Shown here: positions 1-64,000 of the stretch, one piece after another
Layout: each line of letters starts with the position of its first letter
Position numbering within the stretch: the stretch's first letter is position 1
DNA from: Romanomermis culicivorax
Taxonomy: Eukaryota > Nematoda > Enoplea > Mermithida > Mermithidae
Reading direction: 5' to 3'
Assembly (NCBI GenBank): GCA_963922205.1
Contig: CAWUHX010000367.1
Coordinates: 1 to 64,000, forward strand
DNA length: 64,000 bases
Position numbers and translations under genes: made by a program
Notes under the pieces: generated by a model
What the model was told of the DNA's origin: nothing
The model's input: only the letters and a program-made list of their open reading frames with translations
Databases searched by the model: none

Positions 1-110
1 CCGAGGGTAAAATAAAAAGCCTCGGCCTCGGCCGAGCCGAGGATTTTTGAAATCCTCGGCTCGGCCGAGGCCGAGGCCGAGGCCGAGGCCGAGGATTTTT
101 TTAACATGAT
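1..110. repeat. (CCGAGG)n palindromic hexanucleotide satellite, block 1
   Basis: Runs of CCGAGG and its complement CCTCGG switch direction around a short AT spacer near 44-56, so the block can fold on itself. It is strongly GC-rich in an AT-rich window. A second block with the same unit lies at 1400-1515. Confidence 0.85.
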
Positions 111-590
111 ATTATATTAATACACTGGTCACTGGTAATACTAATAAGAGACTTCTTTACTCTTGCCTTTATGATCTTCATCAAGTAATTCAAAACATAA
201 AAAAATTTATTGTAAAAAATTTATTGTAAAAGTGTAACACTAAATAGGTAAATTAACGCAAAGATGTCTTCTATGCAAATTTTGTAGAATTTATGGAGTC
301 AACCCGTCACTTTGATGCACTGTTTTTTTTCCACGAACTTTTTTCCACAAATGTGGAAAGGGGTCAAAATTTTTTTTCCACATGTAAAAAAATTTTTTTT
401 CGTCTTAAAATCCGTTTTTTGGCTTAAAAATGCTCACAGACGCTTTATCGCACTGTTTTTTAGCTTTTTCAAATTTTCCGGTGTATTTAGAGAAGTTAAT
501 TCATTAAAATTGGAGAAAAAATTGAAATGTTCGACCTAAAAGCCTAATCTACAAGCGTTGTTGAACAATTTTTCTAGCAAACTATCCAAG
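111..590. repeat. AT-rich interval with dispersed repeat block H (about 312-480)
   Basis: No gene is visible. The part at about 312-480 reappears in the same orientation at 38472-38640: a run of T, TCCAC/GTGGA motifs, a TCGTCTTAAAAT stretch and an 'aacgcttta' stretch in the same order. The 75-codon open frame here is low-complexity (Phe/Lys rich) and falls inside this repeat, so it is not a gene. Confidence 0.5.
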
Positions 591-1360
591 AGCACAATTG
601 ACTTGAATTACACAAGAAATCAATGGTCAAGTCCTCTATGATGACAAGTGAAAGCCCAAAAAAGATGGTACTTTCCGGCGCAAAGCGCCGGAAATTTTTT
701 TGGGTATATTGACATTCTGGGATGCTGGAAAAGCATTTTTCCGAACATTATTTCAAGAATTAGATTCCAATTTAGTGTTCAGGAGTCGTAATTTCTAGAA
801 TTTTACTTGAAAAATTTTAAAATCTGTAATTTATTTGTAAACTCTCATGAACTTGGTCGAAAATATATGAGTAAGAAAAGTATAACTTTCCGAAAGATAT
901 TTCCAAGAAGCTTTTGAATTGATTTTACGTTAGCAAAGAAATAATCACATCATAAATCCTAGAGACTTGACGTGTATTCATCTTTCTCAAAAAGAAAAAA
1001 TGCGAATCTTCATTAAATATTATGATAAAATGTTGAAGATAACCAATTAAAACATGAGATACTACCTTTAAGATGATGAAAACTATTATAGATTAAGTGA
1101 TAAATGAAAGTAGACATGATAAAAGCCGCACCTGAGCTACTTAATGAATAATGATGATTATTAAAGTTATAACCGGCGCGAAGCGCCGGAAAATTTAGGG
1201 ATTTGGACCTCCTAAAATGCACCAAAATGCATCTTTTCAATATGAAAACCCCAAATTTTTCTTCCGCATTTGTGGAAAGACCTCAAAAATTTTTTCCACA
1301 TTCCAGATTTTTTTTCCACATTATAGTGCAAATGTGGAAAAAAACAGTGCTTTGATGCAG
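591..1360. repeat. Interspersed repeat family E with two GC palindromes
   Basis: Two palindromes of the form CCGGCGC-AA(A/G)-GCGCCGG occur at 675-691 and 1173-1189, about 500 bp apart. The second is followed by a conserved flank (gaaaattt ... cctcctaaaatgcac ... atgcatcttttc). Diverged copies of the whole unit occur in inverted orientation around 20400-20960 and in pieces at 34260-34400, 40803-41280, 42180-42452 and 44355-44530. No coding capacity. The class is unknown; it is probably a non-autonomous transposon. Confidence 0.7.
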
Positions 1361-1394
1361 TAAACATTTTACATCAAAAATATCCTACTTGCTT

Positions 1395-1520
1395 TAGAGT
1401 TGCAAATAATCCTCGGCCTCGGCCATTTTTGATCGACACCCTCGGCCGAGGCCGAGGGTGGCCGAGGGTACCAATCCTCGGCCGAGGCCGAGGCCGAGCC
1501 CTCGGCCGATCCCTATTCAG
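1395..1520. repeat. (CCGAGG)n palindromic hexanucleotide satellite, block 2
   Basis: Same unit as block 1, again with both orientations juxtaposed. Arg/Pro-rich open frames read across it on both strands are products of the repeat. Confidence 0.85.
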
Positions 1521-3186
1521 AATCAATGCCTGACACATTATAGAAGAATATATGTGATCAAACACAGGACTCAAACGTTTCTGCACCAGTGCAGAAATCA
1601 CCAAAAAAAATTTTGCACAAAGCCTAAAAAGTCTACATTATGTAGAAAAAACACTGTCCATACTTATAATAAGCCTGGGTAGTTGAAAGCTAAAACGTAG
1701 ACTTCCATCCCAAGGTTAATTCTCGGCTGAGTTTGATGATAATGATCAAGAGTAAGAGGGTCAGGGTTGGAAAAGATGAGTTTTTTGGGTTTTGAGTTTT
1801 GGGATTTTAATCATAAAATTTTGGTTTTTTGGTTTACGTCTACAAAAATGAAAAAAGGAAAAGAAAAAAAGTTTACAAAAAGTTTACAAAAATTAGTCAT
1901 TTATTTTGTTATAAACTTGGGTTATAAAACTTTTAAATGATTTATTATACTTAAGAGCATCGTACCTCGTTCTGCCCAAAAAGTTGCACTTTAGTGGCTG
2001 ATCAGCAGTAATAGTCATAAGTTTTTCGTGTTATTTTAAGAGAAAGTGCATTTGATTAAGTTTTACGTATCTAATCATGTTTCAAATAGTTCTTATGGGG
2101 CTTATAAAGTTTAGTGCTGGAACTTATATACACTATATAGAATATACACATAAGTAAATTGTGCCTAAGCCAGAACCTAAGCCTAAGCCCAATGGTAAGA
2201 CTAATTCTGATTGCCCAAGCAACAATCAATTGAATGAAGGTCTCACCAGTCGATAAGTAGCAATTGTGACGACCTGGTCTGGCACTAAACGTGACTAGTG
2301 CCATTCCTACTAGTGTCTTGAAATGAGTACAAAATAAAACTCACATCACATTAAACTAAAAGACCCACAATAAACCCAAAAAAACCCCAGCAAAAAGCCC
2401 ATAAAATCCAAAAGTTCAAATTTTGAGTATAACTGTTTATTCAATCTCTGAAAGAATCTGCAGTGTGCACTCCGCCCCAAACGTGTCAGCAGAGTATTTT
2501 TACACCAAACCAACGTGTTTTTCCCCAAAACGTTTATTTATAGGGAAAAAAATTTGGAAAAAAGGGAAATATTTTTAGCACTATTAGCCAGATGGGGAAA
2601 AAGTTTTTATCTAACTTCCCCTAGATGTAGCATTTTAAACTTGAATGCACTTTAATGGGGTAAAATAGTTACTTTTGGCCGCTTCGCGGCATCATATAAA
2701 ACACCAAATAAATTAGCACATGTTGATTTATGTACCTCAGCCGCGATTTATCAAATTTCAATGTGTTTCAGCGCTTTTATACCCTAAATTCGTTCAGTTT
2801 TATTATTACTTTGGCAAAACATTTTTAGGGTCTGAAAAATTTTTTGGAAAAAAACACGCTGCACCAAAGGCCAAAATTCGGTAATTAAGCCAAAAATAAG
2901 CTAAATCAATTGTAAATTACACAAACTGGTCACACTATTCAATCAATATTCATTTTAATTTTAATTTTTTCAATTTCACCACGCTTTTTTTATACAGTAA
3001 TTCTCCATCAAGCACACAAAATTCAAACAAGCCAATTTGTTGAAAAACCCCCAAAACCTCAAAAATAAAAATTAAAAACCCTTAAAAAACCCCTGAAACA
3101 AAAAATCCCTAGAAAAACCTCAACGCCCTCAAAAAACCCCTAGATTTGGGGAAAAACCCCTAACTTGGCAACACTGAAGACAAGCG
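1521..3186. other. Gene-free AT-rich interval with a hAT-like repeat end
   Basis: No gene recognised. The CAGGGTTGG start near 1767 resembles the terminus of the small hAT-like element at 4079. The end at 3030-3175, with repeated AAAAACCCCTA and a terminal TTGGCAACACTG, looks like the inverted terminus of a hAT MITE, because CAGTGTTGCC is a common hAT end. I could not pair the two ends, so this stays tentative. A GC spot 'gccgcttcgcggc' near 2678 resembles a family E palindrome. Confidence 0.4.
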
Positions 3187-3195
3187 ACTATCAGA

Positions 3196-3338
3196 GGCAG
3201 TGTCTATTGACCGGATCCGGTCAATATTTTTTTAGCTATTGACAGGATCCGGGCAGGAGAAGATGCTATGGGGAGGTGATATTGACCGGACGAAAAATAC
3301 AGTAAATCGATTGATCACGTGATTGTAACATGCAAAAC
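3196..3338 (+). repeat. Left terminal inverted repeat of the Mutator-like element
   Basis: Pairs with 7243-7384. It contains the internal palindrome TTGACCGGATCCGGTCAA, a second partial copy of that motif, and GATCACGTGATC-like sequence near its inner end. Confidence 0.9.
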
Positions 3339-4078
3339 ATTAAAACATGTCGATCACACTCAGAAATATACCTTAGTGAAAACCTCATCCGATGTATATA
3401 ACGTCATGATTATGCCTGGTCGAAGAAGGCGAGTACTGCGTTTTAGCGTCAACACTATACAAAATGAAGTGCAATGGCTTTTAGCAAATCGATGTTGCAA
3501 TATTCAGTTACTGTAGGTATGAAATCTATAAACACGTTTTTCATAGATTATCCCAGTGGTTTTTGTGCCAAGGTATGGTTTTTGGCACAAAAAAATTGGA
3601 ATGCACAAAAAGTTAATTGGCACAATTTTTTGACTTTTTTAAAACTGAATTTCCTTGATTTTTAGTTATCTTAGGGACTGAAAAAGCAAAATTTTCGAGG
3701 CGCTTCGCGCCCAGTCTTCTAATATTACTTTTATTTGTCTAGAACGCGAGCGAATTCTGTTTGTATGATCGCAACAGACTTGGAGATTGAGAATGACTGA
3801 TAATGAGTAGAAATCGTTAACTTCCTCCCCTTATTCATTCAGTGGTGATTCGGAACCGAAATTTGGTGTTTCATTCGAACAGAAAAATTAACATTGTTTT
3901 GTTGGCACAATTTTTCAACAAAAAATTTACGCGACGGGACTATCAGGAGAAAGCAATTATAGACATCGTTGAATTAATATTTACATCGGTTTTAGAAAGA
4001 AAGTCAATATAAAAGAAAGTCAAAACACAAATATTGACTGCCTGACAAATTCTATAAAAATGTCTGAATTCTCGCAGC

Positions 4079-4265
4079 CAGGGTTGGGAAAAAAACCATT
4101 TCCAAAATTTCGAATTTGGGTTTTTTCATGGGTTTTTCTGGGTTTAATCAGGGTTTTTTCATTTCACAATTGTGGATCTGAATTAAGTATGAAAGAAAAG
4201 CAAATGCAACATATCTAAAGTTTTATTAACCCATCAACCCAAAAACCCAATGCCCGCCAACCCTG
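4079..4265. mobile_element. Small hAT-like MITE nested in the Mutator-like element
   Basis: A 187-bp unit begins CAGGGTTGG and ends CCAACCCTG, with many internal GGTTTTT/AAAAACCC blocks. The 9-bp inverted ends and the CA...TG termini suggest a hAT-derived MITE. The flanking 8-mers (CTCGCAGC and ATAAACAA) do not match, so no target duplication supports it. Confidence 0.5.
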
Positions 4266-6186
4266 ATAAACAATGTTTCTTTCAACAAATTTATTCAAAA
4301 ACGCTCTTCAAAATCACAGTAGAAGCCCAACAGATCAATCATTTTGAATACATACTCAATCAAACAAAGAATAACAATGATCACATATTAGATCAGTCAT
4401 TATTCAAATCAATCGTCAGGTTTTTTTTGCAAACGGAAAAATTTGGCTGCACATTTTTAGTTGATCACACTAAAATTGATAAATTCGCTTCGTTTCATCA
4501 TAAAAATGATACAAAATCACTTCTCTTGTATTTCATTCACTTCATGTTAGTTCCAGACTGTTAGAACTGACTTTCCTGAGTTTTGAAGGAAAAATCATAA
4601 GGCTAGCTACAGTAACTTGTTCGGCGCCCAGCGCCGAAAAATTTTGATTTCCAGGCCGAAAACGCATTTTTCAACCCATTCTACTGCAACTGCTGATGAC
4701 CGATCACGATGTTTTCACCATTTAGTTGGCGGAAGCGTTCAAAAGTTTCTCTATCATTTTCGATCTAATATATCTGGAGCCAGTAATTTATACCAATCAT
4801 AATTATTCGTGATTGTTTTCAAACATATAAGGCATAAAAAGTGTGGTAGGTATTTTACTTCGGACTTGGATATCAGAAATCAATGACAGCGCTTAGGACC
4901 AGAAGAAAATTTTGGATTTTGATATTCTATAACGTTGGAAAATGAGTATTTTTAATATCTATTTCCTGCATGAAAGGTCTAATTTTTCAGTGAATTCAAT
5001 GTGTTTTCAGTCAGGCAAACTAAAATTAAAAAATTAGGCAAGCAACAGAGAATTTGAATGGCTTTTTCAGATAGAAGGTCTGCCACTTTTCTATGCTGAT
5101 GATGTCTTAATCATTTTCCAAATGCAAAAAGTTATGTTCATGAAAGTCGAAAATTCTAAAGGACCACAAAACGATTTTGTGAAAATGATCTAGGTTTTCG
5201 TCAAATATGTTAGAAAGCAATACAGGGTCAAATATTCATCCATAACATGCTGATGTTTAAAAGCTATAGACCTAAGCTAGGCCAACATTTTCCAACCGCA
5301 CAAGAGAAATGATACCAAGAATCATAGATGATTTGAAATCTGGTGCGAAGTGCGGAAAATTTTTAGTATTTCTTTATTAAAGTGCATAGCAATGCATCTC
5401 CAGATAGGAAACTCACCTTATTAAAAGAATCGTTAGGCTCTAATTTTTACTAGCCAATTCGGCTTGTGCCTCTGAATTTTTAGAAGCCAGTCAGAATTTT
5501 TAGGAGCCATGGCTCCTAATTGGCCTAAAAAAACCTGTTTTTGGCATAAAACTTTTTAAGGATTTTCAGCGTATTTTTGAGGTGAAAAAATTTTTTATGT
5601 GCCATTTGACACAAATTTTTTTGGCTCTTTGTGCCAATTGGCACAAATGTCTGTGCACAAAAAACCACTGGTTTATCAATTTTATGGCATTTATGTGCTC
5701 CATGTGGCATGTACACTTTTTTAATGTTGCATTTATCAAAGCATACTAATATTACGATATTGTATGTTCAATATTAATATATTACTTCAATTATTGACAC
5801 TGAAAATTCTGATTTTGTCTGTACGTGACAGTGCTGTTATAATTTGATACTGTTGTTTGATTTTGAAGCGTGTAATGCGTGATCACATCGAATATATTGT
5901 ATTTTTATTTGTGCCGCATTCAAACTAGCAGTGTCCGGAATTTGGGATTGCAACACGAAGCAAACGCCCCTAATGTGACCCTTTCTCTCAAAAGTTGTAC
6001 AAGTCTTATAATTTGAGGATCGGGTCATGCTATGGGAATTGCTATGAGTGTCTATGATATCGTTTTGAATATTAATGTTTCAACGTTTATATATTTTTTC
6101 AGGAACAATGGCGATGCAGCATGAATCCAAGCAAAATGGATATCCGATTCTTTGTCGATGGTCCGAATTGTCTGCTATCACAACTA

Positions 6187-6424
6187 TAGGCTGTTTTTCT
6201 TGAAATGCTGGCAAATAATAGAACTGAACTCGAGAGAAAATAATATTTTCCATTTAATGATTTTCTCCTAAACTGTATGTCACATTGACAGGAAATTTGT
6301 GACCATACTCAAATAATGCTCAGTAAATTTTTTGAGTAATACATCTCAATTAAGGCTTTGTTTAAACGACTTTGGGGACAGTACTTACTTTTCAATTATT
6401 AGCATAATTAAAATAGGACTATTA
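6187..6424 (+). mobile_element. MITE family A copy (diverged)
   Basis: Starts TAGGCTGTTTTTC and keeps the internal landmarks of the family: an aaatgctggcaaataat block, the AAATTTGTGACCATACTC block and a TTTTTTGAGTAATAC block. The right terminus is diverged (AAAATAGGACTAT). It is nested inside the Mutator-like element. Confidence 0.65.
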
Positions 6425-6884
6425 TATTAAGTGTCCTTAAAATATTTCTGTTAATCAAAATATGATACAAAATTGCTTAGAAGTAGTTTTTATTGCATAA
6501 AATCACAAAATATCTAATAACACCTTACTTTCTTTCTGCCATCAATGTTTAAAAGAATAACAAAAGAAACAGACTAGATCTTGTAGTTAGCAGTTTGGCG
6601 TTCTTTCGATTATCGTCCCTGTCTTTATCTGCCTTGTTATCTTGACATTATCTTGCCCACGAGGGATCCCTTAGTAATGCCGAAAATTGGCAAAAAACTA
6701 TCGGGACTAAAAACTCGACCATCAAATGGGACAAAATAAAGTCGACTGTGATGTTCGCCATTGATAAACTAAAATTAAGGCCGACACTGAGGAAAATGAC
6801 TTGAAGAAAGTTTTCTTTTCGCACTACTATTTTTTCCTTGTCTAGGCACATAATCAAGGTTGGATATCTGACATGCACGTCAAG

Positions 6885-7120
6885 AACTTTCCAGGGGAGG
6901 GGGGTCCTTGGACTTTTTATTATGGGCTAGGAGATGGGCGAGCAAAAAAACAGAAAAAGAGTTCTGCGAGCTTGTTTTTCATACAAAATATGCAGGAAAA
7001 TCATTAAAGAAACTGTCTTGAAAGACGTTCAGGGCGGGGGGGTGTTTCACGATTTTTTTGAGCCAGAGTCTCAGGTAACGAGGTTTACCCCTCCTCTGCC
7101 CCCCGCCCCTATGAAGATAT
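6885..7120. repeat. Dispersed repeat G
   Basis: A block with G-run and C-run ends that recurs in inverted orientation at about 22905-23115 (shared GCGAGCTTGTTTTT..AAAATATGCA core and CAGGTAACGAGGTTTACC-like block). The two overlapping open frames here, on opposite strands, are both inside the repeat and are not taken as genes. Confidence 0.65.
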
Positions 7121-7242
7121 ATTTCGGATATGAAAAAATGGCAGAAAGCGGTGGCTACCGCGTTGTATAAGGTGCTATATGGAATAAGAAGCTCGTCGGA
7201 ACCAGCTATGTATGTTTCTGCAAATGATCTGCAGGTTCCAAC

Positions 7243-7384
7243 TTTTTGCATGTTTGATCACGTGATCAGTTAGTTTACTGTACTTTTCGTCCGGTCAATA
7301 TCACGCTCCCATAGCATCTTCTCCTGCCCGGATCCTGTCAATAGCTAAAAAAATATTGACCGGATCCGGTCAATAGACACTGCC
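7243..7384 (-). repeat. Right terminal inverted repeat of the Mutator-like element
   Basis: Reverse complement of 3196-3338 with a handful of substitutions. The outer 70 bases appear identical. It is followed immediately by the second copy of the ACTATCAGA duplication. Confidence 0.9.
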
Positions 7385-7659
7385 ACTATCAGACTGTGTT
7401 TTGCTTGATGTACAGTAAACTGCGATATGCAAAATACAAACTTTAAAACCTGCAGTCAAAGTATGAAATTGACACGATTGAGTCGCGTGAGTTCATAGGT
7501 ATTTTGATACTACAGTAAACGGTATAAATAAGATACGTATCACGTATCTTGATTATCACAATTCAAAAATAACAATTTTCCCATCGCATAATTTTTTCTT
7601 CAGCTGATTGTACAGAGATGTTACAAAAGAAATATCGCTTGATAATCAAAGTAGATGTA

Positions 7660-7875
7660 TAGCCTGCTTTTTCTTGAAATGCTTCTAAATAATGAATGTG
7701 AAAAGCAGTAGTATCTCAGATTTCTGATAAACAATATATCATACAGGACTGGAAATTTATGAGCATACTTACTAAACCTTCAACAATTATTCGAGTGAAA
7801 ATTTTTACAGTAAAAACTCAATGTAAACGATTTGGACAACAGTGCTGATTTGTGCCGTTTTTTATTTGGAAAAAT
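7660..7875 (+). mobile_element. MITE family A copy (right end degraded)
   Basis: Begins TAGCCTGCTTTTTC and carries the family order: aaatgcttctaaataatgaa, a capture of the 'gactggaaatttatgagcatact' region and 'gattt..acaacagtgctgatttgtg'. The terminal AAAAACAGACTA is lost. Confidence 0.65.
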
Positions 7876-7929
7876 TGTTAAAGATGAAGGCACATTTGAT
7901 ACGGCTATACGATTTGAAATTAATACCTA

Positions 7930-8152
7930 TAATCTGTTTTTCTTAAAATGCTTCCAAATAATGGAAGTGGAAAGCAAGTAGTATTTCAGGTTTTTGCGAT
8001 AATATTATGTAGGACTAGAAATTTGCAAGCATACTGACCTAACCTTTAGCAATTTTTCGAGTGAAAAATTTTACAAAAAGAACTTTATGTGAACGATTTT
8101 GACGACAGTACTGATTTGTGTCACTTTTCTATTTGGAAGAATTTTATAAATC
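7930..8152 (+). mobile_element. MITE family A copy
   Basis: Begins TAATCTGTTTTTC 55 bp after the previous copy and in the same orientation. It ends near a diverged 'gaattttataaa'. The tandem pair shows independent insertions or a duplication. Confidence 0.65.
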
Positions 8153-8716
8153 GTATTTCGACCATTCGACGAGTTTTTGATAACCAAAAGAATGGTTTTC
8201 TAAAATCCAAGCAGCAATTTCGTCTATCTGAAGTCAAATATGAGAAGCTATGCGCTTGATCAGCGCTTCTTAAAGTTGATGTTTCTCTTTTCGAATCAAG
8301 TATGCTTTGTTCAGAAAAATTGTTGAACTGCAGCATAATTTTCATCCTTATGACGTTTTTTTCTTTCATTTTCCTTCATAATATCCTTGGTCAATGCTTG
8401 GGAACAGAATCTGATGGGGTCAGCAAGTGTCTGCTAAGGTCAAGACTCCCCCCTAAACTCCCAATGTGCACGTATGATCATTTCACTCAGAATTTTCAGT
8501 GTGTACATCAGAGTGTGTACATCATTGATCGCTATTCGAAAAATAAATTCAGTTGCTGACGTTGACCTTGATCATTGAATGCTGATGATCGATTTTCAAA
8601 TAAATTTTATTTTAGATTGTTAACCAAACCGGTTTTAACGTCCAGTGCAAAGAAACATACTGCAACTTTTTTTGTAATAAACTGAACGACAGATTTGTTG
8701 AACTGTCAAAGCATGC
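8153..8716. other. Gene-free AT-rich interval
   Basis: No gene or repeat identified. The two opposite 82-85 codon frames overlapping here show no domain pattern. Confidence 0.4.
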
Positions 8717-9100
8717 ATATTTTGTAACTAGTTTATTAGAAAATGCCCCGATGGGGCAGTAGTAGAAGGAGAATGTACTTGCTTGGATAGTTGCCCAGCT
8801 AGAAAAAGGAGTGAACTAGATTTTTGAGAACTTGAGTAAAAGTAAAAGTGAGTAAAAAATCCACTTTTGTAATATTGGATTTTTATTCTTTCTCATTAAA
8901 ACATTTTTTCATGCCCCTGGAAAAGTTTATTCTGCAGCTTCGTGCATTTTGTCCTCCTATAGCATTGTAAACCACAGTAAAATTTTTGTGGTTGAAAATG
9001 ATATGCAAGCTAATGGTTGACTTCACTCAAATGTGGAGAAATACTTTTCTCACTAGTCCACCACTTTTTTCAGGGGCATTTTTCAGTAAACTAGTCCACC
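8717..9100. repeat. Inverted-repeat family C, internally deleted copy
   Basis: Starts ACTAGTTTATTAGAAAATG and the GCCCC/GGGGC mini-palindrome, followed by about 200 bp that match 53820-54025 and 55980-56165 in the same orientation. It closes with an inverted end (gcatttttcagtaaactagt) near 9081-9100. Compared with the 2-kb copies at 53820 and 55978, most of the interior is missing. Confidence 0.65.
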
Positions 9101-9339
9101 GCTTTTTGGGCCTCAATGAACCAACATTCATAGAAGCACATTCAAGTTTTAAATTTGGTCATCTTAACATCAAAGAAACAATAAAAAACTACAAATCCTC
9201 TCTTTCCTTAGAAGTAAAAGATGTGTAAACTGTGCAGTAAAAGATGTTGTAAACAGAATGTAAAGTGACCATATCTGTTGAATTCCCCATGGTCTAGAAC
9301 CCTTAACCCAAAAAATCGAAAAATACCTTTGTTTACAGG
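9101..9339 (-). repeat. Flanking part of the C/B composite repeat, interrupted by the LTR element
   Basis: Inverted copy of 53640-53815 (shared 'catcaaagaa' and 'gtaaaagatgt' blocks), then the start of the 97-bp minisatellite B in minus orientation (about 9255-9339). The minisatellite resumes at 18664 after the LTR retroelement, so the retroelement inserted into it. Confidence 0.7.
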
Positions 9340-10236
9340 TGTAATGTACCTGCTAAAGCAGTACTGTAAATATGTAGCATACTGTATGTGATAGACATTT
9401 ATTAGATATTATCTTATTTTCACATTTTATCGTCTCAAGGGTGTCTGGGATTCACACCCAAACATTCCTACAAAATTATGTGAAGTACTTTATTTTGATC
9501 CGTTCACACCCCGGTAGCCCAATTAAGATGCCCTAATTAATTTGCACAAACGGCAGCTGGTCCCCTAGAACCTACACTAAACTACACATTCCACAGCTAC
9601 CGTAATCCCCCGTAAAAATCGTAAACAACACCTGCACACAGTAAAATATGTAGAAGCCCCGCCAGACAGTAGTCTCAAGTGTAACGGTAGCGGCAGCCCC
9701 ATAAAACATGTGTATACAGAGAAACTGATACAGGAAGCATGCACAGAAGCACAGAGGTGTGGCCAAGCCCACCCTAGAAAGCAAGTGAAGCACGAGAAGC
9801 ATACAGTACCAGGAAAGCATTAGGAAGGCGTAACTAAGAAAGCATAAAAAGCGTAGCAGGAAGGGATGATTGGCGGAAGAAGATGGACAGAAGCTCGACC
9901 TCCCGCGACGCCCAGGGAGTGGCCAAAAACGTGGTATAAAAGAAGAAGCAAAGCATGATTTAGTTAGTTGTTAGATTGTTGTAATCGTTTCGTTTTTGAT
10001 CCGCGGCCGTTCCCTTTATTTGCAAGCAACCGTCTTCGAAAGCAATTAAACTGTGTCATATATTTTATTTGCAAGCAAACGCGCCGTCCATTTGTGTTAG
10101 TCGACGTTCAAGCGACCATCGATCATTCGTTGTATTCTCATATTATCGTCTCGCTGCGCCCCGTCCCATTATAGCCGTTCCCCCCGTAACGCCGTTGGTT
10201 GAAAGTAAAGTACCTCACACAAATCTGGTGGTTACA
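9340..10236 (+). repeat. 5' long terminal repeat
   Basis: TG...CA termini and a length identical to the 3' LTR. It contains a TATA-like box at 9935, and an ATTAAA signal near 10044 that could serve polyadenylation. Small open frames on both strands (one of 82 codons on minus) are conserved only because the LTR is repeated; they are not treated as genes. Confidence 0.95.
9935..9941 (+). promoter_or_regulatory. LTR TATA box (TATAAAA)
   Basis: TATAAAA lies 301 bp before the LTR end and is followed by a purine-rich stretch. The 3' LTR keeps the box (CATATAAAAG). This predicts that transcription starts near 9960-9970. Confidence 0.55.
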
Positions 10237-10241
10237 TATTT

Positions 10242-10259
10242 TGGTGACCGTACCGAACC
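10242..10259 (+). other. Putative primer-binding site
   Basis: Begins TGGTGACC five bases after the 5' LTR end, the usual position and TGG start of a tRNA primer site. I could not match the priming tRNA from the sequence alone. Confidence 0.5.
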
Positions 10260-10479
10260 GTTAACCACTGGAACTCCCTGCCCCCAATTAGGTGTACTCT
10301 TATCCGGGCATTTAGAAGCATTAGATAATACAGTAGTAATCATTTCCTACAGTAAGACAGTATTCGTAGAAAGCAAACTGGAAATCCCCTCCAACGAAAT
10401 ATTAAGCGATACATTTAAACGAATACAGCGTGAAGCAAAAATTGAAGCATTTAAGCAGAAATCCCAGCATAAACCAAGA

Positions 10480-11999
10480 ATGACCCACCAAACGCAAGAT
10501 CATTTAGGAGAAATCGTTAGAGAACAGATAAACGATTTATTTTCAGAACATTTTCATACCCTACGCACACAATTGAATCAGAATACAGTAAACCCTACCC
10601 TAATAGACGATCTAAGAACAGCAAACATTCGTAATAACATGGCAAATAATTTCTACGCGAAACCTACAGTATTCACAGGTGGCGTGACCCAACATTTTGG
10701 TGAATGGAACAAAAGATTAGAACAATTCATGGCACTCCAAGGCATGAAAGATACAGACGTACAGTTAAAGTTGGCATGTTTAGAAATTCATTTAGGAGGA
10801 GCCGCGTTAAATTCAAAAGTTTAGCCAATTCCAAAAACCCTCCCCACACATACGAGCAGTACAAAGTCGCATTACAGGCATTTTTCCCAAACAATAGAGA
10901 TAATGAGCTACATCAACAATTCTTACACGAAAGAAAACAAAAGCGTTCAGAAACAGTAACTGAATTCTTATTTGATCTAGAACATCTCGCAACCCTCGCC
11001 TACCCTAACTTTAACACAGACGCACGAGAAATGATCATAAAACCCCTCTTTGTAGAAGGCATACAAAACGAAATCAGGGAAGCAATTAAGTATAGAAGGT
11101 TTGCAACTCTAAAAGAAATGTCAGACGAAGCAGCCTACATTGAACAGCAAATCCTTAGAAATGAGTTAAAATCCAATGTCCTTCCATTTATACCCCCAAA
11201 ACCCGAACCCATCTTTTCTCTAACCAAAAACACAGACCAACAGGACCTTTTGCATCAGTTGGAACAACAAGTAAAAGATTTACAGTTGTAGATCAAACAA
11301 AAACCTCAATCCCCACAACAGAGTAGCTACAACAATTTCAGTAACAATACTTTCAGCAGGAATAATGCTTACAGGAACAATACCACCCCTAGGCAACCCA
11401 CATGCTTCCAGTGTGGACAAATTGGACATGTAGCTCGTAATTGTAAATCAGTAGGCACCCGGAAATCATGTGAAATTTGTTTTCGTAATAATCACAGTAC
11501 ACGTGATTGTAAAAGCCGATGCCTCCACTGCTCCCAAACAGGACATAGATCTGAGAACTGCCTTTCAAAACCCTACTCAAATTTTCAATGTTTTCTATGC
11601 AAGCAGAGAGGTCATACAAGTAGATACTGTCCAAATCAACAAAGTCGTAATATTCAAAATTGCATTGAGTACAGGCAACCCCAACCCCTAATGGACATTG
11701 ATGACCCTGCTTTCTACTCAACTTTACCCGCCATAACTAACGGCCCTCAGACTACTTTAGGAACTATAATGCCCACCACTCACTGCCGTAGTCAGGAGGA
11801 GTACGTCCTCGACCTGGATGTACCCGATTGGTGCGCCATGTCACCATCCCCCATGCCCGAAGCTGCCAAAATCGGAAAATCGCTGCCCACCATCCCAGCA
11901 GACTACAAAATCCTGTGCAAACAAGACACCAAATCGCCCACCGCCCCAGAAACACCTTCAAAACAGGCCGTAACCTTTTGTCCCTCTTCCACGACCTGA
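10480..11999 (+). pseudogene. gag: gag (capsid plus four CCHC zinc knuckles), broken
   Basis: Encodes the structural Gag protein of the retroelement. An ATG at 10480 begins a reading frame that runs to 10824 and covers the start of the Retrotrans_gag capsid region (FGEWNKRLEQFMALQ). The matching continuation is in another frame, to 11291 (TYEQYKVALQAFFP onward), so there is a frame change near 10805-10825. A TAG at 11289-11291 then interrupts the frame. Beyond it the same frame carries four CCHC knuckles of spacing C-x2-C-x4-H-x4-C: the first Cys codon is at 11403 and the last knuckle ends near 11628. The frame ends at 11999 after a Pro-rich tail. Four knuckles is more than the usual one or two. 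The frame may extend upstream into the LTR, so the true start is uncertain. The last part overlaps the env-like frame, which is open from 11828. Confidence 0.88.
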
Positions 12000-12049
12000 C
12001 CCCCGAACCCTACCGATTCCACCCCCGCCAAACACTCTTGCCGACCCCC

Positions 12050-13981
12050 ATGAGTAAGCAAATCCGAACCCCATCCCCTGACTCAACTTCTAAAGTTTTA
12101 CAGACTGTTCAGATTGTAAACCGGCCACCCCCTCAACACAACAACGCAAAACACCAACAGCCGCCACGCCAAACCGGCCAGAGCGAAAAATCACAGTGCC
12201 CCGCCGCATCCACTAAACCATTGTATTGGCCAATGTATTGCATATTTCTTTGTATAATAATCCCCACATCGTGTAGTGCCCAATTTCAGATCTGTGGAAC
12301 TTCATTGAGCGGTCACTCGGTCAGCATACCAAAACTTGTATCATGCATGCCCCCTTCCACAGTAGACAAACTGGTACAGACATTCGGAAAAATCTATATC
12401 CCCTCCACTAAGCCTCATATAACAGATGCATACAAATGCAGTGTTCACAAATGGAAAATTTGTACTAATACAGGATTTTTTGGCTCAAAAGGTATTGTCT
12501 TCGACCAAACCTAAATGCAAAATCTAACCCCACATGTTTGTAAGGTAATCATTATAGACAAAGAACACAACGGTCAAAAATTATACGAAACCCAACCAGG
12601 ATTTTGGTCAACAAACAACTCCCTAAGCATAGAATACACAGGGTGTTGTACAGACCACTGTACCTCGGTCACTAACGTCATCATAGAAATAGGACAAATA
12701 GCGTCTTGGAATGGAAAATCTATGACAGGTACATTAGGTGACCTGGGGTCATGCAAACCGACATCAGGTCATTGTGTCACAGCCGACGGATCCATTATCT
12801 GGAATGAAACAGCATTTTAAAACTTATGCCCCTTCGAATACAAAAATACACATCCCATAAAACTCACGCAAACCCACATGATAATAGAAGAGCTACAAGG
12901 TGCATTCTCTGTTAAAAACACACTCTTTTCGAACCCCAATTGCCCAGAAATCCAAGACAGCATTCTAACTGAACAAGGCATTATTGTACAATGGGACAAA
13001 AGCACACCACATCGTAACGCATTTCTAACCCCAAAAACCAACGAAACCCATACTACACTCTACGATTTTGATGATTTTGAACCCATTAACGTGAAACTAA
13101 ACTATCTAGCAGACAAAATCCAGGAATTCGAAATTCAAAATTTCAAAAATGTATGGAGTGAATTATGCAGACAGGCACAGCGTCACCTTGATCTCGTATG
13201 GCAAATTTTGCGCCTTGATGCAACCCTTGGAGCGCATGCATTTCTACAGCGAACCGACATCATAGCAGAATTCACAGGAGAAGCCCTCACCGTCTGGCCC
13301 TGTAAACAAGTAAACGCATCTAAAGTCTTCTACAACCATAAAATCAACCAAACATGCTACAAACTTTTACCCATTCTCGTAGGAACCGAACTCATGTTTT
13401 CGAATCCAGGAGGCAACGATTTGACCCCTTTTTCACAAATGGTTGACTGCCATCATATGCATGTAGCCCTTTACAAACAGAATAATACATGGGTCAGTGA
13501 AACAGGATCCCCGCACGTCACAAATTTACCCTTAGAAATTGTCTGGAACCAAAATTTCTCCCTTTTCCATTTTAATACACCCACCATTTTTCATGATCAA
13601 CTTGCAACTATTTCAACCAACTTACTCTTTTTGAAACAATACATTTACAAAACTCACACACTCGAAAACGTTGTTAAAAAACTCGTCAATTATACAGCCC
13701 AAATGTCTCTCAATTCCGATACAGTTCACAACATGATCTCAGGCACTGGCCAAGCACTTGGAAATACCCTCTCTGGCGCCGGTCAAGGCATAGAACATGT
13801 AATAACCGGTACCACCCAAAGTCTCACGGACAGATTAAACAATTTGCTCAAAGGACCCCTGCAAATCATTATCAATTTAGCGGTTATTACTGTAGTTATT
13901 GCAGGCGTCTTTTATTCTTTTCTCATTCTCCGGAAATATTTCCCTTCTCCAAAGCACCATGCTGCAACTGAACATGCATAG
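12050..13981 (+). pseudogene. Envelope-like viral glycoprotein gene, broken, located between gag and pol
   Basis: A single reading frame is open from 11828 to 13981 except for TAA stops at 12512-12514 and 12818-12820. Possible starts are ATGs at 12050 and 12233. The second gives a typical signal peptide (hydrophobic core CIFLCIIIP, then a small-residue cleavage region SCSAQ). A Cys-rich ectodomain follows, with several N-x-S/T sites. Near the C-terminus, from about 13855, come Gly/Ser/Thr-rich heptad-like sequence, a transmembrane helix (IIINLAVITVVIAGVFYSF) and a short basic tail. Signal peptide, Cys-rich ectodomain and C-terminal anchor define a type I membrane glycoprotein. The spacing of cysteines and the CY-x3-P motif remind me of glycoproteins of chuvirus-like RNA viruses, but this is inference from memory of the pattern. 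The same frame is open for another 45 codons after 13981. Confidence 0.75.
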
Positions 13982-14181
13982 GAAATACCATCAAACAACA
14001 GACATTTACATGAGACCATTCCCCCATCATTCGGCCATGCTCTTTTAGAATTAGCTAATTGTCGTGGGGCACAAACGCAGCAGAAATACGTCCTTGTCGA
14101 TATTGATACCCCCTGAACTCCTGCAATCGAACTCATTAATCAAATTCACCAATCTGCATCAAATATGCAAAAATATCAAAT

Positions 14182-14802
14182 ATGCAAAATGCATCAAATA
14201 AGCCACCCCAAAATGTACCTGAGAAACATACCCCTCATATCCCAATCACACTTAACGGAAAATTAATCACAAAAGGCATGATTGACACTGGTGCAGTCTA
14301 CTCACTCATTGATTCACGGATCGCTCAAATTTTACAGTTAGACATGAAACCCCCGCTAGTCCAAGCAAAAGCAGCAAATAATCTCCCAATTCACTTTGTA
14401 GGGACTACTTTTGTCACAGTGACAGCCCAAACAATCCAGGAAACAATCATGGTCCATGTCCAAAAAGATTGCACAGCAGACATCCTTCTAGGCAAAAACT
14501 TTCTCAGTCGACTTTCGGAATATACTATCAACAATCAGAAATCTCAGGTCAAATTTGGCAATGTCATACTACCTTGTGAGGGCCTAGAATACAGCCCACT
14601 TTCGACCCGTGGTGGAACCTATCTAGACGAAAAATTAGAATTACCACCCCATACAGTAACCGAATTTACTGTCCCTTGCCCAAATCGTACTTACAGGTCA
14701 AACAGCTTGAATTCACCCCGAAACCCAAACAGAATCCTAAAGTCCATTTCGCAGCTTGTGTCTCTGAAAATCAAAACAATCGCATACGCATATCAGTCCT
14801 AA
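14182..14802 (+). pseudogene. pol: pol N-terminus: retropepsin-like aspartic protease
   Basis: Aspartic protease of the retroelement, which matures Gag and Pol. The catalytic DTGA is at residues 35-38 from the ATG at 14182. The flap region and the second hydrophobic-hydrophobic-Gly element (ILLGKNFL) follow at the normal distance of about 70-80 residues. The frame then runs into non-homologous sequence. Reverse transcriptase continues in the frame that is open from 14676, so there is a frame change between 14676 and 14802. The region 13982-14181 holds no Gag-Pol junction, and pol is separated from gag by the env-like gene, so readthrough or frameshifting from gag could not normally express it. 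Confidence 0.85.
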
Positions 14803-17735
14803 ACACACAAGAAACAGCCCAAACTCTTTACCCTGGAACATGCATCGGTACAGTCTCCTGTTACATTCGAAAACAAAATGCTCCCGCTAACGTAACCCCC
14901 TCCATGCAAAACCACCCCAACCGTTTTGATACATTCACATGGTTAAAAGAAAACGTTAATTTAACCTCCAGTGACCTGACAGAAGCAGAAAAAACACAAC
15001 TCCTACGCGCCCTATCGAAGTATCCTACATTATATGCTAAATCCAAAATGGACGTAGGTAGAACCACCCTTGTTTCACATACAATTCACACCAATGGCTC
15101 CCAACCCGTACGTAGACAACTTTATCGGACTTCCCCAAAAGAAAAGCAAATCATACAAGCAGAAGTTGAGCAACTCGCAGCAGCAGGTGTCATAAGCCAG
15201 AGCAATTCTCCATGGTGTACCAACACAATTTTAGTCCCCAAAAAAGATGGAGGCCATCGTTTATGCATTGATTTTCGAGGCCTCAACAAAGTAACCAAAA
15301 AAGACACCTACCCCTTGCCCCGCATAGATGAAATTCTCGACACCCTGCATGGAATGAAATATTTTATGTCCCTTGACCAATCCAATGCCTATTATTCCAT
15401 TCCCATAGCACAAGCAGACAGAGAAAAAACGGCCTTTAATTGCTCAGCCGGCCAGTATCAATTCAATTACCTCCCCTTTGGTCTAACCAACGCCCCAGCT
15501 ACATTCCAAAGGTTAATGGATGTTATCCTTTCGGGACTCCAATGGAACACATGCCTTGTATATCTCGACGATGTTATGGTATTCGCAGACTCCCATGCCC
15601 AAATGCTGGAACGTTTAGACACTATTCTTGCCCGATTCTCACAAGCAGGCCTTAAACTAAATATACAAAAATGCAAATTCTGTCAGCCCCAAGTCGAATA
15701 CTTAGGCCACGTCATTTCTCAGCAAGGCATTTCACCAGACCCCCATAAAGTACAGGCCATCTGTGACATACCCACGCCCAAAAGCTCAAAAGAAGTTAAG
15801 TCATTCCTTGGCCTACCCTCCTATTATCGCAGATTCATCCCAAATTGCTCTCAAGTTTCTAGCCCACTCACATCACTACTCAAAAAGAATTCCGAATTTT
15901 CCTGGGGCCCTGAACAGCAAAACGCATTCACTAACCTAAAGGAATTACTCATTCATGCCCCAATACTGCAGCATCCCGATTTCACAAAACAGTTTATTCT
16001 GCAAACTGACGCCTCAAAACTCGGAATCGGCGCCATTCTCAGTCAGCTAGATAGTAAAGGTCAGGATCGCCCCATTGCTTTTGGGAGCCGCACATTTAAA
16101 CCCGCAGAACGCAACTACCCGATAACTGAGTTGGAAACCCTTGCAGTAGTTGAGTTTGTCAAGTATTTCCGCCCCTACCTTTTTCAACAACATGTTATCG
16201 TACACACTGACCATACAGCAGTTCAGGCAGTCTTACAAAAGGAAAACCCGTCCCCTCGCATTGCCCGTTGGGGATTAGCCCTTTCCAGTATTTAGCTAGA
16301 CATTCGACCTAAGAAAGGCACTGCTAACCACAATGCAGATGCTGTTTCCCGATTCCCCTCACAGACAGCAAAGCAATCCTTTGATATTGACCAATTAGAA
16401 ACCCGCCCAGAAATATCCACTATCAATTCGGTTTTGGAAGCTGAAGCAACTGAACAAGAAGAGCAACAGAAAAATTTCGCCGAACTTCAACGCACTGATC
16501 CAACTGTCAAAAGTATTTTAGCAAAACTCGCCCAAAAACACCCCCTTACTCTGATAAAATTCGCAGTGCATCAAAACATCCTCTTTAGTATAGTCGACAA
16601 ACAGACAAAACTATACATTCCCAAGTCACAAGTCCAGCATCTCATTGCCTCACACCATGACAGCAAATTCACAGGTCATTTTGCTGCCGGGAAAAGTTTA
16701 CACTTGCTCAGACAAAAATATTTTTGGCCCCAAATGAGCCGTGATATCAAACGTTACTGCAAAACTTGCCACCCATGCCAGACACAGAAAGCCCTCCGAC
16801 ACAAAATACATGCAAATCTCGTACCAATTCAGCCGACTGGCCCATTTGATAGAGTCGGTGTTGATTGCATGGGACCGTTACCCCTCACTGAAGACGGCAA
16901 CTGATTCATTGTCATTTTCATCGATTATTTCACAAAGTATGTAGAGGCATTCCTGACCCCTGACATCACTGCGGCCACTATCGCCAAATTATTCGTAACC
17001 AAAATTGTTTGCCGTCATGGGTCCCTAAAAATCATCCATTGTGATCGTGGCTCCGATTTTGTCTCCGATCTCTTCTCACGGATAACTAGCTTATGCAATA
17101 CTCAGAAAATTCACACCACTCCATATCATCCCATTGCCAATGGAGAAGTTGAGCGTTGCAACCAGACTTTAGCCACCCGTATCCGCATGTACATCAATTC
17201 AAATCACACTGATTGGGATACTTATCTCCTATATGCTGTTTTTTCGATCAACATCCATAAAAATGATAGCACTTCGTATCCCCCATTCGAATTACTCCAT
17301 GGTAGGCAAGCTAATCTGACGTCAGATGCAGCCTTAAACTTTTTCCCCACGTCCTACATGGTTGATCTAGATGATTACGCCCTTCATGTAAAATCACATT
17401 TTAGGGAAGCACTCTCAACCATGCAGAAAAGTTTACAAAAAGCTCAAGACCACTACACCCATCAGTATAACAAGCATGCTCAGAACATACATTACAAGGC
17501 AGGTGATCTTGTCCTTTACAAAAATCATTCGTGTAAACAAGGGCTGACTCCCAAATTCCTCCCTCGCCAAAATGGGCCCTATACAGTTACAAATTTCATG
17601 TACCCCAATGTTACACTTAAAGACCCCCACAAGAATATCACATTTACGGTGCATGTAAACGAGACAACCCCTTTCTACCCTCGGAAAACAACTATCGAAT
17701 TTACCCCCACCCCTCCTAACCCTCGGAAGCCTTGA
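14676..17735 (+). pseudogene. pol: pol: reverse transcriptase, RNase H and integrase, with two in-frame stops
   Basis: One frame carries the polymerase polyprotein. Reverse transcriptase: PWCTNTILVPKKDG, LDQSNAYYSIPI, LPFGLTNAPATFQ and the catalytic YLDD (codons from 15561). RNase H: LQTDASKLGIGAIL, ELETLAVV and HTDHTAVQ. A TAG at 16293-16295 falls just before the end of RNase H, whose N-x-ADAVSR motif follows in the same frame. Integrase: an H2C2 zinc finger (HH...H...CKTCHPC), then the DDE core with Asp in VDCMGPLP, Asp in HCDRGSDF and Glu in EVERCNQ, 35 residues after the second Asp. A TGA at 16902-16904 cuts the core. The C-terminus has a GPY-type module (NGPYTV) and ends at 17735, just before the polypurine tract. 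Domains and order fit Ty3/gypsy. Confidence 0.95.
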
Positions 17736-17752
17736 ACGAGGACGTTCAACTC

Positions 17753-17766
17753 GGGAAGGAGGGAAA
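17753..17766 (+). promoter_or_regulatory. Polypurine tract
   Basis: GGGAAGGAGGGAAA ends directly at the first base of the 3' LTR, the required position for plus-strand priming. Confidence 0.85.
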
Positions 17767-18663
17767 TGTAACGTACCTGCTAAAGCAGTACTGTAAATAT
17801 GTAGCATACTGTATGTGATAGACATTTATTAGATATTATTTTATTTTCACATTTTATCGTCTCAAGGGTGTCTGGGATTCACACCCAAACATTCCTACAA
17901 AATTACGTGAAGTACTTTATTTTGATCCGTTCACACCCCGGTAGCCCAATTAAGATGCCCTAATTAATTTGCACAAACGGCAGCTGGTCCCCTAGAACCT
18001 ACACTAAACTACACATTCCACAGCTACTGTAATCCCCCGTAAAAGTCGTAAACAACACCTGCACACAGTAAAATACGTAGAAGCCCCGCCAGACAGTAGT
18101 CTCAAGTGTAACGGTAGCGGCGGCCCCATAAAACATGTGTATACAGAGAAACCAATACAGGAAGCATGCACAGAAGCACAGAGGTGTGGCCAAGCCCACC
18201 GTAGAAAGCAAGCGAAGCACGAGAAGCATACAGTACCAGGAAAGCATTAGGAAGGCGTAACTAAGAAAGCATAAAAAGCGTAGCAGGAAGCGATGATTGG
18301 TGGAAGAAGATGGACAGAAGCTCGACCTCCCGTGACGCCCAGGGAGTGGCCAAAAACGTCATATAAAAGAAGAAGCAAAGCATGATTTAGTTAGTTGTTA
18401 GATTGTTGTAATCGTTTCGTTTTTGATCCGCGGCCATTCCCTTTATTTGCAAGCAACCGTCTTCGAAAGCAATTAAACCGTGTCGTATATTTTATTTGCA
18501 AGCAAACGCGCCGTCCATTTGTGTTAGTCGACGTTCAAGCGACCGTCGATCATTCATTGTATTCTCGTATTATCGTCTCGCCGCGCCCCGTCCCGTTATA
18601 GCGGTTCCTGCCGTAACGCCGTTGGTTGAAAGTAAAGTACCTCACACAAATCTGGTCGTTACA
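17767..18663 (+). repeat. 3' long terminal repeat
   Basis: Exactly 897 bp, as in the 5' LTR. Differences are scattered substitutions, mostly transitions, with no indel noticed. Confidence 0.95.
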
Positions 18664-18960
18664 CAGGAAGGGCGATTTTTTGTGTGAAGGGACTGCATCC
18701 ATTAATCCACATTGGTCAGAAAATCCTTCCACCAAAAATTCGTGGAAATACGCTTGTTTAAACCCGGAATACTCTTCTGTGTAAAGTGACCTCATCTGTT
18801 GAATTCCCTGCAGTCAAAAACTCGTCCCACCAAAAAATCACAGAAATACGCATGTTTTTACACCCGAGATGATTTTTGTGTAGAGTGACCGCATCCATTG
18901 AATTCTCCATGATCGAAAACTCCTTCCACCAAAAAATCACAAAAATAAGCTAGTTTAACG
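18664..18960 (-). repeat. Minisatellite B, minus orientation, right side of the retroelement insertion
   Basis: Three roughly 97-bp units readable on the minus strand as TTTTTGGTGGAAGGA...GTCACTTTACACA...GTAAACAAG. They continue the array broken at 9339. The plus-orientation array is at 52698-53645. Confidence 0.8.
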
Positions 18961-20307
18961 GATATTTCATTTGTAGCATCTGCACGATGAGGTAAAAAAA
19001 TACTGCAATTTGAAAAATGTTATTTTTGGAATCTAATAATCAAGTAAAATAATTTTTATTTCATAAAAATCGTTACTCTAGTTTCAATATACCTATAGTC
19101 TGTTTTTTTTCAAATGCTATTTTTCCGAGGAAAGCTGAAATGATGAACACATGCCTAATTTCGTGTCAGGACTGAGTGGTATTTTACTGTAGTGTGGAAA
19201 ATTGATAAAACCACTTTATTTTTTCCGCAAAAATTTTGGATTTTCATATTGAAAAGATGCATTTTGGTGTATTTTAGAAGGTCATAATCTCACAATTTTA
19301 ATGACTTTAATTATCATTATTATGTAGATTACCCATACCCACCGTTTTTTTTCCTTGAAGGTTTTTCCACATGAGAACCGGACCCAAAATTTTTTCCTCA
19401 TTTTCCAAAATTTTTCCACATTTTTAAAAACGTTTATATTGTGGCTACGAATGCTTGTTTATGTATTTTAGGAGCATAGCCAAGCATTTTGTTGTATTTG
19501 GAGTCAGAAATCTGCAAAAATGAGGGAAAAAATTGAGAAAATTCTGGTTATGTTAGCCAAAATGAGCTCATGAAGAATATATTAGAGTTCTACAGGAGCG
19601 GCTAAAGCATGTTAACGTTAGAGTTCTCGTGAATTTATCCGTCGTTGACATTTCTGTGGTTCCGATTAGAATCATCTACTTTTATTTAGTCCTTGGCCCG
19701 GCACGGAGCGCCGGAAAATTTTTTGGATTTCACCTTCTAAAACGCTAGAAAATAAAGCTTCACAACGTTGAGAAATGAATTAAAATCAAATTGATGAAGT
19801 ATAATTTGTTTTCGGGTTTTTATATTCTAAAACGCTGGAAAATAAATCTCTCCAGCAGATATTCGTGAACAGGAGTTCTAAAATCGCAGTATAGAATGAT
19901 GTCCTCAATTTTCATCTTCAGTAAACGCAAAAGTTCAGGTTGCAAACTTTTAAAAAATTCCAAGCGTCAATAGACAAAATTAACAGAATTGATGAAAAAT
20001 CTCTAATTTCGGCGACATAATCAACTGTTAATGATTAGAAAATGAAACGAGCTAACTTGATTTATTCAAACTGTTGAGCATTAATTAGTAAGTTGAAGTA
20101 GATGTGCTAACGGCCGCGCCTGATAGAAAATAGTTATTATTATACATATGAACCACGCTACGCGCCGGAAAATTTTGAGATTTTGACCCTTCCAAGTCCA
20201 CCAAAACGCATCTTTTCGGTTTTGAATTCCCCAAAATTTTTTCCACAATGAGAACCATACCCAAAATTTTTTTCCTCACAAGACCCCATTTGAGGAAAAA
20301 AACGGTG
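18961..20307. repeat. Interspersed-repeat mosaic (MITE A end, family E pieces)
   Basis: No gene seen. A truncated MITE A end lies at 19096-19150 (TAGTCTGTTTTTTTTC). Family E pieces occur at 19195-19310 (minus), around 19690-19870 (palindrome CGGCACGGAGCGCCGG) and 20080-20307 (palindrome-derived GCTACGCGCCGG). The CCACATGAGAACCGGACCC block near 19365 recurs inverted at about 48700. Confidence 0.6.
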
Positions 20308-20400
20308 CCCATACCTGTAAGAGGTCCGACCAGCTGGGGGGGTGGGGGGATTAAACCCGAAATTTTGGGCTATGAGGGGGTCAAAAAAGTCGAAATTTTT
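20308..20400. mobile_element. Family F MITE, truncated copy
   Basis: Begins CATACCTGTAAGAGGTCCG, the mirror of the right end of the full copies at 40576-40794 and 44544-44760, followed by the G-run and the 'cccgaaattttgggc' segment, and stops near an AGGTATGG. Confidence 0.6.
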
Positions 20401-20960
20401 CCCAAAGGTATGGTATTACTTAGCTCAGGCGTGGCTTTTAGCATGTCTACCTCCATTTATCTTTTAATCTATAATAGTTTTCATCATCTTAAATGTATTA
20501 TCTCATTGTTTTAATTTTGTATTCAATATTTCATCATGAGATTTAATGAAGATTCACATTTTTTCCTTGACACAGTTTTTGAGAAAGATCAATGCCTCAA
20601 GTCTCTAAGATTTTTGAGGCGATTATTTCATTTCTAATGTAAAATAAATTCAAAAGCTTCATGGAAGTCTTTCGGAAATTTATACTCTTCTTACTCATGT
20701 GTTTTTGACCAAGTTCATGAGTACAAATAAATTACTGGTTTTAAACTTTTTCGAATAAAATTCTAGAAATTACGACTTTTGAACACAAAATTCGAATCCA
20801 ATTCTTGAAATAAATGTTCGGAAAACTGATTTTTCAGTGTTGCCGAATGTCAATATCCAATAAATTTTCAGGCGCTTTGCACCGGAAAGATTAACATCTC
20901 TTTTAGGCTCTCACTTCACTTTTCATCATAGAGGATGGAATAATTCAAGTTTAAAGTATT
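20401..20960 (-). repeat. Family E long copy, inverted relative to 591-1360
   Basis: Matches 1160 down to about 600 in inverted order: the gagctcaggcg/cttttagcatgtctac block, the 'gagaaagatcaatg' block, the 'aaattcgaatccaattcttg' block, and a palindrome remnant at 20868-20885 (GGCGCTTTGCACCGG). Confidence 0.7.
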
Positions 20961-21712
20961 TTCTCATTTTTCACAAAAAAACCACTTTTTGGTGTTTTAC
21001 ATGATGCTAGACATCATTTTAAAATCGAAATAAGTGGCGCTCATGAACTCCAGTGGTCAAAAAGTCGGAAAAACACAAATTATTCAAATTAGTAAAATAA
21101 ATAAAAATAAGCACAATGACTAATTTTTATTCTCCAATGATCTCCTACACCAAAATCTTGGTCAATCAATGATCCAAATTGCAAAAAAGCTCCATCACAT
21201 GTGCTGTATAATGAGTGATTTTTTTCATTAGAGATATAAATTTAGTTTTTTCAAAATGGAATTCTCTTTCTTTTGCATGTCATTTTTCCAAAATTTTCCA
21301 GGTTTTCTCAGAGAAATAAATAATCAGTGTCAAAAATGCCCATAAATGAAAGCAAAAGAATGTTGGAAAATTCTTCAGCTTTTAGCCTTTTTGGCGAATA
21401 GTCATATTTTTGAGCATTTTTAATATTCAAAGAAAGTTTATTTTTGAGCATTTTGATGACAAATTTTTCTAAATCGTTGATTCATGACCATTTTCAGTGT
21501 AAAATTGTCGAAAAATGCTCATTTTCAAGAATTTTTGTGAAAATTATCAGAAAATATTTAGTTTTGTGCATTTTTGATGAGAAAAGTTAAAAAAGACTAT
21601 CTCCCAGATTTTTTTGTAGAATGTCTTGATCATGTGTTTCATTTTATCTTTTTTTATTATTTTTGCCATTTTTTCGAATTATCAGATGATCTCTGATATT
21701 TAAACTTTGCAG
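20961..21712. other. Gene-free AT-rich interval
   Basis: Dominated by degenerate 'gagcattttt' repeats (about 21280-21600). No coding pattern. It may be intron or upstream DNA of the doubtful gene that follows. Confidence 0.4.
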
Positions 21713-22337
21713 AAAAACCAAGAAGAGAAATTAATCATCATAATTCACGTCTCGCATTTCACTGCCGGATCAATAACAAGAATATCAATTTATCGACGCT
21801 GCAAAAAATCGACAATTTCAGTTTGCTGAAAACTTGTAGAATGTCGACTTGCAGTGCTTCAGCGAGGTTCCACAACGAAAAATTCAAGTGAGTTTTATTT
21901 GGCTCCCATTTTACAGTCATACATGACCAAGTGAGCTAATTTTTTTCATTTTTCATGTAACAAATTTGAAGATTCAAAAAATTTCAATTTCAATTTTTTA
22001 TTTTCAAAAATTTAGTATTTTAATCTGGAAAGTTAAAAATTTATAATTTTTATGCAGTGTAAAATTGATCTGTATTGAACAGTTGAAGGTACCATTTGTA
22101 TAGGGTAAATTAGAATTTTTGAATGTGAAAAATTGATTTTTAGTGCTTGAAGTGTAGAAATAAAATTTGCATAGACACATATTTTATAGAAATATTTTTT
22201 ACAAAATTAAACGAGTAAGGAAACTTTGATTTGACATTCATTTGTGTATTAGCTTGATGCCCTTTTTTAAAAGTTAAAAATCAATTTAAGATTTTTATTT
22301 CAGACGTCCTGTTGAAATTTCGCCTCAAATGTCTTGA
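21713..22337 (+). CDS. Doubtful two-exon gene fragment, function unknown
   Basis: A candidate exon at 21713-21890 is preceded by 'aaactttgcag' and followed by a strong donor (AA|gtgagttt). One frame is open throughout and the donor phase joins to an acceptor 'atttttatttcag' near 22302, where the frame closes at a TGA near 22337. An AATAAA is present near 22568. Downstream, 22334-22579 holds a charged 80-codon frame (rich in Lys, Arg, Asn), but it does not join in frame to the exon above. No family recognised. It could be a chance exon, part of a longer gene with exons outside my recognition, or a pseudogene. Confidence 0.25.
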
Positions 22338-22776
22338 GTCAAAGATCGCATTTGTCGTTAGTTGAATTAGGAGCAAGAGCCTGTAAATCGGTAGAAGAAT
22401 TACTAAATTCGAACTTGGAAGTGAAAAATTTGGAAATTCGTAGTAAATGGAGAAAGTTCAATGAAAATAGAAGATTTAACAAAAATCCAAGAAAATTCGA
22501 CGAAGATCGAAAGAAATTCGATTGTTACTTTCATGTTTATCAGCTAAAAACAATAGTATATTGTAAAGTAATAAAATAAGTTTGTTAAGCATTTCACTCC
22601 ATATTCAGTAAAATCTACAGAACATGCTCTTGACTGTTTAAACACAATCAACGAAAACGGTTTAGAGGCCAGTGAAATCATACTTGTTGAGCATTAGTTT
22701 GGTGTTATTTGCCCTGTAGAACAGTTTTGGTGAGCTAAGTACTTGTACTCCTTGCACGTGCATGCAGCAAATTCAT

Positions 22777-23205
22777 ACCTGTAAAAGATCCGACTAGTTG
22801 TGGAGGTAAACCCAAAATTTTGGTGTGGAGGTCCCCAAAAGGCGAAAATTTTCCCCAAAAAACTGTTTTCCAAATTTTTTCGAGTTGAGAGGTCCCGACC
22901 ATACGCGCTCATAGAGGGTGTCAGAGGGAGGTAAACCCTCCTACCTGATACCCTGACCCAAAAAAAATCGTCAAACTCCCCTACCCGAATCTTTTCAAAA
23001 TCAATTTTTTCGATGAGTTTTATGCATATTTTTTGTAAAAAAACAAGCTTGCAGAGCTTTTTTTTTCTCACTAAGCCCGCCCCCTTATCTGGATGAAAAG
23101 TCCGAGGACCACCTGGAAAATTCCTGCTGTGCATGTCTGTTCCCGACTTTTGGGTATTGGGTTCGACCAAGTTGTGAGTCCCCCCCCCCCCAATTACAGA
23201 TATGT
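22777..23205. mobile_element. Family F MITE with repeat G inserted in it
   Basis: The F ends are CATACCTGTAA near 22777 and AATTACAGATATG near 23205. The F body is interrupted at about 22905-23115 by repeat G (inverted relative to 6885-7120). The 174-codon minus-strand open frame across this segment is an artefact of these two repeats. Confidence 0.6.
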
Positions 23206-24226
23206 TGACAATATACATACAATCACTGATCTACTTGGAGTTATCACAAAAACGATTGGGGCACCAATAAGCAGAATATAATTGCATTTTCGAAGTGATT
23301 TCAGCATGCGTAATTTTTTGGACAACATATAAGTCAAAGTATTTTCGGGAAAAAAGCATTTCTGGAGCTGCGTTGCGAACGAGCATCCTGTGGTATCCAA
23401 GTCTCGATTATAAGTAACTGCATATTTTTTATCAGTTTTCGGAATAACTTCTTGATATAGACCCAGAAATTTTAGACTCGTGGGCAACTGATCAAAGCTC
23501 TTATTAGTACGCTATCAGTATGGCCGATACGCGGCGCTGAGAATTGCATCTGATTCAGAAGTTTTTATGAAATTGATTTTTGTAGGATAAGCTATGATGC
23601 TGGGTGTAGCGAGCTATATCTTTGTTTTGAATGCGTAAAATATTAAAATGGGGACTGAATAAGAATGGCGTCTGATGCATGTGATGACAGGAGTCTTTTC
23701 TGGATGAGAGCAACACCAAAGGCCGGCTTCCATGAAATTCACGATGATTCTCATTCGTCAGAAAAACCACATTTTTTCACGCTTTTTTAATTTACCGCGT
23801 TTCCTCTCGTTGTACAGTAAAATTAACATCATGCGCAAAAATACCAAGACACGGTTGTACTCTTTTTCATCTCTCCGCGGAAAAATAGCATTTAAAAAAA
23901 ACAGACTATATGTACACAAACAATACGGGAGTGTCAATTTTATGTTTTGTTGACAGGTTTAAATGTTGTCATTTGGATGTCACAGTTTACTGTATATCAG
24001 CAAAACAAAACAGTCTGTATAGCCACAGCCAAATTAATATAATGAACAAAAAATTTCGATGATGCATACAGTAGAACTGGATTTTTTTGAACGGGAGTAT
24101 CAACGTGTTTGTTGAAATGACCACCGATAACAAACAAGACTCAAAACTTCAATGAAAGGCTAGTTTGTTTCTCTATGTAACATAACGAAAGAAAAAACAC
24201 AAAACAAAAATATAAAAAAGATCACT
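23206..24226. other. 3' flank of SSRP1, no gene recognised
   Basis: AT-rich. Contains two short TIR-like motifs of the MITE A type (AAACAGACTATA near 23900; ACAGTCTGTATA near 24010) in direct order, and a GC spot (gatacgcggcgctga near 23526). No canonical AATAAA downstream of the SSRP1 stop was noticed on the minus strand. Confidence 0.35.
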
Positions 24227-27200
24227 TTAATCACTGTCTGATTTATCCGAGGCAGGAGGCGTACTTTCTGTGTCGCTCTAGAGAAAGATAAGCTCAAATG
24301 GACATTACTGGAAACACACAACAATAGACAACTAACTTCTTCCTCATCGCTTTTCTGCTTCTTGGTCTTTTTTTCGTGCTCACTGTCCGTTGAATCGTCA
24401 CTGGCCACGAATTCGTCGCTCTTTGCTTTGATCGGCGATTTTTTGGGTGATTTTGCATTACCACTGAAAAAACGCAAAACAAATCCGAATCTATTGCCCA
24501 TTCACTCTGAAATGGCAGATGCAGCGATAACAAAAACAACTTCGGTCAGTTTGACGATAAATTTTCAGACTGGAAAACCTTATATTGTAGAAAAATATGA
24601 CTTCTTCAGAACTATGAGGAGGTCAATCAAGGCGCAGACATCATTTTAACTGTTTTTGGTTTCGACAGAACTCTATCGACACCCAAAGTGCATTTGAGCA
24701 GATTATTGGGGAAAATTTTCAGTCTGTCCGTTAGTCGCTGACGACCGAGAAAGTTTTTCTCATTGATTATGGTGAGACAACTCGCGAGTTTCATAATATA
24801 AGCCTAATGAGCTTACGACTCCCGTGCTTACTTAGTCATAGGCTTAGCCTTGGTTGTTGCCGAGCCCCCATTCTTCCTGAACTCTTCCATTTCTTTAACA
24901 TATCTTTTCTTGTCTTCTTTCGCCAAGTCTTCCCATTTCTAAAAATTCAAAACGCTTCAAATTGAAAATCGGTACTAATTTAGAGAGCAGTTTTGCCGAA
25001 TTGTTAAAATATGCGTACAAACGTTCCCGAGGAAACAAGTGGATTGCGTTCATACGACGTTATCAGTTGGTACAAACAAAAGTTAAACAGAAGAAAAGAG
25101 TTTAGTTGCGGTAAAGAAGTTGTAACTAAAGAGCAGCAGATTCTTCGAATTTCAGTTCAATGACAAATGCAGAAGCAGAGTTTGGGGAACCTAACTAAAT
25201 TTCTTACTTCAAATTCAGATTTTTCAGCAGTTTCCCGCTTTTAATGTCAGTTCTAACTTTAAATATCTGTAATACAGCGTTTTTAGACATCTGCTCCCGC
25301 GAAACATGAACTCCACAACACTGAACCGAATTTTTACACAAAGCGCACAATACCATTGATGTAAATGAGAATAGAATAAAAAAAATTGAACAATATCCTA
25401 ACCGATTTGTCTTTCAATTCCCGCCACAATTCGCCACCTTTCTTAGCAACATCCGTGACACCCATGCCAGGCTTTTTGATTCTTTCCCTATTTTCGTTGA
25501 GCCATATCATATAAGCGCTTTGATTCTTTTTTGGCTCGTTGGGATCTTTTTTCTTTTTCAGCGGCTTATCACTTGTTTTTGATGATTTTGATTTTTCGAC
25601 CTTAGATTTCGGGAAACGACAAAATGAATACAACTATAAGATATGCAAAAAGACCAACCTTTGTAGCTTTCGGTTTTGGCTTGGAAGGTTTCACTTTCTT
25701 ATCCGATTTTTCCGATGTGTCCGATTCTGAGGCAGATCCTTCGTCTTCAAATTTAGGCTCTTCTGAAAAAAACAGCTTTTTGTCATCTTAGAAACAGAGA
25801 TGGTAAAACTAGACTCAATCATAGCTTCGTTGGAAGCTGGAAAATATAGAGTAACTATTCCAAAAAAAGTTCATGAAATTTGAGGACAAAGTCATTTTTA
25901 AACGCCTCGTGGAATATTTGAAATTACTCGATTTTTCAACTTTCTTCTTCTTTTTCGGTGAACTTTCGTTCGAACCAGTGCTCGATTCGCTGGCGTCGCT
26001 GTCGAATTCTTCGTCAGGCTCTGATCCTTTACCTCTGTCATTTTCGGGGTTATAATCTTCATCTTCTATAAAAAGACCGAATATTAGGTAACAAACGAAA
26101 ATATCAAATTCTTCAAACTTACCGCTTTCATCTTCATCGTCTTCTTCTTCTTCTTTTTCCCTTGCGTCACGTTTGAGTTTTTCGGCGTAATGATCTTTTT
26201 CGTCCTCGTCGCTTCCTTCGAAAAAGTTTTCTTTTGTGGCGGCATCCTGTAGATGATTGAAAAGTGAGAATATTTAAAACTAATGCAGTAGTCATTCTAA
26301 AAAACATTTATATATGTACGTATATTAACATCAGCAGCGAGGAAAATCTAGTCGGGATTAACCAAATTATAACCAACGCTTTAACATGACTATATCCGTT
26401 GAAAATGCAGATATACAATTTTGAATCAACAAGTTCTTGAATAGTAATCTCAACAAGATCTATCAATTAATTCAAACCCATTCTGCTGCATTTTGAAACA
26501 AAAGAAATTCGGGTGATCTTGAGATGCCATCATATGTATACCTGGGTGAGGTCAAGTCAAACACTTTTTGAATCAAGTCTAAGACTACCCACACCGATGT
26601 ATATACTTACCACGCTCTTGAAATTTTTAATTCTGAGTTTCTTATTTTTGGCATAATCCATTAATTTAACGTATTCGTCTCTGAAAAATTAAAATTTAGC
26701 ATGAAAATAGCAAAAAATCGCCAGAATTAAACATGCAAACAAACTTTTCAATGCTCGTGAAGGTGAAGCTATTGCCGTTTTTGGTTTCAATTTCGAAATC
26801 GAACGTCCTTGTCGATACATCTGATCGCGCAAAGTTTACGCACGCAATTTCTTCTTGTCGAATGTGCAACGGCGGTTTGTGAACGTACATGAAGCCTTTT
26901 TCCAACGGATACATGAAACCGGCGGCCGATTTATAAGCGCAACTTACTGCGGGAGTTCCAGAATGTCTAAAAATCAATGATACAAATTTCGGCTCAATGA
27001 CAAAAAACATTTTTTTACCCGATAAAATTGCCTGGTACAGTAATTTTCTTCTTTACCAATGTCTTCATTATTCGTGAAACAACTTCATACAGTGGCCCGT
27101 GCATATGTTTTTGCAGTTGACCTTCGTATTTTTCTTTGATGACTTCTTCGGGTAAGCCTAATTCGAGATCGATTTCTTCGTCTTTCAAAAATTCACAGAT

Positions 27201-30200
27201 CAAAAAGTGGTAGCGGGTCTGACCTTGTTTGATCGGGGGATCAAGGCTTATCTAGAAAAAAGGCAAACTTGGCCGAAATCTACGAATAAAAATCAATAAC
27301 GAAGGCTCACGACAAAGAACATTCGACGACCGTCGCGATGAGGCAAGAGGAATAATCGCAAAATGGTCGAAATAGGAATTTTATAATCGAATGTTTTGCC
27401 GTGCAACGCCAAGAACGTCGGATACAATTTGATATCGTAACGTCCTCTGTAAAATATATGCGCACTTTTTGATAGAACTTCCAGAAAATATTCACACAAC
27501 TATGTATACTCCATTCCAGAGGTCCCCGAGGTCGAAAATTTAGGTAGGGGTAAAGTCGTAAATTGTAAGGGTAGTACTTGACATATGCCCAGCGCCATGC
27601 CGTGACCTTTTTTTTTGCTCCCAACTTTAATGCGGTGGGGGTGGTCCAGAGGTCCCCAAGGTCAGGTTTTTCAGGTAGGGGTAAATTTGAAAATTTTCGG
27701 GGGTAGTGTAGCTAAATGTCCACTAAACACAGCATTTTTTCTCAAAATTAGGCACCCAGTGATCAATTTTAAGGACTTCAGGTAGGGGTAATACCCCCCT
27801 CATACCCCTCCCCATGGGGTCGTCCGGGGTGGACTGAGTACCTTCACCACAAAAAACAAACATGAATAATGTCCCTACTTTACACTTTTACAGTCAAAGA
27901 ACCTTTACTATTTTGACCCCATTTTCCAGCTCCCAATCATGCAACATGGATGTACTAATTATATGCAGAGAATTTTCAGACTTTCAAGATTGTCGTGTCA
28001 ACTGATTCCTTCACATTTCAAGAATCGGACACAACATACTTTTGGAAACATTATTTGGACCAGTATCATCAGCAATATGAGCTTATTCCATCACTGATAA
28101 GGGTTGTAACAGTGCTTCCAATTGCTAGTGCTGATGCCGAATGTGGCTTTAGTATTATTAATCACATCTGCTGATGAATCACGAGTTTGAAACCAGGTAC
28201 CACTCATGTCCATCCGCGTCAACGGACCTCGGATGTCTCAACTCATAGCAGGAAAGTATGCCACAGCTTGGGTGGACAAATATAACCATATGCGCACAGA
28301 AGGCCCAACACAGAAGGGGGAAAAAGAGAAGGAGAGGATGAAGAGGAAGAATTTTAAGAACATAATGTTTTTCTTCCCAAGGGCGATTTTTTGATAAATC
28401 ACATACTTACAGAACTCATTATTTGATCTCAAAAACAAGTAGTATATATAAATGTACTGATATTCTTTCCTAAAAATCGCTATATGGCACAGAGGTTGCA
28501 TACTTTCCCATCATCATCTGCTCAGTAAATGTGTCAAAAAGACCAGCGAGTATTTCGTCTGAAGCACACATTGTGCAATTTTTCTCGAAGCACTATACCC
28601 TACTGAGGGCAGGATGAGGTTTACCAAAATTTTTTGCTATAGTGAGCTGTTTTTACCCGGGTAGTAAATGAATTTCCAAATCTAAGCCCAGGGTAATACC
28701 CCCCATACCCCCATGAAGTGCTCTGCTCCATTCGTTTCGAAATGATCGATGCAGCGAGGTCACACCATGATACATATCTTACAGTATGGTTACTTGATAT
28801 GATGTGCAAGTACGATGTGATTCATACCTTTCAGTATGATCACATGACATGATATGCAAGTACGATGTGATGCATACCTTACAGTGTGATTACATGACAT
28901 GATGTGCAGGTACAGTTCATGTACTGCATTGAACCGGAAAGTTCTAGAACCTTCCACAATATTCTATAATATTCTTTTATATTCTACAAGGTTCTAGAAC
29001 ATTCCGTGATCTTCCGTGGTACTATATAAGGTGTGTTATTTTGTACATTCATTCATTTTATTTATTGTATTTTTTAGTACTTAGATATTATTTAGTGCTT
29101 ATAGGTATATTTATTTTGTGTTAGTTAGCCTTATTAAACTTAGCAATTTACCAGCTATTATTCCAGTTGGATATTTACCAATTGTCTTGAGGCTAATCTA
29201 TTTGCAACTTAGTCCAGTCATTATTCAAGACACAACACACTAGAAACTCTGTGTAAAATTAAGGAAGACTCGTAAAAGATTTTCGATAAATTTTTCCTCC
29301 ATAATGCAAACTTCTTGATGATCATTTTTTGAATCATTTCAAGACTAGCTCATTTGATTTAATAATTTCATTAAGACTGTTTGCCGAAACTTCGACAGCT
29401 GCATCGATCATTTCAAAATGAATGGAATACAGATAAAACTAAATTTTCCAATTATGAATATCAAAATTTTTGTTGATAGAAAAATTGAGGTTTTTATTCT
29501 GCAGATTTTAATAAACGGACTAGATGAAAATGTTGAAACCATGCCTAAAATTGGAGGGATTGGGTGGACACCACCCTAACTTTGTTGGACCCTATACCCA
29601 AAGGTTGGACCCCCAACTCGAAAAAATTTGGAAAAAAAAGTTTTTTGGAAAAATTTTCGACATTTCGGCTTTTTTCGACTTTTTTGGGGACCCCCTCCCG
29701 ACTGATCGGACCTCTTACTGGTATAATTGAAACATTAGATTATTAGTTTAGTATAATAGTTTCCCGAAACAACTTATTCAGGAAATTTTATGTCTCATCA
29801 CAAAAATATCACATTTTTCATCAACTTTGCACCAGAAGTATATTACCTGGGCGTTGAGCAGAGGATCTGATCCAAGACAGCCAATGCTTTACCCGTTTCT
29901 TGGATTATACCAGCATATTGCATGATGCGGCGTCGAAATTCCTAGAAAACAAAGTTTAAATTGATGATCTTATAACCTGATAACTTATTCAATTTAAATA
30001 GTTCGTAAAAATTCTCGTCAAACACATATCATGTATTTTGTTGGTTTTCAATACACTACCATTGTTTTTCTAGCTGAGAAAAACTAATTTTCCAACAGGC
30101 CTTCTCACCATTTCGCACGGGCTTTTTCATCATGACAGAGTTCAAATTTATTTCGCCATTTTTGCTAGGAGTTTTTCGCCAGGTCAGAAATACCCACAGA

Positions 30201-33200
30201 TACTTCGTTTGAGCTTTTATAGTTATTTGAAAATCATTATGGTTCCGCAGTCAGTAATTTACCGAAAATTCGAGAAAACGAAAATTTTTGAATTCACTAC
30301 AGTAAGAACATAAAAAATCAGGCTTTTTCAGCACGTTTTCGTCTACACTGTGTGAAAACGACTAAAAATTCTTTCTTTTTACCATACTGTGGGTTGGTTT
30401 TTTGTGCACTGAGTTGTGTGCACGGTGCACGAATTGGGTCAAAAAGTTTGTGCACAGTGAGGACAAATCCGCTCCTTCATAACATGAATTCACGTGATGC
30501 TCACATTTGTACAGAAAAAATAATAAAAAAGCAACTAAAAACCCTAAATTGCCTAGAAATTCTGCTGGCGAAATCTCTGTGATCCCTCAAAGATAGACAG
30601 CATTCGATTTATCCTTCCCTATGGTGCAAAGCGCCAGAGAAAATTTCGAGTCATACTCTAGGACGCTATTAAATGAATCTTTTTGAGACTTATTACATCA
30701 TACAAGATTCAATTTTTCAGTCTAGAATGATGTTGAAACTTAGGCAATGATATGATGTTTTCAATCATCTAACCAGATAGAAGATCAGCGTGAAGTCAAG
30801 GATGTTCAACGAATTCAGGCAAAACAACAGGAATGATAAAAAAATTCTGGAGCGAAGCGCCAAAAATTTCTACGGATTTAGATATTAGAGCGCTAAAAAA
30901 AGGACATTTGCCAACATATATTTCCCGGATAAGCGGTATAGTTTTATAGTCAATTAAATCATTTTCCATACAAGAACAAAGTGTAAAAATCATATAGAGA
31001 GCATGCAGCTTGAAAATCCGCATAATATGAAAATCGACTTTTGCACCGTGCATAAAACGTCTTAAAAAATTTGTGCACGAGCTCCAAAAACTCTGCTCAA
31101 TGCACAAAAAGCCCTGCCTGTAAGACCTCCGGTCGGTTGGGGGAGGCAAGACCGAAATTCGTGAGTGGCATACCCATTTTTCTAAAATCTTGGTGGTCTC
31201 TAAGACAGTCGAAAAAGCCGAAGATGCCTTCAAAAAAGCCGAAAAATGCTATTTCTTGTTCAATTTTTTCGAGTTGGGTGGAGGGTCCTAACATTTAGGT
31301 ATTACTGTCCGAGGGTCCCTTCAACCCCGTCCCAATTACAGGTATGCTTATTCCACACGGAAATGTTTTCCGTTCCAAGTTAAAACCACGTAAAAAATGC
31401 GTAGTCTTCTCGTTTCCCAATAGAAAAGTTTATGTCCGCAGGGTTTGGAGAATTTTGAACCCGCGCGCCGAACAGTTTTCGGATTTCGATATTTTTGAAT
31501 GGTATAAAATTAACCTTTTCAATATTTAACCAAAAAATTGAGAAACAATTCTTCAATTTAGAATGATGTTCAGACCTGAGCAATGGGCTGATGCCTTCTA
31601 TCGCCAGAAAAATCAACTAGAAATGAAAGATGTTTCTTAAATTCGAAAATATCAACAAAAATCGTATTGAATATTTTGGAAATGAAAAAAATACAATATA
31701 AATTCAAAAATCAGATATAGAAATTTCGATTATTCCACTGAGAGAACTTCTACCATCGCATAGCACCGATGTTTGAAACATTTCTTAAACGCAATAAATT
31801 TATGTTCAGAATATTCAAAAAATTTTCATAGCCAGGAAAAAGATTCTATGGAAACTAATCGTCGTTTTCAAACAATGTATCGAAGATTACTTGGTAAAGA
31901 GTGCGATGAGACATTTAAGATGATTAACACTATTAAAGTTAGCTTTGTTAGAAGTGAAGACGACATGCTAACGACGTATCTGAGCTAGATTATATCGAAT
32001 AATGATTATAATCGTCACCAGAAAATTTTGAGATTTAGACCTCCTAAAATGCACTTTAATTCATCTTTTCGATCTCGAAACCTCACTTTTTTGCCATTTT
32101 CGAAAAAGTCCAAATTTTTTTCGCATTCCAGAATTTTTTCGTCAAAAGCACCGATTTGTATAAAAATAGTGCCAAGAAATAATCGAATTATGCAACAATC
32201 AGCAACCTATAGCTTCACCACAGATGCTATACATAATTCAATAATGAGGTGCATATCTCAAAACTCTTTGCGAAATTTCAGGCTGCTAAAAAATTCCCGG
32301 TTACTACTAGGTTAGTGGCTACCCTGTATTTCAAGCGTCAAGAGTAACCGACCTTAGAGTACATTAGAATTCCAAGTTGAAACCTCGACCATTTTGTTAC
32401 ATTTACTTCGACAGGGTCTTCGTTAGCGTTATCTGTAGTGGGAAGGTGGAATCGCATTTCCATCAACGAAACCGGACAATCGTCATTCTGATGAAACTCG
32501 ACGGCAACTTCATTTTTACCAGCCGTACAATTGCTCACATTCTGTAATGGAACTTCGAAACAAGATTGATCTTCAACATGGAATTCCATTGAATTGCCTT
32601 AAAAAGTGAAAAATTCAAACGAAACCTAAAATAAGATTTACAACATTTTGGAAATTTTAGTACCATCAAATTTGGCCACACCGTGATTCCAGCCACGAAC
32701 GCTAAGATCTTCTTGCAGAAATTCTTTTGACCAATTCTTTTTCACGAACGATTTAAGTCGTTCAATGTCCTTTAAAAAGCACTTAAATTTTCGTGAACAA
32801 AGAATATGTTTACCAAATCGAGGTTTGAAGTGGGCAAGTGGAAAAATTTGGATGCAAAATTTTTTCTTGTTAAACGAGAAAAAGCTTAGTTTTTTCAAGA
32901 TCTGGTGTTTCCAGATTCAATCTTTATAAACGCTTCCTGCCTGAAATTAAGGGAAAATTTTGAACTCACGTTTTCCGTAAAACCACCGAATCGATAAAGC
33001 GACCCGTTCTTAGTTTTGATTCGAACACCTGGACATCCATTCAAACGCGTCGACGAGCAAACTTCGACGTCCGAAGCTTGTACTTGCTCCATACGACCGC
33101 TCTTAGTGTTCTTGAAGACGACATTTTGATCGGAAAACTTTATGCGACCTGCATTCTTAAAAGCCGAGGAATAAAGAGATGAATTAGAAGTTTCAAGAGC

Positions 33201-33436
33201 TATATTTTTCTGTAATTCATTTTTATTCGTCCTGATTTCTCTTCCTTCCGTCATTTTGAGCTGATAATTCATTGTTCTTAATTCTTCGCAGAAACAGAAA
33301 AATCCGTGAAATAATAGCAATAAACTTGATTCGATAGAGCAAATAGACTAGACTTTTAGGCGAAATGAACAGTTCTTACCATATGACCCATGTTTTCCAT
33401 TGAGGCATCATTGAACTCCAAAAATAAGTCCGTCAT
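24227..33436 (-). CDS. SSRP1: SSRP1, HMG-box subunit of the FACT histone chaperone (16 exons, complete)
   Basis: With Spt16, SSRP1 forms FACT, which loosens and rebuilds nucleosomes during transcription and replication in the nucleus. Exons (minus strand): 33436-33380, 33155-32970, 32769-32664, 32597-32407, 29941-29847, 27446-27311, 27251-27019, 26966-26745, 26680-26611, 26246-26123, 26065-25928, 25762-25659, 25600-25403, 24938-24832, 24463-24337, 24277-24227. All phases agree and the total is 2145 nt, 714 residues, as in animal SSRP1. Evidence by region: an N-terminal Pob3-type domain ([20 protein letters not shown]), then the structure-recognition and PH-like middle domains ([36 protein letters not shown]), an acidic Glu/Asp stretch (exons 10-12), one HMG box ([42 protein letters not shown]) and a Ser/Lys/Asp tail. 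A few donors are non-consensus (gtttgt, gttggt, gttagg, gttagt). Introns 4 and 5 (about 2.4 kb each) hold transposons. Confidence 0.95.
27500..27860. repeat. Dispersed repeat with 'ggtaggggtaa' motifs in SSRP1 intron 5
   Basis: Three GTAGGGGTAA blocks and an 'attaggcacccagtgatcaattttaaggactt' segment. That segment recurs inverted at 37500-37570 with the same neighbouring 'ggggtattacccc' sequence. Confidence 0.55.
28010..28300 (+). pseudogene. hAT transposase C-terminal fragment in SSRP1 intron 5
   Basis: The dimerisation-region signature of hAT transposases is recognisable ([20 protein letters not shown]), followed by tandem TGA codons near 28172 and, in a shifted frame, by [21 protein letters not shown], which resembles the end of the zinc-finger/hAT-derived ZNF862-like proteins. 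Orientation is opposite to SSRP1. Stops and the frame change show it is dead. Its sequence does not resemble the hAT gene at 50256-52633. Confidence 0.65.
28761..28910 (+). repeat. Three tandem 50-bp units upstream of a heat-shock-type promoter
   Basis: Exact 50-bp spacing at 28761, 28811 and 28861, sharing cagtatgattacatgacatg-like core, ATG-rich. Placed just before the heat shock elements, they could be an enhancer array. Confidence 0.75.
28936..28955 (+). promoter_or_regulatory. Heat shock element 1 (four alternating nGAAn/nTTCn units)
   Basis: GAA at 28937, TTC at 28942, GAA at 28947 and TTC at 28952: four pentamers with exact 5-bp spacing and alternating orientation, the consensus for heat shock factor trimers. 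Confidence 0.75.
28991..29005 (+). promoter_or_regulatory. Heat shock element 2 (three units)
   Basis: TTC at 28992, GAA at 28997 and TTC at 29002 with exact 5-bp spacing; a further TTC at 29012 is in phase after one mismatched unit. It lies about 20 bp before the TATA box. Confidence 0.75.
29022..29030 (+). promoter_or_regulatory. TATA box after the heat shock elements
   Basis: CTATATAAG at the expected distance from the heat shock elements. Transcription would start near 29050 and run rightward. Confidence 0.6.
29539..29735. mobile_element. Family F MITE copy in SSRP1 intron 5
   Basis: Right end TCGGACCTCTTAC(T)GGTAT as in other F copies, with 'ctatacccaaag', 'aactcgaaaaaatttgg' and 'ttcgacttttttgggg' body blocks in order. 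The short open frames over it are not genes. Confidence 0.65.
30610..30900. repeat. Family E palindrome remnants in SSRP1 intron 4
   Basis: GGTGCAAAGCGCCAGAG near 30630 and GGAGCGAAGCGCC near 30843, each followed by the characteristic 'aaatttcgag' or 'aaatttct' flank and an 'acgctatt/agcgctaaa' block. Confidence 0.55.
31115..31345. mobile_element. Family F MITE copy in SSRP1 intron 4
   Basis: Inverted relative to 40576-40794: GCCTGTAAGACCTCCGGTCGG at the left, CCCAATTACAGGTATG at the right, with G-run, 'cgaaaaagccga' and 'ttttttcgagttggg' body blocks. The open frames on both strands here follow the repeat. Confidence 0.65.
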
Positions 33437-33494
33437 TATCTAACTTTAATTTCGGAACCTTCTACGTTCTGCAATAGGTAAGAGGAAATTATGA

Positions 33495-33502
33495 TGACGT
33501 CA
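33495..33502. promoter_or_regulatory. Full CRE palindrome TGACGTCA upstream of SSRP1
   Basis: Lies about 60 bp upstream of the SSRP1 ATG and is a perfect CREB/ATF site. The minus-strand sequence 'ttacctattgcag' between it and the ATG could be a 5' UTR intron acceptor, so whether this is promoter or intron is open. Confidence 0.45.
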
Positions 33503-35299
33503 GTATCGATTGCGAATTACTTTCTGATTTCAAGCATCTTTCGGGGTTTTCGAATCTCTTTTTGTAAAATTTCGTACCTTATTAATTTTCCACTGACACA
33601 TTTTTTGATCGATTGAAACTCTCATTTTGTCGGAAGACCGAAATCACTGTTTTTCCCTTTCCGCCCGCTATAGACATTGTCCGCAAATAGAGACTGAGGC
33701 CAAAATTTTTCCTCTTATTTTCTCCCAATCATTTTTCTGTGAAAAATACTCATAGACATTTTATTTAAGTGTTTTTCAGTCAATTCTAACTTTGTTGCCA
33801 AAAGTAGAATAGTTTTTAAACAAACAAACCAAGAGCATAATGCCCAAGGAATCGGCCTTTCAAGTTTCAGTAATCAGAAGAGTGCCACAGATCTGACTTA
33901 CCTTCTAAAGCATTTAAAAATTGATTTTTGAACAGTTATTTTGAATCAGGTTCGAATTTTTTGTTCAGAATTCGTGCTTCTATCATTTTGAAAATTGAAA
34001 AAACGTTATTCATGTGTTTTCATGAGCTTCATGGAAAAACTGTGAGTCATGATGGACGAAAATTTCTGGAGACTATCCTCACTAAGCTTTGGACTCCAAC
34101 TGCGTCAAAAAAGAAAGTATCGTTGCAAAAAGAAGGCAAAGTTGATGTGTTTATCCTCTGGGACCGTGTGTCGAGGGAAAAATTTGCATTTTCATCACAT
34201 ATCAAAACAACATATTGAGGATACTGACAGGAATATGGAATAATAAATTTCAACCTTTAGATAAAGAAAACCATTAGAGATATCTGACAAGTGAATGTAG
34301 ACATTCTAAAGCCGCGCCTGAGTTGAATAATAGACAATATGGGTTATTAAAGTCACAACCGACACGATGCACTGGAAAATATTTGGCATGAGAATAAAAC
34401 TATTTGTATTAGCACAGAAAATTCGCGAATTTTCGCAACTAATAAATGAATATAAGTTCTAAACTTCTGTTATAGTTAAATTTGAGCGGTAACTGAAATT
34501 CTTAATTTTTGGTGTTTGACATTGTCGGCTGGTACAATTTGTCAACCGAAAATGTATGCAACTTTCGACCTCGTCTCCGTCGGAAGTAACCAACTCTAGA
34601 TATATTCTTTGCTAGAAAAAGTAGTGATAAGAAATAAAACGAAAATAAAATGAGCTTTCTGAAAAATTTCCTTGAAATCATTTTTCTCAACATTACATTT
34701 CTACACGAATTAAAAACGGCTGTAGCAACAGTATTTTTGCCAAATCAATATTTTTGACGAAAACCTGTTAGTAAATTTAGGTTAATGATCAACCGGAAAT
34801 CCGGCTCCGGCATCCAACAAATCCGACTATTCTTCGGCCTCCTCATTTAGGACAAAGAAACAGGCTGGTCGGGTACATACTATAATTGGGATGAATTTTA
34901 TCTTAAAAGACAGTGGGCATCATTTGTTTGGAGGTTGACAAATTTTTGGAGTGAATATTCGACAATTTCATGAATTGTGCAGAGTGAGGCACACCATGAT
35001 AATAATTATCACTTAAATGATTAAATAAACCGAGTTTTAAGGTTGCTATGCAATCTGAGTTGCCATGTTCTTGAAGAAACTTCAAAAACTTATGTTCTTC
35101 CTAGACATTGACCAAGAGCTGCAGATGATAACAGTTAAATTTAGAAAATAGTGATGATGAAATCAATTATTTTGAAAGTGAATAATGATGTAGATGAGTG
35201 TGATAATAATATATTTGCTGAAGCTCAAGTTCAGGTTATAAGATTTGTGGCGTCGGAGACAGACACCCAGGCTGATGAACCATATATTGGTGTTCTACA
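33503..35299. other. Interval upstream of SSRP1, with a family E piece at 34260-34400
   Basis: Frames of 96 and 68 codons overlap on opposite strands at 33928-34253 without recognisable domains. The 34260-34400 part (gaatgtagacattctaaagccgcgcctgag, CGATGCACTGG) is a degraded family E copy. Nothing else recognised. Confidence 0.4.
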
Positions 35300-35940
35300 A
35301 CAGTTGAAAGTATATTAACGATAGATTTCTCACTAAACTTGCCCCAGGTCCTGACGGGTTATGTGCTTTTTTCCTGAGCTGTGCACTTGCCTGGCTGACC
35401 CACTTTCTCATATTTTTGAAGTTCCTTTTAGATCAGGGAAATTACCGTCTCTATGGTAAACTGCAAACGTAATCCCAGTTTAAAAGAACCGGGAACTTCC
35501 CAAATGAATTTTTAGAAGAAGAAATTTAGAAGAACCGGTAACTTCCCAAATGAAGTTCCCGGTTCTTCCAATTTACACATTTTCAAAACGAATAGTACCA
35601 AAATTGATTCTTCAAAGTATCTGGGGGAACGCGTTAGCCTGTTACAAAATTTTAATCTGCGCTTCTTTTTACTTGTCACTTTATGTTTACTGTAATTCAT
35701 ATTTCAGTTTTTATGTTTTCTGAGAAAACATAAAAACTGAAATATGAATTACAGTTCTTCTCATCATTCTTTCATCTTAAGTAACCGTTGAAGAGTTTTG
35801 TTCTCAGCATGCTTTTCTTTGTGTGTCTTTTTTCCTTTTATTTGATAACAGTTATGTCATTTTTTCTTTGACAGGTAATAAAATATTTCAATCATTCATG
35901 GATTCATTCATTCATTCACATTCATTCAATTCAGCAGCTT
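35300..35940 (+). mobile_element. Internally deleted LINE copy, plus strand
   Basis: Begins with a short reverse transcriptase scrap (LAPGPDGLCAFFL, about 35332-35490) and skips directly to a 3' part that also occurs at 39475 ('gggggaacgcgttagcctgttac'). It ends at TTGACAGGTAATAAAATATTTC followed by a (CATT)n tail, a normal LINE 3' end. The rest of the reverse transcriptase is absent. Confidence 0.7.
35690..35754. other. Perfect 31-bp hairpin with 3-nt loop
   Basis: 35690-35720 and 35724-35754 are exact reverse complements around the loop TGA. It lies inside the deleted LINE copy but is absent from the sister copy at 39233-39840, so it arose locally, for example by palindromic duplication. 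Confidence 0.9.
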
Positions 35941-35989
35941 AACATTTCTGTTCTTCCGATTAGAGTTATCGAATTTTACTTATTTCTTA

Positions 35990-37150
35990 ATTTGGCGCGG
36001 CGCCCCAGAAAAAGTTTCGTATCTTTACTTTCTAAGAAGCTGGAAAATGAATTTTCGCAACGTTGAGAAATAAATTCTACTCAAACGAATGTAGTGTAGA
36101 TTATTTCTCATTCCGCCTCGAAGCGCCGGAAAAAACTTTCGAGTTTTAATTCTAAAACGCTAGAAAATGAATCCCTGCAACAAATTTTCCTGAATAGAAA
36201 CTCTAAATTTACAGTCTAGAATAATGTCTTCAATCTTCATCGTTTATAAATACAGAAGTTCGCGTTAGATGGAAACGTTGTTTGAAAAATTCCAAGCTGC
36301 GGCGAGAGAAAAAATCGAGGAAATTGATGAAAAATCTCAATTTAAAATGACTGATGAAGATTAGAAAATGAGACGACGTAACTCAATTTAGAAACTGTTG
36401 ATGATTAAACAGTAAATGGAAACAGTGTCGTATCCAGAAATTTTTTTCGGGGGGGGGGGCGGTTGGGACAGCGGTTTCAAAAAATTGTTTTTTTGCCTCA
36501 AAAAACATGCCTACTGTGAAAAAACTTCGTTTTCGACATTTCTCGACGTCCAATGTACATCTTTCTGGCTCAAAATCAAGTATTTTTCCAAAAAAAATTC
36601 AAAAAATTTTCGAATTTGCCTATGGGTACACAGAAAGAAAATCGTATTTCAAAAGTTTCGCGGGAGGGCGGCCGCCCCCGCCCCCCTAAGTCCGCACTTG
36701 AATGGAAATGAAGTAGATATGCTAACGGCTGCGCCCGACAGCTACAGAAAATAATGAACCCATGAAAATTTTGACCTTCTGAGGTTCACCAAAACGCATC
36801 TTTTCGGGTTTGGATTCTCCAAAATTTTTTCCACAATGAGAACAATGCCGCAATTTTTTTCCTCAAAAGACTCTATTAGAGGAAAAGAACGGTGATTTGG
36901 GTTTGAACTAATCTTTTGCGAACCACAGTTTTTCCCTCAATCGACTATTTTTGAGGAATTTTTTCGAAATTGAGAAAAAATTTTTGTGCTTAGGCATCAC
37001 TTTAAGGAAAATTTTTTTGATGGTCAAGCTGATTGCCTTTTTGATTGGGTTATAGGGCTTCCTGTCCGGAGATGCATTTTACGCGTCACAAAATGGAAAA
37101 TTGTTGAAATTTTCTAGCGCTTCGCGCCGGATTTTAATTATTTAATAATT
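35990..37150. repeat. Family E cluster
   Basis: Palindrome-type motifs at about 35996 (GGCGCGGCGCC), 36119 (CGAAGCGCCGG) and 37116-37130 (AGCGCTTCGCGCCGG), with the usual flanks: 'ctaaaacgctagaaaatgaa', 'gtagatatgctaacggctgcgcc', 'caccaaaacgcatcttttcg'. A nine-base G run at about 36450 breaks the pattern. Open frames at 36416-36754 are low-complexity and lie in repeat. Confidence 0.6.
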
Positions 37151-38471
37151 TTTCTATATTATTCCAGTGCGCGGTTAGAAAATTTCATTCTAGCTAATGA
37201 TTATGGACGAACGTTTGATCTTGTGTGGTTTTTTGAGAATTTGACGAAAATCAAGAATTTTCTCGGTTATTTTCCCAAAACCTTTTTGCGGTCTCTAAGA
37301 ACACTTTGACATTTGGGTGATTACATTTTGAGTCCAAGTGGGAATTTTTGCTGGTTGGAGACTTGCTTGCTTTATTACTTTTTGAATTGTAGTCTGCCCG
37401 ACTGAAAATTCATTGAATTCACTGAAAAATAAGGAAAAAGGTTGAAAAGGTTTATTTTTCGGCGTTCTAGACAGAGAACCCCATAGGGAGGGCGTATGTG
37501 GGGAGGGGGGTATTACCCCAACCTAAAGTCCTAAAAATTGATCACTGGGTGCCTAATTTTGAGGCAAAATAAAGCGTTTAGCTTCATTTTCTCTTCAAAA
37601 CTCAGAAAATTTGGTTTTAAAGCCTAAAACCGACGAGAATCGAATGAAATCGAAGAAAACTAGCTTTTAGTAGTTTTTCGGATAAAATTAAGCTAATTTA
37701 TTGATTTTAGAGTGAGCGACCAAAAATTTATCTGGGCAACCAAAATTTTTCCCAACGTTGCACATATCAACCTGGCCTGTGCAGAAAAAAAGCCCTGTGG
37801 TCAAGATCATACTTTTGTGTCAGATTGTGCTGTTCAGAATAAGTTTTAAAATTTCATTTCTCATTGTAATCTTTTAATCAAGGTTTACTGTTTGATTTAC
37901 TCGTTAAGTATGTCAAAATTAGTAGTTGTTTTATGTCGTCGAAGAAATATAAGAAATAAAGACTATGCCGTCGGATTATTCTCTTGCTTGGCTCATGTAA
38001 ACTCACTTAAATATTTATTTATAAGCAGGTCATAGCCAGGACCGTATTTAAAGGGGGAAGGTGGGGGGAGGAATTTTCCTCCCATAAATTTTTCTACATT
38101 TTTTCGGTTTTCTACATTTTTAAAGATTTTTTCCAAAATCCACGCCGTATACGACTAAACTGACATCTTTAATGTTGGATTAAACTTAAGTTATAAATTT
38201 TAGAAATCCCTTCTTTTTTTAAAAATCCTGAATATGGATAATGGTCATAGCTCGAAATTTTTTCCATGAACAATGTCGGTTTTTGGTGGAATAAGAAGCA
38301 AGTTAATGAGGAACGTTCAAAAAACACATCAGAAATAATTTTGAACGATTTTTAAGCAAAGAAACTGAGAAAATTGATTTTTCCTCATGAGGTAAAAATT
38401 TTTGAGGTTTTTTCTCAAATGGGGCAAACAGTTTTGGGCAAAAAACACTGTTGCGAACGCCATATCGCAGC
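37151..38471. other. Gene-free interval
   Basis: Only repeat content seen: 37440-37575 repeats the SSRP1 intron-5 segment at 27700-27840 in inverted order. Poly-G/T and 'tttttc' runs elsewhere. Confidence 0.4.
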
Positions 38472-38640
38472 ACTGTTTTTTTTTCTACGAACTTCTTTCA
38501 CAAATGTGGAAAGAGGTCAAATTTTTTTCCACATGTGGAAAATTTTTTGATGAGAAGTTTTCGTCTTAAAATTCTAGTTTTTTTGCTTTAAAGCGCTCCT
38601 AAACGCTTTATTTGAGTGTTTTTGAGCTTTTTAAAGCATC
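38472..38640. repeat. Dispersed repeat block H, second copy
   Basis: Direct repeat of about 312-480 (cactgttttttt, ctacgaactt, cacaaatgtggaaag, gtcttaaaat, aacgcttta). Confidence 0.6.
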
Positions 38641-39232
38641 TTGATAATCATTCTGAACATATTATCTCAAAAATTAAACTTAAATTTTATGTTCATAAAT
38701 CGTAATGTTAAGAAAGGAACAAACGCTTTAAAAAGTTTAGAAAGTTGACGTGTCTGTTGATCTTTCTCAAAAAATCTATGAAGGAAAAAATGCGGATCTT
38801 CATTAAATATAAAGATAGGTATCTTACATGTGCATGGTACCAGTTTCAGGCGGGGATAAATCCCAAAATCGTTGGGTAGCAAATTTTTTTCCCAGTTTTT
38901 TTAAAAGTAGAGTTTATTTAGGATACCAACATGATGTTCAGCTACTTCTACTGACTGGCACTTTTAATGTTCAGTGTGAATATCGATTTGTCAATAATGG
39001 AGCAAAGAAATGTTGTTGCAAAGAAACCACTCATACATGCAGACAGGGTATGGATTTACACTACCCTAAAAAATTTTGCAGAAGTTTACTATAGGCCACA
39101 AATTTGGCAAAAATTTACTATAGGCCAAAAATTTGGCAAGGTAAAATGCAACAAACATTGTGAAAAGATTAAATTACAAAAAAGATCAATTTAAAACACA
39201 ATTTATGATTAATGTTAGCAAACAACTTTGTT
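38641..39232. other. Interval with a small tandem duplication at 39070-39140
   Basis: A 30-bp unit containing 'agtttactataggccacaaatttggc' (in part) is duplicated head to tail. The 88-codon frame at 38828-39094 has a Cys cluster (KKCCCKETTHTC) but no signal peptide or family pattern that I recognise. Not called as a gene. Confidence 0.35.
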
Positions 39233-39840
39233 GAGTAATTGAAATGAAAGGAATTAAAAGATTTTATTACCTGTCGAAAAGAGCGCAAAATTACAATACA
39301 AAATATAATTAGTCGAGAACGGCGAAATAATGAATAAATGTGAAAGATAAATTTTAGAAGATTTGAACGACTAAATTAGCGATCAAAAATAGGGATATGA
39401 GATCGAGAGTATTCGCTACAGTAAACAATTTACTGACAAGTAATGGGAAGCGCAGGTTACATTTCTGTAATAGGCTAACGCGCTCCCCCAAGATAATCTG
39501 AGAAATCAATTTTGACAATTTTCATTTTGAATGTGTGTGAATTGGAAGAAGAGGAAAATTGGAAGAAGTCACCCTTTTTGTATACTGGGATTGCATTAGC
39601 AGTTTTCCACATAGATGGTAATGCTCCAGTTCTGAAGGAAACCTCGAAGATACAAGAAAGTGGATCAGCCAAACAGTTGGATAGTTTTTTCAAGAAATAG
39701 GCACATAACCCATCAGGACCCAAGGTGAGGGAAGGATTTAGTTTGCGGAGAGCAGTACGAACGAGCTCAACAGAGAATGATACATTGGAGATTTCAGACA
39801 TATAGTTCTTTTGGGGAAATGTGGCATGGAACCATCATCA
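39233..39840 (-). mobile_element. Internally deleted LINE copy, minus strand
   Basis: Encodes the start of a Jockey/CR1-like reverse transcriptase (LGPDGLCAYFLKKL, PLSCIFEVSF, WKTANAIPVYKKG) and then jumps to the same 3' part as the copy at 35300. The 3' end is TCGACAGGTAATAAAATC, close to 39233. The 108-codon frame ends soon after the jump. Like its sister it is non-autonomous. Confidence 0.75.
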
Positions 39841-40575
39841 CTGCTGATGACTGATGTGAGATAATCATTGAAAAGTTCCGCGATCTTCATCAGGAATAAT
39901 TGTGTTGCCTATGCGAATTGGGGGAATAGTTCTAATTGATTTGATTTTGGAATTCACAAATTTATAAATTTATATTTGGAATTCACAAATTATAACGTGT
40001 TGGGCAATAATGGGCTTCAAAACGTCAACAAAGCCACAATACATGTCATCTGCATTTTTACATGTAGAATTATTGATACAAAAGGCAATAAAATCTCATT
40101 TTAATGTAAAGAATAACTATATACCTGATTTCTAAAAAAAATTACTGAAGAATAAATTTTGGTCATTTTCTATACCCTAAAACCCCTGACTGTGTGCATG
40201 TATGCGACCACTGATTGTACAGCTGAAGACTGGTTGGACAAAATTGACTGAAAGTAAATCCCTGACCTAAGGCCCAGCCCGGGGAATAGCTCTGGCTCTG
40301 GCTCTCCCGGGGAATAGCCCAGCTCTGGCTCTCCCCCCCCCCTATGCGCATGTATGAAAGATATAATATTCAAGATTGCCAATTAAACATGAAATTATAA
40401 GTTTAAGATGACCAAAACTATTAAAGACATACCTGTAATGCGAGGAGTTGGGGACCCTCCCCCAACCTTGTCGGACCTCTTACAGGGACAGGCATGATTA
40501 AAGATTAAATGTTAAGTGAAGCTAGACATGCTAAAAGCCTTGGCTGAGCTTGGTAATAAATAATAATGATTAACA
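39841..40575. other. Gene-free interval with low-complexity and F-type ends
   Basis: 40260-40345 holds a tandem GCTCTGGCTCTCC / CCCGGGGAATAGC sequence ending in a run of nine or more C. 40430-40495 is a bare F right end (GTCGGACCTCTTACAGGGAC). 40505-40560 is a family E block. No gene. Confidence 0.45.
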
Positions 40576-40794
40576 TACCTGTAATTGGGGGGATCAACCC
40601 TATACCCAACACCCCTCCCAAACTCGGAAAAATTGGGAAAAAAAGGGGCTTTTTGGGGAAATTTTCGAAATTTTTTCGATTTTTTGGCGGTTTTTCGACC
40701 TCCCTTCCCAAAATTTTGGAAATGCTGGGACCCCCCCCCACCCCAAAATTTTGGGTTTCCCTCCCCCCAACAGGTCGGACCTCTTACAGGTATG
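40576..40794. mobile_element. Family F MITE, near-complete copy
   Basis: Ends CATACCTGTAA (left) and TTACAGGTATG (right), an 11-bp inverted repeat that can be read as TA duplication plus CCTGTAA termini. The body is a G-run, 'cctatacccaacacc', 'aactcggaaaaa', 'ttcgattttttgg', a C-run and CAGGTCGGACCTC. All long open frames across it are low-complexity. Confidence 0.75.
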
Positions 40795-40802
40795 ATCATT
40801 AA

Positions 40803-42452
40803 AGTTATAAACGGCGGCGGGAAGCGCCGGAAAATTTTGAGATTTGAACCTCCTAAAATGCAACAAAATGCATCTTTCCAATATGAAGACCCCAAATTTT
40901 TCTTCCACATTTGTGGAAAGACCTCAAAAATTTTTTCTACATTCCAGATTTTTTTTCCACATTATAGTGCAAATGTGGAAAAAAGTGTGTCGCAGAGCCG
41001 CTCTTCAAGAGAACGCACTCTCCGGAGCGTCTCTCGGTCACAGAAAATTTTGTGGAATCAATTTCCTCTCTTTCGCCTCTCCGAGAGCCAAGACCACCGC
41101 TTTTTTCCTCAAATAGGATCTTTTGAGGAAAAAAATTTGGAAATAAGGAAAAAATTTTTGGGTATGATTCTCATTGTGGAAAAAAATTTGGGGAATTCAA
41201 AATCGAAAAGATGCGTTTTGGTGCACTTTAAAAAATCAAAATCTTAAAATTATTCGGCGCTTCGCGCCGGTCAGGGGTATAATAATCATTATTTTCTATA
41301 CATAAGGCGCGGCCGTTAGCATATCTACTTCCACTTACTAGTTAATTATCAACAGTTTCTATCAATCGAGTTAGCTCATCTCATTTTCTAATCGTTAACG
41401 GTCAGTATTTCGCTGAAAAAAACAATTTTTCATCAATTCTCTCAATTTTTTCTCTCGACGCCAAAAAATTTATGGGGGAATTCCCCCATAAATTTTTTTA
41501 GAATAAAATTTTCAGCAACATTATTGTACTTACACATCACAATTTCCAAATAAAATTATTGTATTTACATACTTTTCGTCAAACATAGAATTGAGCCACT
41601 AATCCAAGCACCTATAAACTAACTGAAAATAAGTCGTCTTTACTGCAAAAATTAATTAATTTTTATCCAGTAAATTCAAAAATTTTTTGGAAAATTCCCC
41701 CCTTTTTTGAAAATCTTGGATACGGGTATGCTCGACGCTTGGAATTTTTATAACATTTTTAACATGAACTTTTGGGTTTATTGAAAATGGAAATTGAAGA
41801 CATCATTCTAGACTGTGATTTTAGAACTTCTATTCACGAAAATATCCGTTGGAGAGATTTATTTTATAGCGTTTTAGAATACAAAAACTGAAAAATTTTT
41901 CCGGGGCTTCGCGCCGGAATGGGGAACAAATCATACTTCATCAGTCGGATTTTAATTTATTTCCCAGCGTGAATTTTCTCAATTTTTTCCTAATTTTTGC
42001 AGGTTTCTGCATCCAAAAGCATCAAAATGCTTGGGTATGCTCTTAGAATGCATAAAAAAGCACCCGTAGCACTGTTTTTTCTGCACAGTGCAGACTTTTT
42101 AGGTTTCGTGCAGAATTTTTTGGTGATTTCTGCATCGGTGCCGAATTTTTTGAGTCGTGTGTTTGATCACATTGGATATCGAAAAGATGCATTTTGGTGC
42201 ATTTTAGAAGGTCATAATCTCAAAAATTTTCGGCGCTTCGCGCCGGTTATAACTTAAATGAGCATTATTATTTATTTTCCAGCTCAAGTGCAGCTTCTAG
42301 CATGTCTACCTTCACATATCATTTAATCTTTAATAGTTTTCATTATCTTAAACGTATTATCTCATGTTTTAATTGGTAATCTTCAATATTTTATCTTGAT
42401 ATTTAATAAAGATTCACATTTTTTCCCTGACACATTTTTTTGAGAAAGATCA
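40803..42452. repeat. Family E cluster with several palindromes
   Basis: Palindromes at about 40814 (GCGGGAAGCGCCGG), 41255-41270 (CGGCGCTTCGCGCCGG), about 41900 (GGGGCTTCGCGCCGG) and 42231-42246 (CGGCGCTTCGCGCCGG). The conserved flank appears in both orientations (about 40850 and 41200), giving head-to-head units. The 220-codon frame crossing 40585-41247 is repeat. Confidence 0.7.
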
Positions 42453-43709
42453 ATAAGGTTTCCCATTCTAAGCTCCTTCTCAAACTTTCTAAATATGGTC
42501 TCTCTGGTCCCCTTTTAAGCTGGATATCAAATTTTCTTAAGAATAGATTTCAAAGGGTCAAAAAAACAAAAAAAAACTCCCTATCATCTCAGCTCAAAGT
42601 GTCTAGTGGTGTGTCCCAAGGTAGTGTATTAGGTCCAAGTTTGTTTCTTTTGTACATAAATGACATTATTGACAATATCAAAAGTAAAATTTTTCTTTTT
42701 ACAGATGATCTAAAAATTTTCAATGTATCAACAAATTTTATGATTCTTCAACAAGACCTTGATACTCTTTCAAATTGGTCCACTGCTTGGCAATTACCTA
42801 TATGTACTACAAAGAGTTATGTCTTGTATTTAGGTGCAAAAAACCCATCGTGTCAATATACACTTTGTTACCAACATCTCCCATCAAACGCAAGTTATGT
42901 TAAAGATTTGGGAATTCTTATATCTCCTAATATGAAGTTTAAAGAACACTATAGATACATAGTGAAAAATGCCTATAATAGGTCTACTTTAATTTTCAAG
43001 TCTTTCGTCTCCCGTGAGAAAAATACTCTAGCAAAGGCTTTCGTTACTTATGTACGTCCAATATTAGAATACTGTAGTTCAGTATGAAATCCACATTTTT
43101 TAGCAGACATAAGCTACATCGAAAATGTTCAACGTAGATTTACCAGAAAGATTTTTGGTCATAAATCCGGTTTGTCCTATGAAGACAGACTTCAAAGGCT
43201 AGGTCTACGCAAGCTTGATATTCGTAGATTAGAATCTGGCCTCTCTACCATGTATAACATAATCCACAAAAAAAACAATTCTAAATCCTGATGACTTTTT
43301 CTGTATAAACAACAACAATACGCGTCTTAATCATGATCTAAGATTGACAATAAAGTCAGTTCATACTACTGCTTGCCAGTTTGATTTTTTTAACCGTTAT
43401 ATTAATGTCTGGAACTCTTTATCCTTTGATATCGTTAATTCTCCCAGTTTGCACACTTTCAAAGAAAAAATTAAACTTCTAAACTTTGATAATCGAATTG
43501 GGGGGTGTATGTAACTTGTTACTTTTCAAGTAACCTTTGCACCCTATTGCTGCATGATTTTTCTATTTCTTAAAATATTTACATTTCTTGCGAGTCGATT
43601 TACTAATCTTATTCTTTATATGACATTATATTATGTATTTCACTTTGCATTTTTCTTTCATTTTGTTTTGTGTGACAGCAATAAATATTTTTCATTTCAT
43701 TTCATTTCA
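42453..43709 (+). pseudogene. 5'-truncated LINE reverse transcriptase (Jockey/CR1-like)
   Basis: Starts abruptly within RT at VSHSKLLLKLSKYGLSG, after family E sequence, as expected of 5'-truncated target-primed insertion. RT motifs: GVSQGSVLGPSLFLLYINDI and FTDD (family consensus is FADD, so a substitution lies next to the catalytic pair). A TGA at about 43085 interrupts the frame; it resumes with the conserved ENVQRRFTRKIFG and YEDRLQRLGLRKLDIRRLE, with a frame change near 43276. The 3' end is GTGTGACAGCAATAAATATTT plus a (CATTT)n tail. Not functional. Confidence 0.85.
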
Positions 43710-44351
43710 AGGTAAAGTGGGGGGGGGGTCATTCCGTGTCAACTGATCAAGGGGTCCCCGCTCGACCATCTTAGATTCTGCCGAAATTTTTTGTGAATGA
43801 CCCCACATGTTCCAAACGAACATTCCCGAAATATTAGCCTCTGATGTGCTATATTCGTGGAGCTAGGGTCACCTGATTCACCCCATACCCAAAACTGTTC
43901 AATACGCATGTGAGATTTCATCGATTTTGAATCTTTATAATTTTGTGGCATTTTTTCCAAAACAGCTATAAATTCGTTTTCTTATAGTTTCGAACATTCT
44001 CTTTCCAATTAAATCAATCACACATTTGACATCCAGCACCCAAGAAGTGTAAAGTGTTTTAAAAATGACAAAATATTTGTGCACTCTAAAAGAGTGCAAA
44101 CCTTGCATGCTGAAAAATAAAGCTGTGAACCTGTAACTTCACTTGTTTGATCTATTGGGGACCTTGTTCAAACCAAATTAGTTTCGACTCGTTAACTTCG
44201 ATCCTTGGTTTACAATTTGAGAACACCTGCTGTGAACCCTTGCTGTGAGGTTGTCTAAACAGTAAAAATGACCTGCTGATCTCAAGTAGTTATCAAATGC
44301 CATACTCTGATCAAAGTCGCCCCTGATCAAAGTCACCCCATTTTACCTTAC
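43709..44351. mobile_element. Possible small TIR element
   Basis: Left end AAGGTAAAGTGGGG and right end CCCCATTTTACCTT are imperfect inverted repeats about 640 bp apart; the right end also has GATCAAAGTCACCCC. It abuts the LINE tail, so it may have inserted there. No duplication established. No coding capacity. Confidence 0.4.
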
Positions 44352-44354
44352 TGC

Positions 44355-44540
44355 GTTTAAAATTTTTCAAATACAAATTCTAGAAATTGCGACTTCTAAA
44401 CACAAAACTCGAATCTAATTCTTGAAATAAATGTTTGGAAAATTGATTTTCCAGCGTCGCAGAAAACCTTTTTTGGGCTCTTACTTGTCATCATAGAGGA
44501 CTTGACCGTCGATTTCTCATGTAATTCAAAGTCATTATGC
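44355..44540 (-). repeat. Family E fragment
   Basis: Matches 20745-20960: 'ttctagaaattgcgacttctaaacacaaaactcgaa', 'ttgaaataaatgtttgg', 'gctcttacttgtcatcatagagg'. Continues the copy interrupted at 42452. Confidence 0.65.
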
Positions 44541-44543
44541 TCA

Positions 44544-44760
44544 TACCTGTACTTGGGGGGGGGACCCCCACAACTTAGCCAACCATATACCCAACATCAC
44601 CCAACCCCCGTCCCCCCAGTTTGGAAAAAATTAAAAAAATTTGCAAAAAATTGTGTTTTTGGCCTTTTTTGGGAAAAATTTCGACTTTCTTCGACCCCCT
44701 ACCCCCAAATTTCGGATTTACTCCCCCCCCCCCCAACTGGTCGGAGGTCTTACAGGTACG
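44544..44760. mobile_element. Family F MITE, near-complete copy
   Basis: CATACCTGTACTTGGGG on the left, TTACAGGTACG on the right, with the same order of body blocks as 40576-40794 and a 12-base C run. Confidence 0.75.
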
Positions 44761-45242
44761 ATTATGCTCTTGGAATAGTTTGCTGGAAAATTTGTTCCAC
44801 AATGCGGTATTACTGCGTCTGGTTCACACTCACCTTATAGCGTTAGCAACGCAAAAGGTACCTACAGTAAACGTAGTAGCATGTTGACGTCATACAATAG
44901 ACGCAAGTACTTGTGCATCGCGTTGTTTGCACGCAAAATTCAAAGCAGCTATTTGATTACGCATCGCGGTTTCGGACGCTATGACCAAAATTTAGTCAAC
45001 CTTTGACCCGAGTGACCTAAATGCTAACTTTACGAGTATAATTAGCTTGTGTTATATTTCGAAGAATAATTATATGTTGTACTGTGTTAAATCGAGATTC
45101 AGACCAGTGATCCTCCGAATGACCAGTGGTCAACCGAATGACCAGTGGTCACTCAAGTCAACGAACATATTTTTTGATGGCGAATTAGCCCATTAACTGG
45201 CAATTTGAATGTTATATAATTTTCACTCAAGATTGGTGCCCA

Positions 45243-45985
45243 TGTCACAGATAGTGACCTCAGTGATGAATTTTAAATGAAGTGTAAAATAATTTCTCAT
45301 TTATTATTTCATAACATGTTTCGTTTTTATTATATTCATTTCTCCATTTTTATTTTATCCGTGCATTGCGTCATAACTGGATTGTTCATAACTGAACATC
45401 AGTTAATTTCCATCAACATAGAATAGTCACGTTGACAACCTAAACATAAAGGTGTCACGTGGAAACCTAATGGAAAAACAACCAGAAATAGAAACACTTA
45501 GGGAATAGAACCCGATTCTCCTACGTGAGGACTCTAACAACATCAATGTCCTAAATGCTATCTATAACCGAAAATAGACAACCTAAAATAGAACCAAAAT
45601 ATAGAAAGGACTGAAGATAAAAAACCCTCTTCAGTTGGAAGAAGAACAGTCGATAACATTAGTCGATTCTTCGCTGCTCGCTCAACCTTTCGCGAGCTCC
45701 CAACCAAATTTGTCTAACTTACTGTAACCTAAGTAAGTAACCTATTTTAACCATACTCCAACCGAGTATATCAACCAACCTCAACCTGAACCTTCAACCT
45801 TTAGAGAACAACCTATCTCTTCAACCCAACCAAAACCGAACCTTCAACCTCACAACCTAAGAGTGACGCAAGTGCACGGTTAACCTCCAAAATTAATCGT
45901 GTAATTAATTGTAATAAAAGAATAATTAATTCTTGCGTTCTTCTTACAGTTTGTCCTATCCCTACACAGCCCCCGGGTAGTGACA
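45243..45985. mobile_element. Solo LTR inside the foldback left arm
   Basis: The 743-bp insertion starts TGTCAC and ends GTGACA and is flanked by a perfect CCCA duplication (45239-45242 and 45986-45989). The undisrupted right arm supplies the empty site. TG...CA ends, 4-bp duplication and no coding capacity define a solo LTR of a retroelement. It differs in sequence from the LTRs of the 9340-18663 element. Orientation not determined. Confidence 0.85.
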
Positions 45986-46165
45986 CCCAGGAGTCATCCA
46001 AGTGACCAGACCAGCCGAGTGACCAGTGGTCAATCAACTCGGCGAACCTTTTCTTTGGCGGAGAATTAGCCTATAACTTCCATTTTGTGGCTAGTGATCA
46101 TCCAAGTGACCACTTCTGATGAGTGGCCAGTGGTAACTCAAATCAAAAGACGTTTTTTCTGATGG

Positions 46166-47740
46166 AGTACTACAAACACACAGAGTTATTATTTTTTCGT
46201 GACTCGACTGATGTGTATTTGCATTTTTGCTCATCATCTATCGTGTTTTTTATGCTTTCCCTGTCCAATTTGTTTGTCTCTATTTCATTTGTGCTTGCTT
46301 TTTTTTTCTTGAAATGCTAATTTGCCTGATAGCTTATTTCTCAAATTTCAAACACATTTTTCACGGCTCATAAATTTCAAATTTTATTCAAATAAACATG
46401 CTAAATTGCAAAATTGGTTTTGAAAGATATCTTATAAGATATACTTTTTCAAACATGTTCGCCTTGTTAAGGAAATATGTGAGTCTGCATTACAGCAGTA
46501 TTATTGGAGCTTTTGGTTTCAAAATTGCATTTTTGCAGGTTGTTTGTGTTCTGTCCCTCAAGAAATTACAGATACAGCTCTGCCTGGTTCTGAAACTCTT
46601 TTCCCAATGTCTTGGAAAATCTATCTGAAACAACAAATATTGAAAAAAAATTGATTTATTTGTAGCAAAAAATCATACTCATGATCAATTATAGTCGATT
46701 TTTTTCTGTTCCTGCTGAGTAATAAACCTGGAAAGCATGAGCTAGTTTCAAATTTTCGTGGATATTTTATTTTACATGTTTTATTTTTGAAGAATATTTT
46801 AGCATATTTGATCAGTTTTTTGAAAATTTTAGATCAAAACATCTGTTTTAAAGCCTAGTGAAGGTCATTTTGATGACAGTATGTATCTGCTAAAGGCATA
46901 TATGATTCTATACCTAGTGAATAATATATCTTCACTAAAAATTACTGATTATTATTTTGATTATGAAAAATTCTACTGCTGAATTGTAGTTAGTTTAAAT
47001 ATTCACAAAATTGTTTCAAAGTTCTGGAATAATTGACTTTTGCTAAAATTTTATTTTCTGTCATTTTTCAGTGAAGTTTGAATTTTCTGTGAAGAAAAAG
47101 GTAAGCAGTTAGCAACTTCTCCTGAGCTTATTCTATCTTCATCATGGTGCATCATAGGGCAGGGGATTCCATTAGCAAGAAGAAAGTCTTTCTCGGAGCT
47201 TTCCATCCCCAAAATTTAACAGATTTTTATGTTTCTTTCTCAAGGAAAATCTATCAAGTTCAAAGTTTCATACTGCATGCTGTGCAGGTTATTATTTGCA
47301 TTTTCCCAAGATTTTTTGCAAGATGTACTAAGACAAAGAACGTGGGATAACACAAATTACTGTACCTTTAACGACAGTACGATATAATTCTCCAGCACAA
47401 TTCTGTTTCAGAGATAAAGGTCGATTATCCAGCTGTCCAATCGCAGGTAAGTTTGGTAGAAGACCATTAGCTATCACAAAATTGTTAGCAGATTCTTCTG
47501 AGATGCAAATGGTTGCAATTTCTATAATATTGGGGTTTGTGCCCTGCAGAGCCATTTTGGTGGTATAGACAGCAAACAAAAGCAAAAACAGCAGAAAAAG
47601 ACAACAATAAACTAGAACTGTGAAGTTTCTACAGTAAATGGGCTACAATAGTTTAATTTTTAAGTTTAACACCATCAAAAACTCACCTTTTATATACACA
47701 GTAACCGATTTTAAACCAATAAACTTCAAAATGAGACGGA
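46166..47740. other. Foldback interior, otherwise non-coding
   Basis: AT-rich. Plus-strand frames at 46123-46320 and 46398-46628 are Phe/Leu/Ser-rich and lack domain patterns. No transposase motif seen. Confidence 0.4.
47328..47585 (-). CDS. Hypothetical 85-codon frame inside the foldback element
   Basis: A frame whose likely start is the ATG that gives MALQGTNPNIIEIATI. A GT donor-like site follows VVKG (AAAG|gtacag), so it could be a first exon. The segment NNFVIANGLLP...C faintly recalls the start of ISXO2/Merlin-type transposases, but the expected zinc-binding Cys pairs are missing. I do not assign a function. It is the only reasonable coding candidate in the element. Confidence 0.25.
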   Translation of the reverse strand: MLLFAVYTTKMALQGTNPNIIEIATICISEESANNFVIANGLLPNLPAIGQLDNRPLSLKQNCAGELYRTVVKGTVICVIPRSLS

Positions 47741-48566
47741 GTAATCGGGTGACCTGAGGGAGTGGTCACTTGGATGACCCTGATCACCAATCTTGAGTGA
47801 ACATTAGATAACATTCAAAACGTTAGTTATAGGCTATATTCTTCGCCAAAAAAAAGTTTGCCGAGTTGATTGGCGACTGCTCACTCAGATGGTCTGGTCA
47901 CTCGGATGACCCACAGTCTGCTTTTATTCAAAATTACGGTGTATTTTTAGTACCATCCATCAGAAAAAACGTCTTTTAATTTGAGTGACCACTGGCCATT
48001 CATCAGGTGTGGTCACTTGGATGATCACTAGCCACAAAATGGAAGTTATAGGCCAATTCTTCGCCAAAGAAAAGGTTCGCCGAGTTGATTGACCACTGGT
48101 CACTCGGCTGGTCTGGTCACTTGGATGACCCCTGGGCACCAATCTTGAGTGAAAATTAGATAACATTCAAATTGCCAGTTAATAGGCTAATTCTCCATCA
48201 AAAAATATGTTCGTTGACTTGAGTGACCACTGGTCACTCGGTTGACCACTGGTCATTCGGAGGATCACTGGTCTGAATCTCGATTTAACACAGTACAACA
48301 TATAATTATTCTTCGAAATATAACACAAGCATTATACTCGTAAAGTTAGCATTTAGGTCACTCGGGTCAAAGGTTGACTAAATTTTGGTCATAGCGTCCG
48401 AAACCGCGATGCGTAACCAAATAGTTGCTTTTGATTTGCGCGCAAACAACGCGATGCACAAGTACTTGCGTCTATTGTATGACGTCAACATGCTACTACG
48501 TTTACTGTAGGTACCTTTTGCGTTGCTAACGCTATAGGGTGGGTGTGAACCAGACGCAGTAATACC

Positions 48567-49974
48567 TGCAGAAATTTTTTTCTGACTTTTCTGCACTGAG
48601 CAGATAGCCCGGTGCAGAAAAAAAACACTGATCCGTAGGCACATTATAAACGTTTTTGAAAATGTGGAAAATTTTTGGAAAATGAGGAAAAAATTCTGGG
48701 TCCGGTCCGGTTCTCATGTGTAAAAAATCTTCGAGGAAAAAAAAGGTGGCCAAGACAGAGCAAATGCAAATATCGAGACGCAGTGAATTGCGATTTGCGA
48801 GAAACACTTCTTTGATCAGGCGCAGATAATTACAGTAAAAATATTTAGAATGGAAAAAGTTATGTTAAATAGTGCACATGTTTGTAATCTTGAGAATGTC
48901 GGACATCTTCAAGGAATCTATCAACATCGCGTCTGAGTCACCGGTTAATCGGAACATGAAGTTGAACCAGCCTCGGCAAACAGAGCTCCGAAAATGATTG
49001 GAATACGAAAAGAAGGGCTTGTTCATCTTGACGCAGTTTCTGAAGAGTTAGACCTTGAAAATGATAAATTAGGAATTAATCAAACCTGAAAATCAGGTAT
49101 GTAAAATAGTGTAGTTTCACACGCTGAGTATTGTTCCGGAGTTTTTTTTGCATAAAAGAAAATTCGGCGTAACTACAGTGTCATAAATTTAGAAATTTCG
49201 AATTTTTGAGCATTTTATCTTATTAACAAGCGATTCAAAATATCAAAGTGTAGAAAAGACTTAATTTATAATAAAACATTCATTATAAGCAGAGATAATT
49301 CTCAATAATAAGGTATGAAACAAATCTCGTACTTGACACTTTTTATGCTATTGAAATTATCAAAAAAAAGGTGGAAAAAAGCCGTTAAAGTCATCTGAAA
49401 CTCTCTCGGGGCACCTTCCCATAAGATGCCGCAGAATTTTTTCGTCTTTTTTGTAGACACTATTGTCTAACATACTGTGCTTAAATTTCAATCCGATTTT
49501 TGTACTGTAATTGGCACGTATACTGGATTGTCATTCAAATATGTTTTTGAATTTAAATAAATCCTCAGCTGATTAAGTTCAAAGAATCATTGGTGACGCG
49601 GTAGCTGGCCCCCTAAAATCTGACTAACCCCCATAGAGCAAAAGCGGTTATAGATAGAGACATGAGGTTTTTTGCATAATATCCGCCAAATGGGCAAACA
49701 TAGGGGTGGCAAAGGTCATTGGGGGTCTATAATCAAACGGTGCTCGGTGGGGCGCCAAAAACATGCAAAAAACGGTCTTTTTTAGGGCCCCCAGTTGCAT
49801 CAGGTTCCTCAATGGGTGTGCATCCGTGTACCTTGATACTTTTACCTGTGCATCTATGAAGTGTCCTCTTGAAACGTTTTTTTTATTTTTTGAAAATACT
49901 GATTTGGTCAAATTATATGAGTGACCAAAGTTCGAGAAAATCCCCTTCGTTTGGGTTCAAACAAAAATCATTTT
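48567..49974. other. Gene-free interval with repeat pieces
   Basis: 48570-48740 contains 'gcagaaaa' and the block 'ctgggtccggtccggttctcatgtg', recurring inverted near 19340-19440. The rest (48750-49974) shows no recognised gene or repeat. Confidence 0.4.
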
Positions 49975-50075
49975 TTGTGAAACAGATGTAGTGTTACCTG
50001 GTTATCCTGCGTGTAAAACAAATATATGTCCGTGGTCTTTTTGAAGAAGGGGTTTTCGACTGTTGGGAATTCAAC
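49975..50075 (+). repeat. Single minisatellite B unit next to the hAT end
   Basis: A type-3 unit (gcgtgtaaaacaaa..atttccgtggtctttttgaagaagggg) ends at GGAATTCAA, directly before the hAT terminus. Confidence 0.75.
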
Positions 50076-52697
50076 AGTGTTGCCAGATTAAAAAATCAAA
50101 ACCGGCCAAAGGCCCCTCAAAAACCGGCCAAAAGGCCAAGAAAAACTGGCCAAAACCGGCCAAGTGGTTTTTTGATCAGAAAACGCATATAAACATAATT
50201 ATATAAGTACTCAAACATATTTTCATGTAAAATAAGCAACAGGTATTTCTAAAATTTATTCAATGTGAACACAGTTTAAAATATCGTTATCCAGAATTTC
50301 TTCAATATAATTTTCAGTCTTGCTGATTTGATCATTGTCATCACAGATTTGTACATCAGCATCAGTATCACAATCATAAATTTTTGAAGTACACAAATCC
50401 AACATTTCTATGCTGGCATTAGAAAATGGTAGGCTGAGAGCTGCCATGGCAGAGGACGAGATATTGCCGAACCGAGGAGACACGCCATTCATCTCATCAT
50501 CCTGTATTACCTCAGTCCAAAAATCAACCCGATTGTTGACCTTGGTTGTCGTCCATTCACCTTTGATCAAAATGTTGTATTCACTCAAGGCATCGTAGAT
50601 GCGAGAACTATCAACAGGCAAACGCCTCAACAATAATTCTATTTGGCTATTTGAGTGATGAACTGATAAGACCTAAAAATAAGAAATATTTACTATATAG
50701 TAACACTTAACAAAGTCTAACTTTTTACTACATTGGTATGCTACTCACTTTTTTCGGTTCAAAAAAATCTAAATGTTCCAAGGCATTAACTGATGAAGGC
50801 AGTTGGTTTCGAATCTGAATATTGAAATATGTCATTCAGGTCAAATTTCAAGAATGACAAGCAGAAGATACTCTATCAAATTCTCATCACAAAGTATCAG
50901 ATCACTACCTGATGACACAACTCGACTAAAAAACTTCTGCACAGGATTAGCACCTCTTCTTTGTCTTTCGGATACAAATTGTTTTTTATGATGTATTCGT
51001 TGAATTCATAATTCAGTTCCAGCATTTGAGGGCTGTGAAGATATTGGTCGAAAGGATACTCAGCAATATTCTTTGTCAAAATTCTAATGAAACAACCAGG
51101 CATGAGCCTGAAAATGATAAGCCAGTTAATTGCATTATTTTTTATAAACGTGAAAACATTCTGATCTGCACATGAATTCTTCACCCGATTGTATTAAGTA
51201 AACATAATTCATTAAATCTTACAACTGGTACAATGTAGTAAAGTTTTGGATTAATGAAAGGGGATTCTGTGAAGTATATTGAAACTGAAGGTTCAGCGCA
51301 CAAATCGATTTTAACACTGGCAAGATGAAAATCAGGAAAGCTTTGATTTTTGTTTTGTTGTACCACTTGCCCAAATTTTCAACAGAAAACAATCTTTCTT
51401 CTTTGGAAATCTAGTAATATAAATTTTTTATACTAAAAATCAAAATATGATACTCTTATCAAACGAAAATTAAATCACTGATGAAAAGTATAATTTCAAT
51501 TCATTCCACTGCTGCCAAATACGCGATAAACATTTGTATCAACTCAGCCATCTTGTTGGAACATATCTAACAATTTTCTTTGGCAAGTCCCCAGTGTTCA
51601 GAGCCGTGTAAATCTGTAACTGTCACATAAACATAAAAAATATGAAGTGGCTTGAAATTAGAAGTTTACTTGTTGATAAGTGCCTTGATGCTTAGCACTA
51701 TGACTAAACCAACAGTAAGTCTGTTCAATCAATGCATCCAGATCAGTCAGCAACTTTTCAACAGCTTTACTTGCTGCTAAAGCCAACAAATGACACACAC
51801 ACCTATAAAAAGTAAGTGTAATTTCTATAACAACAAGGCAGAAAAATAATAAAATAAAATATTAACCTCATGAGTATTAGCTTGGGTTGTTTTTCCTTTA
51901 ATTTGGAGTAAACAGAATTGTGTTGTCCTACAATGACATTGGCATTGTCGACGCCTATTCTGACCAAATTTTCTATGTTCAATTTGTCTATTCCCAGTGA
52001 TTTAAGAATTTCTCCACTTATGACTTCTGCAGTACTGCTAGTTAAGCAGATCAAACTGAAAAATGTGAAATTCATATGAAAAATAAGCTAATAATGATGC
52101 ATATCAAAAGTCATTATTTGTATTTTGTACTCATAAAATGTTGTGATGAGCTGATGCTTCATTTTGCTGTTATACCGGATCATGATCCCCAAAGTTTTCT
52201 GTGTGGCAACATCAGTACATTCGTCTATGATAAGTGAAAAGTGTTCACTCTGACAAACATCGTCCAGAAGCTCAGCACGAAGGGATGGGCTTAGGACTTT
52301 CACGATAAGTGCTGCACACTTTGTACGATGCAGCTATAATAGAATAAGACATGAAACTTTATAAAAATCTTTGTAGTAAGTGAAACATCATGTACAAATT
52401 AAGCAAATTAGAAATAAATCGTGCTATTATAGACTATCAAACTAGCTTTTTGTTTGGCTCAAATACCAAAAATAAGAATATTACCTTCAACTTGTTAGCA
52501 TTGTAATCGTCTGGGAATAAATTTTTAATCAGATCGCCGAGATGATCGATAGTCCTTAATGAGTTATGTTCAGCAATGAAGACTGCCAGCTTTAGTTCCA
52601 TAGTTTTCAATTTTAATGCTGCTGATTTTGACTCTATTGTAAAATTTTTGGAGGTAAGAGACTTTGGACATAAGAGACACGTTGGCCTAAAGGCCTA
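50076..52697 (-). mobile_element. hAT transposon, one terminus preserved
   Basis: CAGTGTTGCCAG at 50076 is a classic hAT end. It is followed by subterminal GGCCAAAGGCC-type repeats (50100-50165). The other end keeps a single GGCCTAAAGGCC near 52684-52695, but its terminal inverted repeat and any 8-bp duplication are not recognisable. It lies inside the minisatellite B region. Confidence 0.7.
50256..52633 (-). pseudogene. hAT-family transposase gene, nine exons, one in-frame stop
   Basis: DNA-cleaving transposase of the hAT superfamily (RNase H fold). Exons with consistent phases: 52633-52485, 52333-52131, 52055-51867, 51802-51670, 51619-51479, 51410-51223, 51107-50909, 50814-50749, 50672-50256; about 561 codons, then TGA. 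Landmarks: FIAEHNSLRTIDHLGDLIK (exon 1), FSLIIDECTDVATQKTLGI with the first Asp (exon 2), GVDNANVIVGQ (exon 3), CVCHLLALAASKAVEKL (exon 4), PTRWLS (exon 5), FLIFILPVLKSI (exon 6), ALSLPFSNASIE (last exon). A TGA at 51539-51541 follows PTRWLS and is the only break seen. The zinc-finger exons expected upstream are missing, replaced by minisatellite, so it is 5'-truncated. The usual hAT C-terminal block after NASIE is absent. Probably dead. Confidence 0.85.
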
Positions 52698-53645
52698 GCA
52701 AATTATTCTATTTTTTGGTGGAAGGAGTTTCCGACCATGGGGAATTTAATAGATGCAGTCACTTTACATAATAAATAATCCTGAGTGTAAACAAGCGTAT
52801 TCTCATGATTTTTTGGTGGAAGGGATTTTGGATTGCACGGAATTCAGCAGATGTGGTCACTTAACATAAAAGTTAACATGCCTGTAAAACAAGATATTTC
52901 CGTAATCTTTTTGAGGAAGGGGTTTTCGACTGTTGGGACTTCAATCAGATGGTCACTTCACACAAAAAAATTATACCAGTTGTAAACAAGCTTATTTTCG
53001 TAATTTTTTGGTAGAAGGAGTTTTCGACCACGAGGATTTCAATGGATGCGGTCACTTTACACAAAAAATAATTCCAGGTGTGAACAAGTGTATTTTTGTG
53101 ATTTTTTGGTGGAAGGAGTTTCGGACTATGGGGTATTTAATAAATGTGGTCACTTTACACTAAAAAATTATGCTGATGTAAGCAAGCATATTTTCGTGAT
53201 TTTCTGATGGAAGGGGTTTTCAACTGCTGGGAATTCAGTGGATGTTGTCACTTTACACAAAAGTTAACGTGCGTGTAAAACAAAGATATTTCCGTGGTCT
53301 TTTTGGGGAAGGGGTTTTATACCATTGAGAATTCAATGGAGAGGGTCAGTTTACACAAAAAAATTATCCTGAATGTAAACAAGTGTATTTTTGTAATTTT
53401 TTTGGAAGGAATTTCTGACTGCGGGGAATGCAGTCATTTTACACAAAAAATTATCAAGGATGCAAACAAGCCTATCATGGGATTTCATGGTGATAGGGGT
53501 TTTCAACTGCAAGGTTTTCAATTGATGTGGTCATTTTACACAAAAAATAGTCCTTTGTGACAACAGAGGTATTTCTGCAATTTTTTGGGCTGAGGGTTCT
53601 TAATAATGGGGAATTACACAGATATGGTCACTTTACATTCTGTTT
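52698..53645 (+). repeat. Minisatellite B array, about ten 97-bp units
   Basis: Unit core: TTTTTTGGTGGAAGGAGTTT, 'gggaattcaatggatgtggtc', ACTTTACACAAAAAATTAT, 'tgtaaacaagcgtatttt'. Units start near 52721, 52811, 52908, 53003, 53101, 53199, 53298, 53396, 53482 and 53580. Units 2-3 and 6-7 share variants (aaagttaac..gtaaaacaa..atatttccgt), a period of four units. Peptides read from it are repeats, not genes. Confidence 0.85.
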
Positions 53646-53815
53646 ACAATGTGTTTTACCATGCAGTTCCACATCTTTTACTCCTACCATGAGTGAGAAT
53701 TTGTAGTTTTAAGATTGTTTTTTTATCGCTTCTTTGATGTGAAGATGATCAAATTTAAAATTTCAATTTTCTTCTATGGAGGTTTTCATGCATGGCTGAG
53801 GCCCACTAAAAAGAG
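53646..53815 (+). repeat. Spacer shared with 9072-9262 (inverted)
   Basis: Links minisatellite B to inverted-repeat family C at both loci, showing that B, spacer and C form one composite repeat. Confidence 0.7.
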
Positions 53816-55985
53816 GTGGACTAGTTTATTAGAAAATGCCCCCATGGGGCTGAAAAAAGAAGAATATACTTGCTTGCATAGTTGCCAAGCTAGAAAAAGA
53901 AGTGGATTAGATTTTTGAGAACTTAGGTTAAGTTGGAAAAAATTCACTTTTGTTATATTGGATTTTCATTCTTTCTCAAAAAAAATTTTCCATGTCTGTG
54001 TAAAAGTATATTCTGCAGCTGGTACATCAACGCCCTTTCCAACCAAACATGTGCATCTCCAAAATTTTGAGGAGGGTACAGGGTGGACCCTAGTTTTTTG
54101 AGACAAACAATTCAGAAAAAGTTGACCGAAAAATCATTTTTTTGTAACAAATTTTCCAGTTTCAAAACCCTTGGGGTATTTTGCATCCTCATGTCCCCCC
54201 TCACACATGTGCGCTTCTAACTGGGTTGGACTTTTATACTGGATTTAGTGTCTACAAAAGGAGTCAAATGTGGAACAGTGGCACAGAAAATCCCACTCAG
54301 CTTTTTTAGAAAAGAAGCTACAACACAAAGTCTTTTTAGAACTTTGATTCTGCAAGATACTTGTTTTACATAACATATCGTATAGAATTCACTCTGTAAG
54401 TTCTACTGATTACAAGCTATAAACAAATTCATTCTCTTCTATTCAACAATTCAACAAAATAGCATTATCCACTGTTTTTGGATTTAAAAGGAAATTTGCA
54501 GAAAGAGCACATTTTGCCAGATTCCAGACAGGAAGCAATTTCAGGCACCCCTGTTGCCGTGGTAGTGCGAGCATAGTGGGGGAGAACTGGGTACTTGATT
54601 TCGGGCACACCCCTAATATAGGCATGGCTGAATCAGAAGCATTTTTTATGCTTCGCCATGTTCTCCCATTTGCAGATTGGTACCCAATGACTGTAATGAA
54701 TGCCCAGTTGCACTAAAAGAGGTCTAAGCTTGAGCTCAAGATAATCTCGAACATAAAGGCGACTGGGTTTGATCTAAAGTTTGGTATCATTTGAAAGTCA
54801 GGACTATAACGAGCTCAATGTCGAGATTATCCCCAGCTCGAGCTGTCGGGTTGCACTAACATTCTTATCTCTAAAACAAATAAATATAAAAATGTCTGCA
54901 ATTCTCAAACTTGAACTTACACCTCAGTAGTAGTTAATCCTAAAGTGAGTATTGTTTGTGCACTGGAAGAGAATAATTTGGATATTACGATTAGCTCAAA
55001 CTCAGGATCATCAATTTAACCCTGATGTTGAGGTTATCCTCATGTTGGGTTAGTGCGACCAACCTTAGGTTTCCTTATAGTTCGGAAAATGACTATAATA
55101 TGCCTCCCTCACTATTTTTCAGCTAGTGTGAGAGGGAGGAGGTTCGAATTGGTCGGATGTTAGAACACTGTTGGTTTACCATTTCTTTACATTTAAAGTC
55201 ATGTGCATAGAATTTTCATAGAGAAAAATTTTACTGTAGTCGATTCCAGGGGAATTACAAAGTGTACGATGCTGCAGAGAATACTTTTTCACAGACATGG
55301 AAAATTTTTTTTGAGAAAGAATGAAAATCCAATATAATGGAAGGGAATTTTTTCCAACTTTAACCTCAGTTCTCAAAAATCTAGTCCACTTCTTTTTCTA
55401 GCTTGGCAACTATGCAAGCAAGTATATTCTTCTTTTTTCTGACTGTTGTAGTGTGTTTCCACCGATTCGTAGAAGATTTTCAAAGTTTGTCGATTAGTCG
55501 AGGATGCGGGCAAGTCGGAAGTGGAGCGAGCTATGCGGACCATCGAAGGGTGTCTTACTGTAGCTCAATTTTGGTACACCTGTAGTGAGTGTTCTCTCAT
55601 TATTATTGTGTGTTATATTTTTTTGTACTAGTGCGCGTCCATGTGCTTTTTTTTCTTGTATTGTTCTTCTAGCACGCGGGACCCTTCTTATTTTCTCACC
55701 CATGTATTGATTTGTATGTAAGTGTATCGTTTTTGTGTTAGGTAAAATACCAGGAGAAAGCTCTCCTCTTTCAACGTTACGTTTTAGGAAGCCAAATTAA
55801 GAAACTGAAGGTTTCTTAATTTGGGGTAAGTTTTGTGGGGCTTAAGTACTTAATCAATTAGTTAATCGGGTAAGCGTGGGTGTTGGAAACACATGCATTA
55901 AGGATGATCCCTGGACCCGACTCCTGCCTGCCTCCATCTGAAGCCCGGACTATATTATCAGGGTATTTTCTAATAAACTAGTACA
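53816..55985. mobile_element. Inverted-repeat element family C, copy 1
   Basis: Left terminal repeat 53820-54025; right terminal repeat about 55265-55440, inverted, with its last 19 bp at 55963-55982 beyond an inserted segment. Outermost sequence ACTAGTTTATTAGAAAATG plus GCCCCC/GGGGC. The interior (54030-55260) is homologous to copy 2 in order and has no convincing coding frame. Confidence 0.7.
55441..55962. other. Unique segment inserted near the right end of family C copy 1
   Basis: It separates the C right terminal repeat from its last 19 bp. It contains a perfect 14-bp hairpin (55792-55805 with 55811-55824, loop TGAAG). Solo LTR or another element is possible, but ends and duplication are not clear. 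Confidence 0.4.
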
Positions 55986-58284
55986 GAATATACTTGCTAG
56001 GATAGTTGCGCAGCTAGAAAAAGGAGTGGACTAGATTTTTACGAACGGGCTAAGGTTTGGAAAATCCACTTTTGTAACATTGGATTTTCATTCTCCCTCA
56101 TTAAAAAACTTCATGTCTGTGAAAAAGTATATTCTGCAGCTTAGTGCATCGACACACCTACCGATCATTGATGCTCATAGGGTGGGGGGGGTAAACTCTT
56201 TCACTGAGACTCTGGATACCCCTGGCCGTGCACTGGAAAAAGTCAATTGACTCCCCCTGGACTTTTCAAAATCTTAAAACATGCGACAAACAGGTTTTTT
56301 GACAAGAATTGATAAAAATTCAAATTTTTTGGAAAATCCGAAACAAAAATCATAAAAATTTACTAAAAATTTTTTTCATATGGGGAAGGACTTCCAATTT
56401 CAAAACTCTTGGGTCACATATCCCCCTTATCATCCTTCACACATGTATTCTTCCAATTGAACTGAACTTTTTTACTTGATTTACCGTCAATCCAAGAGGG
56501 AAATCAAGTGTGGTTGACGCATAAAATCCAACTCAGGTTTTTTGGAGAAAAATCTACAGCATGAAGTTTTCTTAGAACTAGATCAAGTTTATGCTAAATA
56601 TTGAAATTGTGCTGATGAGGAAAAAATATGAAATTCAAGAACAAGATTGACATGAAACATTGCCTTACAAATATGGTATTTTCATTCAACAGGCGCTATG
56701 TGTATGCTTTTTGTTCAATGTGACATACAATTCAACGCAAAGATTGATCAAAAAGGATTATAACACATTAAGATTTCATGGCACAGAGCAGAGCAAGTTT
56801 GCCCATCACATTAACGGAGATATAAATAAGTTATTAGTGAATAGTGGTTCATATGTGGGTGCCTGATACAATCTGGTTTAACTTAAAATCAAACATGCAT
56901 CCATTTAGAGACTTGAGTTTGGCTATAATAATTATGTCAAACTAGTATGTGCATGGCTGAATCGAAAAATTTTTAAAATCATTTTTCTATGCTTTATCCT
57001 GTTGCCCTGCTTGCAGGTTAGCAATGACTGTAACCTGGGTCCATATCTACCAAAAGTTGAACCTCGAGCTCAAAGATAATTTCGAACAATAAAGCAACCA
57101 CCTGTTGGGTTGCACTATTTTCTCGAATTTTTTCTATTTCTTAACTGCAAACCCTGAACCTGGGCTTAAACCCTAGTAACTATTAGCTAATCCTAAGCCT
57201 GATGTGAGGATTGTTAGTTCAGCAAGAAAATAATATTGCCATTGTGCTTAGTTGAAAGTGAGGGTTAGTGCTTCACACTTTGAAAGTCTTATGACCTGCG
57301 TGCCTAGTCTTCACAGTACTCATGCTACCCAGGTATTTTGCTTACTCAACCTGAGTACTATATTTAAGTACTTAAACATTGGAGTATAGAAGTGTTTTAC
57401 CCATAATATCTTGTTAGAAATTCGAGTAAACAGGTCACCTGAATGCTTAGGTAGCACCCATTTTTCATTTTTTGAATTGACTTGGGTACCCAGTACAAAA
57501 CACGACTGAGGTTCAGTAATGTAATCCAAACATTCAGACTATTCTCATATTGGGTTAGTGCAACTAACCCCAGATTTTTCGTACTGACGCCCTTTCAATC
57601 ACGGGCATAATTTGAAAAAAACAAAATGATTATAATATGTCAATCCCTCACTATTTTTCAACTAGAGTTAGACACATAGATTTGGATCAGTCCGGACTTA
57701 CAATGCTGTATTTCTATTGTTTTAGAATTTCTCCACATTTGAGTGGAGTCAACTAAATTAGCTTGCATATAATTTTCGTTCAGAAAAATTTTACTGTTGT
57801 TGATACAATGCTATAAGAGGATAAAATGCACGAAGCTGCAGAATATACTTTTCCACAGACATGAAAAATTTTTTAATGAGAAAGAATGAAAATCCAATAT
57901 TACAAAAGTGGATTTTCCAAACTTTAGCCCATGTTCGTAAAAATCTAGTGCACTCCTTTTTCTATAGACTGTTTTTCATCAAATGCTTGCAAATAATGAA
58001 TCTGGAAAGCTAGTACTATTTTACATTTTCAGCATTTTCTGCCATGCCGTACGTCATATGGAGCTTAAATTTAGTGACGACAATCAACTAACACTTAGAA
58101 ATTTTTTGAGTGAAAAAATCTACAGTAACAGCTACATGTGCAGGATTTTTAAGTCACCTAACATTTGTGTCATTTTTCATTTTAGTAGCATTTTATAAAA
58201 AACAGACTATAGCTGTGCAACTATCCAAGAAAGTATATTCTTCTTTTTTTCTGCCCCATCGGGGCATTTTCTCATGAACTAATT
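55978..58284. mobile_element. Inverted-repeat element family C, copy 2
   Basis: Left terminal repeat 55980-56165, right terminal repeat 57830-57964 plus 58210-58284 (split by MITE A). Interior blocks follow the order of copy 1: 'acacatgt..cttc', 'aaatccaactcag', 'atggctgaatc', 'gagctcaa(a)gataat'. No coding frame recognised. Confidence 0.7.
57965..58209 (+). mobile_element. MITE family A, complete 245-bp copy
   Basis: TAGACTGTTTTT ... AAAAACAGACTA with TA on both sides (57963-57964, 58210-58211). Other family C copies give the empty site, cTAg, so the TA duplication is directly demonstrated. This is the Tc1/mariner pattern. Confidence 0.9.
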
Positions 58285-59433
58285 TTCATTTATCTTTGAC
58301 AGCAAACGATATGCTTCAAATGGGAGGTGAAAAATTTTGAAAATTTCTATTAAATTTCAGAAATCGAGTCATTCTTTGACATCTATTTGCAAGAAAACGG
58401 CAAGAATTATTCAAAAGGCCTTTGCTGTGTTGGAAAGGCACTACAATCGACTATCATCCGATTCATTTTCATCTGGATAGCATCGAGTGGTGTGGAACAG
58501 GGTGCCTTTAACCGTAGACAGACGCTATTTAATTTCTAACATTAAACTCGCAGCTGAGGAATTTTTGTTGCATCCTCTTCAAGACACCCACACAACCATT
58601 CCGGGTAGATCAATGAATTTGTTTTAGTGATCCGACGCACAATTTTTTGTTTTTCTTCTTCAATCTGAACGTTTTCATTGTTTCCTGCACACCGTTGATG
58701 ACATATTTAGTAACATTAAGGAGCCTTTTTGTATCAACTTTCAGAATGCCAAGCCCAATTCAGATGTGCAGTCGCCGATGGTCGCCGACTGTCGGCGGCA
58801 AAAATCCAACGATTTTTTCACTTCTGAATTGGGCGTTCTGCAAATAACCTATTCATTCCATAGACTCGCCGGCTGTCGCCGATCGTCGTCGACAAAAATC
58901 CTAGGGTTTTTTACTTCTGAATAGGGCCTCAGATACCTACAGCTCCCAAAACGGATTTGCAAATCGAATTGAAATTTCAACACATTATGTTTAACATAAC
59001 TAACTACAGAGATGAAGAAAAAAATTCTGCGACGTCTTACGTGAAGGTGCCCAGAAAGACTCCAAATAATTTTTTCGGTTGATTTTGACGACCTTTTTGA
59101 CTCTTTAAAAAACATAAAATGTAATAAGTGAGGAATTGGAAAAATTTTTTGGTACCTGCATAGGTAGGATAGTCTTCTGCATGTAATGAACATTTGGCTA
59201 TACAGTCGCGTCTTTTCTGAGCTGTGATATTTCAAAACATGTATACAGATTTAAAAAAGTCGAAAAATGTAAAAATTCAAAGTTTTGGTGTAGTGTAGCT
59301 GTGCCAATTTTGACTGTTGTCCTGAGTGAATGCTGTCACGGTACTGAGCATGTAAACTACTCAAAATATCTCGTTTTACGATATTATTAATTTTTCACAT
59401 GTCGTCAATGGGGTAGCAGGTCGAATCTCTTAA
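58285..59433. other. Gene-free interval with a pair of short repeats at 58752-58930
   Basis: 58752-58830 starts GCCCAATTCAGATGTG and ends CACTTCTGAATTGGGC, an inverted-ended unit holding GTCGCCGA..GTCGCCGACTG. A second diverged unit follows at 58845-58930. Frames at 58340-58640 and on minus at 58849-59235 show no family I can support. Confidence 0.4.
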
Positions 59434-60221
59434 GCCGTAGGCATACTTTACCGCAACAGTGCAGCGCGCAAGTCACCCGCAACCGGAAAAAATTTTGCGG
59501 ACCGCATTACGGTTTGGTGCGGTTTACGGACCCGCAATGAGTTCTCGAGTGGAGTACTTTTTGCGGTTCTGGTAGCCGCAATTGATACAGTATATGCAAT
59601 TCTGCGCTGAATAACAGTAGGTACCTGTATGTTACCAACTAGATAGCCAATTTTTTCAAAACTAGCTCTGTCCACGGTTTTTTCCTTGAACGGGATCTTT
59701 TAAGGGAAAAAATTCAGAAATGACGAAAAAAATTTGGACAAGGTGCATATTGTGGAAAAAATTTTCGGGAATTCAAAACCGAAAAGATGTAGTTTGGTGA
59801 ACTTTGGAAGGTCAAAATCTAAAAACTTTCCAACGCTTCAAGCCACTGTTTTTTCTCCAAATCGTGCTTTTTGTGGAAAAAATTCGGAAATGGGAAAAAA
59901 AGGCCTTTTCCCCATTTGGGGAAGAAAATTTTAGGGATCGGATACGGAAATGATGCATTTTGGAGCATTTTAAAAGGTCTCAAAAATTAATTGAATTGAA
60001 AATGCTTCATTTTCCGTATGTATTGTGTTAACTTACGTGAACAACCTTGCATCTCTTAAATAATTTCCGGTTTGGAATTGCAGAGAACCGTGCTTACCAT
60101 TGCGGTTTTCCGATTCCGCATTTTTGCCGAACCGCACTAAAGTGTGAGAGCCGCAACGGACCCGCAATTGCAGGCCGTAAAATTTACGGCCGCAAAAAAC
60201 CGGTCAAGTATGCCTACGGCC
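59434..60221. mobile_element. TIR element of 0.8 kb (CCGTAGGCATACTT ends)
   Basis: CCGTAGGCATACTT at 59435 is mirrored by AAGTATGCCTACGG ending near 60219. GC-rich arms full of CCGCA/GCGGT words (59455-59600, 60090-60200). The centre (59670-60000) is a family E piece. Duplication uncertain (TTAA on the left, TTAC on the right). Confidence 0.65.
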
Positions 60222-60263
60222 TTACAAATCGTGTCTTAATTAATGTTAGCCACATTATAATTT

Positions 60264-62719
60264 TTAAGATCCCAAATAAATGAACAAAAGCCAGTAAAGC
60301 ACATTGAATAACAAAAAAATCACGGGAAACATTGTGCGGGCATATTTATCCACATCGCTGGATTGGAATTTCTCGGATGGTGTGCTGAAGCCTACACGAT
60401 CATAATCATTTCGACTGACAGGTGCTGAAGACTTTTTGGCCGATAGTAATCCGTCATCGTATCTCTGAAAATGCACAACGATGTAGGATTTTTCATCAGA
60501 AAATAATCCAGACAATCAATGGAATAAAAATTCATAAACTACTGCATTCAATAACCTATAGTCTGTTTTTTATAAAATGCCACTAAAATGAAAAATCACA
60601 CAAATATTTGGTGACTTATAAATCGCCTACATGAAGCTTTTGCAATAAAATTTTTCACTCAAAAAATTTCTAAGTTCCAGTTAAGTGTCGTCACAAAATT
60701 TTCGTTCCATATGACACACGGCTTGGCAGAAAATGCTGAAAATATAAAATAGTACTTGCTTTCCGGATGCATTATTTGGAAGCATTTTGTGAAAAACAGA
60801 CTATAGTTCAGTGGTCAAAATTTCTCGAGTAGCAATGTTCAGGTATCGACGCAGTTAAGTATGACGTTTTCTCAATGATTTTGGTTTTCCTCGTTCTCAT
60901 GAAGCAATTTATTGTTTTTCTACAGTATAAAGTTTTCCACCAAATGGAAATTAGGTACCATTAAACCTACTTTTTGGTTTCTGCTTCGTCTGTCTTATTA
61001 AATTAAATGGACTACACCTGTTTTTAATAAAATACCTGTAAATTGAAAAATGAGAAAATCTAATTACCGTATTCAAAGTCGTTTACACAAAGCGTGCTTA
61101 ATAATATTTTTGACACAAAAAATAGTAGTGGTTATTTGAGTAATGTTCACAAATTTCCAGTCCTATGCAACACAGTTTAGCAGGAAAAGGTAGGAACTTG
61201 CTTTCTACCCGTAAGTTTAATAGATGAATTGGAAAGCAAGAGATCCTATAAATTTGCCCAGAAAATTGACGTTTTTGGTCTCTAGCTGAAAAATGTGCCT
61301 TTTCAGTCTTCGATTTCCCCAGATTTTCATTTTTATCAGAGGCCATTCATACGAGAAGTACAAGAAAAAATCAGAAAAATTCCTGACTTTTTTTCGTTTC
61401 CAAGAAAATTTAAAACAAAATTTGGCTAAATTTCCATCAAAGTCTGCAAAAGAATTAAACTGCAAAAGGCGGGATATCTGGACCTAAATTTAACATTCTT
61501 CTATGTAGTCCAAAACTACTGGGGCCGGTTGTTGCAATAAACGAGATAATCGGAAACTTTTTTATATGTTTTGTGCGAAAAAGTTGGCGATTATCTCGAG
61601 CTCGCGATCTTTCTGTTTATTGCAACCGCAACCAGCCACACGAAAGTTTATGAGCCGAAATTTTGCCAACTCGAATATATCACAGACGAATGATCGGAGA
61701 GGTTCGTTGTCAAATCGCAGATTCTAGGGCATTTTTAAATTCTGAAATCTCAATGTCGAAAAATGTCAACCAGAGTAGTCTGTAAAATGTAAAATACGAC
61801 TGTACTACTTGCTTTCCGAGGTTTAACTTCTTAGAGGCATTCCAAGAAAACTACGGAAGAAATGAATGAATTTGATAAAGTCCATAATCTATCAATAAAT
61901 TTAATGTGAAATATGAATTTCAAATTTTGCAAAGAAGTTAGGACAACGTAACTTTTGCTCAAAATAATTTTCCGCAAAGCAGATAAAGTGAAGAATTAGT
62001 TCACTTTTTCTGATCTACGTGTTATACAAATTGATGACGAAAAACATCAATTGCCCAAAATACGGTACAGTAAAGTGAAAATTTATTGTAGCCACCATAT
62101 ATGACTGTATTTATTGTTTATAGGGTACATAATAATGGCACGGAATGTGGTGCAATTGAAAGAAATTATGAGTCACTATAAGGAAGGTATAAGTAAGGTC
62201 ACATTGAATTTATGAACATCCCCTGAAAGTATTGTAACTGCGAATATATTTAAAGTCATACTGTAACTGTAATTTTCCTTTTCGTCAAATTATTAGCTGC
62301 TCTGTCCGAGGAATCTTGACTACTGCAATAAATTCCTGCGACCACATAGTTCACTTTTTGCGGCAACGGTGAAATCCTACGCTTTTGTTTCGTGGCTTTT
62401 TCTCCGACTATCAAATAACTGATCAAAGCGTATTCCATCAACGCACCAAAAACCATAAAATAACAAACGACTAGATAAATGTCCACCGCTTTGGCGTAAC
62501 CGACTTTGGGCATCTGCTCGCTGGTCAACGAAGTTAGTGTGGTCATGGTCAAAATGGCTGTTATGCAAAGAGTAACTCGAGCCGGCGCCGATTCCCTATC
62601 TATCCAAAACGAAACCCACGAAGTGGCCACAACAAAAACACTCGGCTGGTAGATTTGAAGGTAATAGTATCGGATGGACCGGATGAATTTAAATTTGCAC
62701 GATAATCGCGAATAATTAC
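60264..62719 (-). CDS. Cys-loop ligand-gated anion channel subunit (GABA-A/glycine-receptor type), 3' part
   Basis: Pentameric neurotransmitter-gated channel subunit in the plasma membrane. Exon 62719-62262 begins at a 'tttttcag' acceptor in phase 1 and encodes the (G)NYSRL stretch before TM1, TM1 (YYYLQIYQPSVFVVATSWVSFW), the M2 pore (PARVTLCITAILTMTTLTSL) and TM3 (KAVDIYLVVCYFMVFGALMEYAL). The PAR at the inner mouth of M2 is the anion-selective signature. A donor ACA|gtatga in phase 0 is my choice; AAA|gtgaac after PLPQ is the alternative. Exon 60464-60264, from a 'ttttcag' acceptor in phase 0, supplies the end of the M3-M4 loop and TM4 (DVDKYARTMFPVIFLLFNVLYW) and stops four residues after it. 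The cytoplasmic loop is short. Ligand class (GABA, glutamate, pH, histamine) cannot be decided without the extracellular exons. Confidence 0.88.
60559..60803 (-). mobile_element. MITE family A, complete 245-bp copy in the channel intron
   Basis: TAGTCTGTTTTTT ... AAAAACAGACTA, exactly 245 bp like the copy at 57965, flanked by TA, in the opposite orientation. Confidence 0.85.
61012..61240 (-). mobile_element. MITE family A, diverged copy
   Basis: Retains CCTGTTTTTAATAAAAT, 'aaattgaaaaatga', 'ttccagtcctatg' and 'gcaggaaa..gtaggaacttgctttc' in family order. Confidence 0.5.
61241..62255. other. Remainder of the channel intron
   Basis: A MITE A terminal fragment at about 61795-61860. 61517-61640 has 'gttgcaataaacgagataatcggaaac' mirrored by 'ggcgattatctcgagctcg...gtttattgcaac', an imperfect inverted repeat of about 110 bp. 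No exon recognised. Confidence 0.45.
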
Positions 62720-64000
62720 CTGAAAAATCAATTCATCGAAAATCAAACTTTTCCATGAAAATGGTCAACTGTAACCAATAGATTTATATTGGATGGTTTA
62801 CTGTACTTTATAGCGTTTTTATTTTCGCACGCAAGTTGCCGAAAAAGTACGAACTATATTCCTTTTATTCTGAAATTATACACGGGTCGAAGTTTCGGCA
62901 AATGCAGTCTTGCTTACAGTCCATTTTTCTCGAATGCATCCAAATTATAAGAGTGGAAAGTACGCATACAATTTGACATTTCTACTATTTTCCTCTAAAC
63001 CATAAGTCGCGCAGGACTGAAAATGTGTGGTCATAAAAATATTTTGAGTGAAAAGTTACATCGTAAAAGCTTTTTGCAAACGATTTCGATGAAATACTTA
63101 TTTTTGTTATTTTTCAATTTAGAAGCGTTCTATAAAAAACGAACACTGGGAAATCAATTGCGGTAGTCTTATTTTTGAAAAATGATGATCATCAATTAAT
63201 TAAATGCATTATGAAAAAAATTCCTCGAATAGGTTCATTGAGTTTTCAGTAATTTAATAGGCGGTTGGCTGCAATGATCATTTTTTGCGTCGGTGTAAAA
63301 TCACAGATGAGCAAGTGTAGGAATACTCCGATAAGAAACCGAATCGCCACTGCGTATATCTTCAACGTAGCGTGATTTATCCATCCAAAAAATGCTTCTG
63401 ATGCTCAAGTAAAACTTTGATTTGTCATATATACTTTCAAACTTACAGTAATTTTTTTAATTTTTATCCCAACGTAAACCTTCATAAATTATAATAACTA
63501 CAGGTTGAAATATGTGAAAGCACATTCGTTTTGTAAGAACACCCCAATCTTCAAATATGCGACTGAGATCGAAGATCTAATTCAGCTTTTAGGGAATTTT
63601 GGAGAATGGTGTCGATCGGCCTTGAAAATAACTAGAAATCCTTTCTGTATAGTAGCAAGACATACCCAATGTTAAGTTGCATGATTCTTTCTCAGCCGTG
63701 AGCTTGTGATGTTTTTCATTGAAATGCTCCTAAATAATAAACTGGAAAGCAAGTACTATTTCATATTTTTCTGCATGTCGCAAAAGACCGGAAGTTTGTG
63801 AGCATATCCAATTAGCCTTTTTATAATTTTTGAGCGAAAAAATCTAGTCGAAGCTTAGTAAACCATTTGAATGACATTACTGATTTTTGTCATTTTTCAA
63901 TTTAGAAGCGAAGGCTAAACTCCATATTTCACAAGAAACGATTAAATTACATTACAGAAATCATTTAAAACTGTCTCATTCACTTCTGTAGATATGGTTT
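62720..64000. other. Upstream channel region with MITE A copies; no secure exon
   Basis: MITE A copies at about 62916-63148 and 63708-63915 (aaatgctcctaaataataaactggaaagcaag-like start and TTTTGTCATTTTTCAATTTAG end). An open stretch at about 63325-63405 on minus (FWMDKSRYVEDIRSGDS) could be an exon, but it does not clearly match the extracellular domain. Confidence 0.4.

What the first reader, a model, noticed from the sequence alone, without database searches (positions are those of the whole stretch)
9340..18663. LTR retroelement with gag-env-pol gene order
Seen: one element bounded by matching 897-bp LTRs, a polypurine tract and a CAGG target duplication, with an envelope-like membrane glycoprotein frame (12050-13981) lying between gag (to 11999) and pol (from 14182). 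Known: retroviruses, errantiviruses and the other env-bearing gypsy and BEL elements I know of carry env after pol. Inference: the glycoprotein was captured at a new position. This forces pol to be expressed without gag readthrough, for example from a spliced RNA as foamy viruses do. I know of no described lineage with this order.
Basis: partly seen in the sequence, partly recalled or inferred. Interest (0 to 1): 0.88.

Follow-up and report, generated by a model that had tools for sequence, protein, structure and literature searches.

The report
Retroelement with envelope inside its polyprotein
A repeated virus-like element in an animal genome carries an RNA-virus-type envelope gene in the middle of its coding region, and in related copies gag, envelope and pol follow one another in one reading frame, an arrangement I found no description of.

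Summary
The element is real: 897-bp LTRs (869/897 identical), CAGG duplication, polypurine tract, Ty3-like RT. The middle frame is a class III-type fusion glycoprotein (Pfam Monjiviricetes_fusion, E 1.3e-18). Gag-env-pol order is a family trait: uninterrupted in 13 of 22 other copies and in 9 of 20 further loci chosen by LTR alone. Six other copies have their own 4-bp duplications. One copy of a second family (env 57%, RT 64% amino-acid identity) keeps the order. All 22 other copies lack its late-gag frame change, and the 13 colinear ones lack its 35-nt extra stretch before pol. Natural, unaltered frames run from gag zinc knuckles through a signal peptide into env (798 aa), and from env through its membrane helix into protease (561 aa). 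One copy keeps one phase from mid-gag to the integrase end. Best reading: one Gag-Env-Pol polyprotein; its translation is inferred. Host unidentified. The closest survey (eLife 108449) could not be read.

The parts
9336..9339 (.). 5' target site duplication CAGG (pair at 18664-18667)
9340..10236 (+). 5' LTR, TGTAA...TTACA
   Evidence: 869/897 identical to the 3' LTR
10242..10249 (+). candidate primer binding site TGGTGACC (fits the 3' end of tRNA-Trp by recall; not tested)
   Evidence: identical in 8 of 11 aligned rows including the window; one change in C42; C22 and C114 not alignable there
10480..11962 (+). gag; ATG at 10480 in 10 of 11 aligned rows; frame broken in this copy at about 10.7-10.8 kb, by a stop ending at 11291, and by a one-base frame change near 11.96 kb
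11400..11633 (+). gag zinc knuckles (CCHC)
   Evidence: Pfam PF00098 E 1.1e-9; four CCHC motifs in the relative L070
11963..12232 (+). linker from gag to env, open in the joint frame in other copies
   Evidence: 3.0 stops per 1000 codons, 17 of 22 copies without a stop; pN/pS 0.49 against 0.89 and 0.90
12233..12280 (+). internal signal-peptide-like stretch, ATG at 12233 in 15 of 15 copies listed
12281..13978 (+). envelope glycoprotein; Pfam match 13040-13708; membrane helix about 13865-13924; in-frame stops at 12512 and 12818 in this copy
   Evidence: PF24664 E 1.3e-18; helix; stops
13979..14241 (+). env tail running into pol; this copy has stops at 13979 and 14114 and a 35-nt extra stretch near 14155-14190 absent from 13 of 13 colinear copies
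14242..14511 (+). retropepsin-like protease
   Evidence: PF13975 E 7e-9
15234..16286 (+). reverse transcriptase (15234-15716) and RNase H (15903-16286)
   Evidence: PF00078 E 6.7e-39, PF17919 E 4.4e-38, PF17917 E 1.9e-37; Ty3 RT best solved relative
16617..17735 (+). integrase (H2C2 16617-16793, core 16911-17132) to the pol stop
   Evidence: PF17921 E 1.6e-20, PF00665 E 1.3e-6; last frame ends at 17732 in 5 of 5 copies looked at
17753..17766 (+). polypurine tract
   Evidence: same tract seen beside the 3' LTR in other copies
17767..18663 (+). 3' LTR
18664..18667 (.). 3' target site duplication CAGG

Best explanation
The window holds a decayed copy of a Ty3/gypsy-like retroelement lineage that took a mononegavirus-type (chuvirus/bornavirus-like, class III) fusion glycoprotein into the middle of a gag-pol frame. 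The lineage encodes one Gag-Env-Pol frame from about ATG 10480 to the stop at 17735. I infer that the full-length RNA is translated as one chain: Gag stays in the cytosol, an internal signal peptide sends the glycoprotein into the secretory path, its membrane helix brings the chain back, and protease-RT-integrase hang from the env tail in the cytosol until the element's protease frees them. That is topologically like the internal signal sequences of flavivirus and alphavirus polyproteins (recalled). Shown: order, shared frame, purifying selection, signal-peptide-like and membrane stretches. Inferred: translation as one chain, processing, fusion activity, viral origin of env.
For: Order in 13 of 22 copies over 11.7-14.69 kb and 9 of 20 loci chosen by LTR alone; own 4-bp duplications in 6 other copies. 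All 22 other copies lack the window's late-gag frame change; 13 of 13 colinear copies lack its 35-nt stretch before pol. Natural frames: L070 798 aa with four CCHC knuckles, signal peptide, env N part; L041 561 aa with PF24664 E 1.3e-18, membrane helix, protease E 3.3e-7; L007 424 aa likewise. C203 keeps one genomic phase from 10854 to 17732 with four stops. Stop density in the gag-env linker 3.0 per 1000 codons, as in env (4.4), controls 13.4 and 64.3; 17 of 22 copies stop-free there; 15 of 18 stop-free from env tail to pol. Linker pN/pS 0.49 (0.36-0.69) against 0.89 and 0.90. In 13 colinear copies 4 of 5 shared indels are multiples of three against 2 of 20 single ones (p 0.0055). One copy of a second family keeps the order, and its main env and protease frames share a phase.
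Against: No RNA or protein data. No copy was seen with the whole frame unbroken, and I did not look for one. Only 2 of 10 copies keep one phase over long runs (C203 from 10854; C42 in most frames from 10248 to 15936); in C203 the first part of gag is in another phase. 12 of 22 copies have further frame-breaking indels near the gag-env join; one such (-1 at 11846-11847) recurs in 3 copies, another (-1 at 13043) in 2. Selection in the linker alone from 12011 on is weak (0.65, 0.42-1.00) and in the env tail modest (0.60 against 0.73 and 1.14). In the second family the first env part and RT sit in a different phase from gag and main env. The single-sequence fold of env was useless (pLDDT 39).
Confidence: 0.68

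Rival explanations
1. Spliced expression: a leader donor (after 10351) joins an acceptor before env (after 12103), giving an RNA that starts at the conserved ATG 12233; or an intron 12054-14048 removes env and leaves an in-frame gag-pol. Env would still be fused to pol in the first case.
For: ATG 12233 in 15 of 15 copies listed; GTAAG at 12054-12058 nearly invariant in 23 rows; the 12054-14048 pair would keep the frame.
Against: Motif scores weak. The donor block is no more conserved than many others. The acceptor before 14049 is not specially conserved. A proximity search for env-less gag-pol copies found 0, but it was one exact pattern. Two deletion copies have template-switch-like junctions, not GT-AG.
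Confidence: 0.22
2. The glycoprotein is a private insertion or assembly error in one copy (the finding's own refuting case).
For: None found.
Against: 39 other loci match across the gag-env join at 87-91% (40 of 930 candidates scored); 22 of 42 loci read are colinear over gag-env-pol (13 of 22, 9 of 20), and own duplications were read for six of them.
Confidence: 0.01
3. Env is carried as an in-frame passenger that no longer serves entry, for example as a structural part of the polyprotein.
For: No functional data; in-frame position would let it hitch-hike.
Against: pN/pS 0.17-0.24 in three env thirds over 14 sequences and 0.35 over 22 copies, no weaker than protease (0.60) or gag 3' end (0.34); signal peptide, membrane helix and cysteine-rich ectodomain kept.
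Confidence: 0.15
4. Gag and env are joined by a programmed -1 frameshift, as the window's overlapping frames (11792-11999) suggest.
For: Frames overlap in the window.
Against: The overlap comes from a frame change absent in 22 of 22 other copies.
Confidence: 0.03

Closest known systems
Atlas virus and relatives, hookworm Belpaoviridae (PMC9094657; passages)
   Same: LTR element with a single polyprotein that includes an envelope captured from an RNA virus; 9 such elements with complete Gag-Pol-Env polyproteins reported there.
   Different: Order Gag-Pol-Env, BEL/Pao pol, phlebovirus-like class II env. Here the order is Gag-Env-Pol, Ty3-like pol, class III-type env.
Anakin, mosquito BEL/Pao with chuvirus glycoprotein (PMC7642597; passages)
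   Same: Same kind of glycoprotein (chuvirus-like) inside LTR elements.
   Different: BEL/Pao, not Ty3-like; its env position was not stated in the passages I saw, which place env downstream of the polyprotein for Roo, Tas and Cer-7.
Errantiviruses and env-carrying gypsy elements across metazoans (PMC13172572, passages; Chary and Hayashi 2025, eLife 108449, not held, not read)
   Same: Ty3/gypsy elements with env, some with type III fusion glycoproteins.
   Different: Order gag-pol-env in the classical members (recalled). Whether the unread survey holds a gag-env-pol element is unknown to me.
Cer1 of C. elegans (PMC10309623; passages)
   Same: Single gag-pol frame without a stop between gag and pol.
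   Different: No glycoprotein in the middle; its extra protein CERV comes from a spliced RNA.
Jingchuvirales / Mono-Chu glycoprotein EVEs of arthropods and ants (PMC10084718, PMC6540820; passages)
   Same: Same type of glycoprotein in many copies per genome, near gypsy fragments in Hymenoptera.
   Different: Those papers read them as virus-derived insertions; PMC10084718 found no clear capture by gypsy elements.

Membership tests
Metaviridae (Ty3/gypsy) | RT/RNase H closest to Ty3 | tested here: met
   Best solved relatives are Ty3 (E 3.3e-90 and 3.7e-90), ahead of caulimovirus-, foamy- and gammaretrovirus-type chains (family names partly recalled). No RT tree was built.
Metaviridae (Ty3/gypsy) | Domain order PR-RT-RNase H-IN | tested here: met
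Metaviridae (Ty3/gypsy) | LTRs TG..CA and 4-6 bp duplication | tested here: met
   TGTAA...TTACA and 4 bp in the window and 6 other copies
Errantivirus | env after pol | tested here: not met
   env between gag and pol; pol frame ends 31 bases before the 3' LTR
Errantivirus | Baculovirus F-like (class I) env | tested here: not met
   Best and only gathering-level match of the env piece is Monjiviricetes_fusion
Anakin / BEL-Pao with chuvirus env | BEL/Pao pol | tested here: not met
   RT matches Ty3; no BEL/Pao-specific Pfam match in the pol pieces
Class III (Monjiviricetes) fusion glycoproteins | Profile match above the curated cut-off | tested here: met
   66.8 bits against 27 in window and in L041; 44.9 and 62.5 in L007 and L004; 55.5 in the second family
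Class III (Monjiviricetes) fusion glycoproteins | Class III fold | tested here: inconclusive
   Single-sequence model pLDDT 39; no PDB sequence match
Foamy-virus-like expression | pol from its own spliced RNA | not testable with these tools
   No RNA data; motif scan weak

The most novel reading that the evidence does not exclude
A lineage of Ty3-like endogenous retroviruses makes Gag, Env and Pol as one chain that crosses the membrane: Gag and Pol cytosolic, a class III fusogen lumenal between them. Every Env trimer would then be made with protease and polymerase on its tail, coupling entry protein and enzymes one to one. The many ant-specific 'Mono-Chu glycoprotein' EVEs (PMC6540820) may be env genes of such elements rather than relics of an unknown RNA virus; host identity was not tested here.
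Probability: 0.55. Interest if true: 0.92.

Novelty: new variant of a known kind. Interest (0 to 1): 0.78.

Why it matters
Retroviruses and the env-bearing LTR elements I know of keep env last, made from a spliced RNA or, in Atlas virus, as the end of the chain. An env in the middle of the chain, kept in frame and under selection, shows that a membrane protein can be taken up between gag and pol without giving up gag-pol continuity. It makes testable how Pol reaches particles, how Env-to-Gag ratios are set, and whether multi-copy 'viral glycoprotein fossils' are really retroelement env genes.

Tried and rejected
Private insertion: rejected. Programmed frameshift between gag and env: rejected for the family. 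Splicing seen through reverse-transcribed spliced copies: the two internally deleted copies (C55 10600|13820, C16 11003|13823) share a CCTACCC / TACCACCC context and no GT-AG; read as template switching; exact proximity pattern 0 hits. Conserved donor at 12054: not exceptional against other conserved runs. Fold of env from one sequence: uninformative. IMG/VR scan for relatives of env: none. PDB by sequence: none for env. Global protein search: switched off. Host naming: no named comparison was possible; an exon like a GABA-A receptor and an SSRP1-like exon fit an animal. Genome-wide search with the env protein, needed for counts and further divergent families, did not complete. Literature: phrases for a gag-env-pol order or polyprotein gave 0 papers; other searches listed none whose title, abstract start or looked-up passages describe it; the library lacks most subscription papers and bioRxiv.

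Limits of counts: the genome search scores only the best 40 candidates (of 2891 for the LTR piece; of 930 for the gag-env join). The first 20 copies were picked by the gag-env join, so they contain it by choice; the 20 loci and C143, C182, C55 were picked by LTR alone. Of those 23 LTR-picked loci 11 are colinear over gag-env-pol, 1 until 13645, 2 internally deleted, and 9 have no same-family internal sequence at that place (solo or 3' LTRs; one of them holds the second family).
Full report
1. The element. The window holds an LTR element at 9340-18663 with 897-bp LTRs that are 869/897 identical, TGTAA...TTACA ends, a CAGG duplication and a polypurine tract. Pfam places gag zinc knuckles (PF00098 E 1.1e-9), a viral fusion glycoprotein (PF24664 Monjiviricetes_fusion, E 1.3e-18, weaker BDV_G and Glycoprotein_B matches), an aspartyl protease, RT, RNase H and integrase in that order on the + strand. 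The RT is closest by sequence to Ty3 among solved structures. The pol frame ends at 17735, 31 bases before the 3' LTR. Gag, env and pol of this copy are all damaged: the env frame has in-frame stops at 12512 and 12818, gag changes frame and has stops, pol changes frame and has stops.

2. Not private. A 601-nt probe over the gag-env join matches 39 other loci of the same 359-Mb assembly at 87-91%; 38 of them cover at least positions 2-601 and one starts at 40 (only 40 of 930 candidates were scored). I read 20 of these from 11.7 to 14.7 kb, plus two full-length pairs found by LTR (C143, C182). 13 of the 22 are colinear without interruption through gag, env and protease; L013 and L016 are colinear to about 14.28 kb; the other seven have deletions, insertions or end inside env. 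Of 10 copies whose ends I fetched, 6 could be read at both ends, and all 6 have 4-bp duplications that differ from each other and from the window's: GAAT, GTAT, GTGT, GTTC, GAGC, GCAG; the other four were unreadable at one end at least. Because these were picked by the join, I also read 20 loci picked by the LTR alone: 9 colinear over about 11.43-14.49 kb, one colinear to 13645, one with an internal deletion, one holding a different family, 8 without internal sequence there (solo or 3' LTRs).

3. One frame, not three. In all 22 other copies the frame change that ends gag at 11999 in the window is absent; 10 of the 22 have no other frame-breaking indel between 11.7 and 12.29 kb apart from an alignment-edge gap in one, and 12 have changes of their own. 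The stop at 13979 is in 4 of 23 aligned rows and that at 14114 in 2; the 35-nt stretch that puts the window's pol out of the env frame is absent from 13 of 13 colinear copies. Unaltered natural frames show both joins: L070 (C203) has one 798-aa frame with four CCHC knuckles, a linker, a signal-peptide-like stretch and the first part of env; L041 (C143) has one 561-aa frame with the fusion-glycoprotein match (E 1.3e-18), a strong membrane helix and the protease match (E 3.3e-7); L007 (C42) has a 424-aa frame with the same pair (E 5.4e-12 and 5.3e-7). By genomic coordinates alone, C203 stays in one phase from 10854 to 17732, gag capsid part to the end of integrase, broken by four stops but no frame change; C42 stays in one phase in most frames from 10248 to 15936. 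The other 8 of 10 copies change phase somewhere, at differing places. The last frame ends at 17732 in 5 of 5 copies looked at.

4. Selection. In 22 copies the gag-env linker has 6 stops in 1968 codons, env 54 in 12188; control frames of the linker have 13.4 and 64.3 per 1000. 17 of 22 copies are stop-free in the linker and no stop there is shared; from env tail to pol 15 of 18 covered copies are stop-free. pN/pS in frame and in the two control frames: gag 3' end 0.34 / 1.05 / 1.16; linker 0.49 / 0.89 / 0.90; env 0.35 / 0.95 / 1.00; env tail 0.60 / 0.73 / 1.14; protease 0.60 / 0.89 / 0.91. With 13 colinear copies plus the window, env gives 0.17-0.24 by thirds. The linker from 12011 on alone is weak (0.65, interval 0.42-1.00). 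In 13 colinear copies 4 of 5 shared indels are multiples of three against 2 of 20 single ones. Against this, a -1 near 11846-11847 recurs in 3 of 22 copies and a -1 at 13043 in 2 of 13.

5. A second family. Next to one LTR locus, in the opposite direction, lies a divergent relative (C116, about 267.6-272.6 kb) in the order gag zinc-knuckle region (54% over 48 aa), env (44%, 49% and 57% in three pieces), protease (44%), RT (64%). Pfam confirms its fusion glycoprotein (E 3.4e-15), protease (E 8.6e-7) and RT (E 1.5e-28); its gag frame matches no Pfam family and rests on tblastn alone. The gag frame, main env frame and env-tail-protease frame share one genomic phase; the first env part and RT are in another. 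It is one copy, its LTRs were not examined, so it supports the order more firmly than the frame.

6. How it most likely works. The simplest reading is a Gag-Env-Pol polyprotein with an internal signal peptide (ATG 12233 present in 15 of 15 copies listed) and a membrane helix, so that Gag and Pol would face the cytosol and the fusogen the lumen. Whether the host signal peptidase and the element's protease cut it, and whether env fuses membranes, is inference. Splicing cannot be excluded: there is a conserved leader GTAAG after 10351 and another at 12054, but scores are weak, the block at 12054 is not exceptional, and deleted copies show template-switch-like junctions rather than GT-AG. The in-frame continuity means that pol need not be separated from gag for expression, contrary to the finding.

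7. Place among known things. Env capture by LTR elements is known: errantiviruses, Anakin (chuvirus glycoprotein in BEL/Pao, PMC7642597, passages), and Atlas virus, which makes a single Gag-Pol-Env polyprotein (PMC9094657, passages). Type III fusion glycoproteins in mosquito gypsy elements are mentioned in PMC13172572 (passages). A 2023 survey found Jingchuvirales glycoproteins near gypsy fragments in Hymenoptera but no clear capture by gypsy (PMC10084718, passages). What differs here is the order Gag-Env-Pol with continuity of frame in a Ty3-like element. Phrase searches for that order or polyprotein found no paper. The most relevant survey, Chary and Hayashi 2025 (eLife 108449), is not held and could contain it. 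I file it as a new variant of a known kind.

8. Age and state. LTR mismatches: window 28 of 897; other copies from 32 of 889 (C203) to 73 of 898 (C347). Copies are old to middle-aged and decayed; I did not look for, or pick, an intact one.

Noticed in passing
window 18775-18857 and 18874-18956: Two copies (78% alike) of an 83-nt repeat just outside the 3' LTR.
   Followed up: no
window 42431-43087 (+): Separate open frame of 218 aa with a partial reverse transcriptase match (PF00078, E 1.5e-14), no solved relative.
   Followed up: partly
window 62256-62732 (-): Exon-like frame matching GABA-A receptor / ligand-gated channel membrane region.
   Followed up: partly
window 32895-33347 (-): Frame matching the N-terminal PH domain of SSRP1/POB3 (FACT complex).
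   Followed up: partly
L043 (C55) and L098 (C16): Two copies with different internal deletions that end at nearly the same place (13820, 13823) in a shared TACC..CCC context: a template-switch hot spot making env-less, largely gag-less elements.
   Followed up: partly
L025/L026 (C60): 231 bases before the 5' LTR match the 231 bases just after the 3' LTR at 93.5%; unexplained.
   Followed up: no
L001-L020, L041, L042: Several stop positions shared between copies lie at CpG sites, as if the copies had been methylated.
   Followed up: no
LTRs of L021-L049: The first 460 bases of the LTR find 97% matches elsewhere, while whole LTRs of other copies align at about 79-90% with a variable 3' part: LTR 3' halves may be exchanged between subfamilies.
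   Followed up: no
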